This document shows, in pieces, positions 1 to 64,000 of a stretch of DNA of 64,000 nucleotides. Within the stretch, counting starts at the first letter, position 1; every line of letters begins with the position of its first letter. A program made the position numbers and the translations under genes. The DNA is from Cymbidium sinense (Eukaryota; Streptophyta; Magnoliopsida; Asparagales; Orchidaceae), in NCBI GenBank assembly GCA_021442155.1, contig CM038214.1, forward strand, positions 135,632,040 through 135,696,039. Reading direction: 5' to 3'. Below the pieces are notes generated by a model that worked only from the letters and a program-made list of their open reading frames with translations, had not been told where the DNA came from and ran no database searches.

Positions 1-3000
1 TCTCAGGCATGTTTAGTGGGATGACTTTCACCTCCCATAATTTTCTTAAAATTTATTAATGAGTTAATCAGGGAAATTAATTAATGAATCCTTAATCACT
101 CTCTTAATGTAATCAAGGTTAATTAAGCATATGAATCATAGTTTAAGTCCTTGATTAAGATAACTAAACTTTGTTTAAGTGATTAGAAGGTTTATGGAAT
201 GATTTTGGGATATTTTTCTTAAGCTATTCCCTAAACCCCCTTTCTTCCTTAAATCCAAATCTAATTAAGGGTTAATCTACTAATGATCCACTTAATTAAT
301 CAAGTCAAATTCTCAAAATCAAAATTAATCTAAAAACATAATCAATCCTTCTTGAGTAGATACTTAGGTGTTCAATAACCTAAGTAAACTTAAGGAAATC
401 ATACCTAACCCATATGTGTGAGAAATGTTATGAAAGTACTTAAATTAAACCCTTTAGCTTAATTAATCATTAATTGTGAACCAATTGCATTAGGTACCTT
501 TCTTACCTAGGATGCATTGCGGATTTGAATTTCTTGTGATTTTATGTCATACATTGGCTTATAATTATTTAATTAAATATGTTAAAGTGATGTAGGTAAG
601 GGGTAATTAATGAACCTAATCTACACCTTAACCTAACTAAAGCATAAGATTAATCTAATCACCTAAAAATTAAACTAAAACCATACACACATTTGGGAAT
701 GGGTAAGGACTAGCAAACCTTCTCACATTTTCCTAATTTAAATCAAACTCAAAGCAAAAATGAAAGTCTGTTTATAACAACTTTTGATTCTCTTTAAATG
801 ATCTTACTTCATAAGATTGTCTTTAAGAATTAATTAGAGTGAATGAAATTACATGCTTATATCACTTTATTTCTTTCATAGCATGCTAAATGTGTATGTC
901 ATATGAAAATCATGCATTCATGCTTTTCTAAAATCAAATTCAAAATGAAATATTTTCTTTATGTCAAATTGCATGTTTTGGCTAAAGTAAAAAATATGAG
1001 TGTCTATTGTCACTATTAAATTCAAAACTATTTTCAAAATCTATAAATCAAATACCTAAAACTGAAAATGTGCTTCTTATAGTTTATATATAAGCTTGCA
1101 TGTGAATATAAAAATGTGTCTTATGTTTGCTTCCTTTCTTTCCTCTTAATATGGATTTGAATAAGATTTGCAAAGTGTATAGTTCTTTTAAAATAACATA
1201 ATACTTGCTTAAATCTATTCTTATCCTCTTCCATGTTATGACCTAAGAAAGATCCTTACACTTACATATATAAATTACATAACCAAGTCAAAACATAAGT
1301 ATAAATTTTTGCATCTTTCTTTTCCATTCATTTCTTTTGTACATATGCTTGTATTTAAGGAAAGTAGTATATTAGTCTGGACAACCTCGGGATTGTGAGT
1401 CTTTAAGTAGCCCTAAGTAGGTCTTGTACCCTACACCCCTGGTTAACAATGACGCCGTACTCACTTGTGCATTTTATACATACATGTGTGCATATGAAAA
1501 GTGGATAAAAAAAACCTCTTTTCTACTTAATAAAAATCATGTATCATAAAGCATTCAAATTTTCTCAAGTAACTCACTTAGCATTCTCTTTCCATGCATT
1601 TCTTTTTGTGCACATGTATTTAAAAAAAGTGGTATATTAGTCTGGACAACCCTGGGGTTGCGAGGCTTTAAATAGCCCTAAGTATTTCTTGTACCTTACA
1701 CCCTTGGTTACTAATGACGTCGTACTCACTTATGTCTTTTATACTTGTAAATGTGCATATGAAAAATGGATAAAAGAATCACTCTTTTCTACTTAACAAA
1801 ATTATGCATACCTAAAAATATTCTAAGTTTCCTTAAGCAACCTCTCTTAGCATTCATTATTAAGATGTGCTAAATAATTGCATTGTATGTATATATATGC
1901 TTAGTATTCATTCATGTGCATGATATATATGTGGGAAAAAATAAAATATTATGTGTTTTGTGATAGTAATTCACTTTACTTAATCTTAAAATGCTTTTCT
2001 TTTTGAATAGGTTTGTTTAGAAAAAAATCTAAACTTAGGATTAATTAAAATACATAATATAATATTCACTAAACAAAAATCATTAATGAATCTACCTTAG
2101 AAATCACTCAAGGTAGAGAGGAAAGAGAAGTTTTCTTCGCTTTTTCTCTCTTTACAATCTTTAGTAATTAATTAGGTTCATTCAAATCAAATAAAATTAT
2201 AAAACAAAATTAACCCATATCAACTAAACAACTTAAATGAGACCACCCTTCTAAGTTGAACCTTTTCATACTTGGAAAATCCTAACCTTAAAGACTAGCT
2301 AAGCATACCGCACAAACCTTACATGACACACACATTAGGCTAAGTCACCACTTCTAGTCCTATGTTAGAGCGGTGGATGGTTTGATGTTTATTTTATTTT
2401 ATGATGTGATATTTTAGTTTGGATGTTAGGGTGTATGTGCGTAGAATGAATGGTAGGACGATTTAGTAGAATCATTGTCTTCTATAGGGATTGTGCTTAA
2501 AGGGAGATTTAATAAAAAAAATGTAACTGCTTTTGCTGTGCAGGTTGCTTATACCCTTAAACATAATCCAGAATAGGCCAAGTGGACTTGGTTACCCATG
2601 TGTGGGTTGCTAAGTCCAATTTATTTATATACATGCCTGACAATGTGTGGTTTGTTTAGCTAATCTCTATTTTGCAGGTTTTAGTTGGATTTACTTTTTC
2701 CCTTTTCATGTAATTTTACAATTAGAATTTTGGAATGATTGTTATGGGGATTAGGATGAGCATTGGTTATAAGGCCATGCCTTATGTACCATGTGAAGTC
2801 TTTGGAGCATCCACCTTCCAACCATTCAAAAGAAGGAACCAAGAAGAAAGAAGAGATGAAGAAGAAAGAAGAGAAGAAGAATGAAGAAATAAAGCTTGAA
2901 GACTCCCATAACAATGAATTCCTTGTTTAATTGTACTTAATTCATTTGTAATCTGGGTTGTATAAGAGTAAAGCTTGGCTACCCAATTTTTTTTTTTGAG

Positions 3001-4506
3001 TTTGCACGGTGGTGCCCAACCACACTTGGTCTTTTATTCTTTTGCGTTAGCTTTATAAAATGTTTGATATTTTATTTAACTCGTGCATTAGAAATGACAT
3101 ATTTTCTAGTTTCTTTCTTGATTTGATGTATGGCCTGGATGATGATTAGGCTCTTAGAAAAATAAATCTTCTACCAAATTAATCAACTCAAAATTAAAAA
3201 TAAGCAACTCATAACCTCACTTAAAGCCTAAGCTAAAAATCAAGATAAAAGAATTAGTAACCCCTTAGCTGGATGAGTATTTCTTTTACAACATCATGCA
3301 CAACAGCATCTTATTTCACTCTTGATTGGAGAGCTTCCACCCGTGCCAGAGAACTTGGCTTGAACTTTGAGAGCCATAGTGGAAACACACCTCCTCTCTT
3401 CTCGCTGATTTTGGCCCATAATCTTATTTCTCATGCATTAGGCATATGAATCCTCTAAGCCTAAGTCAAATGATTATCCAAAAATGAAAGTAAAATATAA
3501 TATATTTTGCATTAGATCTAGGTCATTTTTCATGCATTTACATGATCTAGTCTCTTTGGGAGTGAGATTAAGGACTTAGTCTCTTTCTAAATAAATAACA
3601 AACTTGTTATCTTGCATAAAACATAAGACTTGCCTACATGTATTTAAAATCATAGGAGGAGTTAATTGACAGCCACCCCTAGGCAGTTATAAGTCCAAGC
3701 AGTCGGGTGATTTATCCTCTCTTGTGGAGCAAATCGAATACCCATTTTTCACCTTAGATTTAGGTTGTGCTTTGGCCCTCGCCAAAGCTCTCTAGATTTA
3801 GGTTCTGAGATTGCTTCTCCCTTCTATGGGCCATAAGCATAAATCCTCACCTCTTAGGCATTTTCATGACCTTGCATCATGGAATTATAAGCCCTAAACT
3901 TCTAATAAAAATTCAACTCAAACAAATAATTTCCTTAATTTCAAAAATGTAAAGCCAACCATAGGATAGTTTGGGATGTTTATTAGGCTTCCTAGTATCC
4001 TAAACATCCCCTACTCATCTCCATTTGTCTTCGATAAGAACTCCCTCCTCTTGATCGATCCCATTTGATTTGCCAAAAATAAACTAATTTATTGATAGTC
4101 CCACCGATTGAAATATTTGGAGACAATGATCATTTACCTTAATCGAGAGTATTCTTGAGGAATCTCATTCCTTAAGATGTAATTAACTATGGGGGCTTGC
4201 CCCTCTAGGGAATTTAACGAACCCGATTTTAAATAAACCATACTTTACTTTTCCATATAAAGTAGGGAAAGAATCTTTGGTACATATGCAGACCCATTAT
4301 CCTTAGGAGTTCTTATTGAGGTGAATAGGTCCATTATAGGGTGGTGACTTCTGTATTTTGAGATAGTACACCTCTCCTAAATGCCGATCCCATCATCCTA
4401 ATAAGAACATCTGCGGATCTACGTGGTGTCCAAAATAAAATGCATGTATCTCTATTTTTATTTATCCTCTTCAAAAGGATAGATGAAGGCAAGAATATTT
4501 TCACCA
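1..4506 (+). repeat. 5' LTR of element A (3' portion)
   Basis: This AT-rich non-coding stretch aligns almost end to end with 28262-32338, the 3' LTR. Both copies stop matching just after an ACCACAAA string (4503-4510; 32335-32342). I place the end at ACCA (4506); 4508 is also possible because the next bases are the same in both flanks. Two internal tandem copies of about 260 bp, each with a GTATATTAGTCTGGACA-like core, start near 1367 and 1632. No protein-coding signal is present. Confidence 0.85.
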
Positions 4507-4516
4507 CAAATTTTTC

Positions 4517-4534
4517 TAGCGACTCTGTTGGGGA
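4517..4534 (+). other. Primer-binding site of element A
   Basis: The string TAGCGACTCTGTTGGGGA begins 10 nt after the LTR end. It closely resembles the (T)GGCGACTCTGCTGGGGA string found after the LTR of Ogre/Tat elements, where it is described as pairing with the 3' end of a tRNA-Arg. Element B has a damaged version (TCTCTGGCTGGGGATG) near 48122, with about 7 nt missing. The tRNA identity comes from the family, not from a search. Confidence 0.65.
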
Positions 4535-4919
4535 TGGTTCCTCTCTCCATCTTTGCTAAATGATCGTTGTCTTCAAGTATCGATAGTGGGTTTGTATTTT
4601 GTATGAATCAGAGACTATCTTTCTTTCTGTTGACACTTAGCTTATTTCATTCTTAAGTTGAGTGAGTCAACATCCTTAGATTTTAGGACCTCACTCTGTG
4701 TTGGTCTTAAAACCCCTGTTGGGTTCTCCAATGGGTAAAAATAAAAGGATCTAAATAAAAAGAAAATATTTGAAGACATCCTCTTTATCATTTTTATGAT
4801 AAGAAAATGTTCATTCTAAAATAATAAAGACAAAATAAATTTTCATAAAAATCTTGCTTTTCAAAAAGTGTCTTTTCAAAAATGCACATAGTAAAATATT
4901 TTCACAAAATTTTCTTAAA
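4535..4919 (+). other. Leader of element A, segment before the hairpin array
   Basis: This untranslated leader segment follows the primer-binding site. Its first 200 bases have a counterpart in element B (48130-48330), with shared phrases such as TTAGCTTATTTCATTCTTAAG, so it is a conserved part of the family rather than host DNA. No ORF of note is present. Confidence 0.6.
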
Positions 4920-6660
4920 TCACCCTCATTTAACAATTCCCATAATTGTTACATGTAGTAATTTTCAAAAATAAAACTAAACAATCTTTTCCAAAAGCAT
5001 AAATGAACAACTTCTTTTAATTCACTTTGATGAAGGTTTCATTTTCACAAAATAAAATGAACAATCATCTTTCCCAAAAATCAAAATCAAAATAAAAAAT
5101 AAAGTTTTAAAAAAGCACACATGAACCTTTCATTCAATAAACTCACACATATTGAATGGAAGTTTCATTTTCAAATAAAATTAAATTTTTCAAAACCACA
5201 TATGAACATCTTCATTTAATATACTTAAATTTATTGAATGAAGATTTCATTTCCAATAAAAAATAAAGATCATTTGGAAATCCCACTTAAACATATCTCA
5301 CATATGATTAAGTTGGAATTCCACTCTTTCAAAAAGCAATTATCACACACAAAACAAAAATTTTCATATTTTTAAAATAAGATTGATTTCCATTCCTACA
5401 TACCCAAATTTGTTGAATGGAAGTCCTCTTTTCAAAAATTAAAACTTAATAATCATATTTTCAAAAAAATTCAAACACATTTTGGAACTTCATTTAGCAT
5501 ACCCAAATTTCCTAAGTGAAGTTTCCAAAGCCAAAATCCAAAACCCAAACCAATCATATTTTAAAATTTTCAAACACATTTGGAACTTCACATAGCATAC
5601 TCAAATTTGCTAAGTGAAGTCTCCAAATCCAAAATAAAAATTTTTTCAAACACATTTGGAATTTCATTTAGGATACCTAAATTTGCTAAGTGAAGTCTCC
5701 AAATCCAAAATAAAAATTTTTCAAACAACACATTTTGGAACTCCATCTAGCATACTTAAATTTGCTAGGTGAAGTTTCCAAATTCAAAATAAAAAATTTT
5801 CAAAAACAAATTTGGAATTTCATTTAAATATACTCAAATTTGCTAAGTGAAGTCTCCAAAGTAAAAATAAAAAATTCTCAAGCACCTTCATTTCTTTCCT
5901 CACCATACCAAATTTTCTAAGAAGAAGTTTCCATTTTCAAAACCAAACTAAATTAAAAATTTTGAATACATCTTTTATTTTCATTTAGCATACTCAAATT
6001 TGCTAAGTGAAATTTTCATTTCTAACAAAACTAAGTGAGACTTCAACCTTAGCATACCATATTTGGTAAATTAAAGTCTCCACCTTCAAACAAATCCAAA
6101 AAATAAAAAATGAAACACTTAGGATTTCCTCAGCATACTTAAATTTGCTAAGGATCTTACTTTTTCAAAAATCAAATATCCAAAAAACAAGTGAAACACT
6201 TAGGATTTTCTTAGCATACCTAAATTTGCTAAGAATCCTATTTTCAAAAATCAAACAAAATACACTTGGGTTCTTCACTTAGCATACCTAAATTTGCTAT
6301 GTAGGAATTCCAAATTTTCAAAAATCAAACAACAAATCACCAAAAAGAAACAACCATTTTCAAACACTTCACTTAGTATACCTAAATTTGCTAAGTGAAA
6401 TTCCAAAATCAAAATCAATTGACCCTTACTTTAACATACCCAAATTTGTTAAAGGAAAGGGTCCTCAAATAAAAAAAACCCAAATTCAAACAAACATGAA
6501 CCTATGGAAGCATCCTTCTCAAAATATTTGAATCCATCTTTCAACATACCCAAATTTGTTGAAGTTGGATTCATATTCAAAATTTCTTTTCAATCAAATT
6601 CTCAAATCTATTTGAACCCCACTTACCGCTTCCAAGTTGTTGGATGTGAATTCAAATTTT
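4920..6660 (+). repeat. Array of covarying hairpins in the leader of element A
   Basis: At least 17 inverted-repeat units are spaced about 60-110 bases apart. The stems are 7-20 bp and the loop is about 10 nt, usually TACYYAAATT. Clear examples are 5131-5158, 5210-5243, 5484-5526, 5579-5627, 5655-5703, 6121-6157, 6199-6240, 6421-6463 and 6529-6573. The loop is nearly constant while the stems differ and stay paired: CTTTAACA/TGTTAAAG at 6429, TTTCAACA/TGTTGAA at 6539, CTTAGCA/TGCTAAG near 6210, TTCAATA/TATTGAA at 5133. No coding potential. The array lies between the primer-binding site and gag, where packaging, dimerisation or translation-control RNA structures are usual in retroelements; a role here is inferred. 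Confidence 0.82.
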
Positions 6661-7677
6661 CAATTCAAATTCAAAAAAAATGATAAAGATAGAAATCTGA
6701 TACAAACTCATTTCCTGTTGCAGATTCTTACAGTCAGTTACAATACAGTGATAGTTTAGCCAGTCTTCTTGTTCTAAGATGGCGGATCAGTAAGTTCATT
6801 TTCACCTTCCCCATGATATGGATTTAGCTTTGGACCAAGCCAACTTCCACTCGATTGGGCCATACACATCGATCCACTTTGGTAGGGGATTTGAGCCAAG
6901 ATTACTTGTGAGGGCACTCCCCTCACTCTGATTAGTAGGACCATGGTGATGCGGCGGTCATCAGATTGATTTACCCTCGACTCGACATCTCCTCCGAAGA
7001 GGAAGGCGCGTTCCACAAGCCTTGTGATAGTATCAATTAGGCTCTAGCCCCTTTTAGTATGCCCCCTGGTTTCTCATGTTGCCCCAGTGAGGGCCAACAC
7101 CCTCTCATTTGTACCATCTAAGGGTAAGGCTCCCCTGCTCTCAGGGCTTGCATCCCCTACTTTTGACTATGGGTCTATCTCTCACTCCTCCCATCCTACC
7201 AGGGCATAATATATGAACAAGAACCACATGATCAAGAGGTATTACACCAGGATTGCAAAGAGATGGAGGCAGTCGCTCATTCAGCTGTTGAGGAGTACCC
7301 TATTCTTACTTCACCACTAGTTATAGAAAACCAATTCCATCCTCTCTCTAAGTCAGACATAGAAGATGTTAGGAGGATCCGCTCATCACCTCCTCCAATG
7401 GTGCGGTCAGGAGTTACCGAGTAGTAGAGGTCGTCATTTGGCCTCCGATGCTTCTTTGGCGAGCTTCTGGTCTCAGTCGAGCTCGGTTTGATCTCGATCC
7501 ATCATCCCCATAGTGTGGGGAAGCATATTTAGAGAGGGCCCAAGAGGGACAACACATATTACCAAGAGAGAGGTTCGCCGGTTAGCGTCTTCTTCTTTTA
7601 TTGATTTTCCAGCTCGGTGCGCTACCCACGCTGACCATACTGATAACATCCTTCTTACTGGGACTAGTCATCATAGG
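6661..7677 (+). pseudogene. Element A gag, N-terminal part, interrupted by the MULE
   Basis: Base composition changes here from AT-rich leader to a mixed, coding-like sequence rich in Pro, Ser, Arg and His codons, with many stops. The frame ending in TSHHR at 7663-7677 resumes in register as RIAPVHRES from 14333 once one copy of the 10-bp target duplication is discounted, so it was one open frame before the MULE arrived. No diagnostic domain can be named; by position it is the poorly conserved N-terminal region of gag or the extra ORF1 that Ogre elements carry. A candidate ATG is near 6779 (MADQ), but a stop follows at once. Confidence 0.5.
7668..7677 (+). repeat. Left target-site duplication of the MULE
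   Basis: TCATCATAGG is repeated exactly at 14323-14332 and directly abuts both terminal inverted repeats. A duplication of 9-11 bp is typical of the Mutator superfamily. Confidence 0.93.
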
Positions 7678-7711
7678 GGCCAAATTTTCAAATTAAGCAT
7701 GATTAGTGATT
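7678..7711 (+). repeat. Left terminal inverted repeat of the MULE
   Basis: These 34 bases are the exact reverse complement of 14289-14322. Beyond them, similarity to the other end continues weakly (TAATTAGGTAATTAG against AAGTAATTAG) for about 30-40 bases. Confidence 0.95.
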
Positions 7712-8573
7712 TAATTAGGTAATTAGGAAGCATAAATAAAATTAATAAAATAGGCTGGTCGTGAGTAGGCGGCGGCTAGTGGCTCATCCCTAATTTAGGT
7801 AGAAAACACGAGATCATGCGCAAGCTCTGGGTTTATCCTCTCGATCCCACCAGTCACTTTCGCGATCTCAGACATGTCAGCCGTGAAGCTCGTCCGCCAG
7901 AAAGTCGCCGTCGGTGAAGAAGTAAGGAAGGGTTATTTTTACGATTTAGGTATTTCTAACCCTAAACAAAAAAAAAATGTATAATGTCAATTGTGAGTTT
8001 ATTTGGTTTGTTTAAGCTAATTATTATGATATTCATAGAAAATTTGTGATCGATCTCATTTGTAATTTTTTAGGAAAGCTTCAATTTTTTGCAATTTTTT
8101 TTTATTTAGGAAGTGTGTATGTGTAGTTTAATTTGGTGTTATGAAGATCTTTAATTGTATTAGGCGCATATGTGGTGATTCATGTTTGTTGAAAAAATTA
8201 AATCTGTGCTTGATCTGTTTTGCTGAATATCTTTGTGTGTGATGTTTTTTTGGCAAAGGAGGTACGTGGTGTTATAAAGATTTATTTTGCTGAATATCTT
8301 CGATCTGATTAATGCAAAAGAGAATGATTGACTTTTATAAGTGTGGCGTTATAAATTGGTTATTGTCACATTACGGATTTGGATTTTATTTGTCACATTG
8401 CGTAGTTGGATTTTATTTGTTATTTGAAATATTAGGATCAGTGATTGCTTGAATGCATAAGTATTTATCTTTTCATATATTAATGCAAGATTTTTGTGCG
8501 TAATAGGTAGCGGTTCAAATCATTATTATTATTAGCTAGATGAGTTCGAATCTTGTATGTATTGTTCTTTATT
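7712..8573 (+). other. MULE leader: GC-rich exon-like block and T-rich probable intron
   Basis: The first part (about 7755-7917) is GC- and CpG-rich. It contains an ATG (7877) opening a short frame reading MSAVKLVRQKVAVGEE, which runs into GAAGAA/GTAAGG, a good plant splice-donor context near 7921. T-rich DNA without coding potential follows to about 8510, as in a plant 5' intron, ending with AG strings shortly before the transposase reading frame. This is the expected place for a promoter, first exon and intron of the transposase gene. The short peptide is not recognised and could be a captured host exon. Splicing is inferred. Confidence 0.4.
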
Positions 8574-11055
8574 ATGATGGTGAACTTAGTAAGTGATGAC
8601 TTCATTCCAACATATATTGGTGGGAGAAATCGTCAAATTTCACGACTAAATTTGAGGAATTACGAAAAGAGTTATGAAGTTGAAGTTAGATCCATCAAAA
8701 TTCTCTTGTTGGTGGGTCATTTTCCTATTGGAACTGGATTTATTGCAACACACATTAATGATGAGGAAGTTTGTGAGGATATTATTAATGCAGCATGTTC
8801 ACAACCTTTTATGGTGTATGCCGAATTTGAGGAACTCCCATGTGGAGATAGGGAGGTTAGCAACATAGTCGACCGTCAAAGAGGTGGAATAACCACTAAT
8901 TACATAACACCACCTCCTTAGATAAGTACTCAAGGGAAATATATGAGGCTGTAGTAAGAGAAAATGATTATTTTACTGGCACAAGCTCTGCTCATATGGG
9001 TGACCCAGGTGACCCTCAAGGTAATGATGAACCCACCATCGATGTAAATGTTGAATATGAAACTATGCCTAGTGGAAGTAGTGATGAGGATGATGGCATT
9101 ATATTGACTCGGGTAGGTTGATTTAAGGCGTAACCATAAGATATGGTCAGAGATTTGATTGTCGATTACTCAAGGAGAATGAGTCATACTGATGAGCATT
9201 TGATACATAATAATGATTATATGCGTAGTGCTCAAACCACTAGAGAATGGGATGAAGACCTTGCATTTGATGGCCCATCAGATGATTCAACCTTGAAGAG
9301 GAATTGCATCCCGAGATGAATTAGTGGAAGGTATGTGCTTTCATGATAAGAAGCGTTTACAATTTCTATTGGTGTGGTCAATTATAAACAATGTTAAATA
9401 TGTCATATATGCCTCAAGCCAATCAAGATTTACTGTGCTGTGCACCCGCCATTTTGACCCAGTGAGATCATGTTTGTGGCATTTACATGCCTGCTCAATT
9501 AAGAGGTTGGGTGGAACTTGGAGAATTGGTTCAGTAGGCTCTCCTCATAGCTGTAGTAACTCAATTCTTAATGCTGGACATGGGCAATGCACATCACAAT
9601 TTATAAGTTATTTCATCCACCCTGCAGTCAGGCGTCAGTTGGATCTCAAGCCCAGGGAGATTATATGCCATATAGAGTCAAAGTTTAATATAAGAGTGTC
9701 TTATATGATGGCTTGGGATGCACGAAGAAAAATAGTTAAGGATATTTTTGGCAGTTGGGAGGAATCTTATAGATCATTGGGAAAATTTATGGCTGCTGTT
9801 TGCACATCTATGCGATTCATATCGGTACTATCCATCGAATAGATTCCAATGACTGTTCTGGTCATTTGAGCCATCAATACAAGGTTGGCAGTATTGTCGC
9901 CCGATTTTATGTCTTGATGAGACTTTTCTCCTGGGTAAGTAAAGAGGCACTCTACTTAATGTTATTGGGATCGACACAAACAATGGGTTGTTCCCACTAG
10001 CCTTCGCAGTTGTTGAATCGGAGTGCATAGAGTCTTGGATTTGGTTTTTGCGCACTCTTTAGGAATTGATCCCATTAGTGTATATGAAGGGTGATCTATT
10101 CTTCATCTCAGATAGACATGCAGGTCTTGTTCGTGGCTGTCGAGCAATCTTCCCATGGGTTGCACATCGCTTCTGTCTGCGCCATTTGAGGGAGAACTTC
10201 AAGAGAGCGGTACGATAACTTGGCATAGCGATGTAGAATTCATGTGTCGAAAAATGCGTTCAGAAACATAGATGACATCAATTTTCAAAAGGCACATGTC
10301 GGACATTAAGAATATTAAGCGGGAGGCATCTGCTAGTTTCAAGGATGTTCAAGTGGACTCAAACTCATGATAAGCAGTGCAGTGCGGTACTATGATGACA
10401 AATGCGTGAGTGCTTCAGCGAGTGCTTAAAGCGTGCTTACCTATTCAAGCTCTGATTACGGTAGTGTACTATAATATAATTTCCCTTTTCATGAAACATC
10501 TTGAAATGGCTGCCGCTCTAGAAAGGCAACAAGAAAACTTATTTTCCCCTCATATTAAAGCTACACTAATTGCTAATGAATGCGAGGCATGAAGATTACC
10601 TGAACCTGTTAGGATTAGCATGTCTGAGTATCAAGTGTTTGATGTCGACAATCGAACAAAGTAGAAGTTTCTGAGAACTATGACTGTAAGTGTACGTGCA
10701 GATAACCACAGTCTTATCATCTACCTTGTCCACACATGATTGCAGTTTTGAGCCATCACCACCTAAACCACGCGTTATGTCTCACGTACTACGCTTGCGA
10801 AATTATATTAGCACCTACCAGAGAGAGTTCCATGTAATACCTGATTGGGAGGAGTGGGAAGATCACATCACAGAAGGCAGTTATGAAACTTATAACCCAC
10901 CTAATATTAAGCGAAAGTCTGGAAGGCCAAGGGCAAGCAGATTTAAAAATACCATGGATGAGAACATTCCTAAAAGTTCCAGGGCGTGTGCTGTTTGTAA
11001 GACTATTGGGCATAATAGGTCAACGTGTCCTCAGTTGCGTGCACGTAGAGTGTGA
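8574..11055 (+). pseudogene. MuDR-type MULE transposase, degenerate
   Basis: The transposase would cut and join the element ends through a DDE nuclease fold in the nucleus. Parts visible in order: N-terminal region with DDFIPTYIGGRNRQ (8598 on); the MuDR DNA-binding region, including FHDKKRLQFLLVWS, PAVRRQLDLKPREI and FGSWEESY (9330-9800); the catalytic MULE domain with LDETFLLGKYRGTLLNVIG (D1, near 9920), ISDRHAGL (D2, near 10115) and HRFCLRHLRENF (near 10170); a SWIM zinc finger, CxC...CPH (10695-10755); and a C-terminal CX2CX4HX4C knuckle (CAVCKTIGHNRSTC, 10988-11029). Several frameshifts and stops separate these blocks, so it is inactive. The ATG at 8574 is the first in frame with the N-terminal block. 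The stop is at 11053-11055. Confidence 0.87.
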
Positions 11056-11512
11056 TGTTTTCTAAGTTAGTTGTTTGATGTCATGTTGTGTGTTTGTGCT
11101 ATTGTTGTATTAGTCCTACTGTGTACTTGTGTCTCATCTGTTTTGACTAGTGATTTATGTCATATTGTCTACTTGTAGTAGTCCTATGTTTAATGTCATA
11201 TTGTCTACTTTCAAGCAGTGCATATTTTGATTAGTTTTTCTCTGTTGTACTTATTCAAAAGTGTATATTTCTTTGCTTAGCGTTCATAGTACACATGGTG
11301 GAAAATAAAATTATAAATCTAAAATTTAAATCTAAAATCTCTCAATTAATAGCAGCTATTTTTATATGTATTTTATGCATTGCTATTTTTATGTATGTCT
11401 TTCAACAACAGGTATTTATTTTAGTCCTCTGAGCTACAAGTACTCTGAATTACAATGCAATGTAATACTTTTTTTAATCTTGTATGTTGTTTGCTTCAAT
11501 GATACAGTTAAG
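11056..11512 (+). other. Spacer between the two MULE ORFs
   Basis: T-rich non-coding DNA with a GATACAG acceptor-like string just before the next ATG (11513). It may hold the 3' UTR of the transposase and the 5' UTR or intron of the downstream ORF. Nothing else is recognised. Confidence 0.4.
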
Positions 11513-13438
11513 ATGTCATGTGAAGACATAGGAGGCGATGACCAAGATCTTGTTGAGGACTCGGTCCACCATAGATGCACCCTAATCTATGTTACATGGT
11601 AGACATAAGCGGCACATCATTGTACATTATTTTTTTGAAGTCATTTCGTGCCAATGTATGTGTTTATTATACTAACGTGTCTATGCATCTCCTCGATTGC
11701 GGGTTTTAGTGCTTGAGGCTGCGCACATCTGTTCAAGAATGGCCTAATTATCACGGATTCATGGGTGCATTGCGATGTCGCTTTTGGATGTCTCCAGATC
11801 GCATTAAAATGGATCATCACTTCCTGACATCATTAGTGGAGCATTGGTGCCCGCAGATGAACACATTCCACTTTGCTATTGGTGAGATGATGATCACACT
11901 AATATGCGATGATCTGGCGTTCCTATAGATGGCCTCCTCTTATTGGCGGTGTTGTCGTTGGTGGAATTACGTGGATAGCGTGATGAGTTGATCGAGTGCA
12001 TACAACCGTGTATTATGATCCATCCATCCACATATCACATCAGAATTTCAGATGGGTCCGCATGCACGTGCTTTCGTTACGATGGCTGAGGTGGACTTTT
12101 TACAGAGATTCATCCTTAGATCTACCAGAGCTCCAGTTTATTATGCATATCAGAGCATACATACTGTTTGCCATTGAGTCTTTTCTTCTTCCCTACACTT
12201 CAGGCTCAGAGGTCCACCTGCAGTATCTACCATTATTAGAGGATATTCATTCTTTTAGGGGTTTCTCGGTAACCATTTGTATTATCTGAGAGTTGCATGA
12301 GCAACCAAGCCAAAGTGCAACATAGCATGATGTATTCATTTCAGTATGGGCACAGGAGCACATTCATGTTGTAGACTACCTTACGTGTTCCCTATCCAAC
12401 ATCGATGGTCTTAGCGTTGGATGTCATTTGGAATCAAGTTGTTAAAATTGCCATCCAACATCGAGTATACAAGGATGAGTTGGATGGACTTTCTGAGTCA
12501 TATAGAAATTTTCATTTTACTTGTTTACTCTTCATGGGATTAAAATTTTAGAGTAACTTATGATACATGTGCATCATCAAGCCATATAGACATATCGCAT
12601 CGCATTTGAATATATGTTTGTAGTGAGAGGAGATATGAGCTGAGTAATTTGTTGGAAGAGGGTAGAGTGGTACCACGATCATGTTCAAGTTCATGCCTCC
12701 CATGATTGATGTTGACCGATAGATCCATCGTTTATTCGTGTTGATGGGCGAGGAAAAGGCCATTTGATTGGGCCATATACCACTCACATTGATAGGAGCA
12801 ATTTGGTTGTATGGATTGATCAGATGATCAAATGATCAACCGTTACATAATGATAGATCTTGGGCTTCACTTTATAGACTAAAGGCATCGGCATTACGCG
12901 ACACATCTACCAGCTGGAGATTAATGGTTTCATGTGGAATTACAATTTCTTATTTACAATGAAACCCGATATAAATTTACTTTCTTTGTAGCGTGAGCAC
13001 ATCCAATCTTGAGGATATATTTTGCTATTTCAAATGGTGACATAAATTTCAAAATCTATTGATGATTATTATCGTCAAAATATCTCATACAAGGATATAG
13101 ACATTCCAGGCACTTTTTCAAAGATGCCGTCGATGGATGTGGGTCCATCATATATGTGGTCTTACTATCCATTCACACATACCCATTCATATCGGATGCT
13201 GTTTGATGAACCCATGGCATGCATCGATACTACATATTCATTCCACACACCACCATATCTGATATACAACTCATTGCCATCTGCTTCAGATACCACATTT
13301 ACTTGGGATTTTGCAATAACCCATTGCTGGATAGGAGAATTTCTTGATCATATTACCATCCCATTACACTCAAGCGATCACGATTCTATCATGAAATCAA
13401 TGATAGTTGTATTTTTTTTTAACATTTATGCCATGTAG
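11513..13438 (+). pseudogene. Plant mobile domain (PMD, MAIN-like) protein, degenerate
   Basis: PMD proteins are found in plant MULEs and other transposons and in host silencing factors of the MAIN/MAIL type; in transposons their job is uncertain. Visible here: a short acidic N-terminus (MSCEDIGGDDQDLVED), then the PMD core. The core has RIKMDHHFLTSLVEHW and FHFAIGEMMITL (11800-11905), a frameshift, then GVPIDG (11918 on), and RAYIL, followed by SGSEVHLQYLPLLEDI (12150-12250), matching the YLPLLED block of the family. Stops and at least two frameshifts break it. The last open part, 13124-13438 (MPSMDVGPSYMWSYYPF...), is rich in Tyr, Ser and His and has no recognised domain; it may be the C-terminal tail. 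Orientation is the same as the transposase upstream. Confidence 0.72.
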
Positions 13439-13599
13439 TAGTAGCTATTTTTTTATTTGCTATGTCCACTTATTCAGATTCAGCTGATTGTACAATTATA
13501 CTTTTGTTTGTTATCAATTTAGTTTTATTTGGTTAACTCACAACTATTTAAACTCATACAAAAAAAATTAATACACTTAGAATATTTAATATTATCAAA

Positions 13600-14180
13600 A
13601 AAATATATGTATTCAACAAGCATTGTATTAAGATCACACAAACGAGTGTTGTCGTAATATTTTTATTTTTTGCAACGTCAAATTTTTTACATTTCCAAAA
13701 ACTATGATTAAGAGGATGAGATTTGTCAAAGTTGTTGATATGAAAGTTGTATAATTTTTCATTATCTTTCAATGATACCAATACGTCAAATCAACATCGA
13801 TGAGATAGATATAGCCAAAATAAGGTGGTTGTCTACCTTTTTTTTTTTAAAAAAATATATTTGCAAAAATCGGGCGAGATTCATCGAAAGTTATCAACAT
13901 AAAAGTTGTAGAATTTGTTATTGTCTTTCCAACGATGCTAAACACGCCAAAATACAACACCTGATGAGCCTGATATGGCCAAAAAATGAGGGCTACATCA
14001 ATATTGTTATTTTTTGCAATTTCACATGTCACATATTTGCAAAAACTGCGGATCACTGGGCTAGATTCCAAACATACATAAGTTGTAGAATTTTTTCATT
14101 ATCTTTCCACGATATCAAGTATGCCAAATTTTGACATTGTGATATGTTCAAAAAATGGAGACTATCAATTTAATTTTTTT
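13600..14180 (+). repeat. Degenerate tandem repeat (about 170 bp, three units) near the MULE 3' end
   Basis: Three diverged units share AAAGTTGTA(T/G)AATTT, then TATTGTCTTTCCAACGAT-like strings (about 13746, 13906 and 14080) and a TTTGCAAAAA string. The spacing is about 160-175 bases. Non-coding. Subterminal repeats in DNA transposons often bind the transposase, but no such role can be shown here. Confidence 0.65.
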
Positions 14181-14288
14181 TAAAATCAGAGCGGTCGCCC
14201 AATCAGCAGGCGGCGCACCGGGCATCCCATTCGGTGCATCACTTGCGATTGGCGTAGCTATTTGTTAATTTTTTATCTCTAATTACTT

Positions 14289-14322
14289 AATCACTAATCA
14301 TGCTTAATTTGAAAATTTGGCC
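14289..14322 (-). repeat. Right terminal inverted repeat of the MULE
   Basis: Exact reverse complement of 7678-7711, ending GGCC directly against the right target duplication. The inner flank is GC-rich (14190-14260). Confidence 0.95.
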
Positions 14323-14332
14323 TCATCATAGG
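14323..14332 (+). repeat. Right target-site duplication of the MULE
   Basis: TCATCATAGG, identical to 7668-7677. Confidence 0.93.
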
Positions 14333-16400
14333 AGGATAGCTCCTGTGCATAGAGAGTCGGTGGTGTCTCCACCCCACCACTCTACCCCTCGTCCGCCATC
14401 ACTAGTCCAGGTCATAACATCTCCAGTTCCATCTAAGGCCATGAAGGCCATATCAGGAAGCGCCCATTGGTGATCCTATGGCCAGGATCTACCTTCTACA
14501 CCACCCATTGTGGCGAGACCGAAGCTTTCTGCTCAACCTTCGCCCCTGAGTGGTCTTTGAAGGAGTGGTCAAGCATCGTGGTCGTCCCTTCTCCAACTCC
14601 GCCAGTACAGTAAGATGTGGAGATGGTGGCAGTCATTTCAAAGATTGCAGATGATAGTCCAACTGCACCAGTGATGGTGGAGCATCCTAGGATTATTACC
14701 CCTCTCATAGCTAGTGGCAGTTAGGAGTGTCACTCATCTAGAGTACAGTCCACATAGGATTGACTCTCTAGTGGCAGGCGAGGTCCGGTGCCTCCCAATG
14801 CACAATAGTGATCACACCGATTAGCCGAGATCATTTGTTCCCATTCAGATTGATCGTTCTCTCAAGGTGATAGTATCACATTATCTTGTAGAGAGAAGGA
14901 GATTTTGAGGTACGATTGGTCACATGAGGAGTAGGTCAGCTTCGATCCCAACAAAGTTGATTTGTTGGGAAACTCAATCGGGGTCTGTATGGTGAATACC
15001 AGAGGATCCCTCCTCAGAGAGCATCAGACTATGGAAGGTGTTGAGCCCGAGCAAGAAGACATAACCCACTCTACCCAACACCTCCAAGCACAGATCAAAT
15101 AGAAGGATGAAAAGATAGAAAGGATGGAGAAGATGCTCGAGGATCTGTTAGCAGCTATCTTAGCATTGCAGAACCAACAGTTCATCCTACCACAGTTGAG
15201 ACTACTCAGCCAGAGTTGGTGCATGTCTTAGACCCAGTCAAGACTTTACCTCAAGTAGAACAAGGTAACACCAACATATATAGGAAGGTAGTGGATAGTA
15301 CCTCCATAAAAGAAAAGGATATTAAGTCCATGGTTGAGCAGCAGGTGAAGGAAGCATTGACTCAAGCCCGAGGGGGATCATCAGTTCCAAAGGGTAGACC
15401 TTACCTAGAGGAATTTGATGCAATATAATATCCCAAGGATTTTGTGCCATATTCTTTTAGGAGTTTTGATGACAGGAAACTCAAGGCAGCATATTGCACA
15501 CTTTAGGGCCAGTTGTTGCAACGTTGGTGGCAGTTATGCTTTACTCTTCCATCTCTTTGTTAGTAGCTTAGTAGGGATAGCTTTTGATTAGTATGCTAAA
15601 CTTCCCAATAGTTCAGTAAAGACTTTTGCTGAGTTGGGGTAACTCTTCATTAAGAGGTTTGTTGGAGCTCAACAATGGGTCACTATTGGTGATCTCGTTG
15701 TGGCTCAACAAAATGATAGTGAGTCCCTTGTTGATTACATTCTCAGATGACATAATTTGAGTATGAAATGTGAACCACAACTATTTGAATAACATGCCAG
15801 TGAGATTCTGCTTAAGAATATCCATGGCCCGGTTGCCTTCATGCTCAAAGGTTTTACCATCAAAACTTTTGAAAAATTAATCAACAAGACGGCTAGCTTG
15901 CAAGGAGAAGCTAAACAGTTACCTTCCCCAGATCTACCAACAAAGCCTAAGCCACAGAAGATATATAAAAAGAAGCCCGGGACAATGATAACAGTAGATA
16001 AGAGGAAACAACCAGCTAGAGAGCAGTTTGAGAGACCTCGTGCTCCACATCATGCTTCGCCTCTATACCACCACAGAAGCGCCTTACCGGCCTCCACTAG
16101 CCTCCACGCATCCTCTTAGCCACATCATCAACAATAGCGGCACACATACCCGCTACTAGGTAGCTACCATCCACCTACTCTTATGGATAAATTAAATAAA
16201 CCATACTCATTTAAGAGAGAGGCAGTTAGGAAAATCTTTAAGAATCTCTTAAAGAAAGCGACTTTAGCTACAATCTAGAGAATGGAGGAAGTAAACAATG
16301 ATCTAACTTTTGCCCCTACCACTATGCTAGGTCATGTTTTGGAGGATTGTTTACATTCAAGGACAAACTTGAACATAACTTCAAGGTAGTGCTATAGTCA
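14333..16400 (+). pseudogene. Element A gag, continued (retrotransposon gag domain), degenerate
   Basis: Gag forms the particle that packages element RNA. After the MULE the frame continues with a Pro/Ser/Thr-rich stretch, then EQQVKEALTQARGGSSVPKG and RPYLEEFDAI (15335-15425), then YPKDFVPYSFRSFDDRK. The last matches the conserved (Y/F)P-F-P-F-FDG start of the plant gypsy gag domain. Next come ELGXLFIKRFVGAQ and QQNDSESLVDYILR (15630-15750), corresponding to the FxxRF and QxxxESLxxY blocks, and a basic tail from 15841. A late segment (LGHVLEDCLHSRTNL, 16328-16375) resembles the post-gag HTTEDC-type motif. Stops interrupt nearly every block. Frame breaks prevent a single start or stop being assigned. 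Confidence 0.75.
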
Positions 16401-17220
16401 TCCCGAAGAAATACCTTGTGGAACAACCATCCTGTTCCATTAGGGTAATCCTTGGGGATGACTGCGATCCTTCCCAAACTAAAGAAGTTTGGGATATCTC
16501 ATTATCCAAAACCTCTAAGAAAATTATTCAAAAATCAAGAAACTTTTCTTGTAGGTGGCTGAGTCAGCTCAAACCTCCAACATCAATGAAGGTTTGCAAG
16601 TTGCTAGTGCCAACTCAAGGAAAGGGGAGCTCGGCAAGACATGTGTCACTCGGGATAGCCCATTAATGCAACTAGCAGAGTCTAACCTCTCTAGTTGGCT
16701 TACACACCACGACTTCTTCCACTTTAGCTCTACTTCTTCTAGTAGAACTCTTGTATCGGTGGATAAGGGCATCAAATCCCTTACCCCACTCATTTTACTT
16801 GATTTCTACTTTACACCTCCAAATAATTCTAAGAAATTAAAGAATAAAGCTAGTTTGAATTATATCTGTGTCACTTCTGATGGGTTGTCTGAATCTATTC
16901 TAAATAACTCTTTAAGTCTAAACAACAACTATAACAATTCTGATCTTTCTCTTTCTGATTTAGAGTTGAATTTTCTTACTTTGAATACTTCGAGTTTGCC
17001 TCTTCAGATAGAATTGAAATCATTCGATTTTGAGGGTCCCATAGAAGAAGCTGTAGGTGAGCCTGACGTGCAGGTAGAATCTTCCATTACCCTATCACAA
17101 GAGATCACCGAAGTCAACCTTCGTAGTGGCAAGATTCTACCTCTTAGGGCACCTCAAGATAGAAGGAAACAAGTCATTGGTTTAGAGGATCGAGAAGCCC
17201 CTCCATAGGATGCTCCACCC
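16401..17220 (+). pseudogene. Element A gag-protease junction region, degenerate
   Basis: The longest open part is 16555-17205. It is Ser/Asn-rich and acidic, ending with ITEVNLRSGKILP (17107-17145), a motif seen just before protease in plant gypsy gag-pol. The same region in element C (62597-63300, minus strand) has VWDISLS/DWDISLS and TGLNLHQ/TEVNLRS equivalents, so both were coding. No catalytic domain is recognised; a spacer or protease N-terminal extension is likely. Confidence 0.6.
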
Positions 17221-17800
17221 TTGGATATGCTTGTGGATGATCAACCCAAGGTGGATTATAATGTCCTCTCTCACCTAAGAAAGTTTCCATCTAAGCCAAG
17301 CATATACGATGCCCTTATCTTATCCAAAGAGATGAGGGAATCATTAATCAAGTCTCTCCTTGATCACGAGATATGCTTAGCTCGGTCTATTGGTGAGGAG
17401 GCACATTATTAGAAGCTCAGGGAATCACTTTCACAGATGATGACCTTCTTCTGGGAGACTTGGAGCACAACTGTCCCCTCTATATTACAGTTGACATGGG
17501 CAAATTCATACTATCCAGAGTTCTCATCGATCCAGGTGTGTCGGTGAACATTATGAGTCTAAAGACCCTTGCCTATTTGAAGATTGACATCTCCACACTC
17601 CAAGGAGATCGGATGATGTTGAGAGGATTTAATGAACAAGGTGAGCGGGCTTTAGGTTCCATAGTGTTACCTTTGGAGATATGTGATTAAAAATTTGTAG
17701 CCAAGTTTTTCATAATTGATTCGAATACTTCATTCACCGCTTTGCTCGATAGGGCTTGGATACATCAGAATAAGATAATTCCATCCTCCTCCATCAGTGC
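17221..17800 (+). pseudogene. Element A aspartic protease domain, broken
   Basis: This domain would cleave the gag-pol polyprotein. Before the active site are VDYNVLSHLRKFPSKPSIYD and ALILSKEMRESLIKSL (17250-17370). After a frameshift and stop come GITFTDDDL, HNCPLYITVDMGKFILSRVL and the active-site string IDPGVSVNIMS (17527-17559). The flap and C-terminal parts follow: MLRGFNEQGERALGSIVLPL and FIIDSNTSFTALLDRAWIH (to about 17770). The Asp of the D-x-G triplet is kept, but the middle residue is Pro in both A and C. Stops at 17410 and 17688 mean no product could be made. Confidence 0.8.
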
Positions 17801-18740
17801 ATGAAGTTTAGGAAGGATGAGATTGAGTATTGTGTCAAAGGAGATGAAAAACCATCTTTTGTTAGAGAGGTTGAGATATATAAAGATGTGATCTACTATC
17901 TTCCTCAAAATACTCTATCTCGTGAACTTGGACAAAATTTAAACTCAAATTCAAAAGCAAATGAAAATGAAGAAAAAGATAAAGAAAAGGCAAAAGAAGA
18001 AGAAAAGAAAAAAGAAAATCCAAGTCAACAAGAAAGGGAAATTGAAATAGAAATAGATCCGCATATCATATTCCACCCACAGTTCATTCCATCATATGGA
18101 CATGTGGGTAGAATGGCTCAACCTCCACCAGATAGAGGCAGAGGCATAAACAAAGGTAGTTCTAGAGGTGGAAGATCCCCTGGTTAGCCATCACAGGTTC
18201 CAATTCATAGAATATCATTCATAGATTTGGAATCCAGTTCAGAGGACGAGTCTAATGTGATTAGCATACTAGCCAACCCCTCTTAGTGGGTTTCATTGGA
18301 GGTGACACTCAAATAGCGATAAAGGCGGCCTGAGACAAAGCAAAGTATTTGAATCAAGTTTATGTGAGACTATTAGGTAGCAGCTAGAAACATTAGCTCT
18401 AACCTCACTTTTACCCCAAAAAGTTGAAAATTTCATAGTTAAGGAAGCCCCTAAGTCTTCCAGTGATATGAAGCCGAAGAGATTCCTTTTAGGATCATCA
18501 TCCTCAAGTCTTGAAGTTGATGTAGAACTTGAGGAGGATACATTTAAAGAATTAATGGAATTACCGTTTGACTTTTACTCGCTTTGTGTTCATAATCTTA
18601 TACAGAAAGGTTTGGTTCCTCACACATGGTCCTACCGTCAGTACTTTGAAAAGCTATGGAACAATATGTGGGAAACACAATCAAGAGTAGGACTAGGATT
18701 CAATACATTGGGTCGAGTCGATGATGACGGTTCTTGCTAG
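17801..18740 (+). pseudogene. Element A protease-RT linker with Lys/Glu-rich tract
   Basis: The open stretch 17801-18187 begins MKFRKDEIEYCVKGDEKPSF. It passes through a highly charged Lys/Glu segment (about 17955-18050), predicted disordered or coiled-coil, and ends in a Gly/Arg-rich tail (RGRGINKGSSRGGRSPG). Element C keeps the same layout (61440-61890). The DNA of the charged segment is an almost pure polypurine run on the coding strand. A second open part (18468-18740) leads into RT with a conserved SSSSLEVDVELEEDTFKEL acidic stretch. Ogre elements are known to have an intron between protease and RT; I see no convincing splice pair here. Confidence 0.65.
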
Positions 18741-19740
18741 TTGTTACCAATCATTTGGAGTCGATAGGTTCTTTTCACAATGGCAACTCTTATGAGAATG
18801 TGTGTTTAGAAACTCGATGATCGGATGATCTCCAAATCAAATATGCATCGCCAGAATTTGAAGAGGAGACCCATTCAACAATTGACAAACTTAAAGAAAT
18901 CAATCTCAGGACAAAAGAAAATTCACGCCGGACATACATTAGTTCATTATTGAATGAAGAAGAAACCAATGACTTAGTTAGGATATTGACTGAGTTTAAG
19001 GACTGCTTTGCATGGAGTTATGAAGAGATGCCCATTATCTCATGGCGTAGCGTCACAAACTAGCAATAGATCCTAGCTAACCCTATCAAGTAAGCTCCTA
19101 GGCATGTGATTAGAAATCAAACAACATGATATTTGATGTCAAAAGATCGATCTTTGGTTTTATCGGAAGAAAATACCATACCTAGTTAGCCAATGTCGTA
19201 CCAGTTAAGAAGAAGAATGACTAAATTCACATATACATCGATTTTAGGAATTTAAATAAGGCATGTCTTAAGGATGAGTTTCCTCTTCCTATACCAGAAT
19301 TAATGGTGGACATCGTCTCATCTCATGTAATTTTTTCTTTCATGGATGGGTCATCTAGCTATAACCAAATCAACCCTTGAGGATGAAAGAAACACTGCCT
19401 TTCGAACCCCAAACAGAATCTATTGTCCTTTGGCCTTAAAAATGCTGGTGCTACATACTAATAGGCCATGACTCAGATTTTCAATGAACTCATCCATCAT
19501 TAGGTTAAGTGTTATGTTAATCATCTAGTAGTTAAGAGCAAAGAAAATGAAACCATTTCTTTGACTTGAGAGTAGTTTTCGAACGGTTAAGACAATATAA
19601 CCTCAAAATGAATCCCCTGAAGTGTGCATTTGGAGTAGCTTTGAGAAAATTTCTTGAGTTTGTTGTGACACTTGGGAATAGAAATAAATCCAGAAAAAAA
19701 TTGAAGCTATCTTAGAAATGCACCTCCTAAGAGTTTAACT
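18741..19740 (+). pseudogene. Element A reverse transcriptase domain, degenerate
   Basis: RT copies the element RNA to DNA. The N-terminal region has STIDKLKEINL, YISSLLNEEETNDLV and FAWSYEEMP (18880-19030). The fingers and palm appear in pieces: FRNLNKACLKDEFPLPIPEL (19245-19305), SFMDGSSSYNQI (19340-19370, first catalytic Asp kept), NTAFRTP, and CYVNHLVVKSKENE (19510-19550) where YVDD is expected. Loss of the YxDD motif, with about ten stops and frameshifts, shows it is dead. The sequence is clearly homologous to element C, 59640-60934. Confidence 0.82.
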
Positions 19741-19859
19741 CAACTCAGATCTTTCTAAAGACGGCTGACATATCGAAGACGCTTTATTTCCAACCTATCG
19801 GGGAGATGCAAGCCATTTCAGCGCTTGTCGAAAAGGATGCCAAGTTCAAGTGGGATGAC

Positions 19860-20190
19860 AAGTGTCAGCATGCCTTTGAAGACATCAAGCAATATTTGGT
19901 GAAGCCGCCAATTATAATAGCCCCTATCTAGGGCAGACCACTCATCCTCTACACTATTGCATTGGACGACTCTCTCGGGGCTTTGTTGGCCCAAACCAAT
20001 GATGAAGGGAATGAGAGCGCCCTTTACTACCTCAGCCATCATCGAATTTCTGCTGAAGTGAACTATCCACCTATTGAGAAACATTACCTAGCTTTGATCT
20101 TTGCCTCCCAAAAGCTACAACACTATATGCTTTCTCATAAGGTGAACTTGATTTCCAGAACCAATCCACTATTGTATCTCATGACATGAC
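19860..20190 (+). pseudogene. Element A RNase H domain (RT-attached)
   Basis: RNase H removes the RNA strand after minus-strand synthesis. Visible: ILYTIALDDSLGALLAQTND (19950-20005), ALYYLSHHRISAEVNYPPIE (20020-20080) with the conserved catalytic-region Glu, and KHYLALIFASQKLQHYMLSH. This is the usual gypsy arrangement following RT. The frame is open from 19962 to 20189 but disconnected from RT. Confidence 0.82.
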
Positions 20191-20214
20191 CAACGCTATC
20201 CAGACTTTTGGCAC

Positions 20215-20800
20215 GATCATCCATAATTCTCTCACAGTTTGATATCACATTCGTACCCCTCCATGCGATAAAAGGACAGGCACTAGCTGATTTCTTAGCA
20301 ACATACTCACTTCCTACTAATTCTCCGCTTAGTGACGATCTCCCTGATGAATAAATCATGAACTTAGGGGATGCAGCTTCTTTTTATAAAAGGGAAGCAC
20401 CATGATCTACTCTTCTAGGAAATGTAGGGGTAGGAATAGTTCTCTTAACTCCAAATCATGATATGATGAGATTCTCATACTATCTTTCCAATCCATGCAC
20501 CAACAATGAAGTCGAGTATGAGGCTGATTGCCGGTCTAGAGTTAGCCATCACTATCAGTGTGAAGAGAATTAATATCATTGGGGATTCTCAGTTGGTCAT
20601 AATCAAATTGCTGGGTCCTACAAAATCCTCAAACCAAAGCTTTGCCATTACCACGAGTATACCATGAAGTTGTTGGCCCAAATCCCCGAAGTCACCATCT
20701 ACAAGGTTCCCTGTGCAGAGAATGTAGTAGCGGATGCTTTGGCTAAACTTGCCAAAGAATTGACATGTCCGGAAGATGAGTCCATTCCAATAAGGGTCTA
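20215..20800 (+). pseudogene. Element A second, archaeal-type RNase H (aRH)
   Basis: A second RNase H domain after the first is the hallmark of the Tat/Ogre lineage. In order: the joining segment HAIKGQALADFLATYSLP (20262-20315); GVGIVLLTPNHDMMRFSYYL (20425-20485); CTNNEVEYEA (20500-20525) with the second acidic residue; LELAITISVKRINIIGDSQL (20540-20600) with the third acidic residue in GDSQLV; and EVTIYKVPCAENVVADALAK (20690-20750). The first block (FDGATSF in element C) is damaged by a short deletion here (LGDAASFYKREAP). Frameshifts are present. Confidence 0.8.
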
Positions 20801-20879
20801 AAATAAACAAGTCTTATTTCTTATTGATGTTAAACTCATCGAGAGACTTTCTCTTGAAGGAGAGGTTGTCGTTGGTCTA

Positions 20880-22076
20880 AGGATAAGGAGCTGGATTGGA
20901 GGCAACCGTTCATAGACTATTTGAACACCGACAAACTACCTCAAGAAAAGTCACAAGTCGTGAAATAGAGCTCTCTCATATGCTCGTTGGCGCACCTATA
21001 CCGATCCTTTGACCAAATGTGGTTACATTTGTTTAGACAAATCTGAAGCCCATGGTATTATAATTAAGGTACATTCAGTCTATCGGCGCGCAATCTAATC
21101 CAAGATGAAGATGAAGATCAAGAGACTAGGATACTAGGCCTTGATGATTACGGATATGGATGTAGCTAGAGATGTCATTAGTGTTGGTACACGGTGTGGT
21201 TCTCCACAACCACCCAACATTCTACACCTACACTCTTGGCCTCATGGCCATTTGAGTGTTAAACATTGTGGGTCTCGATCCTCCTTCTTCCAAGGGTCAT
21301 TAGTTCATCTTAGGCATGTCTACTTTTCCAAGTGGGCGGAGGCAATCCCACTTAGAGAAGTCACAACTCAGCATGTGCTTCATTTTTTTAGGAATCATAT
21401 TGTATATAGGTTTGGGGTGCCTCGATGAATTATATCCGATAATGGTACTGCATTCAAAAATACTAAAATCAATAACTTTGCGAAGACATAGTATAGATTG
21501 GAGATACTCCACCATCTACTACCCTAGAGCAAATGGTTTAGCAGAAGCATTCAATAAAACTCTCATCCAAATATTAAAGAAGATACTTGATGATAATAAG
21601 CGGCAGTGGAATGAGCAGTTGGTTGAAGCCTTGTGGGCCTATCGCACCACATACCAAACTCCAACTCGATCTACCCTTTTTCCTTAGTGTATGGGTCCGA
21701 AGCCGTCCTACCTTTAGAAGTTCAACTCCCATCACTATGGTGCAAGATCACTGAGCGAGCAAAGTTGGTTAGAGAAGAAAGGTTTGGAGGAGGAAACTAT
21801 GCGTGCTAGAACCTCGAGTTGTACAAGGCCAAAATGATTCAAGCTCACAACAAGCTTGTCCACCCTAGGTCTTTCCGAGTAGGAGAACTTGTGTTAGTCC
21901 TAAGGAGACCAATTGTTGCCCATCGAAAGATGGGAGGCAAGTTTGAACCCACTTGGGAAGGCCCCTATGTCATAGAGAAGGCCTACCAAGGAGGATTTTA
22001 TCAGCTTATTGATTGTAAAGGGGAACACCCAATGCTTCCAATTAATGGGCTCTATTTGAAAAAATATTACCCATAA
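20880..22076 (+). pseudogene. Element A integrase domain, degenerate
   Basis: Integrase inserts the DNA copy in the nucleus. The N-terminal zinc-binding part (20980-21180) is badly damaged. The core has YFSKWAEAIPLREVTTQHVL (21320-21390), FFRNHIVYRFGVPR, IISDNGTAFKN (21430-21465, second catalytic Asp), YYPRANGLAEAFNKTLIQIL with the third acidic residue, KRQWNEQLVEALWAYRTTYQ (21600-21660). After a frameshift the C-terminal GPY/F-type region follows: VGELVLVLRRPIVAHRKMGG and TWEGPYVIEKAYQGGFYQL (21870-22010), ending LYLKKYYP at 22076. Close to element C, 57281-58450. Confidence 0.85.
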
Positions 22077-25000
22077 AAATCATGTTCGAAAATAATTCTA
22101 TCAATCAATAAAAATTTGATTCCATTTCATCAAAATCTTCTCTTCTTTTGAAGCATTATTTTCTTGTCTTGCGAATCCGCCATGACGTATTCAGGGTAGG
22201 TGCAACAGTCCCCCAGTGATATCCTATCCCTCTTTCACAATGCAAACACAATCTCCGCTATTAGAATAGGTGTAGAGAACCCGACAGACATCCTATTTCG
22301 ATTAGTACAACTAAGTTAGGTGTGAGAGAACCCAAGCGACATCCTTTCTTAGTGGGAATCCCTTTTTGTCATCCACTACACCATTTCATCAAATTTCTCA
22401 GCGTGTTTAGGGTAGGTGTAAAAGACCCAAGAGGCATCCTATTCCCTTTAACACAAGTATAGAAACAAACACATATCTTTTATCTCAGGCTACTTTGATG
22501 GAGTAAGCCCCCCATGGCACTCACTCATTAGTTTGCTCTAGGTGGGTTTACATGCTACCTCGCTAGTATGTCACCCATGGTTCACTTATTTGAAGATGTG
22601 AGTCCCCACTTTCTTCTAACTTGACCATTACAAACCATGCCTTGTTAGTATGGTATACTTTACCGCCCAGCCAGTAAGCTATCTCATGTTGATGTTATTT
22701 AAGAAGATGTGAGTCCCTGTACTTTCCTCTTGAACTAGTCATCGTGATCTAACTAGGTTGAGTATATTTGAGGTTTAGGATAAGTCCCGCAGAGGCTCCC
22801 ATCCTCTTGACTATATTTGAGTCGATATAAGTCCTCCAGTGACATTCAATCAGTAGTCTCCCTAGGTCGGATGACACATGTTGAGCCGAAGATAGACTAT
22901 CCTAGTAATCAATTCTACTATAGGAGGATGCGAGTCTCTGAGCTTTCTTCCTAGGCTGATTGTTGCAAACCGATGGCACCTTAGGTTTGTTGATGTTTGC
23001 TATGCTGACAGCGACTCACCCAGTGGATACATCACTCTTGACAGGTGTGAGTCCGCACACTTTCTCCTTGAGTTGGCCACCGAAAACCTATTTGATATAT
23101 GACTATCCATGTCATCTTCTCCAAGGTTTTGGATTAAGCCTTTAGTGGCCCCATCCCCGGGAACTCTATTTGGATCACGTCCTTTGCGACCCCATTTAGA
23201 CACTACCCAGGTTACTCTTGGATTGGACGGTTCCCCTTTCCTAGTAGCCACCCTATGGTTGGAGAATTTGTTATGCAGATTCTCCCTTGGTTGATAAATC
23301 GAGATAGGACTAGGCGATATAAGCTCCTTCTAGTTTGATCCCTCAAACTAATAGGGTCCGATAACAAACAAATTAATTTCTTGTGGATTAGAATTTAAGC
23401 CCCAAAGGGCCCCTTTTCCGCATCCTATCTCTAGGGCAGTGTCAGCATAACTCCCTATAGGAATTGCTTCACTACTTGAGTTGAGATAAATCCCCAGATC
23501 GGTACTCACTTTGTAGTCACCTTTAGGTCTGGTTTAATCTATTTTTCCATAGCGAGTTACCGGTCATTCCTTTGAAGATATAACTATGATGCATTCTTTC
23601 TAGCATATGATTTGCAACCAAAGGCGACCCTATGTTAGGTTTGATTTGTTACCCAAAGTAGCGATCACCCGGTGGTCTTTTGTAGTGGAAGATGTGAGTC
23701 CCTGAGCTTTCTTCCCTGAATTGATCATTGCAAATCGAAAGGCACTCCTTTGGTTGGATAGTTCTCCCATCGGTCGGGAAGCTACTCCGTTTGGTTCAAT
23801 AAATTTGAGATAGGTCTAGGCTGATATAAGCTCTTTCTCAGTGTGATCCTTCACAAACCAAAAGAATCCATCAAAATAAATAAATTTAAAATGAAATTAA
23901 TCTTGACTATGCTTGAGCTGATCTAAGTCCCCCAACAGCATTCACTCAATAGTCAGCCTTAGGTCGGGTTCGATTTATTGCCCAAAGCAATTGATCACCC
24001 CAGTGGTTCCTTATTTTGGAAGATACGAGTCCTCGCTCTTTCTTCCTAACTTAATTATTGGACACCGAAAGGCATCCCTCTGGTTGGTTAGTCCTATCTT
24101 GTGGTTGGTAGACTACACCCTTTGGATTGGTAAGTCTGAGTTAGGTCTAGGCCTCCATGGCCCCTGCTCAGTGCAGTCCATCACAAATTGATGGGACCCA
24201 TCAAAACAAATTTAAAATGAAATTAATTTTGACTATCTTTGAATCGATCTAAGTCCCCTAGTGGTATTCACTCAACAGTCAGCCCTAGGTTGGGTTCGAT
24301 TTGTTGCCTTGCCAATGGATTACCCCAGCAACTGGTCCGTACTTTGGAGGATGTAACCTACTACAGTTTCTTCCTAGTACATCTGCACATACAAAGGCAT
24401 TCCTTTGGTTGGCTAGTCCTACTATGTGTTTAGTAGACTACCCCTTTGGATTGGTAAATATGAGTTAGGTCTAGTCCTCCATGGCTCCTACTCAGTGCGA
24501 TCCATCGCAAACCAACAGGGTCCATTTCAAAATCCAAAATTAAAAGCTGAAACAAACAAACAAAATAATCAATCAATCCAAATCAAACCTTTTGCTCCTC
24601 CTCAGTGAGATGCAAATCTTTCTAGCTCCCAGAGGATCCAGAATTCTAATCCCTTAGTGGATTTCCCAACCTTTCCTTTCTTGTGGATGACTTGAACTTG
24701 CCTCCCCAGTGGAGAGTTTACTTATCTATCCCGGTGGAGTAAAAAAAAATACAATTAAACAAATGACAAATTGAAACAAATTCAACTCTCTTCCCAGTGG
24801 AACTTAACAAATCAAATCAAATTTCTCCTTTGCGAGACTCAAATCAAATCAAATCTCTCACCACCCTTGTGGATGATTTGAACCTGTTTTCCTAGTGAAA
24901 GGTTCACATACTCTATCTCAAGTGGATTCCTCCTTCTTTCTCTTATGTCTTTGACATGAGTAGAGCCACATTGCACTAAGCTTCCTACACCTGGGTTAGG

Positions 25001-25105
25001 AGTAGATTGTCTATTAGTGCTTTATGATGGATTCGGTCTTGTTGATCATTTTTGGTCCAATGTCATGCGTGTTCCTTGTTGTCACACCACCTATTGGGCA
25101 CCCTT
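22077..25105 (+). repeat. 3' UTR of element A with imperfect tandem repeats
   Basis: A non-coding 3.0 kb between pol and the LTR start. The first 400 bp repeats a short phrase about every 65-100 bases (TAGGTG...ACCC..GACATCCTATCC). From about 23300 to 24600 there are three to four units of about 328 bp; GATTTGTTACCCAAAG at 23643 recurs at 23969 and 24298, each followed by GTGAGTCC, TTCTTCC and GGTTGG..TAGTC phrases. Element C has a matching region (55241-57280). Tandem repeats between pol and LTR are known as a variable region of Tat/Ogre elements. No purine tract stands directly before 25106. Confidence 0.72.
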
Positions 25106-28100
25106 TGTTGACCTCATTTTTAGGATGAGCTCTCAATCCCTCAATCTTAGAGATAGGGATTCTCTTAGACTTTAAGAATTCTTTAGTCTTAAGGAACATC
25201 TAGTGATTAGGTGGACACTTAACTTAGCCCTAGAGATGTAGAAGAGTTAGCCATAGGAATAGGTCATGCCTTAGGGGTGTTAGGAAAATTTGCTTACCCT
25301 ATCGCTTGAAACACATTCCTCACTTCCTTCCTTCAAGTCAAACTCCAAATCAAATCAAAAAATCAATTCCATTCTCCTAAACTCAAATCAATTCCAAATG
25401 ATCGAAATCCATTATCAACTCCAAATGATTGAAGCTCATGATTGAAATTCCAAATTCAAAATCTTTCCTAAGCCCTTTGATTCTATCTTTTGGACTTAGC
25501 TCAAATCAAATCCAAATCAATTAAAATTCAAGAAATTTTCTCATAACCTATTTATATTCTCATTTATATTCATAAATATAAATGAATTATAAATTCAAAT
25601 ATTCAAGAATCAATTCAAAAATCAAACTCAAATTCAATCAAAATTCAACCTAAGCCTTTCAAGTCAAAATCTTGAACTTAGTCAAATCAAAATCAAATCA
25701 AGCCAAACTCTTGATTTTTTCTTCATGATTTAATCAATCCTTCAATCATGAATCCAAATATAAACATAAACTCCAATCATCAAGCCAAAACTAAATTCAA
25801 AAAGTCAAACTCAAGTCAAACCATGTTCACCCTTTGAACTTAAAATTTCCAAAAGAATCAAAACCCATTTGACTCGAAATCTCTTGCAAATGGATTTATA
25901 TTTCAATCACAAGTCCATATGTGAGTTCAACCAAACTTGAATCAAGCATTGATCAAACCAACTAAACCCAATTGGTTCACTTGACCAAAGTGGCTAATTT
26001 GACCTTCAATTGTCATGAATTGGGTCAAACCAAGTCAACCTAGCCCATTGACCAGGTCAACCCTTTAACCCACATGAACCCAAACTAGCCAAATTACAAC
26101 CTAAACTAAATTGATTATAACTAATGACTCAAGTTCACTCCAAATTGATTATTAAACTTGACCAACACCTCAATTAAACTCAATTTGACCAATTGGCTAG
26201 ACTAGCCCTATTGACCAACAACTTGACCTAAAGGTCAAATTGAGCCAAAATCAAATATAAACCAAATTGATTGGAAACAAAGATATTAATCCATTTCAAA
26301 TGATCAAACAAACCCAAACCAGACTATAATTCAAGCCAATTTGGTCAATTGGGTCAAATTGGTCAACTTAGCCGAAATTGACCTAAAGGATCAAATTGGC
26401 CAAAACTCAAATTAACCCAAATTAAACTAAATTAATTGAAATCAATTGAACCAATATGCTCCAAATAGTCATTTGAACTTGATCTAACTCTTGGTTTGAC
26501 CCTATTTGACCAATTGGTCAACCTAACCATTTTTGATTTGACCAAATGGGTCAAATTAACAAATTAAACCAAATGAACTTCAAATGATATGAAATTTGGT
26601 TCAACTTACTTTTGACTCATTTTAAATCTACCCAAATCAAATCTAAAACCAAATGATCACTTTGTCTTTAGGTTAAGGGCATCCCATGAGAAAAGACACT
26701 TTCCCAAGTGGTCATTTCTCTTCCTTGGCCACTTGACACTCTTTCATTGGTCCACATAGGCACTAAGGTCGCTGATTTTCTGACCCAAGGAGTGGTTGGG
26801 ACAGCCATGACTAATGGGGAGGTGAAATCACCTCACCTCTCTCATGAGAACACTTGGCATGAAGGACACTATTTCCCCTTGGCTAGGATACCCACTTGTT
26901 CTTCATGGCAGCCACTTTCCATGCTTAGCCAACCATAGGGAGCCACCTAAGATGATTTTCTTCCATTCCCAACTACCCCAAGCCAAGTCACATGAGTTTG
27001 AAGCCAAAATTTAAAACAAAAACTGGAAAAAAGTTTATTTCACTTCACTTTCCGTTCTAAGGCTTTAGTGGCTGAATAAAATCCTCATTCATCTCATTCT
27101 CCTCCTCCTAGAGATCCCAAAAGCCATTAGCAATCATTGACTTCATTTTGGAGAGAAATACTCCAAAACTAAGGGGATTTCGGTGAGGAAACGACACTCA
27201 TCGGAGGAAACTTCGTTTTGACATGAAGGGGAGGATCTAAGCTCAGTCTAAGGCTTCTTCCTTCACTCGACAACGCGCTCGAGTCACCATTGCTACCGAA
27301 AATTATCCTCGGTGAGGTAACCTTCAAAAATCGTAGCCGGCCTTAGGATCTTTCATTTTGTGATGACTTTTGCTCAATTTTTAGGAATCTACCCTAGATA
27401 ATCCTGCATTTTTATTTTAAATCATCCATATTAGAAAATAAAATTTTTTTTCGGTGTGAATCGACAAAATGAGTCCATTTGGATAAGTTTTCACTTAAAA
27501 ATCCCATTTTATTCTTTAAAAAACTAGATTTTACTGTTCATCGTCGGCGGGTCGCCGTGTAAACTCCGTATCGATCATTTTCCATCCCTGATCAGCGCGT
27601 CGAATTTGGCACCACAGTGCACGTGCCACGCGTACCATGTCAATTACGGTGCCACGTTGCCACGTCGGTGCCACGCGGTTTTCCGATTTGAAAAATTAAT
27701 TTAAATTTCCTAAAACTTCAAAAATTCATAGAAAATAAAATACTTAACCAAAAATTGCAAATAAATACCCGTTGGATTCATCTTTCCGAGAGAAATTCAA
27801 TAAATCCAAAATTCCAAAATTTAACTGAGTATTTTGAGCTTAATTTAAGTTTTAGTAAAATTAAACTTCTTTAATTAAATCAAAAATACATGTCAGATTA
27901 AGTTTAAATTTTAGAGATTAAAATTGATGATAAAATACATTTATAATAAAAAGTTCAAGTCAAAATGATCTCTGGATTAAAAGATATTGAATTTTGAATG
28001 TCAAATGGCTTATTTTAATAAAATAAATTAGCAGAATTCTTAAAAAATCACTTAAATCAATTGAAACTTCAAAAATACATAACTAAATATAAAAAAAAAA

Positions 28101-31100
28101 AATATGAATGATGGCTCATTTTAAAGATAATTCAGAGGAGAATCAAATAAATTTGTTTCTAATTGAATTTGAACACTTGATTTTCCTTAATTAGGATTTA
28201 TTTGAAAAATTAATAATCCTAATTACTCGCTAATGACTTTATTAATTAATTCTAAACTTCTTAGGCATGTTTAGTGGGATGACTTCTACCTCCCCTAATT
28301 TTCTTATAATTTATTAAAGAGTTAATTAGGGAAATAAATAATGAATCCCTAATAACTCTCTTAATGTAATTAAGGTTAATTAAGCATGTGAACAGTGGTT
28401 TAATTTCTTTATTAAGATGATTAAACTTTGTTTAAGTGATTAGGAGGTTTATGGAATGATTTTGAGATATTTTTCTTAAGCTATTCCCTAAACTCCCTTT
28501 CTTCCTTAAATGCAAATCTAATTAAGGGTTAATCCACTAATGATCTACTTAATTAATCAAATCAAATTCTGAAAACTAAAATTAATCCGGAAACTTAATC
28601 AATCCTTTTATGTAGATACTTAGGTGTTCAATAACCTAAGTAAACTTAAGGAAATCATACCTAACCCATATGTGTGGGAAAGGTTATGAAAGTACTTAAA
28701 TTAAACCCTTTAGCTTAATTAATCATTAATTGTGAGCCAATTGCATTAGATACATTTCTTTCCTAGAATGCATTGCAGATTTAAATTCTTGTGATTTTAT
28801 GTCATACATTGGCTCATAATTATTTGATTAAATATGTTAAAGTGGTATAGGTCGAGGTAATTAATGAACTTCTACACCACCTAACCAAGCATAAAATTAA
28901 TCTAATCACCTAAAAATTAAAATAAAACCATACACATTTGGGAATGGGTAAGGACCAACAAACTTTCTCACATTTTCCTAATTTACATCAAACTTAAAGC
29001 AAAAATGAAAGTCTATTTATAATAACTTTTGATTCTCTTTAAATGATCTTATTTCATAAGATTATCTTTAATAATTAATTAGAGTGAATGAAATTACATG
29101 CTTACATCACTTTATTTCTTTTCTAGCATGCTAAATGTGTATGTCATATGAAAATCATGCATTCATGCTTTTCTAAAATTAAATTCAAAATGAAATATTT
29201 TTCTTTATATCAAATTGCATATTTTGGCTAAAGTAAAAATATGAGTCACTATTATCACTATTAAATTCAAAATTATTTTCAAAATCTATAAATAAAATAC
29301 CTAAAATTGAAAATGTGCTACTTATAGTTTATTTATAAGCTTGCATGTGAATATAAAAATGTCTCTTATGTTTGCTTTCTTTCTTTCCTCTTAATATGGA
29401 TTTGAATAAGATTTGCAAAGTGTATAGTTCTTTTAAAAGAACATAATACTTGCTTAAATCTATTCATATCATCTTCCATGTTATGACTTAAGAAAGATCC
29501 TTACAATATAAATTACATAAAGTCCAAACATAAGTACAAATTTTGTATCTTTCTTTCCATTCATTTCTTTTGTATATATGTATATAAGAAAAATGGTATA
29601 TTAGTCTAGACAACCCCAGGTTTTAAGCTTTATATATTTGATTTTTGTACCTTACACCATTATGATGGCCTTGTACTCACTTGTGCCTTTTATGCATACA
29701 TGTGTGCATATGAAAGTGGATAAGAAAATCTTTTCTACTTAATAAAATCATGCATCATAAAGCATTCAAATTTTCTTAAGTAAGATTCTCTTTCATGTAT
29801 TTCTTTTATATATGCACATGTATTTAAGAAAAGTGGTATATTAGTCACTGGAGATTGCTTTAAGTAGCCTTAAGTAGGTCTTGTACCTTACACCCCTAGT
29901 TAATAATAGCGTCTCATTATGTCTTTTACTTGTAAATATGCATAAGAAAATGAATAAAGAATTACTCTCTTCTAACAAAATTATGCATACATAAAACATT
30001 CCATGTTTTCCTTAAACAACCTCTTAGCATTCATTATTAAGATGTGCTAAATACTTGCATTGTATTGATATGCTTATGATTCATTCATGTGCATGATACA
30101 TGTGGGAAAGAAATAAAATGTTGTGTATTTTGTGATAGTAATTCACTTTACTTATTCTTAAAATGCATTTCTTTTTGAATAAGTTTGTTAGAGAAAAATC
30201 TAAACTTAGGATTAATTAAAATACATAATAAAATATTCACTAAATAAAATTTAATGAATCTATCTTAGAAATCACTTAAGGTAGGGAGGAAGAGAAGTTC
30301 TCCTCTCTCTTTACAACCTTTAGTAATTAAATAGGTTCATTCAAACCAAATCAAATCATCAAATAAAATTAACCCATATCAATTAAATAATTTAAATGAG
30401 ACCCATCTAAGTTGAACCTTTTTACTTAGCAAATCCTAATCTTAAAGCTAAACATACCACAAACCTTACATGGCACATTAGGAATTTACCACTTCTAGTC
30501 CATGTTAGAGTATGCTGATTTGATGTTTATTTTATTTTTATGATGTGATATTTAAGTCTGGATGTTAGAGTGTATGTGCGTAGAATGAATGGTATGACGA
30601 TTTAGTCTAATCATTATCTTCTGCATGGGATTGTACTTAATGGATGCTTTAATAAAAAAAAATGTAATTGCTTTTCATTTATTGCTTATAAAGCATAATC
30701 AATAGGCCAAGTGGACTTGGTTACCCATGTATGGGGTAAGTCCAATTTATTTATATACATGCACGAGAATGTGGTTTGTTTAATTTAATCTCTATTTTGA
30801 GGTTTTAGTTAGATTTAATTTTTCCTTTTTATGTAATTTTACAATTAGATATTGGAATGATTGTTAAGGATTAGGATGTGGTTATATATTATGTCTTATA
30901 TCATGTGAAGCCTTGAGACATCCACCTTCAACCATTGAAGGAACCAAAGAAAGAAGAAGGAGAAGAAGAGAAGAAGAATGAAGAAATGAAGCTTGAAGAC
31001 CCATAATAATGAATTCTTGCTTAATTGTAAATTCATTTGTAATTGGTGTATAAAGGTAGAGCTTCACCCAATTTATTCTTTGAGTTTGTGCGGTGGTGAT

Positions 31101-32338
31101 ATTCCTATTAGCTTTATAAAATATTTGATATTTTGTTTAGCTATTAATGATATGTTTTCTAGTTTCTTTCTTGCTTTGATGTATGACTGGATGTGATTAG
31201 GCTCTTAGGAGAAAATAAATCTTCTACCAAATTAATCAACTCAAAATTAAAAAATAAACTCATAACCTCACAAAAGCCTAAGTTAAAAATCAAGATAAAA
31301 GAATTAACTTGCATTTGGATGAATATTTCTTTTACAACATCATTAGCATCTTGTTTCACTTTGTTGATTGGAGCTTTCACCTTTGAGAGAACTTGGCTTG
31401 GCCTTTAAGAGCCATGGTGGAAACACACCTCCTCTCTTCTCACTGATTTTGGCCCATAATCTTATTTCTCATGCATTAGGCATATGAATCCTATAAGCCT
31501 AAGTCAACTAATTATCCAAAAATGAAAGTAAAATTTAATATATTTTGCATTAGATCTAGGTCATTTTGATGCATTTATATGATCTAGTCTCTTAGGGAGT
31601 GAGTTTAAGGACTTGGTCTCTATCTAAATAAATAACAACTTTGCTATCTTGCATAAAATATAAGACTTGCCTACATGTATTTAAATTGTAGGAAGTTAGT
31701 TGGCGTGCCTCATTGTAAGTCCTAGTGGTGGTTTGTTCTCTCTGGAGCCTCGAATGCCCTTTTCCTTAGCATGGTAATTAATATCATAATTTCAATAAAA
31801 TCAAAACAAATAATTCTTATTCCTCAAATCCACCTATAGTTTGGGATGTTTTACAGGCTTCTAGTATCCTAAACCTCCCCCACTCACCTCCACTTGGCTT
31901 GATAAGAACTCCCTCCTCTCTTGATATCTCATTTGATTTGCCAAAAATAAACTAATTTGATAGTCCCACTATTAAAATCTTTGGAGACAACAATCATTTA
32001 CCTTAATGAGAGTATTCTTGAGGAATCTCATTCTTAAGATGTAATTATGGCTTGCTCATGAACTTAATGAACTTAAAATAAACCTACTTTATTTTCCATA
32101 TAAAGTAGGGAAGAATCTCTGAGACTATTATCCTTAGAAGTCCTTATTGAGGTGATTAGGTCCATTGTTGGGTGGTGACTTCTATCTTTCGAGATAGTAC
32201 ACCTCTCCTCAATGTCCTATCCGATCACCCTAATAAGAACATCTGCGGATCTACATGGTGTTCAAAATAAAAGGCGTGTATTTCTATTTTCATTTATCCT
32301 CTTCAAAAGGATAGATGAAGGCAGGAATATTTTGACCA
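25106..32338 (+). repeat. 3' LTR of element A (7.2 kb)
   Basis: It starts TGTTGACCTCA, the same point where element B's LTR begins (39913) and where similarity between A and B starts abruptly. It ends GACCA at 32338. From 28262 it aligns with 1-4506, but with many short deletions. The 5' third holds a dense TTGAC/GTCAA region. A 26640-27320 block is less AT-rich and has a counterpart in element C (53480-54080); the GC/CpG-rich part near 27540-27680 is a plausible promoter-proximal zone, unproven. No gene is seen. Confidence 0.82.
25860..26640 (+). promoter_or_regulatory. Dense W-box-core (TTGAC) region in the A LTR
   Basis: About twenty TTGAC or GTCAA cores occur in some 780 bases, many as facing pairs such as TTGACCAATTGGTCAA (near 26509 and 26160). 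TTGAC(C/T) is the core bound by plant WRKY transcription factors. Equivalent dense regions are in B (41020-41960) and C (54120-54820), so the feature is family-wide. A regulatory function is inferred from motif density alone; simple repetitive drift of an AT-rich phrase could also produce it. Confidence 0.4.
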
Positions 32339-32369
32339 CAAAGCAACATTTCATTCTCCATCTTGTTGA

Positions 32370-32960
32370 TTTTAGGAGCACAAGGGATGTGCTTATGAGT
32401 TCTTAATTCCACATGAGAGCTAAGTTTATTTAGAAGAATTTATATACATAATATTTAAATTTATTTTATTTATATGTTTAATACTCAAGTTTTGATATTT
32501 ACTAAATTATCACTCTATTTTCTTTCATCTCAAAATTCTAAAACCTTTCATGTGAAAAAGAATTGAGAATTTTGCCATAAGAGGTGAGGAAGTCTTGACA
32601 ATATCTTGTCAGGAAGCATTGTTGGGACAATAATGTATGAAAGACCCTTAACAGTAAGAAGTTTAAGAACTAAGTAGTGATAAAACATTACAAATTAAGG
32701 GCATAGATAGCATGTGAAGGAGAAAAGATATCCCCAATTTAGTCTTTATTGAGAAGTTAATTGAAGGGTGACATTTTTAATGCTATTTAAATTTTTAAAT
32801 ATTATGTTAGTCATTGTGAAATTTCTAATATTAAATATTACATACATAAATTCTATTTTGTCTAATAATAAAAGCACATCATCAATGCAAGTATATCAAA
32901 TAAATTATAATATTTCGAGTGGTCGATATAATCAATAATCCAACATTGCAATGGCACTGC
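32370..32960 (+). repeat. Left inverted-repeat arm of the Pack-type element
   Basis: Pairs with 34501-35104 reversed. Matching landmarks include TTTTAGGAGCA (32370) with TGCTCCTAAAA (35094); AATTTATATACATAA (32438) with TTATGTATATAAATT near 35025; ATTTTTAATGCTATTTAAA (32776) with TTTAAATAGCATTAAAAAT near 34692; and the inner CCAACATTGCAATGG (32940) with the strand opposite 34505-34522. Identity by eye is roughly three quarters, with small indels. Confidence 0.75.
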
Positions 32961-33268
32961 ACTCTTTTTCTTAAAAGTCATAGGAGATCAGCCATCCTTT
33001 TGTGTTAGGAGGTTATAGGAAAGATGACCTTGATGGAGACATTTGAAAGAAAATATGCACCATATTTGATGTATTTATTGAGTATCATTTATAAGGAAAT
33101 ATATTATTGGAAATATTTTCTTTCAAATGTATCCAAGCAACTCATCTTTCATATATCCTCCTAGCACAGAAGGATGGCTAAACCCTTCCAAATCCCCTCT
33201 TATTTATTACCACTCCAATCTGCACTCTCGAGAATCAACCCAACTTCTCGACTCAACCATAGCTGATC

Positions 33269-34158
33269 ATGGCCAAGACCTACCGAGCTTGCACCAACCT
33301 GCTCAGGCTCATGGCCATGGCTGCCGTCATCTCCGCCGACGTCGTCATTGCCACTAGCCACGAGACCACTACCTACTTCAACCTCACCCGCAAGGCTGAC
33401 TTCACCGAAACTCCTCCTTTCAAGTGATCAGCTCATCCTTTTTTTTTCTTTTTACTAACTATGATTTAAAATCATGTTTGAATTAGCCTCAAATTGCATT
33501 CTTCATTGCTGGTTCTTCGTCGTTGCGAACAGCATAGCTGCCCTCTACAGCCTCTTCGTGCTCTTTGCCCCCCTCGGCAAGTCTCGTGTCGAGATGAGTT
33601 ATCATGTTCGATATGATAATCATAAGCAGTTTCTTGTTCGATCATTTTCAGCTCAACAATCACTCTATTATGTTTGTGTATATACGAATCCATACATCTA
33701 TCTTCATATGTGTTTAAACGTACACGACACTATGAGTATTTTATGATTTAAAGATGACTTTCAAGTTGATTTTATTCGTTTGTGTTTAGCTTGATGAGTT
33801 AATAAGCCGAAAACAAACAAACAGACAAATTTTGGCTTGTTTGATTACCATGTCTAACCTAATAACTCTCTAACTCATGCGAACTCTGTTCGTATATATT
33901 AGTTGATGTGTCGTTTTATGGTTAAATGTAGACGATTGCTTTGCTTCTGGACACGGCGATGGCGGCAGCGTTGGTGATAGCACAGGTCGGGAAGAAAGGG
34001 AACATCGCCGGATGGCTGCATGCGATCAGGTCCCGAAGTATTGCAACCATGTCATGGGAGCCCTAATAAGTGGTTTCATTGGCCTTCTGTTCTACACCGT
34101 AATTGTCTTCTATATCATTAGCACAGAGCTTAATCCCCTTCTTTCAGGGGACAAATAA
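33269..34158 (+). pseudogene. CASP-like membrane protein pseudogene (DUF588 family)
   Basis: CASP-like proteins are four-helix plasma-membrane proteins related to the Casparian-strip scaffold. Exon 1 (33269-33423) encodes MAKTYRACTNLLRLMAMAAV and the rest of helix 1, then a loop ending PPFK. Exon 2 (about 33516-33591) gives FFVVANSIAALYSLFVLFAP (helix 2). Exon 3 (33932 on) gives helix 3 (TIALLLDTAMAAALVIAQVG) and KKGNIAGW. Then a frameshift of about 4 nt (missing residues of the usual GWLPxCxQVPKYC) leads to CDQVPKYCNHVMGALISGFI, helix 4 and the end ...NPLLSGDK at 34158. The exon-2 acceptor reads TG instead of AG, and the following donor reads ATGAGT instead of GTGAGT. Part of the loop before helix 3 is missing. 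Introns are retained, so it was copied as DNA, not as a processed transcript. Confidence 0.85.
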
Positions 34159-34500
34159 AGCTATGGTGGTGGCTCCAAACTTCTTGGATGATAGATCAAT
34201 TTTATAAAATTGTAGTTCTTATGGTTAATAAATGAATTAAATTTAGTTTCAGTAATGTTTTCAAGTTCATATGTTTGGGAGTATATATGATTGGGAGTGA
34301 AGTGTTGATGTGCAATTTTGTATTTTTATGATGGGGTAGAGATAAAATTCGGATGCTGAAACTTTATTCTAAAGAATTTATATGGGATGAATTATTGGTT
34401 TGATGAACTAAATTACCTGATTAATTGATGATGCGTAATTTTATTAATTGCGTGGAAAGCTATCAGTGGGCTGGTTGGAGATTTATCTCTTTTTTTTTTA

Positions 34501-35104
34501 GTAGCGTCATTGTAAAGTTGGACTATTGAGTCCATGACATAAAATATTATTATTTATTTGATATAATTTTATTAATGATGTACTTTTATTACTAAATAAA
34601 AGAGATATATATGTAATATTTAAAATTATTTTATTTATATATATAATATTGATAATTTCAAAATTACTAACATAATATAAACAATTTTAAATAGCATTAA
34701 AAATATCACTCTTTTATTAAATTCTAAATAATGACCAAGTTTGGGGCACCTTTTCTCCTGCACATGACACTAATGCCTTTATTTAGGAAGATTTTATTGC
34801 TACTTAATTTTTTCATTTTTTTTTAATTATTTAGGATTTTTCACATTAATGATCTCTATAATGCCCTTCTCACGAGTTACTATCAAGACTTCCTCACTTC
34901 TATTTTGTCATTGAGGGTTTTAGAATTTTGAGTCAATGAAGGTGAATAAAAATTAATAGAGTGAAATTTTCACAAATGTCAAATTTTGATTGTTAAAAAT
35001 GCAAATGAGATAATTTTAAATGTTATGTATATAAATTATGCCAAATAAACTTACCTCTCATACAAAAATAAGAATTCATATGTTCATCCTTATGCTCCTA
35101 AAAA
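34501..35104 (-). repeat. Right inverted-repeat arm of the Pack-type element
   Basis: Reverse-complement partner of 32370-32960 (landmarks given there). Between the pseudogene end (34158) and this arm lie 340 AT-rich bases that look like the gene's 3' flank. Confidence 0.75.
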
Positions 35105-36824
35105 ATTATATATGTCATTTAAAAATATAGGTAGCAATCTTGATGCATCTTAAATCAAAGTTTGAGTAAGTAATTGACATCTTGAAAAATACTCAAAAGT
35201 TAGTCTTAGAGCTAAATATTGCCTTAATTTGGTTCAACATATTTCCATCGAACTATGAAAAAAATAATTTTATTGTATTAAAATTTATAAACATACTATA
35301 ATTTTACTCATCTCAGACATTTTAACATCTAAAGCATTCTAATTTCTCTAGGGGAAGTATAGCCCTTACTAGCATAAGTTGCATCCACTATTTTTTAATT
35401 GAACCATTTCTTCTCTAATGTTGAGATTCATCTTAAGTAACCTTAATCATCTTTGTGGCCTTGCAATATCACCTTACTACTTTAATTAACATCAACCCCA
35501 ATCTAGATATGCTATGATATTATCGAATAGCTCGATAAAGCGTCTATGTATTTGGTAAACATGACAACAATGCCCCCTTCATTAATTTATAAATAGGTCT
35601 TAGCTTTTGCATATTTTGGGAGAGTTTTTAGCTATTAAGTTAAACACCAATCATCACCAAATAAAATCGATCTTACAAACACAAAAGAGCACAAGATTTA
35701 CATGAAAAACTTGTAAATAAAAAAAAATAATCACGAGAGAGCTATAGATAAACTTCACTAATAAAAGAAGGTAAACGACGATAACACCAAATGTAAAACC
35801 TCTTGCAAAGCTCTCGATACAAGCTTTCTCAAACCCCTTAGTTTTTTGCTTCTCTCTCAATCTCCATATTTCTTTACTTGCTTTTCTCTTACATTGAAAA
35901 CCCATGACATATAATGAGCTGAATTTGGAAGGAAATTTATTAGATAGGAAATTTATATTTAGTGAAAAAATATATTTAGTAAGAAATAAATTTGACAATA
36001 AATTTCATGACATTAATTAATATTAGCAAAGAGAAATATATAATTTGAAGAAAACTTCATATTTGTCAACTAAAATTAATGCTACATCTTCATAAAAAAA
36101 GTTAAATTTAAAGAAAATTCTTTGTTGTTAAATTGTTTCTATACATTAAAGTGGCCCTACGACCTAAATGGTTGTTGTTATCAAAAAATAATTTAAATAT
36201 TCATTCAATTGATTATCACCTCTACAAATTTCACCATGATAGTAATTAAATATAATATATGTATATATAACTCACAATTAATCAGGAAGATATAAAAGGC
36301 ATTAACATAATGAGCCATTTTGGAAGCCCAGTCTGCATTATCTCTAGATTTTAACATATTAAAATCACAGAGCAGATTATAAAGTGCTTAAACTTCATTT
36401 GAAGAGAAATAGGAATGAAATGTTTCCAACCAATATTTTTCTGAGAATTATTATTGCAATTTCCATCTCATGATTGATGAATGATGAAATTTGAGCTTTT
36501 AAAGAGGAGTCTTTAAACAATTTTTGGTTCTGAAATTTTGAATTTTTATTAGAAACAAGGAATTGATATAACTTATTAGATAGAGCTGAGTTGAGTTAAA
36601 CTACAATTAAAAAATCAAATTTGAAAATAAACTATAGTTATGCTTTTAAATAATAAGTATGAATTAACTCATAATAAATCCCCGTTGAATAGATTCAGCA
36701 AGATTAAAAAGAAATTTCATACTTTTTATAGCAAAATACATTAGATTTTGATTGACAGAACTGAACTCTTTGACCTCCACAGAAATCACCTTCTTATAAA
36801 TCAGATAGCTCAAGGCAGAAGCGA

Positions 36825-36863
<39 letters not shown>

Positions 36864-37189
36864 GGTTTTATCAGAGAAAATATCAGAAACACATCATGCC
36901 CTTCTTAATCACCTCCCATATTTTTTACAAAAACTTTAAAGTCTTCTTGTCTGGGAGATCTATTTTTAGTTAACTCAAACATAAGAATTTTAATTTCACT
37001 GACGTTGAAATGATTGTGAAGAGACGTTTAGGAAAGAAGAATCATCATTTCTGTGTAAGGATCTAATATCGATATGAAATGAACAATTATTACTCCTATC
37101 GAACAAACCTTTAAAAGATTCTGGAAGATATTATAAAAACATTTTAGTATTATATAAACCATAGAATTTCTAACATTAATAGTCTGGGT
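35105..37189. other. AT-rich region without recognisable genes
   Basis: Both strands carry only short, low-complexity frames here. The one frame above 100 codons (35654-35998, minus strand) is Phe/Leu/Ser-rich, as expected from AT-rich DNA, and has no recognisable motif. Apart from the microsatellite at 36831, no repeat or transposon end was found. It is probably old host DNA or very decayed repeats. Confidence 0.6.
36831..36862. repeat. (CT)16 microsatellite
   Basis: Sixteen uninterrupted CT units between ATGAC and AGGTTTT. Length variation between individuals is likely. Confidence 0.97.
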
Positions 37190-37396
37190 GTGCTGAAAGG
37201 TCCGACGAGCTGGATGTGAAGAAGGTCTTGAGAGCTGGATGAGGTCTAGGGTTTTCCTTCACCGACGCCTCCCTAGATCTTCCAACTATTGTACTCTCTT
37301 CTTTAATCGTGGTGCATTCCCCCTGCTTATTTGCCTGAGCGGTTTTTCCTCTCTCTTGGCAGGGCCGTAAGGCCTTTTCCCTTGCTCACTTTCATC

Positions 37397-38540
37397 ATGG
37401 ACCCTTTGAGCTCTTCCATTCTGGGGAGACCTCCCTCTTCTTCCCCCCTTATCTATCCTAACTGGAAAAATCTCCTCACCTCCCAAACCCCTTTCTCCAA
37501 TCCCTTCAATCTAAGTTTCATTCCCTCGATCGAGGCTGTTGTGGCATTTTCTGAGGAAGAAATTATTGATGGATCCAAACAGTGGTGCAACGCACTGGTT
37601 GGCTACACACTTGGCAAAACCATATTATGACAACCTTTTGCAAGCGATAAAGAGAATTTGGTTGCTTCGTGGTAATGTAGACCTCATCTCTCTTGCGGAT
37701 GGTTTCTTTCTATTCAAGTTTAACTGTATAGAGGGTTTTGATATGGTTTTGAATGGAGGATCTTGGTTCATATTGGGAAAACCTTTCTTTTTCAAAAAGT
37801 GGACACTTGATTTTACTCTGGTGCGAGAAGATTTCAATGACATCCCTATCTGGGTGAAATTCCCTAACCTGCCTTTATGTTGTTGGTCGAGAACGATATT
37901 TCTAAAATTGCGAACAAGATTGGTGCTCCTACAACCCTCTTGCTAAAGAGGGCTAGACTTACTTTTGCTCGTGTAAGTATCCAGATCAACACTACTTCGG
38001 TGTTACCTAAATCTCTCACGCTTTTCCTTAATGGTAGAGAAGTGATCCAACAAGTTTTATATGAGTGGAAGTCATAACCTTGTGGTAACTGTGACACTTT
38101 TGCTCATTCCCCATCTAATTGTCCGAAATCACCCAATTTCAAACCTCCTTCTGCTGTTCCTTTGCTTCGTTAGGTCTAGACCCCCTGCAGGGAAAGCCTT
38201 TTTTATTCCTCCCTTCAAAGACTCTAATACCAACATTATGGATTCTTCTTTTCCGTCCCCTTCCACCACTCCTGCACCAGATCTAAACTTGCCTATCCAT
38301 AACCCATCCAATAGTATTAATTCTGCTGCTGGTGACTCTGATTTTAGTGTGGAGGAAGAGGAAAGTAATCCTAACCCCTCCACTTTTTTCCTTCCCTCTT
38401 CTTTCCCTCGAACGGTCCAAAATTTGTTTGCAACCCTCTCCAAAACAAACCTTGCTAATCTTAATGAGCAATCTACAGACTCATTGCTTTTGAAAGCTTC
38501 CACTTCTAAAACAACCTCTGTTATTAACTCCACTAAAGGC
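37397..38540 (+). pseudogene. LINE ORF1 (DUF4283-type nucleic-acid-binding protein), broken
   Basis: ORF1 proteins bind LINE RNA. The start MDPLSSSILGRPPSSSP (37397) is followed by NWKNLLTSQTPFSN. After a 1-nt frameshift near 37620 comes the DUF4283-like core: KRIWLLRGNVDLISLADGFF, GFDMVLNGGSWFILGKPFF and VREDFNDIPIWVKFPNLPL (37650-37870). After a second shift come KIGAPTTLLLKRARLTFARV (37918-37977) and a zinc knuckle CGNCDTFAHSPSNC (about 38080-38122). The remainder (38200-38540) is a Ser/Pro/Asn-rich tail. Frameshifts and a stop before the knuckle make it non-functional. Confidence 0.75.
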
Positions 38541-38596
38541 TAGAAAGGCAGACCCAAAGGAGGAATCTACTCCTCTCAAAAATAATTTTGTCCCTC

Positions 38597-38983
38597 ATGA
38601 ACATTGCCTCATGGAATGTAAGGGACTTCAATAGTGACATTCGAGTCACAGACTGTAGAAATTTTGTTAAAAATGACAATATTAATATTATGTGTATTCT
38701 TGAAACCAAATTATCTACCAACTCCATATCTAATCCCGCTGATTCAAAGCACTTTAACCTATTCAAGCATGAAGGCAGTGCTGATAATTTCTCGGATGCC
38801 CCTAATAGATGTATCTGGATCAAATGCAATATAGATGTGACTTCTTTTATAGCTCTCCAATCCCACCCTCAATTCATACATGGCAGATTATTATTGGAAA
38901 ATTCTTCTAGTGTGCTTATTACCTTTATCTATGCAAATGATAGTAACCATGCTAGAAAAGCCCTTTGGAGCTCTCTTATATGA
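38597..38983 (+). pseudogene. LINE ORF2 fragment: apurinic-type endonuclease domain
   Basis: The ORF opens MNIASWNVRDFNSD (38597), matching the WN(V/C)RG motif with its metal-binding Asn, and has ILETKL (38698-38715) with the conserved catalytic Glu. HGRLLLENSSSVLITFIYAN (38880-38940) is a typical later strand of the fold. It stops at ALWSSLI (38983), about half-way through the endonuclease, so RT and the rest are absent. In plant L1 elements this nuclease nicks the target to prime reverse transcription. Confidence 0.8.
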
Positions 38984-38985
38984 TT

Positions 38986-39339
38986 GAAAAATGTTGTTAA
39001 TTTAAACTAAATGTTGCAATTAGTAAACTAAATTTTAAACTATATGAGGAGTAAAAATTATTTTACTTAAAAACAGACTCATTTATTGAGTTTCCTCATG
39101 CATGTTTTCAATAATGCTTATATATACAAATATACAAACATATATATTTTATATTGAGATTAGTTTATGTCTGTTTATTAGATTCTTATTGACATTCTTT
39201 TCTGAAGTATATGTGCTATTATAGATCTATTCCTTTTTATTTTGTTAAGAAGGAATGTACCATAATTATTATAGATATTTTGTTTTATTATATAGTTTAG
39301 TGATATCAATAAAATTGATATTAATATGTTGACCTCAAT
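38986..39339. other. AT-rich spacer after the LINE fragment
   Basis: Non-coding AT-rich DNA without repeats I can pair. It joins the LINE break to the CpG-rich tandem repeat. Confidence 0.5.
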
Positions 39340-39845
39340 GTCTACTACATGAGTTGAGTCAAGCTCACAAGTCGAATTTGATGGACTTCAGATACAATAG
39401 TGCGCAAATCGGAGCTCAAAAGTGCCAGACATCACCAAAATTGGTCAAAATGACCTTCGATCGACGAACGGATTTCACCATCACGTTCAGATTGTCAAAA
39501 TTGATCAGAATAATATATATTGCATAATTCGACGGTCGAACGATCAAGAAGAAAATCCGTCGACACGCCTATGTGCATATCGGAGTCGGGAGGTTACGAC
39601 GATGCCCAAACGACCTCCCTTCGCGAAATTGATTGTGTCGTTAGAGTTGAAACATTGAAACCTATCAAATGAGACTATCCATACTTAATTCGGACGAGTC
39701 TGCGCGAATGTCGAGTGGTCGGAAGCGACGACGCACAATTTTGAACTAAAATTGACCCGATTCGACGTTGACGTGAATAAACGGCCTCCGATCGCGAAAC
39801 GGACCACGCCGTTGCATCTGGAACATCAGAATAACCTAAAATCAA
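39340..39845. repeat. CpG-rich degenerate tandem repeat (about 165 bp, three units)
   Basis: The phrase GACCTTCGATCGACGAACGG (39452) recurs as GACCTCCCTTCGCGAAATTG (39612) and GGCCTCCGATCGCGAAACGG (39783), each followed about 20 bases on by a CGTT(C/A/G)-(T)-GA string and preceded by AAAA/CAAA. The unit length is 160-171 bp. The CpG density is far above the flanking AT-rich DNA. A short frame crosses it but has no family likeness. Confidence 0.6.
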
Positions 39846-39912
39846 CAAAATTAAAATTAGAGTTGATTTTATTCAAATGAATAAATGCTTTTATAAATAC
39901 TTCTATAAGACT

Positions 39913-42900
39913 GTTGACCTCACTTTTGGAGTGAGCTCTCAACTTTCTCATAATAGGTCTAGGACTCTTATAGACACTAAGAGTTTCTTAGTCTTAAGAC
40001 ACTTCTAGTGAGTAGGTCAACACTTAACCTAATCCTAAAGACTTAGAAGAGTTAACCATATGAATAAATTGTGCCTTAGGGATTTAGGAGGCCTTGCCTA
40101 CCCTAAACCCAATCCTTACTTCCTTCTTTCAAACAAAATCTCAAATTCAAATTCCAAAAATCAAATCTAACTATCCAATGATTGAAATCCATTACTAAAT
40201 TCAAACTTTGAATCCCTTCTTAAGCCTTTTGATTTTATCTTATGGACTTAACCTTAACCAAATCCAAATCAACCCCAATCCAATCCATTTTATAAATTAT
40301 CAAATTCAATCTAAAATCAAATTCCAAATCATAAATCAATTCCAAACTCCGAATGATTGAAACCCATGATTAAGTCCAAATTCCAAAATCTTTCCCTAAG
40401 CCATGAACCACCTTCATATGCTTAGCCAAAGCTCCTTCAAACTAACTCAAGCTTGGTTGATTTCTTTATAAATCAGTCATCCTTCATTTATATTCACAAA
40501 TATAAATGAAATCTAAATTCAAACCATTCAAGTCAAATCAAACCAAATCATGACCCTTCTTAAGCCATATGTACCCACCTCCATAAGCCCAATCAAATTC
40601 TGGTCCAAATCAACCCAAACATGATTGATTCCTTTATAAATCAATCATTCCTTCATTTATACTCATAAATATAAATGAAACCCACCCTCCAATGACCAAA
40701 AATAAATCAAACCAAATCAAAACCTAAGTTAGCCCTTTTGACCTACATCCCTAAGCTTAATCAAATTTGCTTCCAAATCACTCCAAACTCAAGTGATTTT
40801 CTCATAACCCATTTATATTTTCATTTATATTCACAAATATAAATGAAATATAAATTCAAATGACCAAAACGAAACTCAAATCAAACCAAATTCTCAATTT
40901 TAGCCCTTTTTGCTAAACTTTTGAACTTGACTAAATGACATCTAAATCAACTCAAAACTCATGGATTTCCTCATGATTCAATCATTCCTTCAATTATTGA
41001 TCCAATAATAAACATATACCATGATTATCAAACAAAATCCAAGTCAACCCAAATCAAGCCCAAATTGACCCTTTTGACTTGAAATTACCATATGAACCAA
41101 AACTTATTTGGCTCCAAACCAATTGCAATTGGATTTATATTTCAATCCTAAGCTCATATGTGGGTTCAACTAAATTTGAATTAAACATTGATCAAGCCAA
41201 TTGACTCATTTAAGCTCACTTGACCTAAAGTGACCTAAAAGACCTTTTTGAGCCAAGTTCCAATCCAACCCAAATTGGATTGAACTAAACTTATCTAAAC
41301 CTTAATCTTGATCAACAATCATCATGGGGTGATCAACCACCTTGAGTTAGGTCAAACCAAGTCAAACCTAGCCTTTGACCAAGTTAACATTTAGCCCAAA
41401 TAAAACCCAAACTAGCCAAAATCCATCATATGCCAATTTGATTGAAACCATTGACCCAAACCCATTCATAATCAATGATTAAACATGACCAAGCCATTAA
41501 TTGAGCCAAACCAAGCCTAATTGGCCACTTGAACTAAGTTAACCCAAATTGGCCTAAAAAACCAAAATGGGTCAAATCATGATTTAACCTAAATTGATTG
41601 TAACCAATTGCTCAAGTTCATTCCAAATCACTTATTGAACTTGACCAAAGCCATGATTGAGCCCAAGTTGACCCAACCTAGCCCAAATTGATAAAAATTC
41701 AAATTAATTTCAAATTAAACCAAACTAAAGCCTATAATCATTTTCAATTAACCAATTGAACTTGACTCAACACCTAACCCAATCTAATTTGATTAAATTG
41801 ATCAAATTGGTCAACTTGACCAATTTAACCCTTTTGAATCCAAATGAGTCAAATCCAAACCTAGACCAAACCAATCCAATTAATTGAACCAAATATCCCA
41901 AATCATCATATGAACCTAACCAAGCCTTGGTTTGACCCAATTTGACCAATTAGTCAACCCAACCCAACCTAGCCTAAATGAAACCCATTTGACCAATCCA
42001 AGCCAAACCACTGAAATCCAACTTAAGAGATCTAGTGGGCTAACCTAACTCAGCTTAAACTCACCCTAGGTCAGTCTAAGACCTCCCCAAAAGCTAATTG
42101 GGCCCCACCAAGGGGATTAGCCATCAAACCATAGGATTTAAACCTTAAAACTATTGGATCCAAGCCAAAGTCAACTTTTCCATCCCCATGGCAGCTCATT
42201 AGCACTCCATGGAACCTTCTCGTGACCCACCTAGCTAACATAACCCACCTAGGTCAGCCAAAGACCTTTGGGAGGTGAGTTGACTCACCTCCAACCCAAA
42301 CCGAGCACCCATTTGATCCAAACATTTGCATTCTTGCACAATGGGTGCATGATAACCTCCCATCATTTCTTCGATCCTTAGTGTGCCACCCTGACTTGAT
42401 GGAGACAAGTCCGACGGCCAGACGGTGGTGAGATAGTGCAAATCATGTGCCCACTACCGTCCATCCATGATGGGAAATTAGGGGGGGGGGGTATACCCCC
42501 TCAATTCGAGCATGATTTTGCACACACTTGCATCGTGAGCCTTGAGAAGCCATTTTCAAAATCCCACAGTGATTCCAAGTCTTCTTGAGAGCTCCAAAAT
42601 CTGGATTTCCCATTCCCATGCAAAGCCAAAATAGAGGAGGGCAATCTTGATTCCTACTCTCTCGCAATTAAAGCCAAATTCTTCTTAGCCGCATCATCAC
42701 CATACCTTATCGAAGCCAATTGAACCAAATCCCAAGCTTCCAAGCCATGAGAGGAGTGAGTTTGATCAGAGCTGAGCCCTTTGCATACGTGGATTGGTCA
42801 ATCGAGCCTTCCACACCAAATCAAGCTCAAAGCTCTTCAACAGGGCCTCGCCTAAACTAGGCGAAGCTACCTCCGGTGTTGCATTGCCTAACATTAGCTC

Positions 42901-45900
42901 TAGTGAGGTAATTTCTCAAACCGAGCCTTGTATAGAAAAGGGGTTGGTCCTTTGTGAAGTAAATTTGAATTTCATGGAAAATTGATCTTTGGATTTGTGC
43001 GTCTCCCTTCCCCAAAGGTGTGAGAAGAATTTGGAGACATTCCGAGCTCAGGTGAGCTCAAATCAAATGAGAGAAGAGAGGTATTCGTCTTTCATCATTC
43101 GTGAACGATAGATCATGAGCTATCCATCCCGCATGATTGGGATGAACGGCTCTGATCAAATCCTGTGGTAGAGCCTGCGATTCCTGTCCTAAACTATGGA
43201 TCGAATCATGACCGTACGATATTAGATTGGATGGTCCACAGAGAAAGCGCGTCCGTCGCCGGCTAAGTTAATGCACGTATGTGACTACTTAAATAGCCAA
43301 TCCCATCGCGCCACGTGAAAAGTGTGCCACGTCAGCCACCACATGGCCCAACGGGATTAAGGCTTTAATTAGGGCTAATTAATTAGATTTTAATCTTGAA
43401 ACTTTCTAAAATCGTAACTAATTATAGAAAAATACAAAAAAATACAAACTTAAGCTCATTTTGAAAATATTTCAGAGTAGAATCTATAAAATTATAATTA
43501 ATTGATTTTAAATAGTGATTTTGGCTTAAATAGGGTTTTATCAAAAATTTAATTTACTTAATTACACCTTAATTAAGCACTCAATTAATCTCAATTTTTT
43601 TGTGGATGCTTAGAGGGATAACCTATGCCTCCCCTATTTTTTGGGATTTTATTGGTTGCTTAATTATGAAAATCACTTGATTAAGCCCTAATCACTCTCT
43701 TAATCTAATTAATCATAATTAATGAATGAACAATAACTTGATTAATCATTTAAACATAATCATATCTTTTGAACAACAAGATAACTTATGGAATGTGATT
43801 GGGAATACTTTTCCTAATTCATTTCCTAAGTCTTCTTTTTCTTTAAAAATCAAATTAATTAATGGTTAATGGAATGATTAATTGATTAATTAAGTGATTA
43901 ATCTTCAAAATAAGGAAAATAGAATCTAATTGAATGTTAAAAATGATTTAGGGATTAGGATTAGGGTCTTGCCTTTGATCCTTTCCCCTAAGTAATTTCA
44001 TCATTCAAATTAAAACATAGCCAAAGTATTTAATCAATTAAATAAAGGCTTAATGAAATTAAAATTAAAAATCAATTCATCCACACCTAAGCAACCCTTA
44101 ATTAATCTTAGGTAGCTCCTTGGGTGTTCAATAACCCAAGGTGAGTGATAATGAGATTATGGTTGGCTCACTTGTGTGAGAAAATCATAAAAGTAATTAA
44201 GTGAGATCCCTTAAGCTTAATTAACTATTAATCATAAGCCAATTGTATTAGGCCCCTTTCATTTCTTAGGAGCATTGAAAATTTATTTTTCATAGGGTTG
44301 CATATCATATTAGCTTATCATTAATTAGTTACTTAACTTAAGGTGATATAGGTAAGGGTTAATTAATTCACTTAATTTATACCTTAACCAAATTAAAATA
44401 TAAAATCAGCTTAAATATTTTTCATTAAACCAAATTAATTCACACATGGGGAATTGAGCTAGGATTAGCAAACATCTCTCATATTTCTTAAATGAAATCA
44501 AACTCAAAGTTAAAAATGTCTTTAAAGAATTGTGGTTTATTTTAAATAGCCTTATTTAATATGATTGTCCTTATGAATTAATTGGAGTGAATGAAATCAT
44601 ACGCTTACATTCCTTTATTTCTTTCCAATCATGCTAAATATTGCTTTCTATATGAAATCATGCATTCATTTCTTTTAAAATTAAATAAATAAAATATTTT
44701 CTTTTATGTCAGATTGCATGTGTTGACTTAAATTAAAAATATGAGTGGCTATTATTTCTATTAAATAAAAAAACTATTTTCAAAAACCTATAAATCAATT
44801 ATTATAAATAAAGTGATGTTAATTATAAATATCTATAAGCTTGCATGTGATAACAATATAAGATATACAATATGAAGTTCTCCTTCCTTATCCTACATGG
44901 ATTCACATAGGATTTGCAAGTGTATTGTTCATTTGAAAAGAACACAACATTTGCCTAAAATCTATTCCTATGCATCTTCATGTTAAGACTTAGAAAGAAT
45001 TTCATATCACATATGTAAATCACATAATCAAATCAAACATAATTTCTTGAATGATTCCCTATTCATGTGATTCTTTTTATACATTCATATGTATTTTAGA
45101 AAAGTGGTATATTAGTCTGAACATCCTAGGGCTGTGAAGCTTTAAGTAGCCCTAAGTAGGTCTTGTACCTTAAGCCCATTGTCTAAAAAATAATGGCATC
45201 ATATTCACTTAAAACTCTTATATATATGCATGTATGATGTGGCCAACGAATAAAGAATCATAAATCAAATAAATCAAGTACAACCTTTTGCATGGATTTT
45301 CCTATCATTATAGTTATTCATACATTTACATGTATCTAAGAAAAGTGATATATTAGTCTAGACATCCCGGAGCTGTGAGGCTTTAAGTAGCCCTAAGTAG
45401 GTCATGTACCTTATGCCCTTAGTGTAAAAAATAATGGCACCATACTCACTTAAAACTTTTATACATGTGAATGTGTATTTAGCTAATGGATGAAAAATCC
45501 CTCTTTTCTATATAATAAAGACATGCATTCATAATTTAATAAAAAAATGAAATATTTAAATTCTAAATACACTTCTTTGCATTCATCATCAAAGTGTTCT
45601 AAGATTTACATCGCATGTGTAGGTATGCTTATGATTATTCATATGCATGATATACATGATGGAAAGAAATGAATGAATGTGTGTTATGTGATAGTAATCC
45701 ATTCTAAAGATACCTTTCTTATTGAATAGGGTTGTTTAGAGCGAACCTAAACTTAGGGTTAATTAAAATACATAATAAGCCATTCATTAAAGAAAACTAT
45801 GTTAATTAACTTACCTTAACAAATGACTTAAGGTAGGGATAAAAGAGAGATTCCATCTCTTTCTTCTCTTTATAACACTTAGTTGCTAAGTGTAGGCTAT

Positions 45901-48116
45901 ATGAAAAAAAATACTAAGTAAAATCTTCAAATCAATTAATTCACTTAAAGAGAAATTAACCCTTTTATAGATTAAATCCCCCCACACTTAGCAAATAATA
46001 ACCCTAAAGCGTAGTTAGGATATACTACACAAGCCTTAACACATACACGTTAAATTAAGCCACAATTTCTAGCTTTATGTTAGGATGGTGCATGGTTTGG
46101 TATATGTTTTGTTTTATGATGTATTATTTTAGACCGAATGTTAAAGTGTATGTGTATAGACTGGATGTTAGGCTGATATTAGGCTAATCATATTTTATGC
46201 AGGGGGTCGTGCTTAAGGGTCCACTGTGATAAAAATATAAATGCTTTTTGATTGTGCAGGTTTTTTAGCCTCTAAGCATAACCCAAGTTAGGACAGGTGG
46301 ACTTAGTTACCCATGTGTGGGGTGCTAAGTCCAAATCATTTATATAACTACTTGGGTTTGTATGGTGTGTTTACCTAACACTTATTTTGCAGGTGTAGCT
46401 AGACTTACTTTACTTCTCTCTTAATATAATTTTTGCATTAGGATTAGGATAAGTGTCACGGGGGATTAGGATGAACATTGGTTATAAGTCTAAGTTTTAT
46501 ACACAAAGATGAAAAGTGAAGAATGGATGATGAAGAATGAAGACCCCCCCCCCATAACACTTATCATTTTATAACTGTAATTATTCTTTCATTATACCGG
46601 GGGATGTATAAGGGTAAACGACTACCCACATTTCTTTTGGGTTGTATAAATTCGTGACGCCTCTTATTCTTTTATGATAACTTTATAGAATTATTTGAAG
46701 TTCTATTTAGCTTGTGCATTAGAAATAGCATGTCTTTTCATAGTTTCTTTATGATTGGTGATTGTTGTGTGGCATGGATGCGATTAGGCTCTTAGGATAA
46801 AAATAAATTTTCTATCCCACTAAAAACTCTTAACTAAATTTTAAAATAACTCATAACCTCACATAAAAGCCTAGGAATTAAATCAAGATAATAAAAATAT
46901 TTAGGAACCCCTTTAGCTGGATGATTGTATGTATAATATCATGCATGTAATATTCTTCCACTCTTGTTAAGAGAGGGCTTTCATTTGTGCCAGAGAATAA
47001 AGGCTTAACCTATAAGAGCCTTTGATGGAAAGACACCTCTTTCTCCTTTGATTTGACCCATAATCAATTCTCATGCATTTAGGCATACAAAATTCTATAG
47101 CCTGTGTCAAAATAAGAAGTCCAAAAATAAAATAAAACATGATAAAATTTGCATTAGATTTAAGTCATTATTCATGCCTTTCATGATCTAGTCTCTTAGG
47201 GAGTGGGTTTAAGGACTTAGTTTTTCTTCCAAATAAATAACCACTTAACTATCTTGCAAAGCATATGACTTGCCTACATGGATTTAAAGTGTAGGAGGAG
47301 TTAGCTAGCTGCCACTCCAAGCGGTAATAAGTCCAGCAGTCGGGTGGCTTACCCTCTCTTGTGGAGGTAAACCATATATCCACTTTCACCTTAGATTTAG
47401 GTTGTGCTTTGGACATCGCTAAAGCTCCATATATTTAGGATCTAAGATTGCTGTTTCCTTTGTGGGCTACAAGCATAAATTCACACCTTTTAGTTATTTT
47501 CACAATCTTGTATTATGGAATTATAAGTCCTAGAGTTATAATAAAAATTCAACTCAAACAAACAAATCTCCTCAAAATTTAAATACATAAAGCCCAACCA
47601 TAGGATAGATTGGAGTAATCAGTAGGTTTCCTAGCATCATGAGCACTCCTACTCATCTTCTTTGGTTTCGATAATAACTCTCCCCTTTTGATCCCTCCCA
47701 TTTGATTTTCTAAAATACAACCAATCCTTTGATAGTCCTATTTTTGAATTCTTTGGAGACAACAATTGCCTACTTTAATAGAGAGTATTCTTAAGAGATT
47801 CATTTTTCTTTAGATATAATTAACTATGGAGGTTTGCCTCTATAGGGAACTTAACGAACCCGGTTTAAATAAACTCTGCTTTACTTTTTCATACAAAGTA
47901 GGGAAAAAATCTCTGGAATATTCGAAGACCCATCATGCCTTAGGGGTCCTTATTAGGTGATTAGGTCTATTATAGGGTAGTGACTTCTATCTCTCGAGAT
48001 AGTACACTATTCTTTAATGTAGTACCTGATCACCAAAATAAGTACATTCTCGGATCTGCGTGGTGTCCCCTCATATATATACAACACACAAATACAAAAA
48101 CCAAAAATAAACACCA
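39913..48116 (+). repeat. 5' LTR of element B (8.2 kb)
   Basis: The start TGTTGACCTCAC aligns with 25106 in element A with no similarity before it, and the end AACACCA (48110-48116) matches the LTR end of element C (reverse strand, 48856). A damaged primer-binding site follows. It has the TTGAC-rich region (41020-41960), two copies of an approximately 240-bp tandem unit (cores at 45107 and 45348), a G-run (42481-42491) and a C-run (46539-46549). No gene is seen. The bases before it, AAGAC (39908-39912), are the target-duplication candidate; B's other end is outside the window. Confidence 0.8.
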
Positions 48117-48855
48117 TATATTTCTCTGGCTGGGGATGATTCCTGTCTCCATCTCTAGTAGACGATTGTTGTCTCCAATCATCGATAGTGGACTTGCATT
48201 TCATGTGAGCCCGAGACTATCTTTTCTTCCATTGGCACTTAGCTTATTTCATTCTTAAGCAAAGTTAGCCAACATTTTTTAAGTTTTAGGACCTTGCCCC
48301 GTGTAGGTCTTGAAACCCCTATTGAGATCCATAATAGCTAAAGAACAAAATTTATCAATGAAGGGAGAGATAATAAAAATTTAGGACATCCTCACCACTA
48401 GCTTGGTGAGGCAAGGTTCATCATAACATTTAAAGAAAACAAATTCTTTCACAAAATGTCACTTTCTAAAAGCACTTCTCTTTGAAAATAGCCATCTTTA
48501 TTCTACATACTCAAATTTATTGAATGAAGATACTACTTTCAAATCATAAAATATAAAAATTGAAGCTTCAATCAGATTCCACATATGTTGGAGTTGAAGC
48601 TCCCTTCTTTTCAAGAGCAAATCATGCCATGTTCGATTCCCACCTAAGATATCCAAACTTGTTAAAGTGAGAATCTCTTTTTTTAAATCAAAACATGAAT
48701 TTGACTTTCACTTAACAATTTTAATTTGTTAAGTGGGGGTCACATTTTTAAAATATAAATTTGACTTTCACTTAACAATTTCAATTTGTTTGTCTCATCT
48801 CAAAACATGAATTTGACCTTCACTTAACAATTTCAATTTGTTAAGTGGGGGTCTA
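48117..48855 (+). repeat. Element B leader: damaged PBS and first hairpins
   Basis: This follows B's LTR. TCTCTGGCTGGGGATG near 48124 is the primer-binding region with about 7 nt missing relative to A. The middle matches A's 4535-4740. From about 48505 at least five hairpins follow, e.g. GACTTTCACTTAACA (48703) pairing with TGTTAAGTGGGGGTC (48727-48741), and the same design again at 48811-48853. The leader is cut by element C at 48855/48856. Confidence 0.75.
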
Positions 48856-51800
48856 TGGTGTTTATTTTCGGATTACATTCGTGTGTATATATGTGAGGGG
48901 ACACCACGCTAATTTAAGAATGTACTTATTGAGGTGATCGAGTACAACATTGAAGAATAGTGTACTATCTCGAAAGATAGAAGTCACTATCATATAATGG
49001 ACCTAATCACCTAATAAGGACTCCTAAAGCATGATGGTCCTTGAATATACCAGAGATTTTTTTCCTACTTTACATGGAAAGGTTAAGCAGGGTTTATTTA
49101 AACCATGTTTGTTAAGTTTCCTATGGAGGAAAGCCTCCATAGTTAATTACATCTTAAGTAAAATGAATTCCTTAAGAATACTCTCGATTAAAGTAGGCGA
49201 TTGTTGTCTCCAAAGAATTCAAAGATAGGACTATCAAAGGATTGGTTATATTTTGGAAAATCAAGTGGGATGGATCAAAAGGAGAGAGTTATTATCGATA
49301 CTAAAGGAGATAAGTAGGGAATGCTCATGATGCTAGGAAGCCTAGTGAACATTCTAATCTATCCTATGGTCAAGCTTTATACATTTGAAATTGAGGAGAT
49401 TTATTCATTTGAGTTGAAATTTTATTAGAAATCTAGGACTTATAATTCCATAATACAAGATTATGGAAATACTTAAGAGGTGAGGATTTATGCTTGTAGC
49501 CCACAAAGAAAAATAACTACCTCATATCCTAAATCTAGGGAGCTTTGGTGATGGCCAAAGCACGGCCTAAATCTAAGATGAAAATAGGTATATGGTTTAC
49601 TTCCATAAGAGAGAGTAAAACACCTGACTGTTGGACTTATTATCACCTAGAGTGGAAGCCAGCTAACTCCTCCTACGATTCAAAATCATGTAGGCAAGTC
49701 TTATAATTTTTGCAAGTTGGCTAGGTTGTTATTATTTAAAAAAAATACTAAGTCCTTAAACCCACTCCCTAAGAGACTAGAGCATGAGAGGTATGAATAA
49801 TGACTTAAGTATAATGCAAATTTTGTTATCAAGTTTTATTTGATTTTTGACAATTTACTTTGACATGGGCTATGGGATTTTGTATGCCTAAATGCATGAG
49901 AAATCAATTATGGGCCAAATCAAGAGAGAAAAAGGTGTTCTTCCATCATAGGCTCTAAAAGGTTAAGCCCATTCTATCTAGCACAGATGGAAGCCCTCTC
50001 TAATCATGAGTGAAATAAGATGATATGGTGTTATGAAACATACAACATCTAGCTAAGGGGTTGCTAAATATTTTACTATATTGACTTAAAACCTAAGCTT
50101 TAGATGAAGTTATGAGTTATTTTAAAAGCTTAGTTATGAGTTGGTTAGTGGGATAAATAATTTTTTTTATCCTAAGTGCCTAATCACATCTAGGCCACAC
50201 AACAATCACCAATCATAAACAAACTATAAAAAACTTGATTTTCTTAATGCACAAGCTAAAAAAATTATCAAATAATTTTATAAAGCTATCACAAAAGAGT
50301 AAAAGACTGATGCAGTCAGGTACCACTGCACAACCCAAAAAGAAATATGGGTAGCTGAGCCCTACACTTATACAACCTGAATTACAAAAGAATAATTGGA
50401 AATGATGAATGTTATGGGGTATTCATTCTTCACTCTTCTTTTCTTCATTTCTTTACTTTCATTTCTTCATTTTAATTCTTTTCATTTCTTTCTTCCTTTT
50501 GGCTCGATTTGAATATGGTTGCTCCAAAGGCATCACATGGTACATAGACTTGGTCTTATAACCAATGCTCATACTAATCCCCCATAACACTCATCCTAAT
50601 CCTAATGCAAGATTATACTAAAAGAAGAAAAGTAAGTCACAAAACCAAACATACATCAAACCACACACTGCCCTAACATAAAACTAGAAATGGTGACTTA
50701 GTCTAAAGTGTGTGAATTAAAGCTAGTATGACATGTTATAACTAGGCTTTAGAGTTGTAATTTTCTAAGTGTGAGGGATTTAATTTACGGGTGGTTTCAC
50801 TTTAAGTTATTTATTTAATTTGCAAGTTTTAATTAGTGTTTTCTTTCATTTCATTTGGCTTACACTTAATACTAAGTATTATAAAGAGAGGAAAGAGAGG
50901 AATCTCTCTTTCATCCCTACCTTAAATCACTTCTAAAGCAAATTAATTAATTAATTTCAATTAGTGAATGACTTATTACATGCTTTAATTAATCCTAGGT
51001 TTAGGTTCACTCTAAATGACCTTATTCAATAAGAAAGACATCTAAGGATTAATTAGAATGAATTACTATCACATAACACATATTCATTTATTTCTTTCCA
51101 TTATGTATATCATGCATATGAATAAATCCTAAGCATACCTATACATACAATGTAAATCTTAGCACACTTCAATGATGAATGTAAAGAGGCATGTTTGAAA
51201 TTGAAATATTTCATTTAATTTAATTGAGAATGCATGCCTTTTTAATAAAAAAGAGGAATTTTTCATCCATTAGTCAAACACACATTCCCATGTATAAAAG
51301 TCATAAGTGAGTACAACGCCATTATTTTCTACACCAGGGGCGTAAGGTACAAAACCTACTTATGGCTACTTAAAGCCCCACAGCCCCGAGATGTCCAGGC
51401 TAGTATGCCACTTAGATACATGTAGATGTAAGAACAACTATAGGGATAGGAAAATCCATGAAAAGTTGTATTTTATTTACTTAATTTGTGATTCTTATTC
51501 ATTGATCACATCACACATACACATGTAAAAGAGTTTTAAGTGAGTACGATGCCATTATTTTCTACACTAGGTGTAAGCTACAAGACCTACTTAGGGCTAC
51601 TTAAAGCCTCGCGACCTCGAGATGTCCAAACTAATATACCACTTTTCTCAAATACATATGAATGTACAAAAAGGACCACAAGAGTAAGAAATCATGCAAG
51701 GAATTATGTTTAATTTGGTTATGTGATTTATGATCCTTACTTATTGGTCACATCACACATACTCATATATAAGAGTTTTAAGTGAGTACAACGTCATTAT

Positions 51801-54800
51801 TTTCTACACCAAGGGTGTAAGGTACAAGACCTACTTAGGGATACTTAAAGCCTCGCAGCCCTGAGATGTTTAGTCTGATATACCACTTTTCTCAAAAACA
51901 TATGAATGTACAAAAAGAACCATAATAATAAGAAATCATGCAAGAAATTATATTTAATTTGGTTAATATGATTTATATATGTAATTCGAAATCCTTCCTA
52001 AGTCTTGACATGGAGATGTATAGGAATAGATTTAGGCAAATGTTGTGTTCTTTTCAAATGAACTATACATTTACAAATCCTATATAAATCCATACAAGAT
52101 AAGAAAAGAGAACTTCATGTTACATGGCTTATATTATCAACACATGCATGCTTATAGGTATTGACATCACTTCAATTATAGTAATTGATTTATAAGTTTT
52201 TGAAAATAGCTTTTGATTTAGTAGTGATAATAGCCACACATATTTAATTTAAATCAACATGCAATTTGACATAAAAGAAACCATTTCATTTAAGTAATTT
52301 TAAAAGAAATGAATGTATGATTACATATGGGAAGCAACATTTAACATGAGTGGAAAGAAGTAAAACAACACAAGCATGTGATTTCATTCAAATCCAATTA
52401 AGTCTTAAGGACAATCATACTAAACAAAGTCACTTAGAATAAATCAAAGTTTCTTTAATGTCATTTCATTTTGAGTTTTATTTGAGTTAAAGGAAGTGAG
52501 AGAAGTTTGCTGGTCCTAATCCATATTCCCCATGTGTGAGTTAATTTTGGTTTAAGGAACAAGTAATTAAGTAAATTTTATGATTTAATTAGGTTTGGGT
52601 ATAAATTAAATGGATTAATTAACCTTTACCTACATCACCTTAAGTTAATTAACTAATTAATAAAGAACAAACATGATATGCAACCACATGGAAAGTAAAT
52701 TTGCAATGTTCCTACGAAATGAAAGGGGCCTAATGCAATTGGCTCATGATTAATAGTTAATTAAGCTTAAGGGATCTTACTTAATAACTTTTATGGTTTT
52801 CTCACACATGTGAACCAACCATAATTTTATTATCTCCCCCTTTTGGGTTATTGAACACGCAAAGAGCTACCCAATATTAGATTAGAGAAATAGATTCAAT
52901 GGATTAATTAAGTTCATTAATTAGTTAATTAAATTTGAATTAGCCTTAACCAACTAAAGTGAGATTGGCTTAGAGAAAGAGATAAAGAAAAGAGCCTAAG
53001 TTTCAATCCCTAAATCCTTTTAATTAATTGATTAAGGTTCAGATATGATTTGGGTTTCAATTAATTTTATTGATTAATTAATTAAGAGGTGTTAATTAAT
53101 TAATTATTTAAGAGGGATTAGAGAAGACTTAAAGAAAAGATTGGAAGAGGATGCAGATCTGACGTGATTTGAGCCGCGATCATTTAATGGAACGGATGGC
53201 TCGCTCACACCGGCCAAAACCGACGGAAACAAGGAAAAAATGCAAAATCTTAATAAAATTTTGCCCCAATGGGCTCATTTTCATAGCGATTCCTACCGAA
53301 AAACTTTTATTTCATATTGGGATTGTATAAAGTAAAGAATGTTGGGGATTTCTAAGGGAAATCCTAAAATCGCATGAAAACATCACAAAAATATAAAAAA
53401 TCCTAAGGTCGATATGGATTTTTGAAGATTACCTCATCGGGGATGGTTTTTGGTGATGATCTGAGCACACTTTTGAGTGGGGGAAGAAGCCTTGAATGAG
53501 CCTAGATCTTTGCTTTTACTCCAGGATGATGCGTTCTCCAATCGCCGCCACTTCCTCACCGAAATCCACTTATTTTTAGTGTTTTTCTCCACAAACTCAA
53601 GTTGGAATGATTGCTAGTTAGTTTGGGAGCTCTAAGGGATGAAAATGAGAGGAATAGAATGAGTTTTGCTGCTTCTATCTCTCTTAGTTTGAATGTGGCC
53701 GAAAATCCACATTTTCTTTGAATTTTTGGCTCCAAAATGTTGTCATTTGGCTTAGGGTGGTTGGGAATGAAAGGGAATCATCCTAGGTGGCTTATTTTTG
53801 TTGGCTAAGACATTCAAAGTGGCTGCCACGAAGGGAAAATGGTCGTGCTAGCAAAAGAGAGATGGGAGTCCTTCATGCCAAGTGTTCCGATGGGAGAGGA
53901 TCGGTGATTTCACCTCCCTATGAGTTATGGCTGCCCCAACCATTCCTTCAGTTAGAAAATCAGCATCCTTAGTGCCTATGTGGACCAATGGATGAGTGCC
54001 AATTGACCAAGAAAAAGAAATGACCACTTGGGCAAGTGTCTTTTCTCATGGGATGCCCTTGACCCAAGGGCAAAGTGGTCATTTGGCATTGAATTTGATT
54101 TGAACAGATTTGAAATCAGTCAAAAGTAAGTTGGATCAAATTTCATGCATTTGGAGTTCATTTGATTTAATTTAGGTCAATTTGATCCATTTGGATAAAA
54201 GTGGGTCAAAATGGGTCAAAATAGGTTAGGTTGACCAATTAGTCAAATTGGGTGAAACCAATGGTTGGGTCAAGTTTAATTGATCATTTGAAATATATTG
54301 GTTCAATTAGTTTCAATCAATTTGGTTTAGTTTAGATTTTGGCCAATTTGATCCTTAAGGTCAATTTGGGCTCAGTTGATCAATTTGACCCAATTGACCA
54401 AATTGTCTTGAATCATGGCTTGGTCTATGTTTGGTTGATCATTTAGAATATATTATAGGCTTTGTTTAAGTTCAATTTGGATTTGATTGGGTTTTAGGTT
54501 GATTTGACCATTAAGGTCAAATTGGGCTAAATTGGGTTAGGTTGACCAATTGGTCAAATTAGGCTTAATTGAGATTTTGGTCAAGTTCAATAATCAATTC
54601 GGAGTGAACTTGAGTCATTGGTGCAATCAATTTGGTTTAAGTTGTAATTTGACTAGTTTGTGTTCATATGGGTTAAAGGGTTGACTTGGTGCAATTGACT
54701 TGGTTTGACCGACATACAATGATCAATACACTTTGATTTGAATTTATTGGTTCATGTAGGTCATTGGCCACTTTGGGTCAAGTGAGCATTTAAGTTGGTT

Positions 54801-55240
54801 TGAGTTGGGTTTGATGAGTTTATATATGGATTTGAGGTTGACACTGTAATTGGTTTATGTTCAAATGAGTTTTGGGTATTTCAGTATTGAGTGATTTGAG
54901 TTGACTTGAATTTGATTTGATAATTATAGTTTATGTTTATATTTGGAACAATGATTGAAGAAGTGATTGAATCATGAAGAAATCCATGGGTTTTGAGTTA
55001 ATTTTGGTATCATTTAGCCAAGTTCAAGAATTTGGCTAAAAGGGCTAAAATTGAGAATTTGACTTGATTTGGGTTTCAATCATTTGGATTTGATTTATGA
55101 TTTGGAATTTAATTGGAGATTGAATTTGATAATTTTAAAAATCAATTGAATTGGGGTTGATTTGAATTTGGTTCAGGCTATCCCTTCCAAGTCAACCCTT
55201 TGGAATTTAATTTGGAGATTGAATTTGATTTGAATTTAAA
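48856..55240 (-). repeat. 3' LTR of element C
   Basis: Reverse complement of the B LTR over nearly its whole length; the left boundary is exact (…CACCA on the minus strand). The right boundary is approximate. Similarity to B's 40260 region is clear at 55130-55200, but the first roughly 300 bp of the LTR (TGTTGACCTCA...) are not found, so the LTR start is deleted or diverged. It has three tandem copies of an approximately 240-bp unit (cores near 51401, 51640 and 51885) against two in A and B, and the TTGAC-rich region at 54120-54820. Confidence 0.78.
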
Positions 55241-57280
55241 AAATCCACTAAGAAGGGGCTAATATTGGCCTAAACCTATCTTAGATTTACAAATCGAAAG
55301 GGATAGTCTACCACCATTAGGTAAGACTATCTAAACTAAGGGGTGCCATTCGATGTGTAATGGTCAAGTTAGGAAGAAAGCGCAGGGACTCACATCCTCC
55401 TACACAAGGAGCCATTGGGGCGATCGGTTGATAGCACAACAAATCGAACCTGACCTAAGGTGACTATTTGAGTGAATACCAATGTGGACTCACATCAACT
55501 CAAGGATAGTCAAAATTAATTCAATTTGGGATGGACCCTATAAGTGTGCGATGGATCTACTAAGAAGGAGCAAATATCAGCCTAGACCTGTCTTAGGTTT
55601 ACAAATCTAGAGGGATAGTCTACCGGTCGTGGGGTAGAGTTAACCAACTAAAAGGGTGCCTTTCAATGTGCAATGGTTGAGTCAGGAAGAAAGCGTGAGG
55701 ATGCACAACTTTCTACACAAGGAGCCACTAGGGTGATCGGTTGATAGCACAACAAATCAAACTCAACCTAAGGCTACCCGTCGATTTGTGATGGCTGTGC
55801 TAGAAAGAATGCATAATAGACTTATATATTTCAGAGCAAAGATGATTGTCGGGGTGACTCATTGGTGGCAAAACAAGTCGAACCTGACCTAAGGGAGACT
55901 ATTGAGAGAGTACTAATCCATGGACTTTTCTTAACTCAAAATTGTCAGGCAATTCCTATAGGGAGTTTTGCTGACACTGCTTTAAAGATAGGATGCCAGC
56001 TTGGGAAAGAGGCTGCTGGGGGCTTGAATTCCTAATCCACAAGTTAATATATATTTTGTTTGGTTTGTTATCATGGACCCTGCTAGTTTGCAAGGGACCT
56101 CACTGAAAAGGAGCTCATATCAGCCTAGTCTTATCTCAGACTTACTGGATAAAGGGAGAATCTGCATATCCGTAAGACAAATTCTCCAATCACAGGGGTG
56201 GTTACTAGGAAAGAGGTACTGTCCAATCCAAAAGTAACTTGGGTAGTGTCTAAATGGGGTCGCTAAGGACGTGATCCAAATAGAGTGCCCGTAGTGGAGG
56301 TGCCGTTGGGGGCATTATCTAAAATCCTGTAAAAGAAAGCCTATAGGTATATGGTGGCCAACTCAAGGAGAAAGCGTGGGGACTCACATCTGCCAAGAGT
56401 GGTGTATCCACCGGGTGGGTTGTCGTCAGCATGATGATAACCAACTAACCTAAGGTGCTCGTCAGATTGCGATAATCAGTCTAGAAAGAAGGCGTGTAGG
56501 CTTACATCTCCCTAAAGTGGAACTGATCGCCGGGATAGTCTGTCTTCGGCTTGACAGGGGCTATTCGACCTAGGGAGACTACTAAGCAAGGAGTCCTATG
56601 TAAGGACTAAACCCAAGCTTGAAGTAGTCAAGAGGAAGGGAGCCACTAGGGGACTTATCCTAAACCTCAAATATACTCGACCTAGTCAGTGTATGATGGC
56701 TAGTTCAAGAAGAAAACATGTAGGAATACATCCTCTTAAATAAAGTCAATATGGGGTAGTTTACTGGCTACGTAGTAAGGCCTACCAAACTGACAAGGTG
56801 CTTGTTGGTTTTCAAAGGTTAAGTCAAGAAGAAAGCATGGAGACTTACATCTGCCAGATAAGTGACCACTGGGGTGACACATTAACAAGGTAGCATATCG
56901 GCCCGACCTAAAACAGTTAATGAGTGAGTGCCACAGGGGCCTTGCTCCTATATCAAAATAGCTTGAGATAAAAGATATGTGTTTGTTTGTATTGTAAAAG
57001 AGGGAATAGGATGCCGCTTGGGCTCTCTTACACTTAACTTAGTTGTACTAGTCAAAATAGGATGCCTTTTGGGTTCTCTTACACCTAACCTAGTAGCACT
57101 GGAGGATCGTTTGTAGTTTGTAATTTGTGTTTGTGTTGTGGAGGGATAGGATGCCTGGGTTCTCTTACACCTATCCTAAACACATAATGGTGGATTCACA
57201 AGCAAAATATATTTCTAACACATAAGAGATGGAATTTGATATGAAAAGGAAGTTTATTGATGATTATTTTTGAACAAGAT
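55241..57280 (-). repeat. 3' UTR of element C with tandem repeats
   Basis: Corresponds to 22077-25105 of A. Units of about 310 bp are seen near 55245 and 55555 (shared phrases GCCTA(A/G)ACCT(A/G)TCTTAG.TTTACAAATC and GGGATAGTCTACC), then looser repeats of GGAAGAAAGCGTG..GACTCACATC phrases. Close to pol, short GGATGCC..GGGTTCTCTTACACCTA units match A's 22190-22440. Non-coding. Confidence 0.7.
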
Positions 57281-58450
57281 TTATGTATAGCATTTCTTTA
57301 AGTAGAGCCCATTGATTGGAAGCATCGAGCGCTCTCCCTTACAATTTAAAAGTTGATAAGATCCTCCTTGGTAGGCCTTCTTTATGGTAGAAGGGCCTTC
57401 CCAAGTTGGTTTAAACTTGCCTCCCATCTTTCGACTAGCAACAATTGGTTTCCTTAGAACTAAAACAAGCTCTCCTACTTGAAAATCTCTAGGACAGACC
57501 AACTTGTTGTGAGCTTGAATCATTTTAGCTTTGTACAACTCGAGTTGGCATGCTTGGAGGCATCTCTCCTCCAAAGCTTTGAGCTCTTCCAACTGCAACT
57601 TGGCATTCTGCTCCATTGTGATCTTACTACCCATAATTATCTTTAATGATGGGAATTGGATTTCTAATGGTTGAAATGCTTCAGACCCATACACTAAGGA
57701 GAAAGGGGTAGATTGAGTTGGAGTTCTGTATGTGATGTGATAAGCCCACAAGGCTTCAACTAACTACTCATGCCACTATCGCTTGTTGTCATCGAGTGTC
57801 TTCTTTAGTATTTGGATGAGGATTTTGTTGAATGCTTCTGCTAGACCATTTGCTCTCAGGTAATAGATGGTAGAGTATCTCCAATCTATGATGTGTATCT
57901 AGGTAAAGCTATTAATTTTAGTGCTCTTGAATGCAGTACCATTATCAGATATAATTCATCGAAGTACCCCAAACCTATATACGATATGATTCCTGAAAAA
58001 TTAGAGCACATGCTGAGCTATGATCTCTCTAAGTGGGATTGCCTCTGCCCACTTGGAAAAGTAGTCAGTGGCAGCTAAAATGAATCGGTGACCCTTGGAA
58101 GAATGAGGATCGATCGGACCCACTATGTCACTACCCTAACACTCAAATGGCCATGAGGCCAATGTAGGATGCAGAATGTTGGGTGGTTAGTGTAGGACCA
58201 CACTGTGCACTTGACATTGGTGGCATCTCTTAGCTACATCCATGCAGTTTGTGATCATCGAAGGCCAGTAGTATCCTAGTCTCTTAATCTTGGCTTTCAT
58301 CTTCAGACCGGATTAATGCACTCTGCATAAACCTGAGTGTACCTCGGTCACGATCCTATGAGCTTCATGTTTGTCTAGACAATGTAACCACATATGAATG
58401 AAAGACCATTGACACAAGGTGCTTCCTATGAGAGCGTAGGAAAGGGCTCT
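57281..58450 (-). pseudogene. Element C integrase domain, broken
   Basis: The N-terminal zinc-binding region is better kept than in A: EVHSGLCRVH and, further on, RCHQCQVH (58230-58345, minus strand) supply the HHCC ligands, with IKRLGYYWPSM between. The core has KWAEAIPL-type and IISDNGTAF-type strings in several frames (57890-58075). The C-terminal part is open at 57281-57751: WAYHITYRTPTQSTPFSLVY, VGELVLVLRKPIVASRKMGG and WEGPSTIKKAYQGGSYQLLN, ending LYLKKCYT. Stops separate core and C-terminus. Confidence 0.82.
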
Positions 58451-58639
58451 CTACTTCACCTGGTGTGCTAGTGATTTCTCTTGAGGTAGTTTGCCTATAT
58501 TTAAATAATCCATGAATGGTTGGCTTCAATGTAACTCCTTGTCCTTTTTGGCAATGATAACCTCCCCTTCAAGAGAGAATCTCTCGATGAGTTCAGCATC
58601 AACAAGTGATAAGACTTATCTATTTTAGACTTTTATTGG

Positions 58640-59115
58640 AATGGACTCATCTTTAGGACATGTCAACCCTTTGGCAAGCTTGGCTAATGAATCTTCTATT
58701 GCATTCTCTCCTCGAGGAATCTTGTAGATTGTAACTTTTGGTATTTTGGCCAACAACTCTATAGTGTACTTGTGATAATGATGGAGCTTAGGCTTTAGAA
58801 CTTTGTAGGACCCAGTGATTTGGTTGATGATGAGCTGAGAATCTCAGAAGATGTTGATACTTTGGACTCATAGTGTAATGAATAATTCCATATCGGCAAT
58901 TAGAGCCTCATATCAAGCTTCATTGTTGGTGCATGTGTTGGAAAGATGATATGAGAATCTCATCACATTGTGATCCAGAGTTAGGAGAACTATTCCTATC
59001 CCTGCCTTTCCTGGAAGAGTAGATCGTGATTCTTCTCCTTTTTTGAAAGGAAGTTGCACCATCAAAATACATCTTATAGCGGTGAATGATAGTGTCCCCT
59101 AAGTTCATGATTTGT
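58640..59115 (-). pseudogene. Element C archaeal-type RNase H, broken
   Basis: The first block is kept better than in A: MNLGDTIIHRYKMYFDGATS (59108 downward), with the first catalytic Asp in FDGATS. Frameshifts follow in the GxGI block; the NEVEYEA block and the GDSQL block fall in other frames near 58920-58820, and a VPCAENVVADALAK-like end lies near 58690. The domain order relative to RNase H and integrase is the same as in A. Confidence 0.72.
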
Positions 59116-59288
59116 TCATCGGGGAGGTCCTCATTAAGCAGGGAATCAATAGGAAGTGTGTGCTACTAAGAAATCTAATAGTGCCTGTCCTTTCATCACA
59201 CGGAGGGGTACAAATGTGATGTCAAACTGTGACAAAATTATGGACCAACATACCAACCGTTTGATAGCGTCAACTGTGTCATGAGATG

Positions 59289-59522
59289 TTACAGTGTATT
59301 TATTCTAGAGATCAGGTTCACTTTATGAGAAAGCATGCAGTGTCGTAGCTTTTGTGATGCAAGGATTAAAGCTAGACAGTATTTTTCAATAGGTGGGTAG
59401 TTTGCCTCAGCAGGAATTAGACGATGACTGGGGTAGTAGAGAGCATTTTTCTTCCCTTCATCATTGGTTTGAGCCAAAAAAGTATCAAGGGAGTCATCTA
59501 ATGCAGTGGTGTAGAGGATCAA
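59289..59522 (-). pseudogene. Element C RNase H domain (RT-attached)
   Basis: Open frame of 77 codons: ILYTTALDDSLDTFLAQTND, ALYYPSHRLIPAEANYPPIE and KYCLALILASQKLRHCMLSH, matching A's 19950-20160. It is disconnected from RT by stops. Confidence 0.82.
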
Positions 59523-59639
59523 CGGCTTGCCCAGGATAGGGCTACTAGAACTGGTGGTGTCATCAGGTAGTGCTTGATGTCTTCAAAAGTATGTTGGCAC
59601 ATATCATTTCACTTGAACTTTATGTCCTTTTTAACAAGT

Positions 59640-60934
59640 GCTGAGAATGGTTGGCATCTTCCTGATAGGTTGAAAATGAAGCATCTTATATACCTCAACC
59701 ACCCTTGGAATGATCTAAGTTGAGTTGGACTTTTAGGGGTGACATTTCTAAGATAGCCTTGATCATCTCTGGATCGATCTCTATTCTCCGGTGTTAGACA
59801 ACAAACCTAAAAAATTTCCCTGAAGCTACTCCGAATGCACACTTTAGGGGATTCATTTTGAGGTTAAATTGTATTAATATTTTGAAAACTACTCTCAAGT
59901 CAAAGAGATGGTCTTCCTTTTCTTTGCTTTTGACTACTAAATTATCAACATAGCATTCAACTATTTCCCTGAAGCTACTCCGAATGCACACTTTAGGGGA
60001 TTCATTTTGAGGTTAAATTGTATTAATATTTTGAAAACTACTCTCAAGTCAAAGAGATGGTCTTCCTTTTCTTTGCTTTTGACTACTAAATCATCAACAT
60101 ATCATTCAACTTGATGATGAATGAGTTCATTGAAGATCAAGTCATGGCGGTATGTAGGCATTTTAAGGCCAAAAGGCATGACCTTATAATAATAGATTCC
60201 GATCAGGGTTCAAAAAGCAGTATTTCTTTGATCCTCGGGGGCCATCTTGATTTGGTTGTAGCCAGATGACTCATTCATAAAGGAGATTACTGCATGAGAT
60301 GAGGCAATTTCCACCATTAATTCTGGTATAGGAAGTGAAAATTCATCCTTAGGACATGCCTTATTTAGATCCCTAAAATCAACACATATGCAAATTTGGC
60401 CATTCATTTTCTTAACTAGGATGACACTGGTTACCCAGGTAGGATATTTTTTTCCCTGATAAGTCCATCATCGATCAGTTTCTTGATTTCAGAAGTGACA
60501 TGCTATTCAATGTCTAATCACATGCGTCTAGGAGCTTGCTTGATAGGGTTAGCATTAGGTTCTATTACTATTTTGTGGATTGCTACGTTAGGAGATAAAC
60601 TGAGCATTTCTTCATAACTCCATGTAAAATAGTCCTTAAACTCAACTAATAGCCCAACTAAGTCATTGGTTTCTTCTTCATTCAACAAAGAATTGATGTA
60701 CGTCGGGCGTGGATCTTTTTTTATTGCCAAGTTTATTTCTTTGAGTTCATCGATGGTTGATCTGATCTCTTCTTTGAACTCTGGTGGTGCCTCTTTGATT
60801 TCAAGCTCATATGGGTCATCTGAAGTTTTTAAACATACTTTCTCATAAGAGTTAGCATGATTTGAGAAGGACTTATGAGACCCCAAATGAGTGGTGATGA
60901 CTAGGCAATGGTTGTCATCATCGACTGGACCCAA
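59640..60934 (-). pseudogene. Element C reverse transcriptase domain, broken
   Basis: The N-terminal region is open at 60518-60934 (EEIRSTIDELKEINLAIKKD, NSLLNEEETNDLVGLLVEFK, NPIKQAPRR). The palm begins CVDFRDLNKACPKDEFSLPI (60380 down), then SFMNESSGYNQIK, in which the first catalytic Asp of FMDGSSGYNQ is Asn. EDQRNTAF follows. The YxDD region is present twice because of a 149-bp tandem duplication (59814-60111): the upstream copy (in reading order) keeps YVDD and the other reads YVDN. Since 149 is not a multiple of three, the duplication shifts the frame. Confidence 0.82.
59814..60111 (-). repeat. 149-bp tandem duplication inside element C RT
   Basis: Copy one is 59814-59962 and copy two 59963-60111, both starting ATTTCCCTGAAGCTACTCCG. 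I count two differences in 149 bases, one of which turns YVDD into YVDN on the minus strand. Element A has a single copy, so the duplication arose in C. Confidence 0.9.
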
Positions 60935-61890
60935 TGTGCCAAATCCTAGTCCTGACCTTGATTGAGAATATCTACTTTGGTTCTCACATAACCTTTCAAA
61001 AGTAATCTAACTTGTGTTTAGACCAAGTATGTGGGATTAATCCCTTCTTTACTAAGTTAAGAACACAAGGCGAATACTAATCAAAAGGTAATTGTATTAA
61101 ATCTTTATATAAATCATCCTCAAGTTCTACATCAGCTTCTTGACTTGAGGATGACGCTCCCAATAAAAATCTCTTTGGCTTGACATATGTAGATGACTTG
61201 GGGGCCTCCTTAACTACTAAACCTTTAACTTTCTAGGGAGAAAGTCAGATTAGAGCTAAGGTTCCCAATGACTGTCTAACTGTTCTACGTAATAGTGATT
61301 CAGATACATTCATGCTTTGCTTGGAGGCCTGGTCTTCATCACTATCTGGCTTGAATGTCACCTCCAAAGGGACCTACTGAGAGGGGTTGGTCGGCATGCT
61401 AACTATATGAGACTCATCCTCCGAACTAGATTCTAAGTTTATGTGGATAGCGGGGGTATTCCTGTGAGTTGGAACATCGCTCCTATTAGATGGCCAATAG
61501 GGAGAAGTTCTTCCACCTCTGGAACTGCCTCTAGATCTGCCTCTCCCTCTACCTGGTGGGGGTCAAGTTATCCTACCCATGTGTTCATATGGAGGAACAA
61601 ACTGTGGGCAGAATTTAATATCTGGCTCTATTTCTTCCTCGATGTCTGATTCTCGCTCACTTGTATTTTCATTTTTTTTCTTTTTTTATTTGTCTTTTTC
61701 TTTTTCTTCTCTTTCTTTTGTTTCTTTTTTTTATTTCTTTCTCTTTTGTTTCTTTTTCTTTTATTTCTTTTTCTTTTATTTTTGAGCATTCACCAAGTTC
61801 ATTAGAATAGACTTTTTGATTTGGAGGAAGATAGTAGGCTGCACCCTCAAATAACTCGACCTCTCTAACCAAGAATGATTTCAAGTCTCC
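60935..61890 (-). pseudogene. Element C protease-RT linker with Lys/Glu/Arg-rich tract
   Basis: Reads FLVREVELFEGAAYYLPPNQ (61880 downward; compare A's SFVREVEIYKDVIYYLPQN), then a highly charged Lys/Glu/Arg run encoded by about 120 bases of almost pure purine on the minus strand (61665-61790), then a Gly/Arg/Ser-rich region and the acidic SSSSQEADVELEDDLYKDL-like block (61120-61160). Layout as in A. Confidence 0.65.
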
Positions 61891-61899
61891 TTTGACACA

Positions 61900-62520
61900 A
61901 TACTCGATTCCACCTCTTCAAAATTTGATGCACTGATGTAAAGAGGATGGAATTGTATTATTTCCATGTATCCAAGGCCTACTGAGCAAAGCAGTGAAAG
62001 ATGTATCTGAATCGATTATGTAGAACTTAGCTTCTATCTTCCAGTCATCTATCTCCAATGGCAACACTAAAGAGTTTAAAGCCCTCTCACATTGTTCGTT
62101 GAATCCTCTCAACATCATTTGATCTCCTCAGAGTTTGGAGATGTCAATCCTTAAGTAAGCAAGGGTCTGTAGACTCATAATGTTCACTGATGCACCTGGA
62201 TCAACTAACACCCCAGAGAGTCTGAATCTGTCCATGTCCACTATGATATAGAGGGGGCGGTTGTGCTCTATTATCCACAAATGAAGATCATCATCGGTGA
62301 ATGTAACTCCATGGGATTCTCTTGAATAACATGCATTTTCTCTAATAGCAATCAGCTGAGCTAAGCATATTTCTAGATCAAGAAAGGCTTTGATCAATGA
62401 CTCCCTCATCTCTTTGGATAAGACAAGGGCATCATAAATGCTTAATTTAGCTGACAACTTTCTTAGGTGAGCGAGGACATTATAGTTAACTCTGGGCTGG
62501 TCTTCCACAAGCATATCCAT
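61900..62520 (-). pseudogene. Element C aspartic protease domain
   Basis: Better preserved than in A: open from 62520 to 62128, with VNYNVLAHLRKLSAKLSIYD, ALVLSKEMRESLIKAFLDLE, SHGVTFTDDDL, HNRPLYIIVDMDRFRLSGVL and the active site VDPGASVNIMSLQ. A frame break follows, then MLRGFNEQCERALNSLVLPL, the FYIIDSDTSFTALLSRPWIH flap and end (62118-61930). The D-P-G triplet matches A, so Pro is an ancestral subgroup feature rather than decay of one copy. Confidence 0.82.
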
Positions 62521-62529
62521 AGGTGGAGC

Positions 62530-63300
62530 ATCCCGTGGAGGGGCTACTTGATCAATTAAATCAATGACTTGCTTACCCTTATCCTGAGGTACTACCCTAA
62601 GAGGTAGAACTTTTCCACTGATGGAGGTTGAGTCCAGTGACTTCGTGAGATGGTTTAGTGGAAAGTTCTACCTGCTCATCAGGTTCACGTATAGCTTCTC
62701 TTGTGGGATCATCGGAGTCAGATGGCTCCAAATCAATCTCAATGGGTGAACCAAAATGATTCAGGAATGGAAAATCTATTTCTAAATTAGAAGAGGATGA
62801 GTGATCAGAACTAGAGTTATTATTATTAATTAGACTTGGGGAGTTTTTGAGAGGAATAAAATCTAGAGTACTAGAAGTGGACATGATGTAAGTAAAAGCT
62901 TGCTTCATTGATTTCTTCTTAGGTTGAAGTAAATGATAGAAATCAAATAAAGTAAGCGAGGTAAGAGATTTAGTGTCCTTGTCCGCGGATACAATGCTCT
63001 TGCTGGTAAAAGAGGAGTCAGTGGGGGAAGAAGTATTAGCTGTGACGGTGGATGGAGTGCTGAACTCAGACTGTGGTTGTGCAACTGTTGTATCCTAGGA
63101 AAGTGGAGGCTATTGCTGCTACTGCTGGGCTTCTACTTCCTTCAAGTTGTCCTTAGTAACTTACAAATCATCCTTTGAGTTGCAAGTTTAAGCTGCTTCA
63201 GGCACCTACAAGGGTAACTTTTTGATCTCAAAAATGATTTTCTTGGAGATATGGGATAGGGAGATATCCCAATCTTCCTCTGTGTTAAGAAGATCGTGTG
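62530..63300 (-). pseudogene. Element C gag C-terminal remnant
   Basis: The open part 62597-62908 is Ser/Asn-rich then acidic, matching A's 16840-17140. Further upstream the minus strand reads EEDWDISLSHISKKIIFEI (about 63280-63220), matching A's KEVWDISLSKTSKKIIQKS at 16481. Immediately beyond (63310 on) the leader hairpins begin, so the gag domain itself is absent. Confidence 0.72.
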
Positions 63301-63309
63301 TATCCCCTT

Positions 63310-64000
63310 TCCTTTGATTGCTTCAATTATTGTTGCTTGATTTTATCTCTTGATCTTGAGTTGGAACCCTCATTTCAACAAATTTGGTTATGTTGAATGG
63401 GGTTCAAATTGCATGGAGATTTGTAGAATTGGCGAAGAAGCTTTTTCCTTGATGTTGGTGAATTGTTGATTTTGATTTGTCCTTTTGAATTATAATTCTC
63501 ATTTAACAATTTTAGGTATGCTAAATGGGGTTCTATTGGAGAGATTTACGATGTGAGGAGAGACTTTTCCATATGATTTTGATTTTAGAACTCATACCCA
63601 ACCAATTTAGGTAGGTTGGGTGGGGTTCATAAATTTGAGGAGACATTTTCTTGGAGATGTTTGTATTTTGTGTATCTTGTTTAAAAATATTTTTGATTTG
63701 AAAGAACCTCTACTTAGAAAATTTGAGTATGCTAAGAAGAGGTTGTGATTGTGTGCTTGAATTTTTTTATTTATGAAATACCTTTTGCTTGTGATGAGTG
63801 AAATGCTGATTTGAAAATGGGGCTTCTTACTTAACAAATTTTATATGCCAAGTAGAAGCCACATGTGTTTGATTTATATTTGAAAATGGGACTTTCACAT
63901 AACAAATTTGGTATATTAAGTGAAAGCCAAATGTGATTGATGTATGTTTTGCTTTTATTTGAAAATGAGACTCTCACTTAACAAATTTGGTATGTTAAGT
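63310..64000 (-). repeat. Leader hairpin array of element C
   Basis: At least six hairpins run to the window edge: GAACCCTCATTTCAACA (63364-63380) with TGTTGAATGGGGTTC (63391-63405); CCCAACC/GGTTGGG at 63598-63621; ACCTCTACTTAG/CTAAGAAGAGGT near 63706-63743; GGCTTC..TTAACA/GCC..GAAGCC near 63822-63857; and two more ending at 64000. The loop is AATTTGGTTA-like, the reverse complement of A's TACYYAAATT. The stems differ from unit to unit but stay paired. Confidence 0.8.

Follow-up and report, generated by a model that had tools for sequence, protein, structure and literature searches.

A hairpin array with a constant loop and varying stems in the leader of giant Ogre/Tat-like retrotransposons of Cymbidium sinense

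The leader of a giant LTR retrotransposon of the orchid Cymbidium sinense carries an array of short hairpins that display a nearly constant loop on stems of varying sequence. The array is real beyond reasonable doubt, and it is not confined to this element (A), as a second element (B) and a fragment (C) carry it too. The two arms of the stems change together more often than shared descent predicts, and it is fairly probable that the array is maintained by selection as sense-strand RNA. The evidence comes from one 64-kb window (contig CM038214.1, positions 135,632,040–135,696,039) with two damaged elements, A and B, and fragment C. All coordinates refer to this window.

Organization of the elements

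Element A is located on the plus strand and is composed of a 5′ LTR up to position 4510, a leader from 4511 to approximately 6780, a pol region extending to approximately 22400, and a 3′ LTR at 28259–32342. The 5′ LTR (1–4510) has its 5′ end beyond the edge of the window. The two LTRs match at about 85% of positions if gaps are counted, with substitutions amounting to only 8.4% (K2P 0.090). An LTR duplication at 1350–1513 and 1615–1778 (plus strand), with a spacing of 265 bases, has counterparts in the remaining LTR copies. Element B is inverted and runs off the window at 64000; on the minus strand, it has the end of its leader at 64000–63280, pol at 63137–57008, and the 3′ LTR at approximately 52880–48859. 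Fragment C, on the plus strand, is formed by an LTR at approximately 43400–48120 and a leader that is broken off at 48858 by the LTR of B, which sits inversely in the leader of C from approximately 48858. In the plus-strand region 39900–48858, a 3′ internal region comes before the LTR at approximately 43400–48120, and a primer-binding site and leader come after it, an arrangement suggestive of unequal recombination that left two internal regions with one LTR in common. Both the LTRs (at least 4.1–4.5 kb) and the whole element (at least 32 kb, counting an insert) are very long, as in Ogre/Tat elements.

A primer-binding-site remnant, TAGCGACTCTGTTGGGGA, directly follows the LTR end of element A at 4517–4534 (plus strand), and GCGACTCTGTTGGGGA stands 3′ of the LTR at the primer-binding site. 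Two primer-binding-site-proximal hairpins are also part of the leader. The first (4629–4671, plus strand) is found in C at 48232–48272; its outer stem is TTGAC/GTCAA in A and TTGGC/GCCAA in C, which is one paired change, and the loop region is identical. The second (4681–4712, plus strand) is found in C at 48284–48315, with a change that preserves a G-U pair.

Hairpin array of the leader

The array of element A spans positions 4920–6660 of the plus strand and contains 19 units, most of them clear hairpins, in agreement with the original prediction of 17 or more. Sixteen of them have the consensus loop TAC(Y)1-2AAATT, at 5222, 5401, 5500, 5598, 5674, 5753, 5831, 5906, 5991, 6055, 6136, 6217, 6285, 6379, 6437, and 6547 (plus strand). 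Fifteen of these loops match TAC(C/T)1-2AAATT exactly, and that at 6055 is one change away. Three plus-strand hairpins located early in the array, at 4939, 5141, and 5297, have other loops. The paired arms that had been predicted were found: TTTAACA/TGTTAAA at 6437, TTCAACA/TGTTGAA at 6547, CTTAGCA/TGCTAAG in several units, and CTAGCA/TGCTAG at 5753, together with the outer arms at 6421–6463, 6529–6573, and approximately 5579–5627. The pair TTCAATA/TATTGAA is present at 5141, where it encloses the loop AACTCACACA and not the consensus. The units at 5401, 5831, and 5906 are poorly paired, with 5/9, 3/9, and 5/9 inner Watson-Crick pairs in a gapless register, and a stretch at approximately 6610–6655, read by eye, may be a degraded unit. 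The units of the array have multiplied in tandem. The array lies 3′ of the primer-binding site, as predicted; its placement before gag is less firm, gag being a probable assignment by position.

The 3′ part of the array of element B occupies 63380–64000 of the minus strand, with loops at 63992, 63913, 63845, 63729, 63613, 63518, and 63390, and runs off the window. The unit at 63613 has a wholly different stem, CCCAACC/GGTTGGG, and an unchanged loop. The leader of C (48350–48858, plus strand), cut at approximately 48858 by the LTR of B, contains units with the loop or a near copy of it at 48508 and 48650, and three tandem plus-strand hairpins at 48703–48853 with the 9-nt loop ATTTYAATT, in one of which one arm is damaged. 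The unit at 48508 was found by the loop-motif scan, and the other C units were read by eye and partly called by the structure search.

A search for structure alone, which made no use of the loop, called 15 hairpins at 5200–6600, and the loop was present in 13 of them. Hairpins scoring at least 8.5 occur in the array of A at 8.0 per kb vs 2.3 in Markov shuffles and in the leader of C at 5.9 vs 2.3; the cut array of B is weaker, at 3.2 vs 1.6. Such hairpins are also raised in the 3′ untranslated regions (3.8–4.7 per kb vs 1.3–1.6 in shuffles).

At the eight constant loop positions, identity is 98.4% within the set of A units, 93.9% for A vs B units, and 89.9% within the set of B units, compared with stem-arm identities of 58–67%, 61–64%, and 62–63%, respectively. 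Part of the loop constancy is due to ascertainment, since 20 of the 24 units compared were picked by their loop. Copies of the loop motif elsewhere in the window (n = 9, two of them LTR duplicates of two others) form 2.56 of nine pairs on average, vs 7.15 in the arrays. A pattern scan for the loop complement detected no inverted loop or kissing partner on the sense strand of the A, B, and C arrays, and no second array of the complement in the window, just scattered single sites.

Paired change in the stems

The main comparison used 24 units, 20 selected by the loop motif alone and four (6055, 63845, 63518, and 63390) by a near match; the A units at 4939, 5141, and 5297, the C unit at 48650, and the three tandem C units were left out. 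Over the nine inner pairs, 85.6% of cells pair, vs 75.4% when the right-hand letters are shuffled and 31.6–41.4% in slid registers. There are 35 double-change cells vs 13.3 after shuffling, a number reached in 0 of 500 shuffles. The 20 units selected by loop motif alone form 142 of 179 inner pairs; the permutation mean is 110.6, and 0 of 5000 permutations reached the observed count.

Shared descent was taken into account with a tree-aware null, in which substitutions inferred by parsimony on a FastTree tree were re-placed on its branches. Double-changed Watson-Crick cells number 34 vs 10.4 in the null (maximum 23; 0/1000). The excess is present within A (19 vs 6.7, 0/1000, with the plain pair count of A reached by 2/1000), within B (9 vs 2.9, 1/1000), and after removal of the divergent unit 63613 (30 vs 7.8, 0/1000). 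A further run of 1500 replicates agrees, with 0/1500 for three measures and 5/1500 for further pair types. By parsimony, a mean of 8.3 paired changes coincide on branches, or 4.6 without unit 63613. In an R-scape-like scan of ten pairs, none of the stem pairs reaches significance individually when all column pairs are considered, and the top three include two column pairs outside the stem; the stem sum of 40.4 exceeds all 150 nulls (maximum 32.3). The covariation check thus gives a positive answer for the summed stem excess and a negative one for individual pairs. The predicted paired change around a constant loop is upheld beyond shared descent in two elements by the tree-aware null and the permutations.

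Mismatches were counted in 28 units of A, B, and C, including those at 4939, 5141, and 5297 and the C unit at 48650, which was aligned here with a 13-base loop in place of its 10-base loop. In gapped arm alignments optimized for pairing, 64 of 475 paired columns (13.5%) are mismatched, and there are 33 gaps. The LTR divergence of A (K2P 0.090) corresponds to about 4.5% per copy, so about 9% of pairs should carry a post-insertion hit. A large share of the mismatch may therefore reflect later decay of well-paired stems.

Strand and folding of the leader

In 200-nt windows, the mean folding z relative to shuffles is −4.7 for the sense and −2.6 for the antisense strand of the A array, and −3.1 and −1.5 for that of B; on the sense strand, coding DNA has −0.5 and the LTRs have −0.9 to −1.2. 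The 3′ untranslated regions also fold (sense/antisense −2.7/−3.3 in A, −1.0/−2.2 in B, and −3.1/−2.9 in C), and the folding signal is thus not peculiar to the leader. These regions, at 25300–26700 (plus strand), 39900–42050 (plus strand), and 55111–53265 (minus strand), are partly G-poor and CAAATC-rich and contain hairpins based on TTGACC/GGTCAA; their folding is stronger antisense in A and B and approximately equal in C.

The loops are unpaired with a probability of 0.87 on the sense and 0.42 on the antisense strand in A, and of 0.81 and 0.66 in B. The minimum free energy fold of the full leader contains 13/19 unit hairpins sense and 8/19 antisense in A, and 5/7 and 3/7 in B, with 6/19 units of A and 2/7 of B absent from the sense fold. 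As a whole, the stretch in A is more stable antisense (−484.8 kcal/mol) than sense (−375.6 kcal/mol), probably because the antisense linkers mispair. The stretch adjacent to the primer-binding site (two hairpins, 100 nt) has −34.0 kcal/mol sense vs −21.8 antisense in A and −27.8 vs −22.2 in C. The primer-binding-site-proximal hairpins of A and C hold G-U pairs, which on the opposite strand are A-C.

The linkers of A contain 51% A and 3% G. G occupies 23 of 987 unpaired positions vs 110 of 694 arm positions in A, 27 of 433 vs 38 of 207 in B, and none in the loops. The enrichment is partly due to pairing itself, because the arms need equal G and C, and the 3′ untranslated region is likewise G-poor.

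Two tests over the 28 units gave no significant strand preference: G-T mismatches number 19 vs 15 A-C, and the sense form of the single unit is more stable in 17 of 28 (Wilcoxon p 0.29). The original prediction had named folded RNA or cruciform DNA as the selected form; loop exposure, cleaner sense folding, and the stretch adjacent to the primer-binding site favor sense RNA, and the mismatch and single-unit energy tests do not discriminate.

Coding regions and lineage

The pol region of B (57008–63137, minus strand) is homologous to approximately 16620–22345 of A and contains reverse transcriptase pieces, an RNase H, and an integrase-like piece; the homologous coding DNA is 73–76% identical. 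In Pfam, RT_RNaseH is above the cut-off in both elements. RVT_1 matches two pieces of B with 15.5 and 27.1 bits, below the cut-off of 29.6, and rve_3 matches A with 15.9 bits, below 26.5. The resulting RT-RH-INT order, weakly indicated, is that of gypsy elements. RVT_3, a second, archaeal-type RNase H, reaches E 0.0029 and 18.0 bits in B (cut-off 21.6) and has no Pfam match in the corresponding piece of A. The protease piece of B shows a DPGASVN motif by eye only and is without a Pfam match. The integrase piece of B has no Pfam match and matches a Dendrobium integrase protein instead. Its four protein matches comprise two from Dendrobium, one unnamed, and the best, labeled Mammaliicoccus sciuri. 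The latter protein, 65% identical to the plant piece, is encoded on a 704-base contig and is probably plant contamination in a bacterial assembly. The reverse transcriptase region of B contains a 149-base tandem duplication (59814–60111, minus strand) that is 98.7% identical and hence probably recent.

Between the leader and pol of A, the coding piece at 15793–16116 (plus strand) is probably gag by its position. It has three protein matches, two of which are Dendrobium catenatum proteins without named function (63% and 53% identity), and no Pfam match. No homologue was found for the piece nearer the leader, at 7167–7421. Closely 3′ of the array, an ATG (ATGGCGGATCA) followed by GTAAGT at 6780–6796 (plus strand) was read from the sequence; the ATG may start the coding part, and the consensus-like GTAAGT may be a splice donor. 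At 63307 (minus strand), the leader of B directly joins a stretch homologous to position 16454 of A, and B lacks the region in which A contains the probable gag. GGGGAT at the joint is shared with A. By eye the joint has no splice site, so an ordinary deletion seems likelier than a splice origin.

The insert of A at approximately 8000–14800 (plus strand) contains a plant mobile domain at 11710–11925 (E 4e-10), with a further match at 11987–12286 below the cut-off, and a weak zinc knuckle at 10690–11052. It is perhaps a Mutator-like element with a PMD gene, its label and borders being guesses.

The primer-binding-site remnant is presumably of the Ogre tRNA-Arg type. Together with the Pfam domains and size, this makes elements A, B, and C look like Ogre/Tat giants of the Ty3/gypsy class. 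A tRNA-Arg primer-binding site is given for Ogre and its orchid relatives in PMC9289625. With orchid Ogre/Tat giants such as Gypsy_Pa_2799, as described there, the present elements have in common the giant size, multi-kilobase LTRs, and a primer-binding site of the presumed Ogre type, and the few protein matches here include Dendrobium. The likeness is one of description, and the main text on Gypsy_Pa_2799 makes no mention of a hairpin or leader (PMC9289625).

Proposed mechanism and alternative explanations

We hypothesize that the leader acts in cis as a multivalent RNA element, its likeliest ligand being the element's own Gag and its likeliest role packaging, and we put this forward as a plausible but tentative reading. 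After synthesis of the genomic RNA, the A-rich and nearly G-free linkers would remain mostly open, and about 20 short hairpins would each display the single-stranded loop UAC(Y)1-2AAAUU. One protein could read the loop, and the many copies would make binding avid and selective for the RNA of the element itself. If the putative ligand is Gag, binding would lead to packaging, with dimerization or primer annealing. In retroviruses, the packaging signal is found between primer-binding site and coding region. As the array occupies this place, Gag and packaging appear the likeliest ligand and role; both the position of the structured RNA 3′ of the primer-binding site and its folding would fit a packaging signal, with gag itself placed by position only. 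Judged step by step, binding of the loop by a protein is rather likely, and the identity of that protein with Gag is somewhat doubtful. We infer that selection is the cause, that the form is RNA and not single-stranded DNA, and that a protein binds; Gag and packaging are the least certain parts of the reading.

The main rival, which we consider unlikely, is a nuclear-export or RNA-fate element whose hairpins would recruit a host export or RNA-binding factor for the unspliced genomic RNA. The sequence evidence of the array is the same for export as for packaging, and no sequence feature favors export over packaging. A review describes the recruitment of TREX components by the cauliflower mosaic virus leader and leaves undecided whether export motifs exist in plant LTR elements (PMC12786077). 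The paired change might instead be a by-product, in which template switching at quasi-palindromes, while DNA is synthesized or RNA reverse-transcribed, makes and mends stems, and the fold is functionless. Template switching can indeed create and mend stems (PMC8794818). For this reason, paired change is in itself not proof of selection. The tandem multiplication of the units also fits a by-product, as does the mismatch strand test (19 G-T vs 15 A-C), which gives no sign of RNA selection. However, template switching leaves unexplained that the loops are far more constant than the stems, that they have a single orientation in the arrays, that stemless copies of the motif occur elsewhere, and that the arms retain G although the region is otherwise poor in G; we judge a by-product improbable.

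A role in translation appears quite unlikely. Ribosomes would scan or enter the long, G-poor leader, and the hairpins would tune initiation or shunting. The G-poor linkers, and with them the few ATG codons (15 ATG vs 53 CAT in the A array), agree with this, but upstream ATGs are not clearly below Markov expectation (15 vs 19.4, s.d. 4.2, in A; 9 vs 8.4 in B). The constant loop is left unexplained. Least probable is that the array is a source of small RNAs or a host-recognized structure, like the LTR palindromes of maize Sireviruses, and is not kept for the benefit of the element. Palindrome clusters of Sirevirus LTRs attract small RNAs (PMC10760457), and in 17 of 28 units the arm alignments, with gaps counted, extend over at least 20 columns; however, a cost to the element would be expected to favor loss over the paired upkeep of stems with a fixed loop.

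Relation to known systems

We rate the array among the cis-acting leader structures of retroelements; the nearest described case, the Sirevirus LTR palindromes, differs in place, class, and logic. The palindromes of these Ty1/copia elements likewise form an array of short palindromes in a non-coding part of a plant LTR element (PMC2829016, PMC10760457). They are situated in the LTR, 5′ of the TATA box, and two elements have them next to the ENV gene as well; the present array belongs to a gypsy-type element, where it lies in the leader, 3′ of the primer-binding site. Except in Tnd-1, they have a fixed CGG-CCG core, whereas here the stems vary and the loop is fixed; by eye, the CGG-CCG core is absent from the arms of the 24 tabulated units. 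The packaging and dimerization structures of retroviral and Ty1 leaders are also stem-loops near the primer-binding site of genomic RNA; here, instead, approximately 20 copies of one hairpin type extend across 1.7 kb. Hypervariable tandem repeats of Tat/Ogre elements are 3′ untranslated and sit 3′ of gag-pol (PMC7004042); the repeats described here, also in an Ogre-type element, are upstream, strongly diverged, and hairpin-forming.

A search of Rfam 15 with positions 4400–6900 gave nothing at gathering score; the one sub-threshold match was MIR7533 on the minus strand, with 20.5 bits vs 230. The 22-mer TTAGCATACYYAAATTTGCTAA has 0 matches in viral contigs, and single matches in Idiomarina and an Ignavibacteriae MAG among genome contigs were taken for chance. 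Protein-guided scans of viral contigs found no relative. These collections hold next to no plant genomes and have little bearing on plants. Among the open-licence papers listed by our searches, we found no earlier description of a hairpin-array leader or of such packaging hairpins. A 2025 review of the biology of plant LTR elements does not mention hairpins, stem-loops, or secondary structure, and the packaging and export passages considered name no structural RNA signal for these elements (PMC12786077).

Significance

We speculate, with considerable reserve, that a family of giant plant elements tags its genomic RNA with about 20 interchangeable hairpins whose recognition loop is the same throughout and whose stems drift pairwise, as a packaging code read by its own Gag through avidity. 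If the array is a packaging or export signal, it would provide a compact motif that can be tested in a class of elements abundant in plants. If the reading is true, the many units in each RNA would also represent replicate evolutionary experiments on the stem changes that are permitted.
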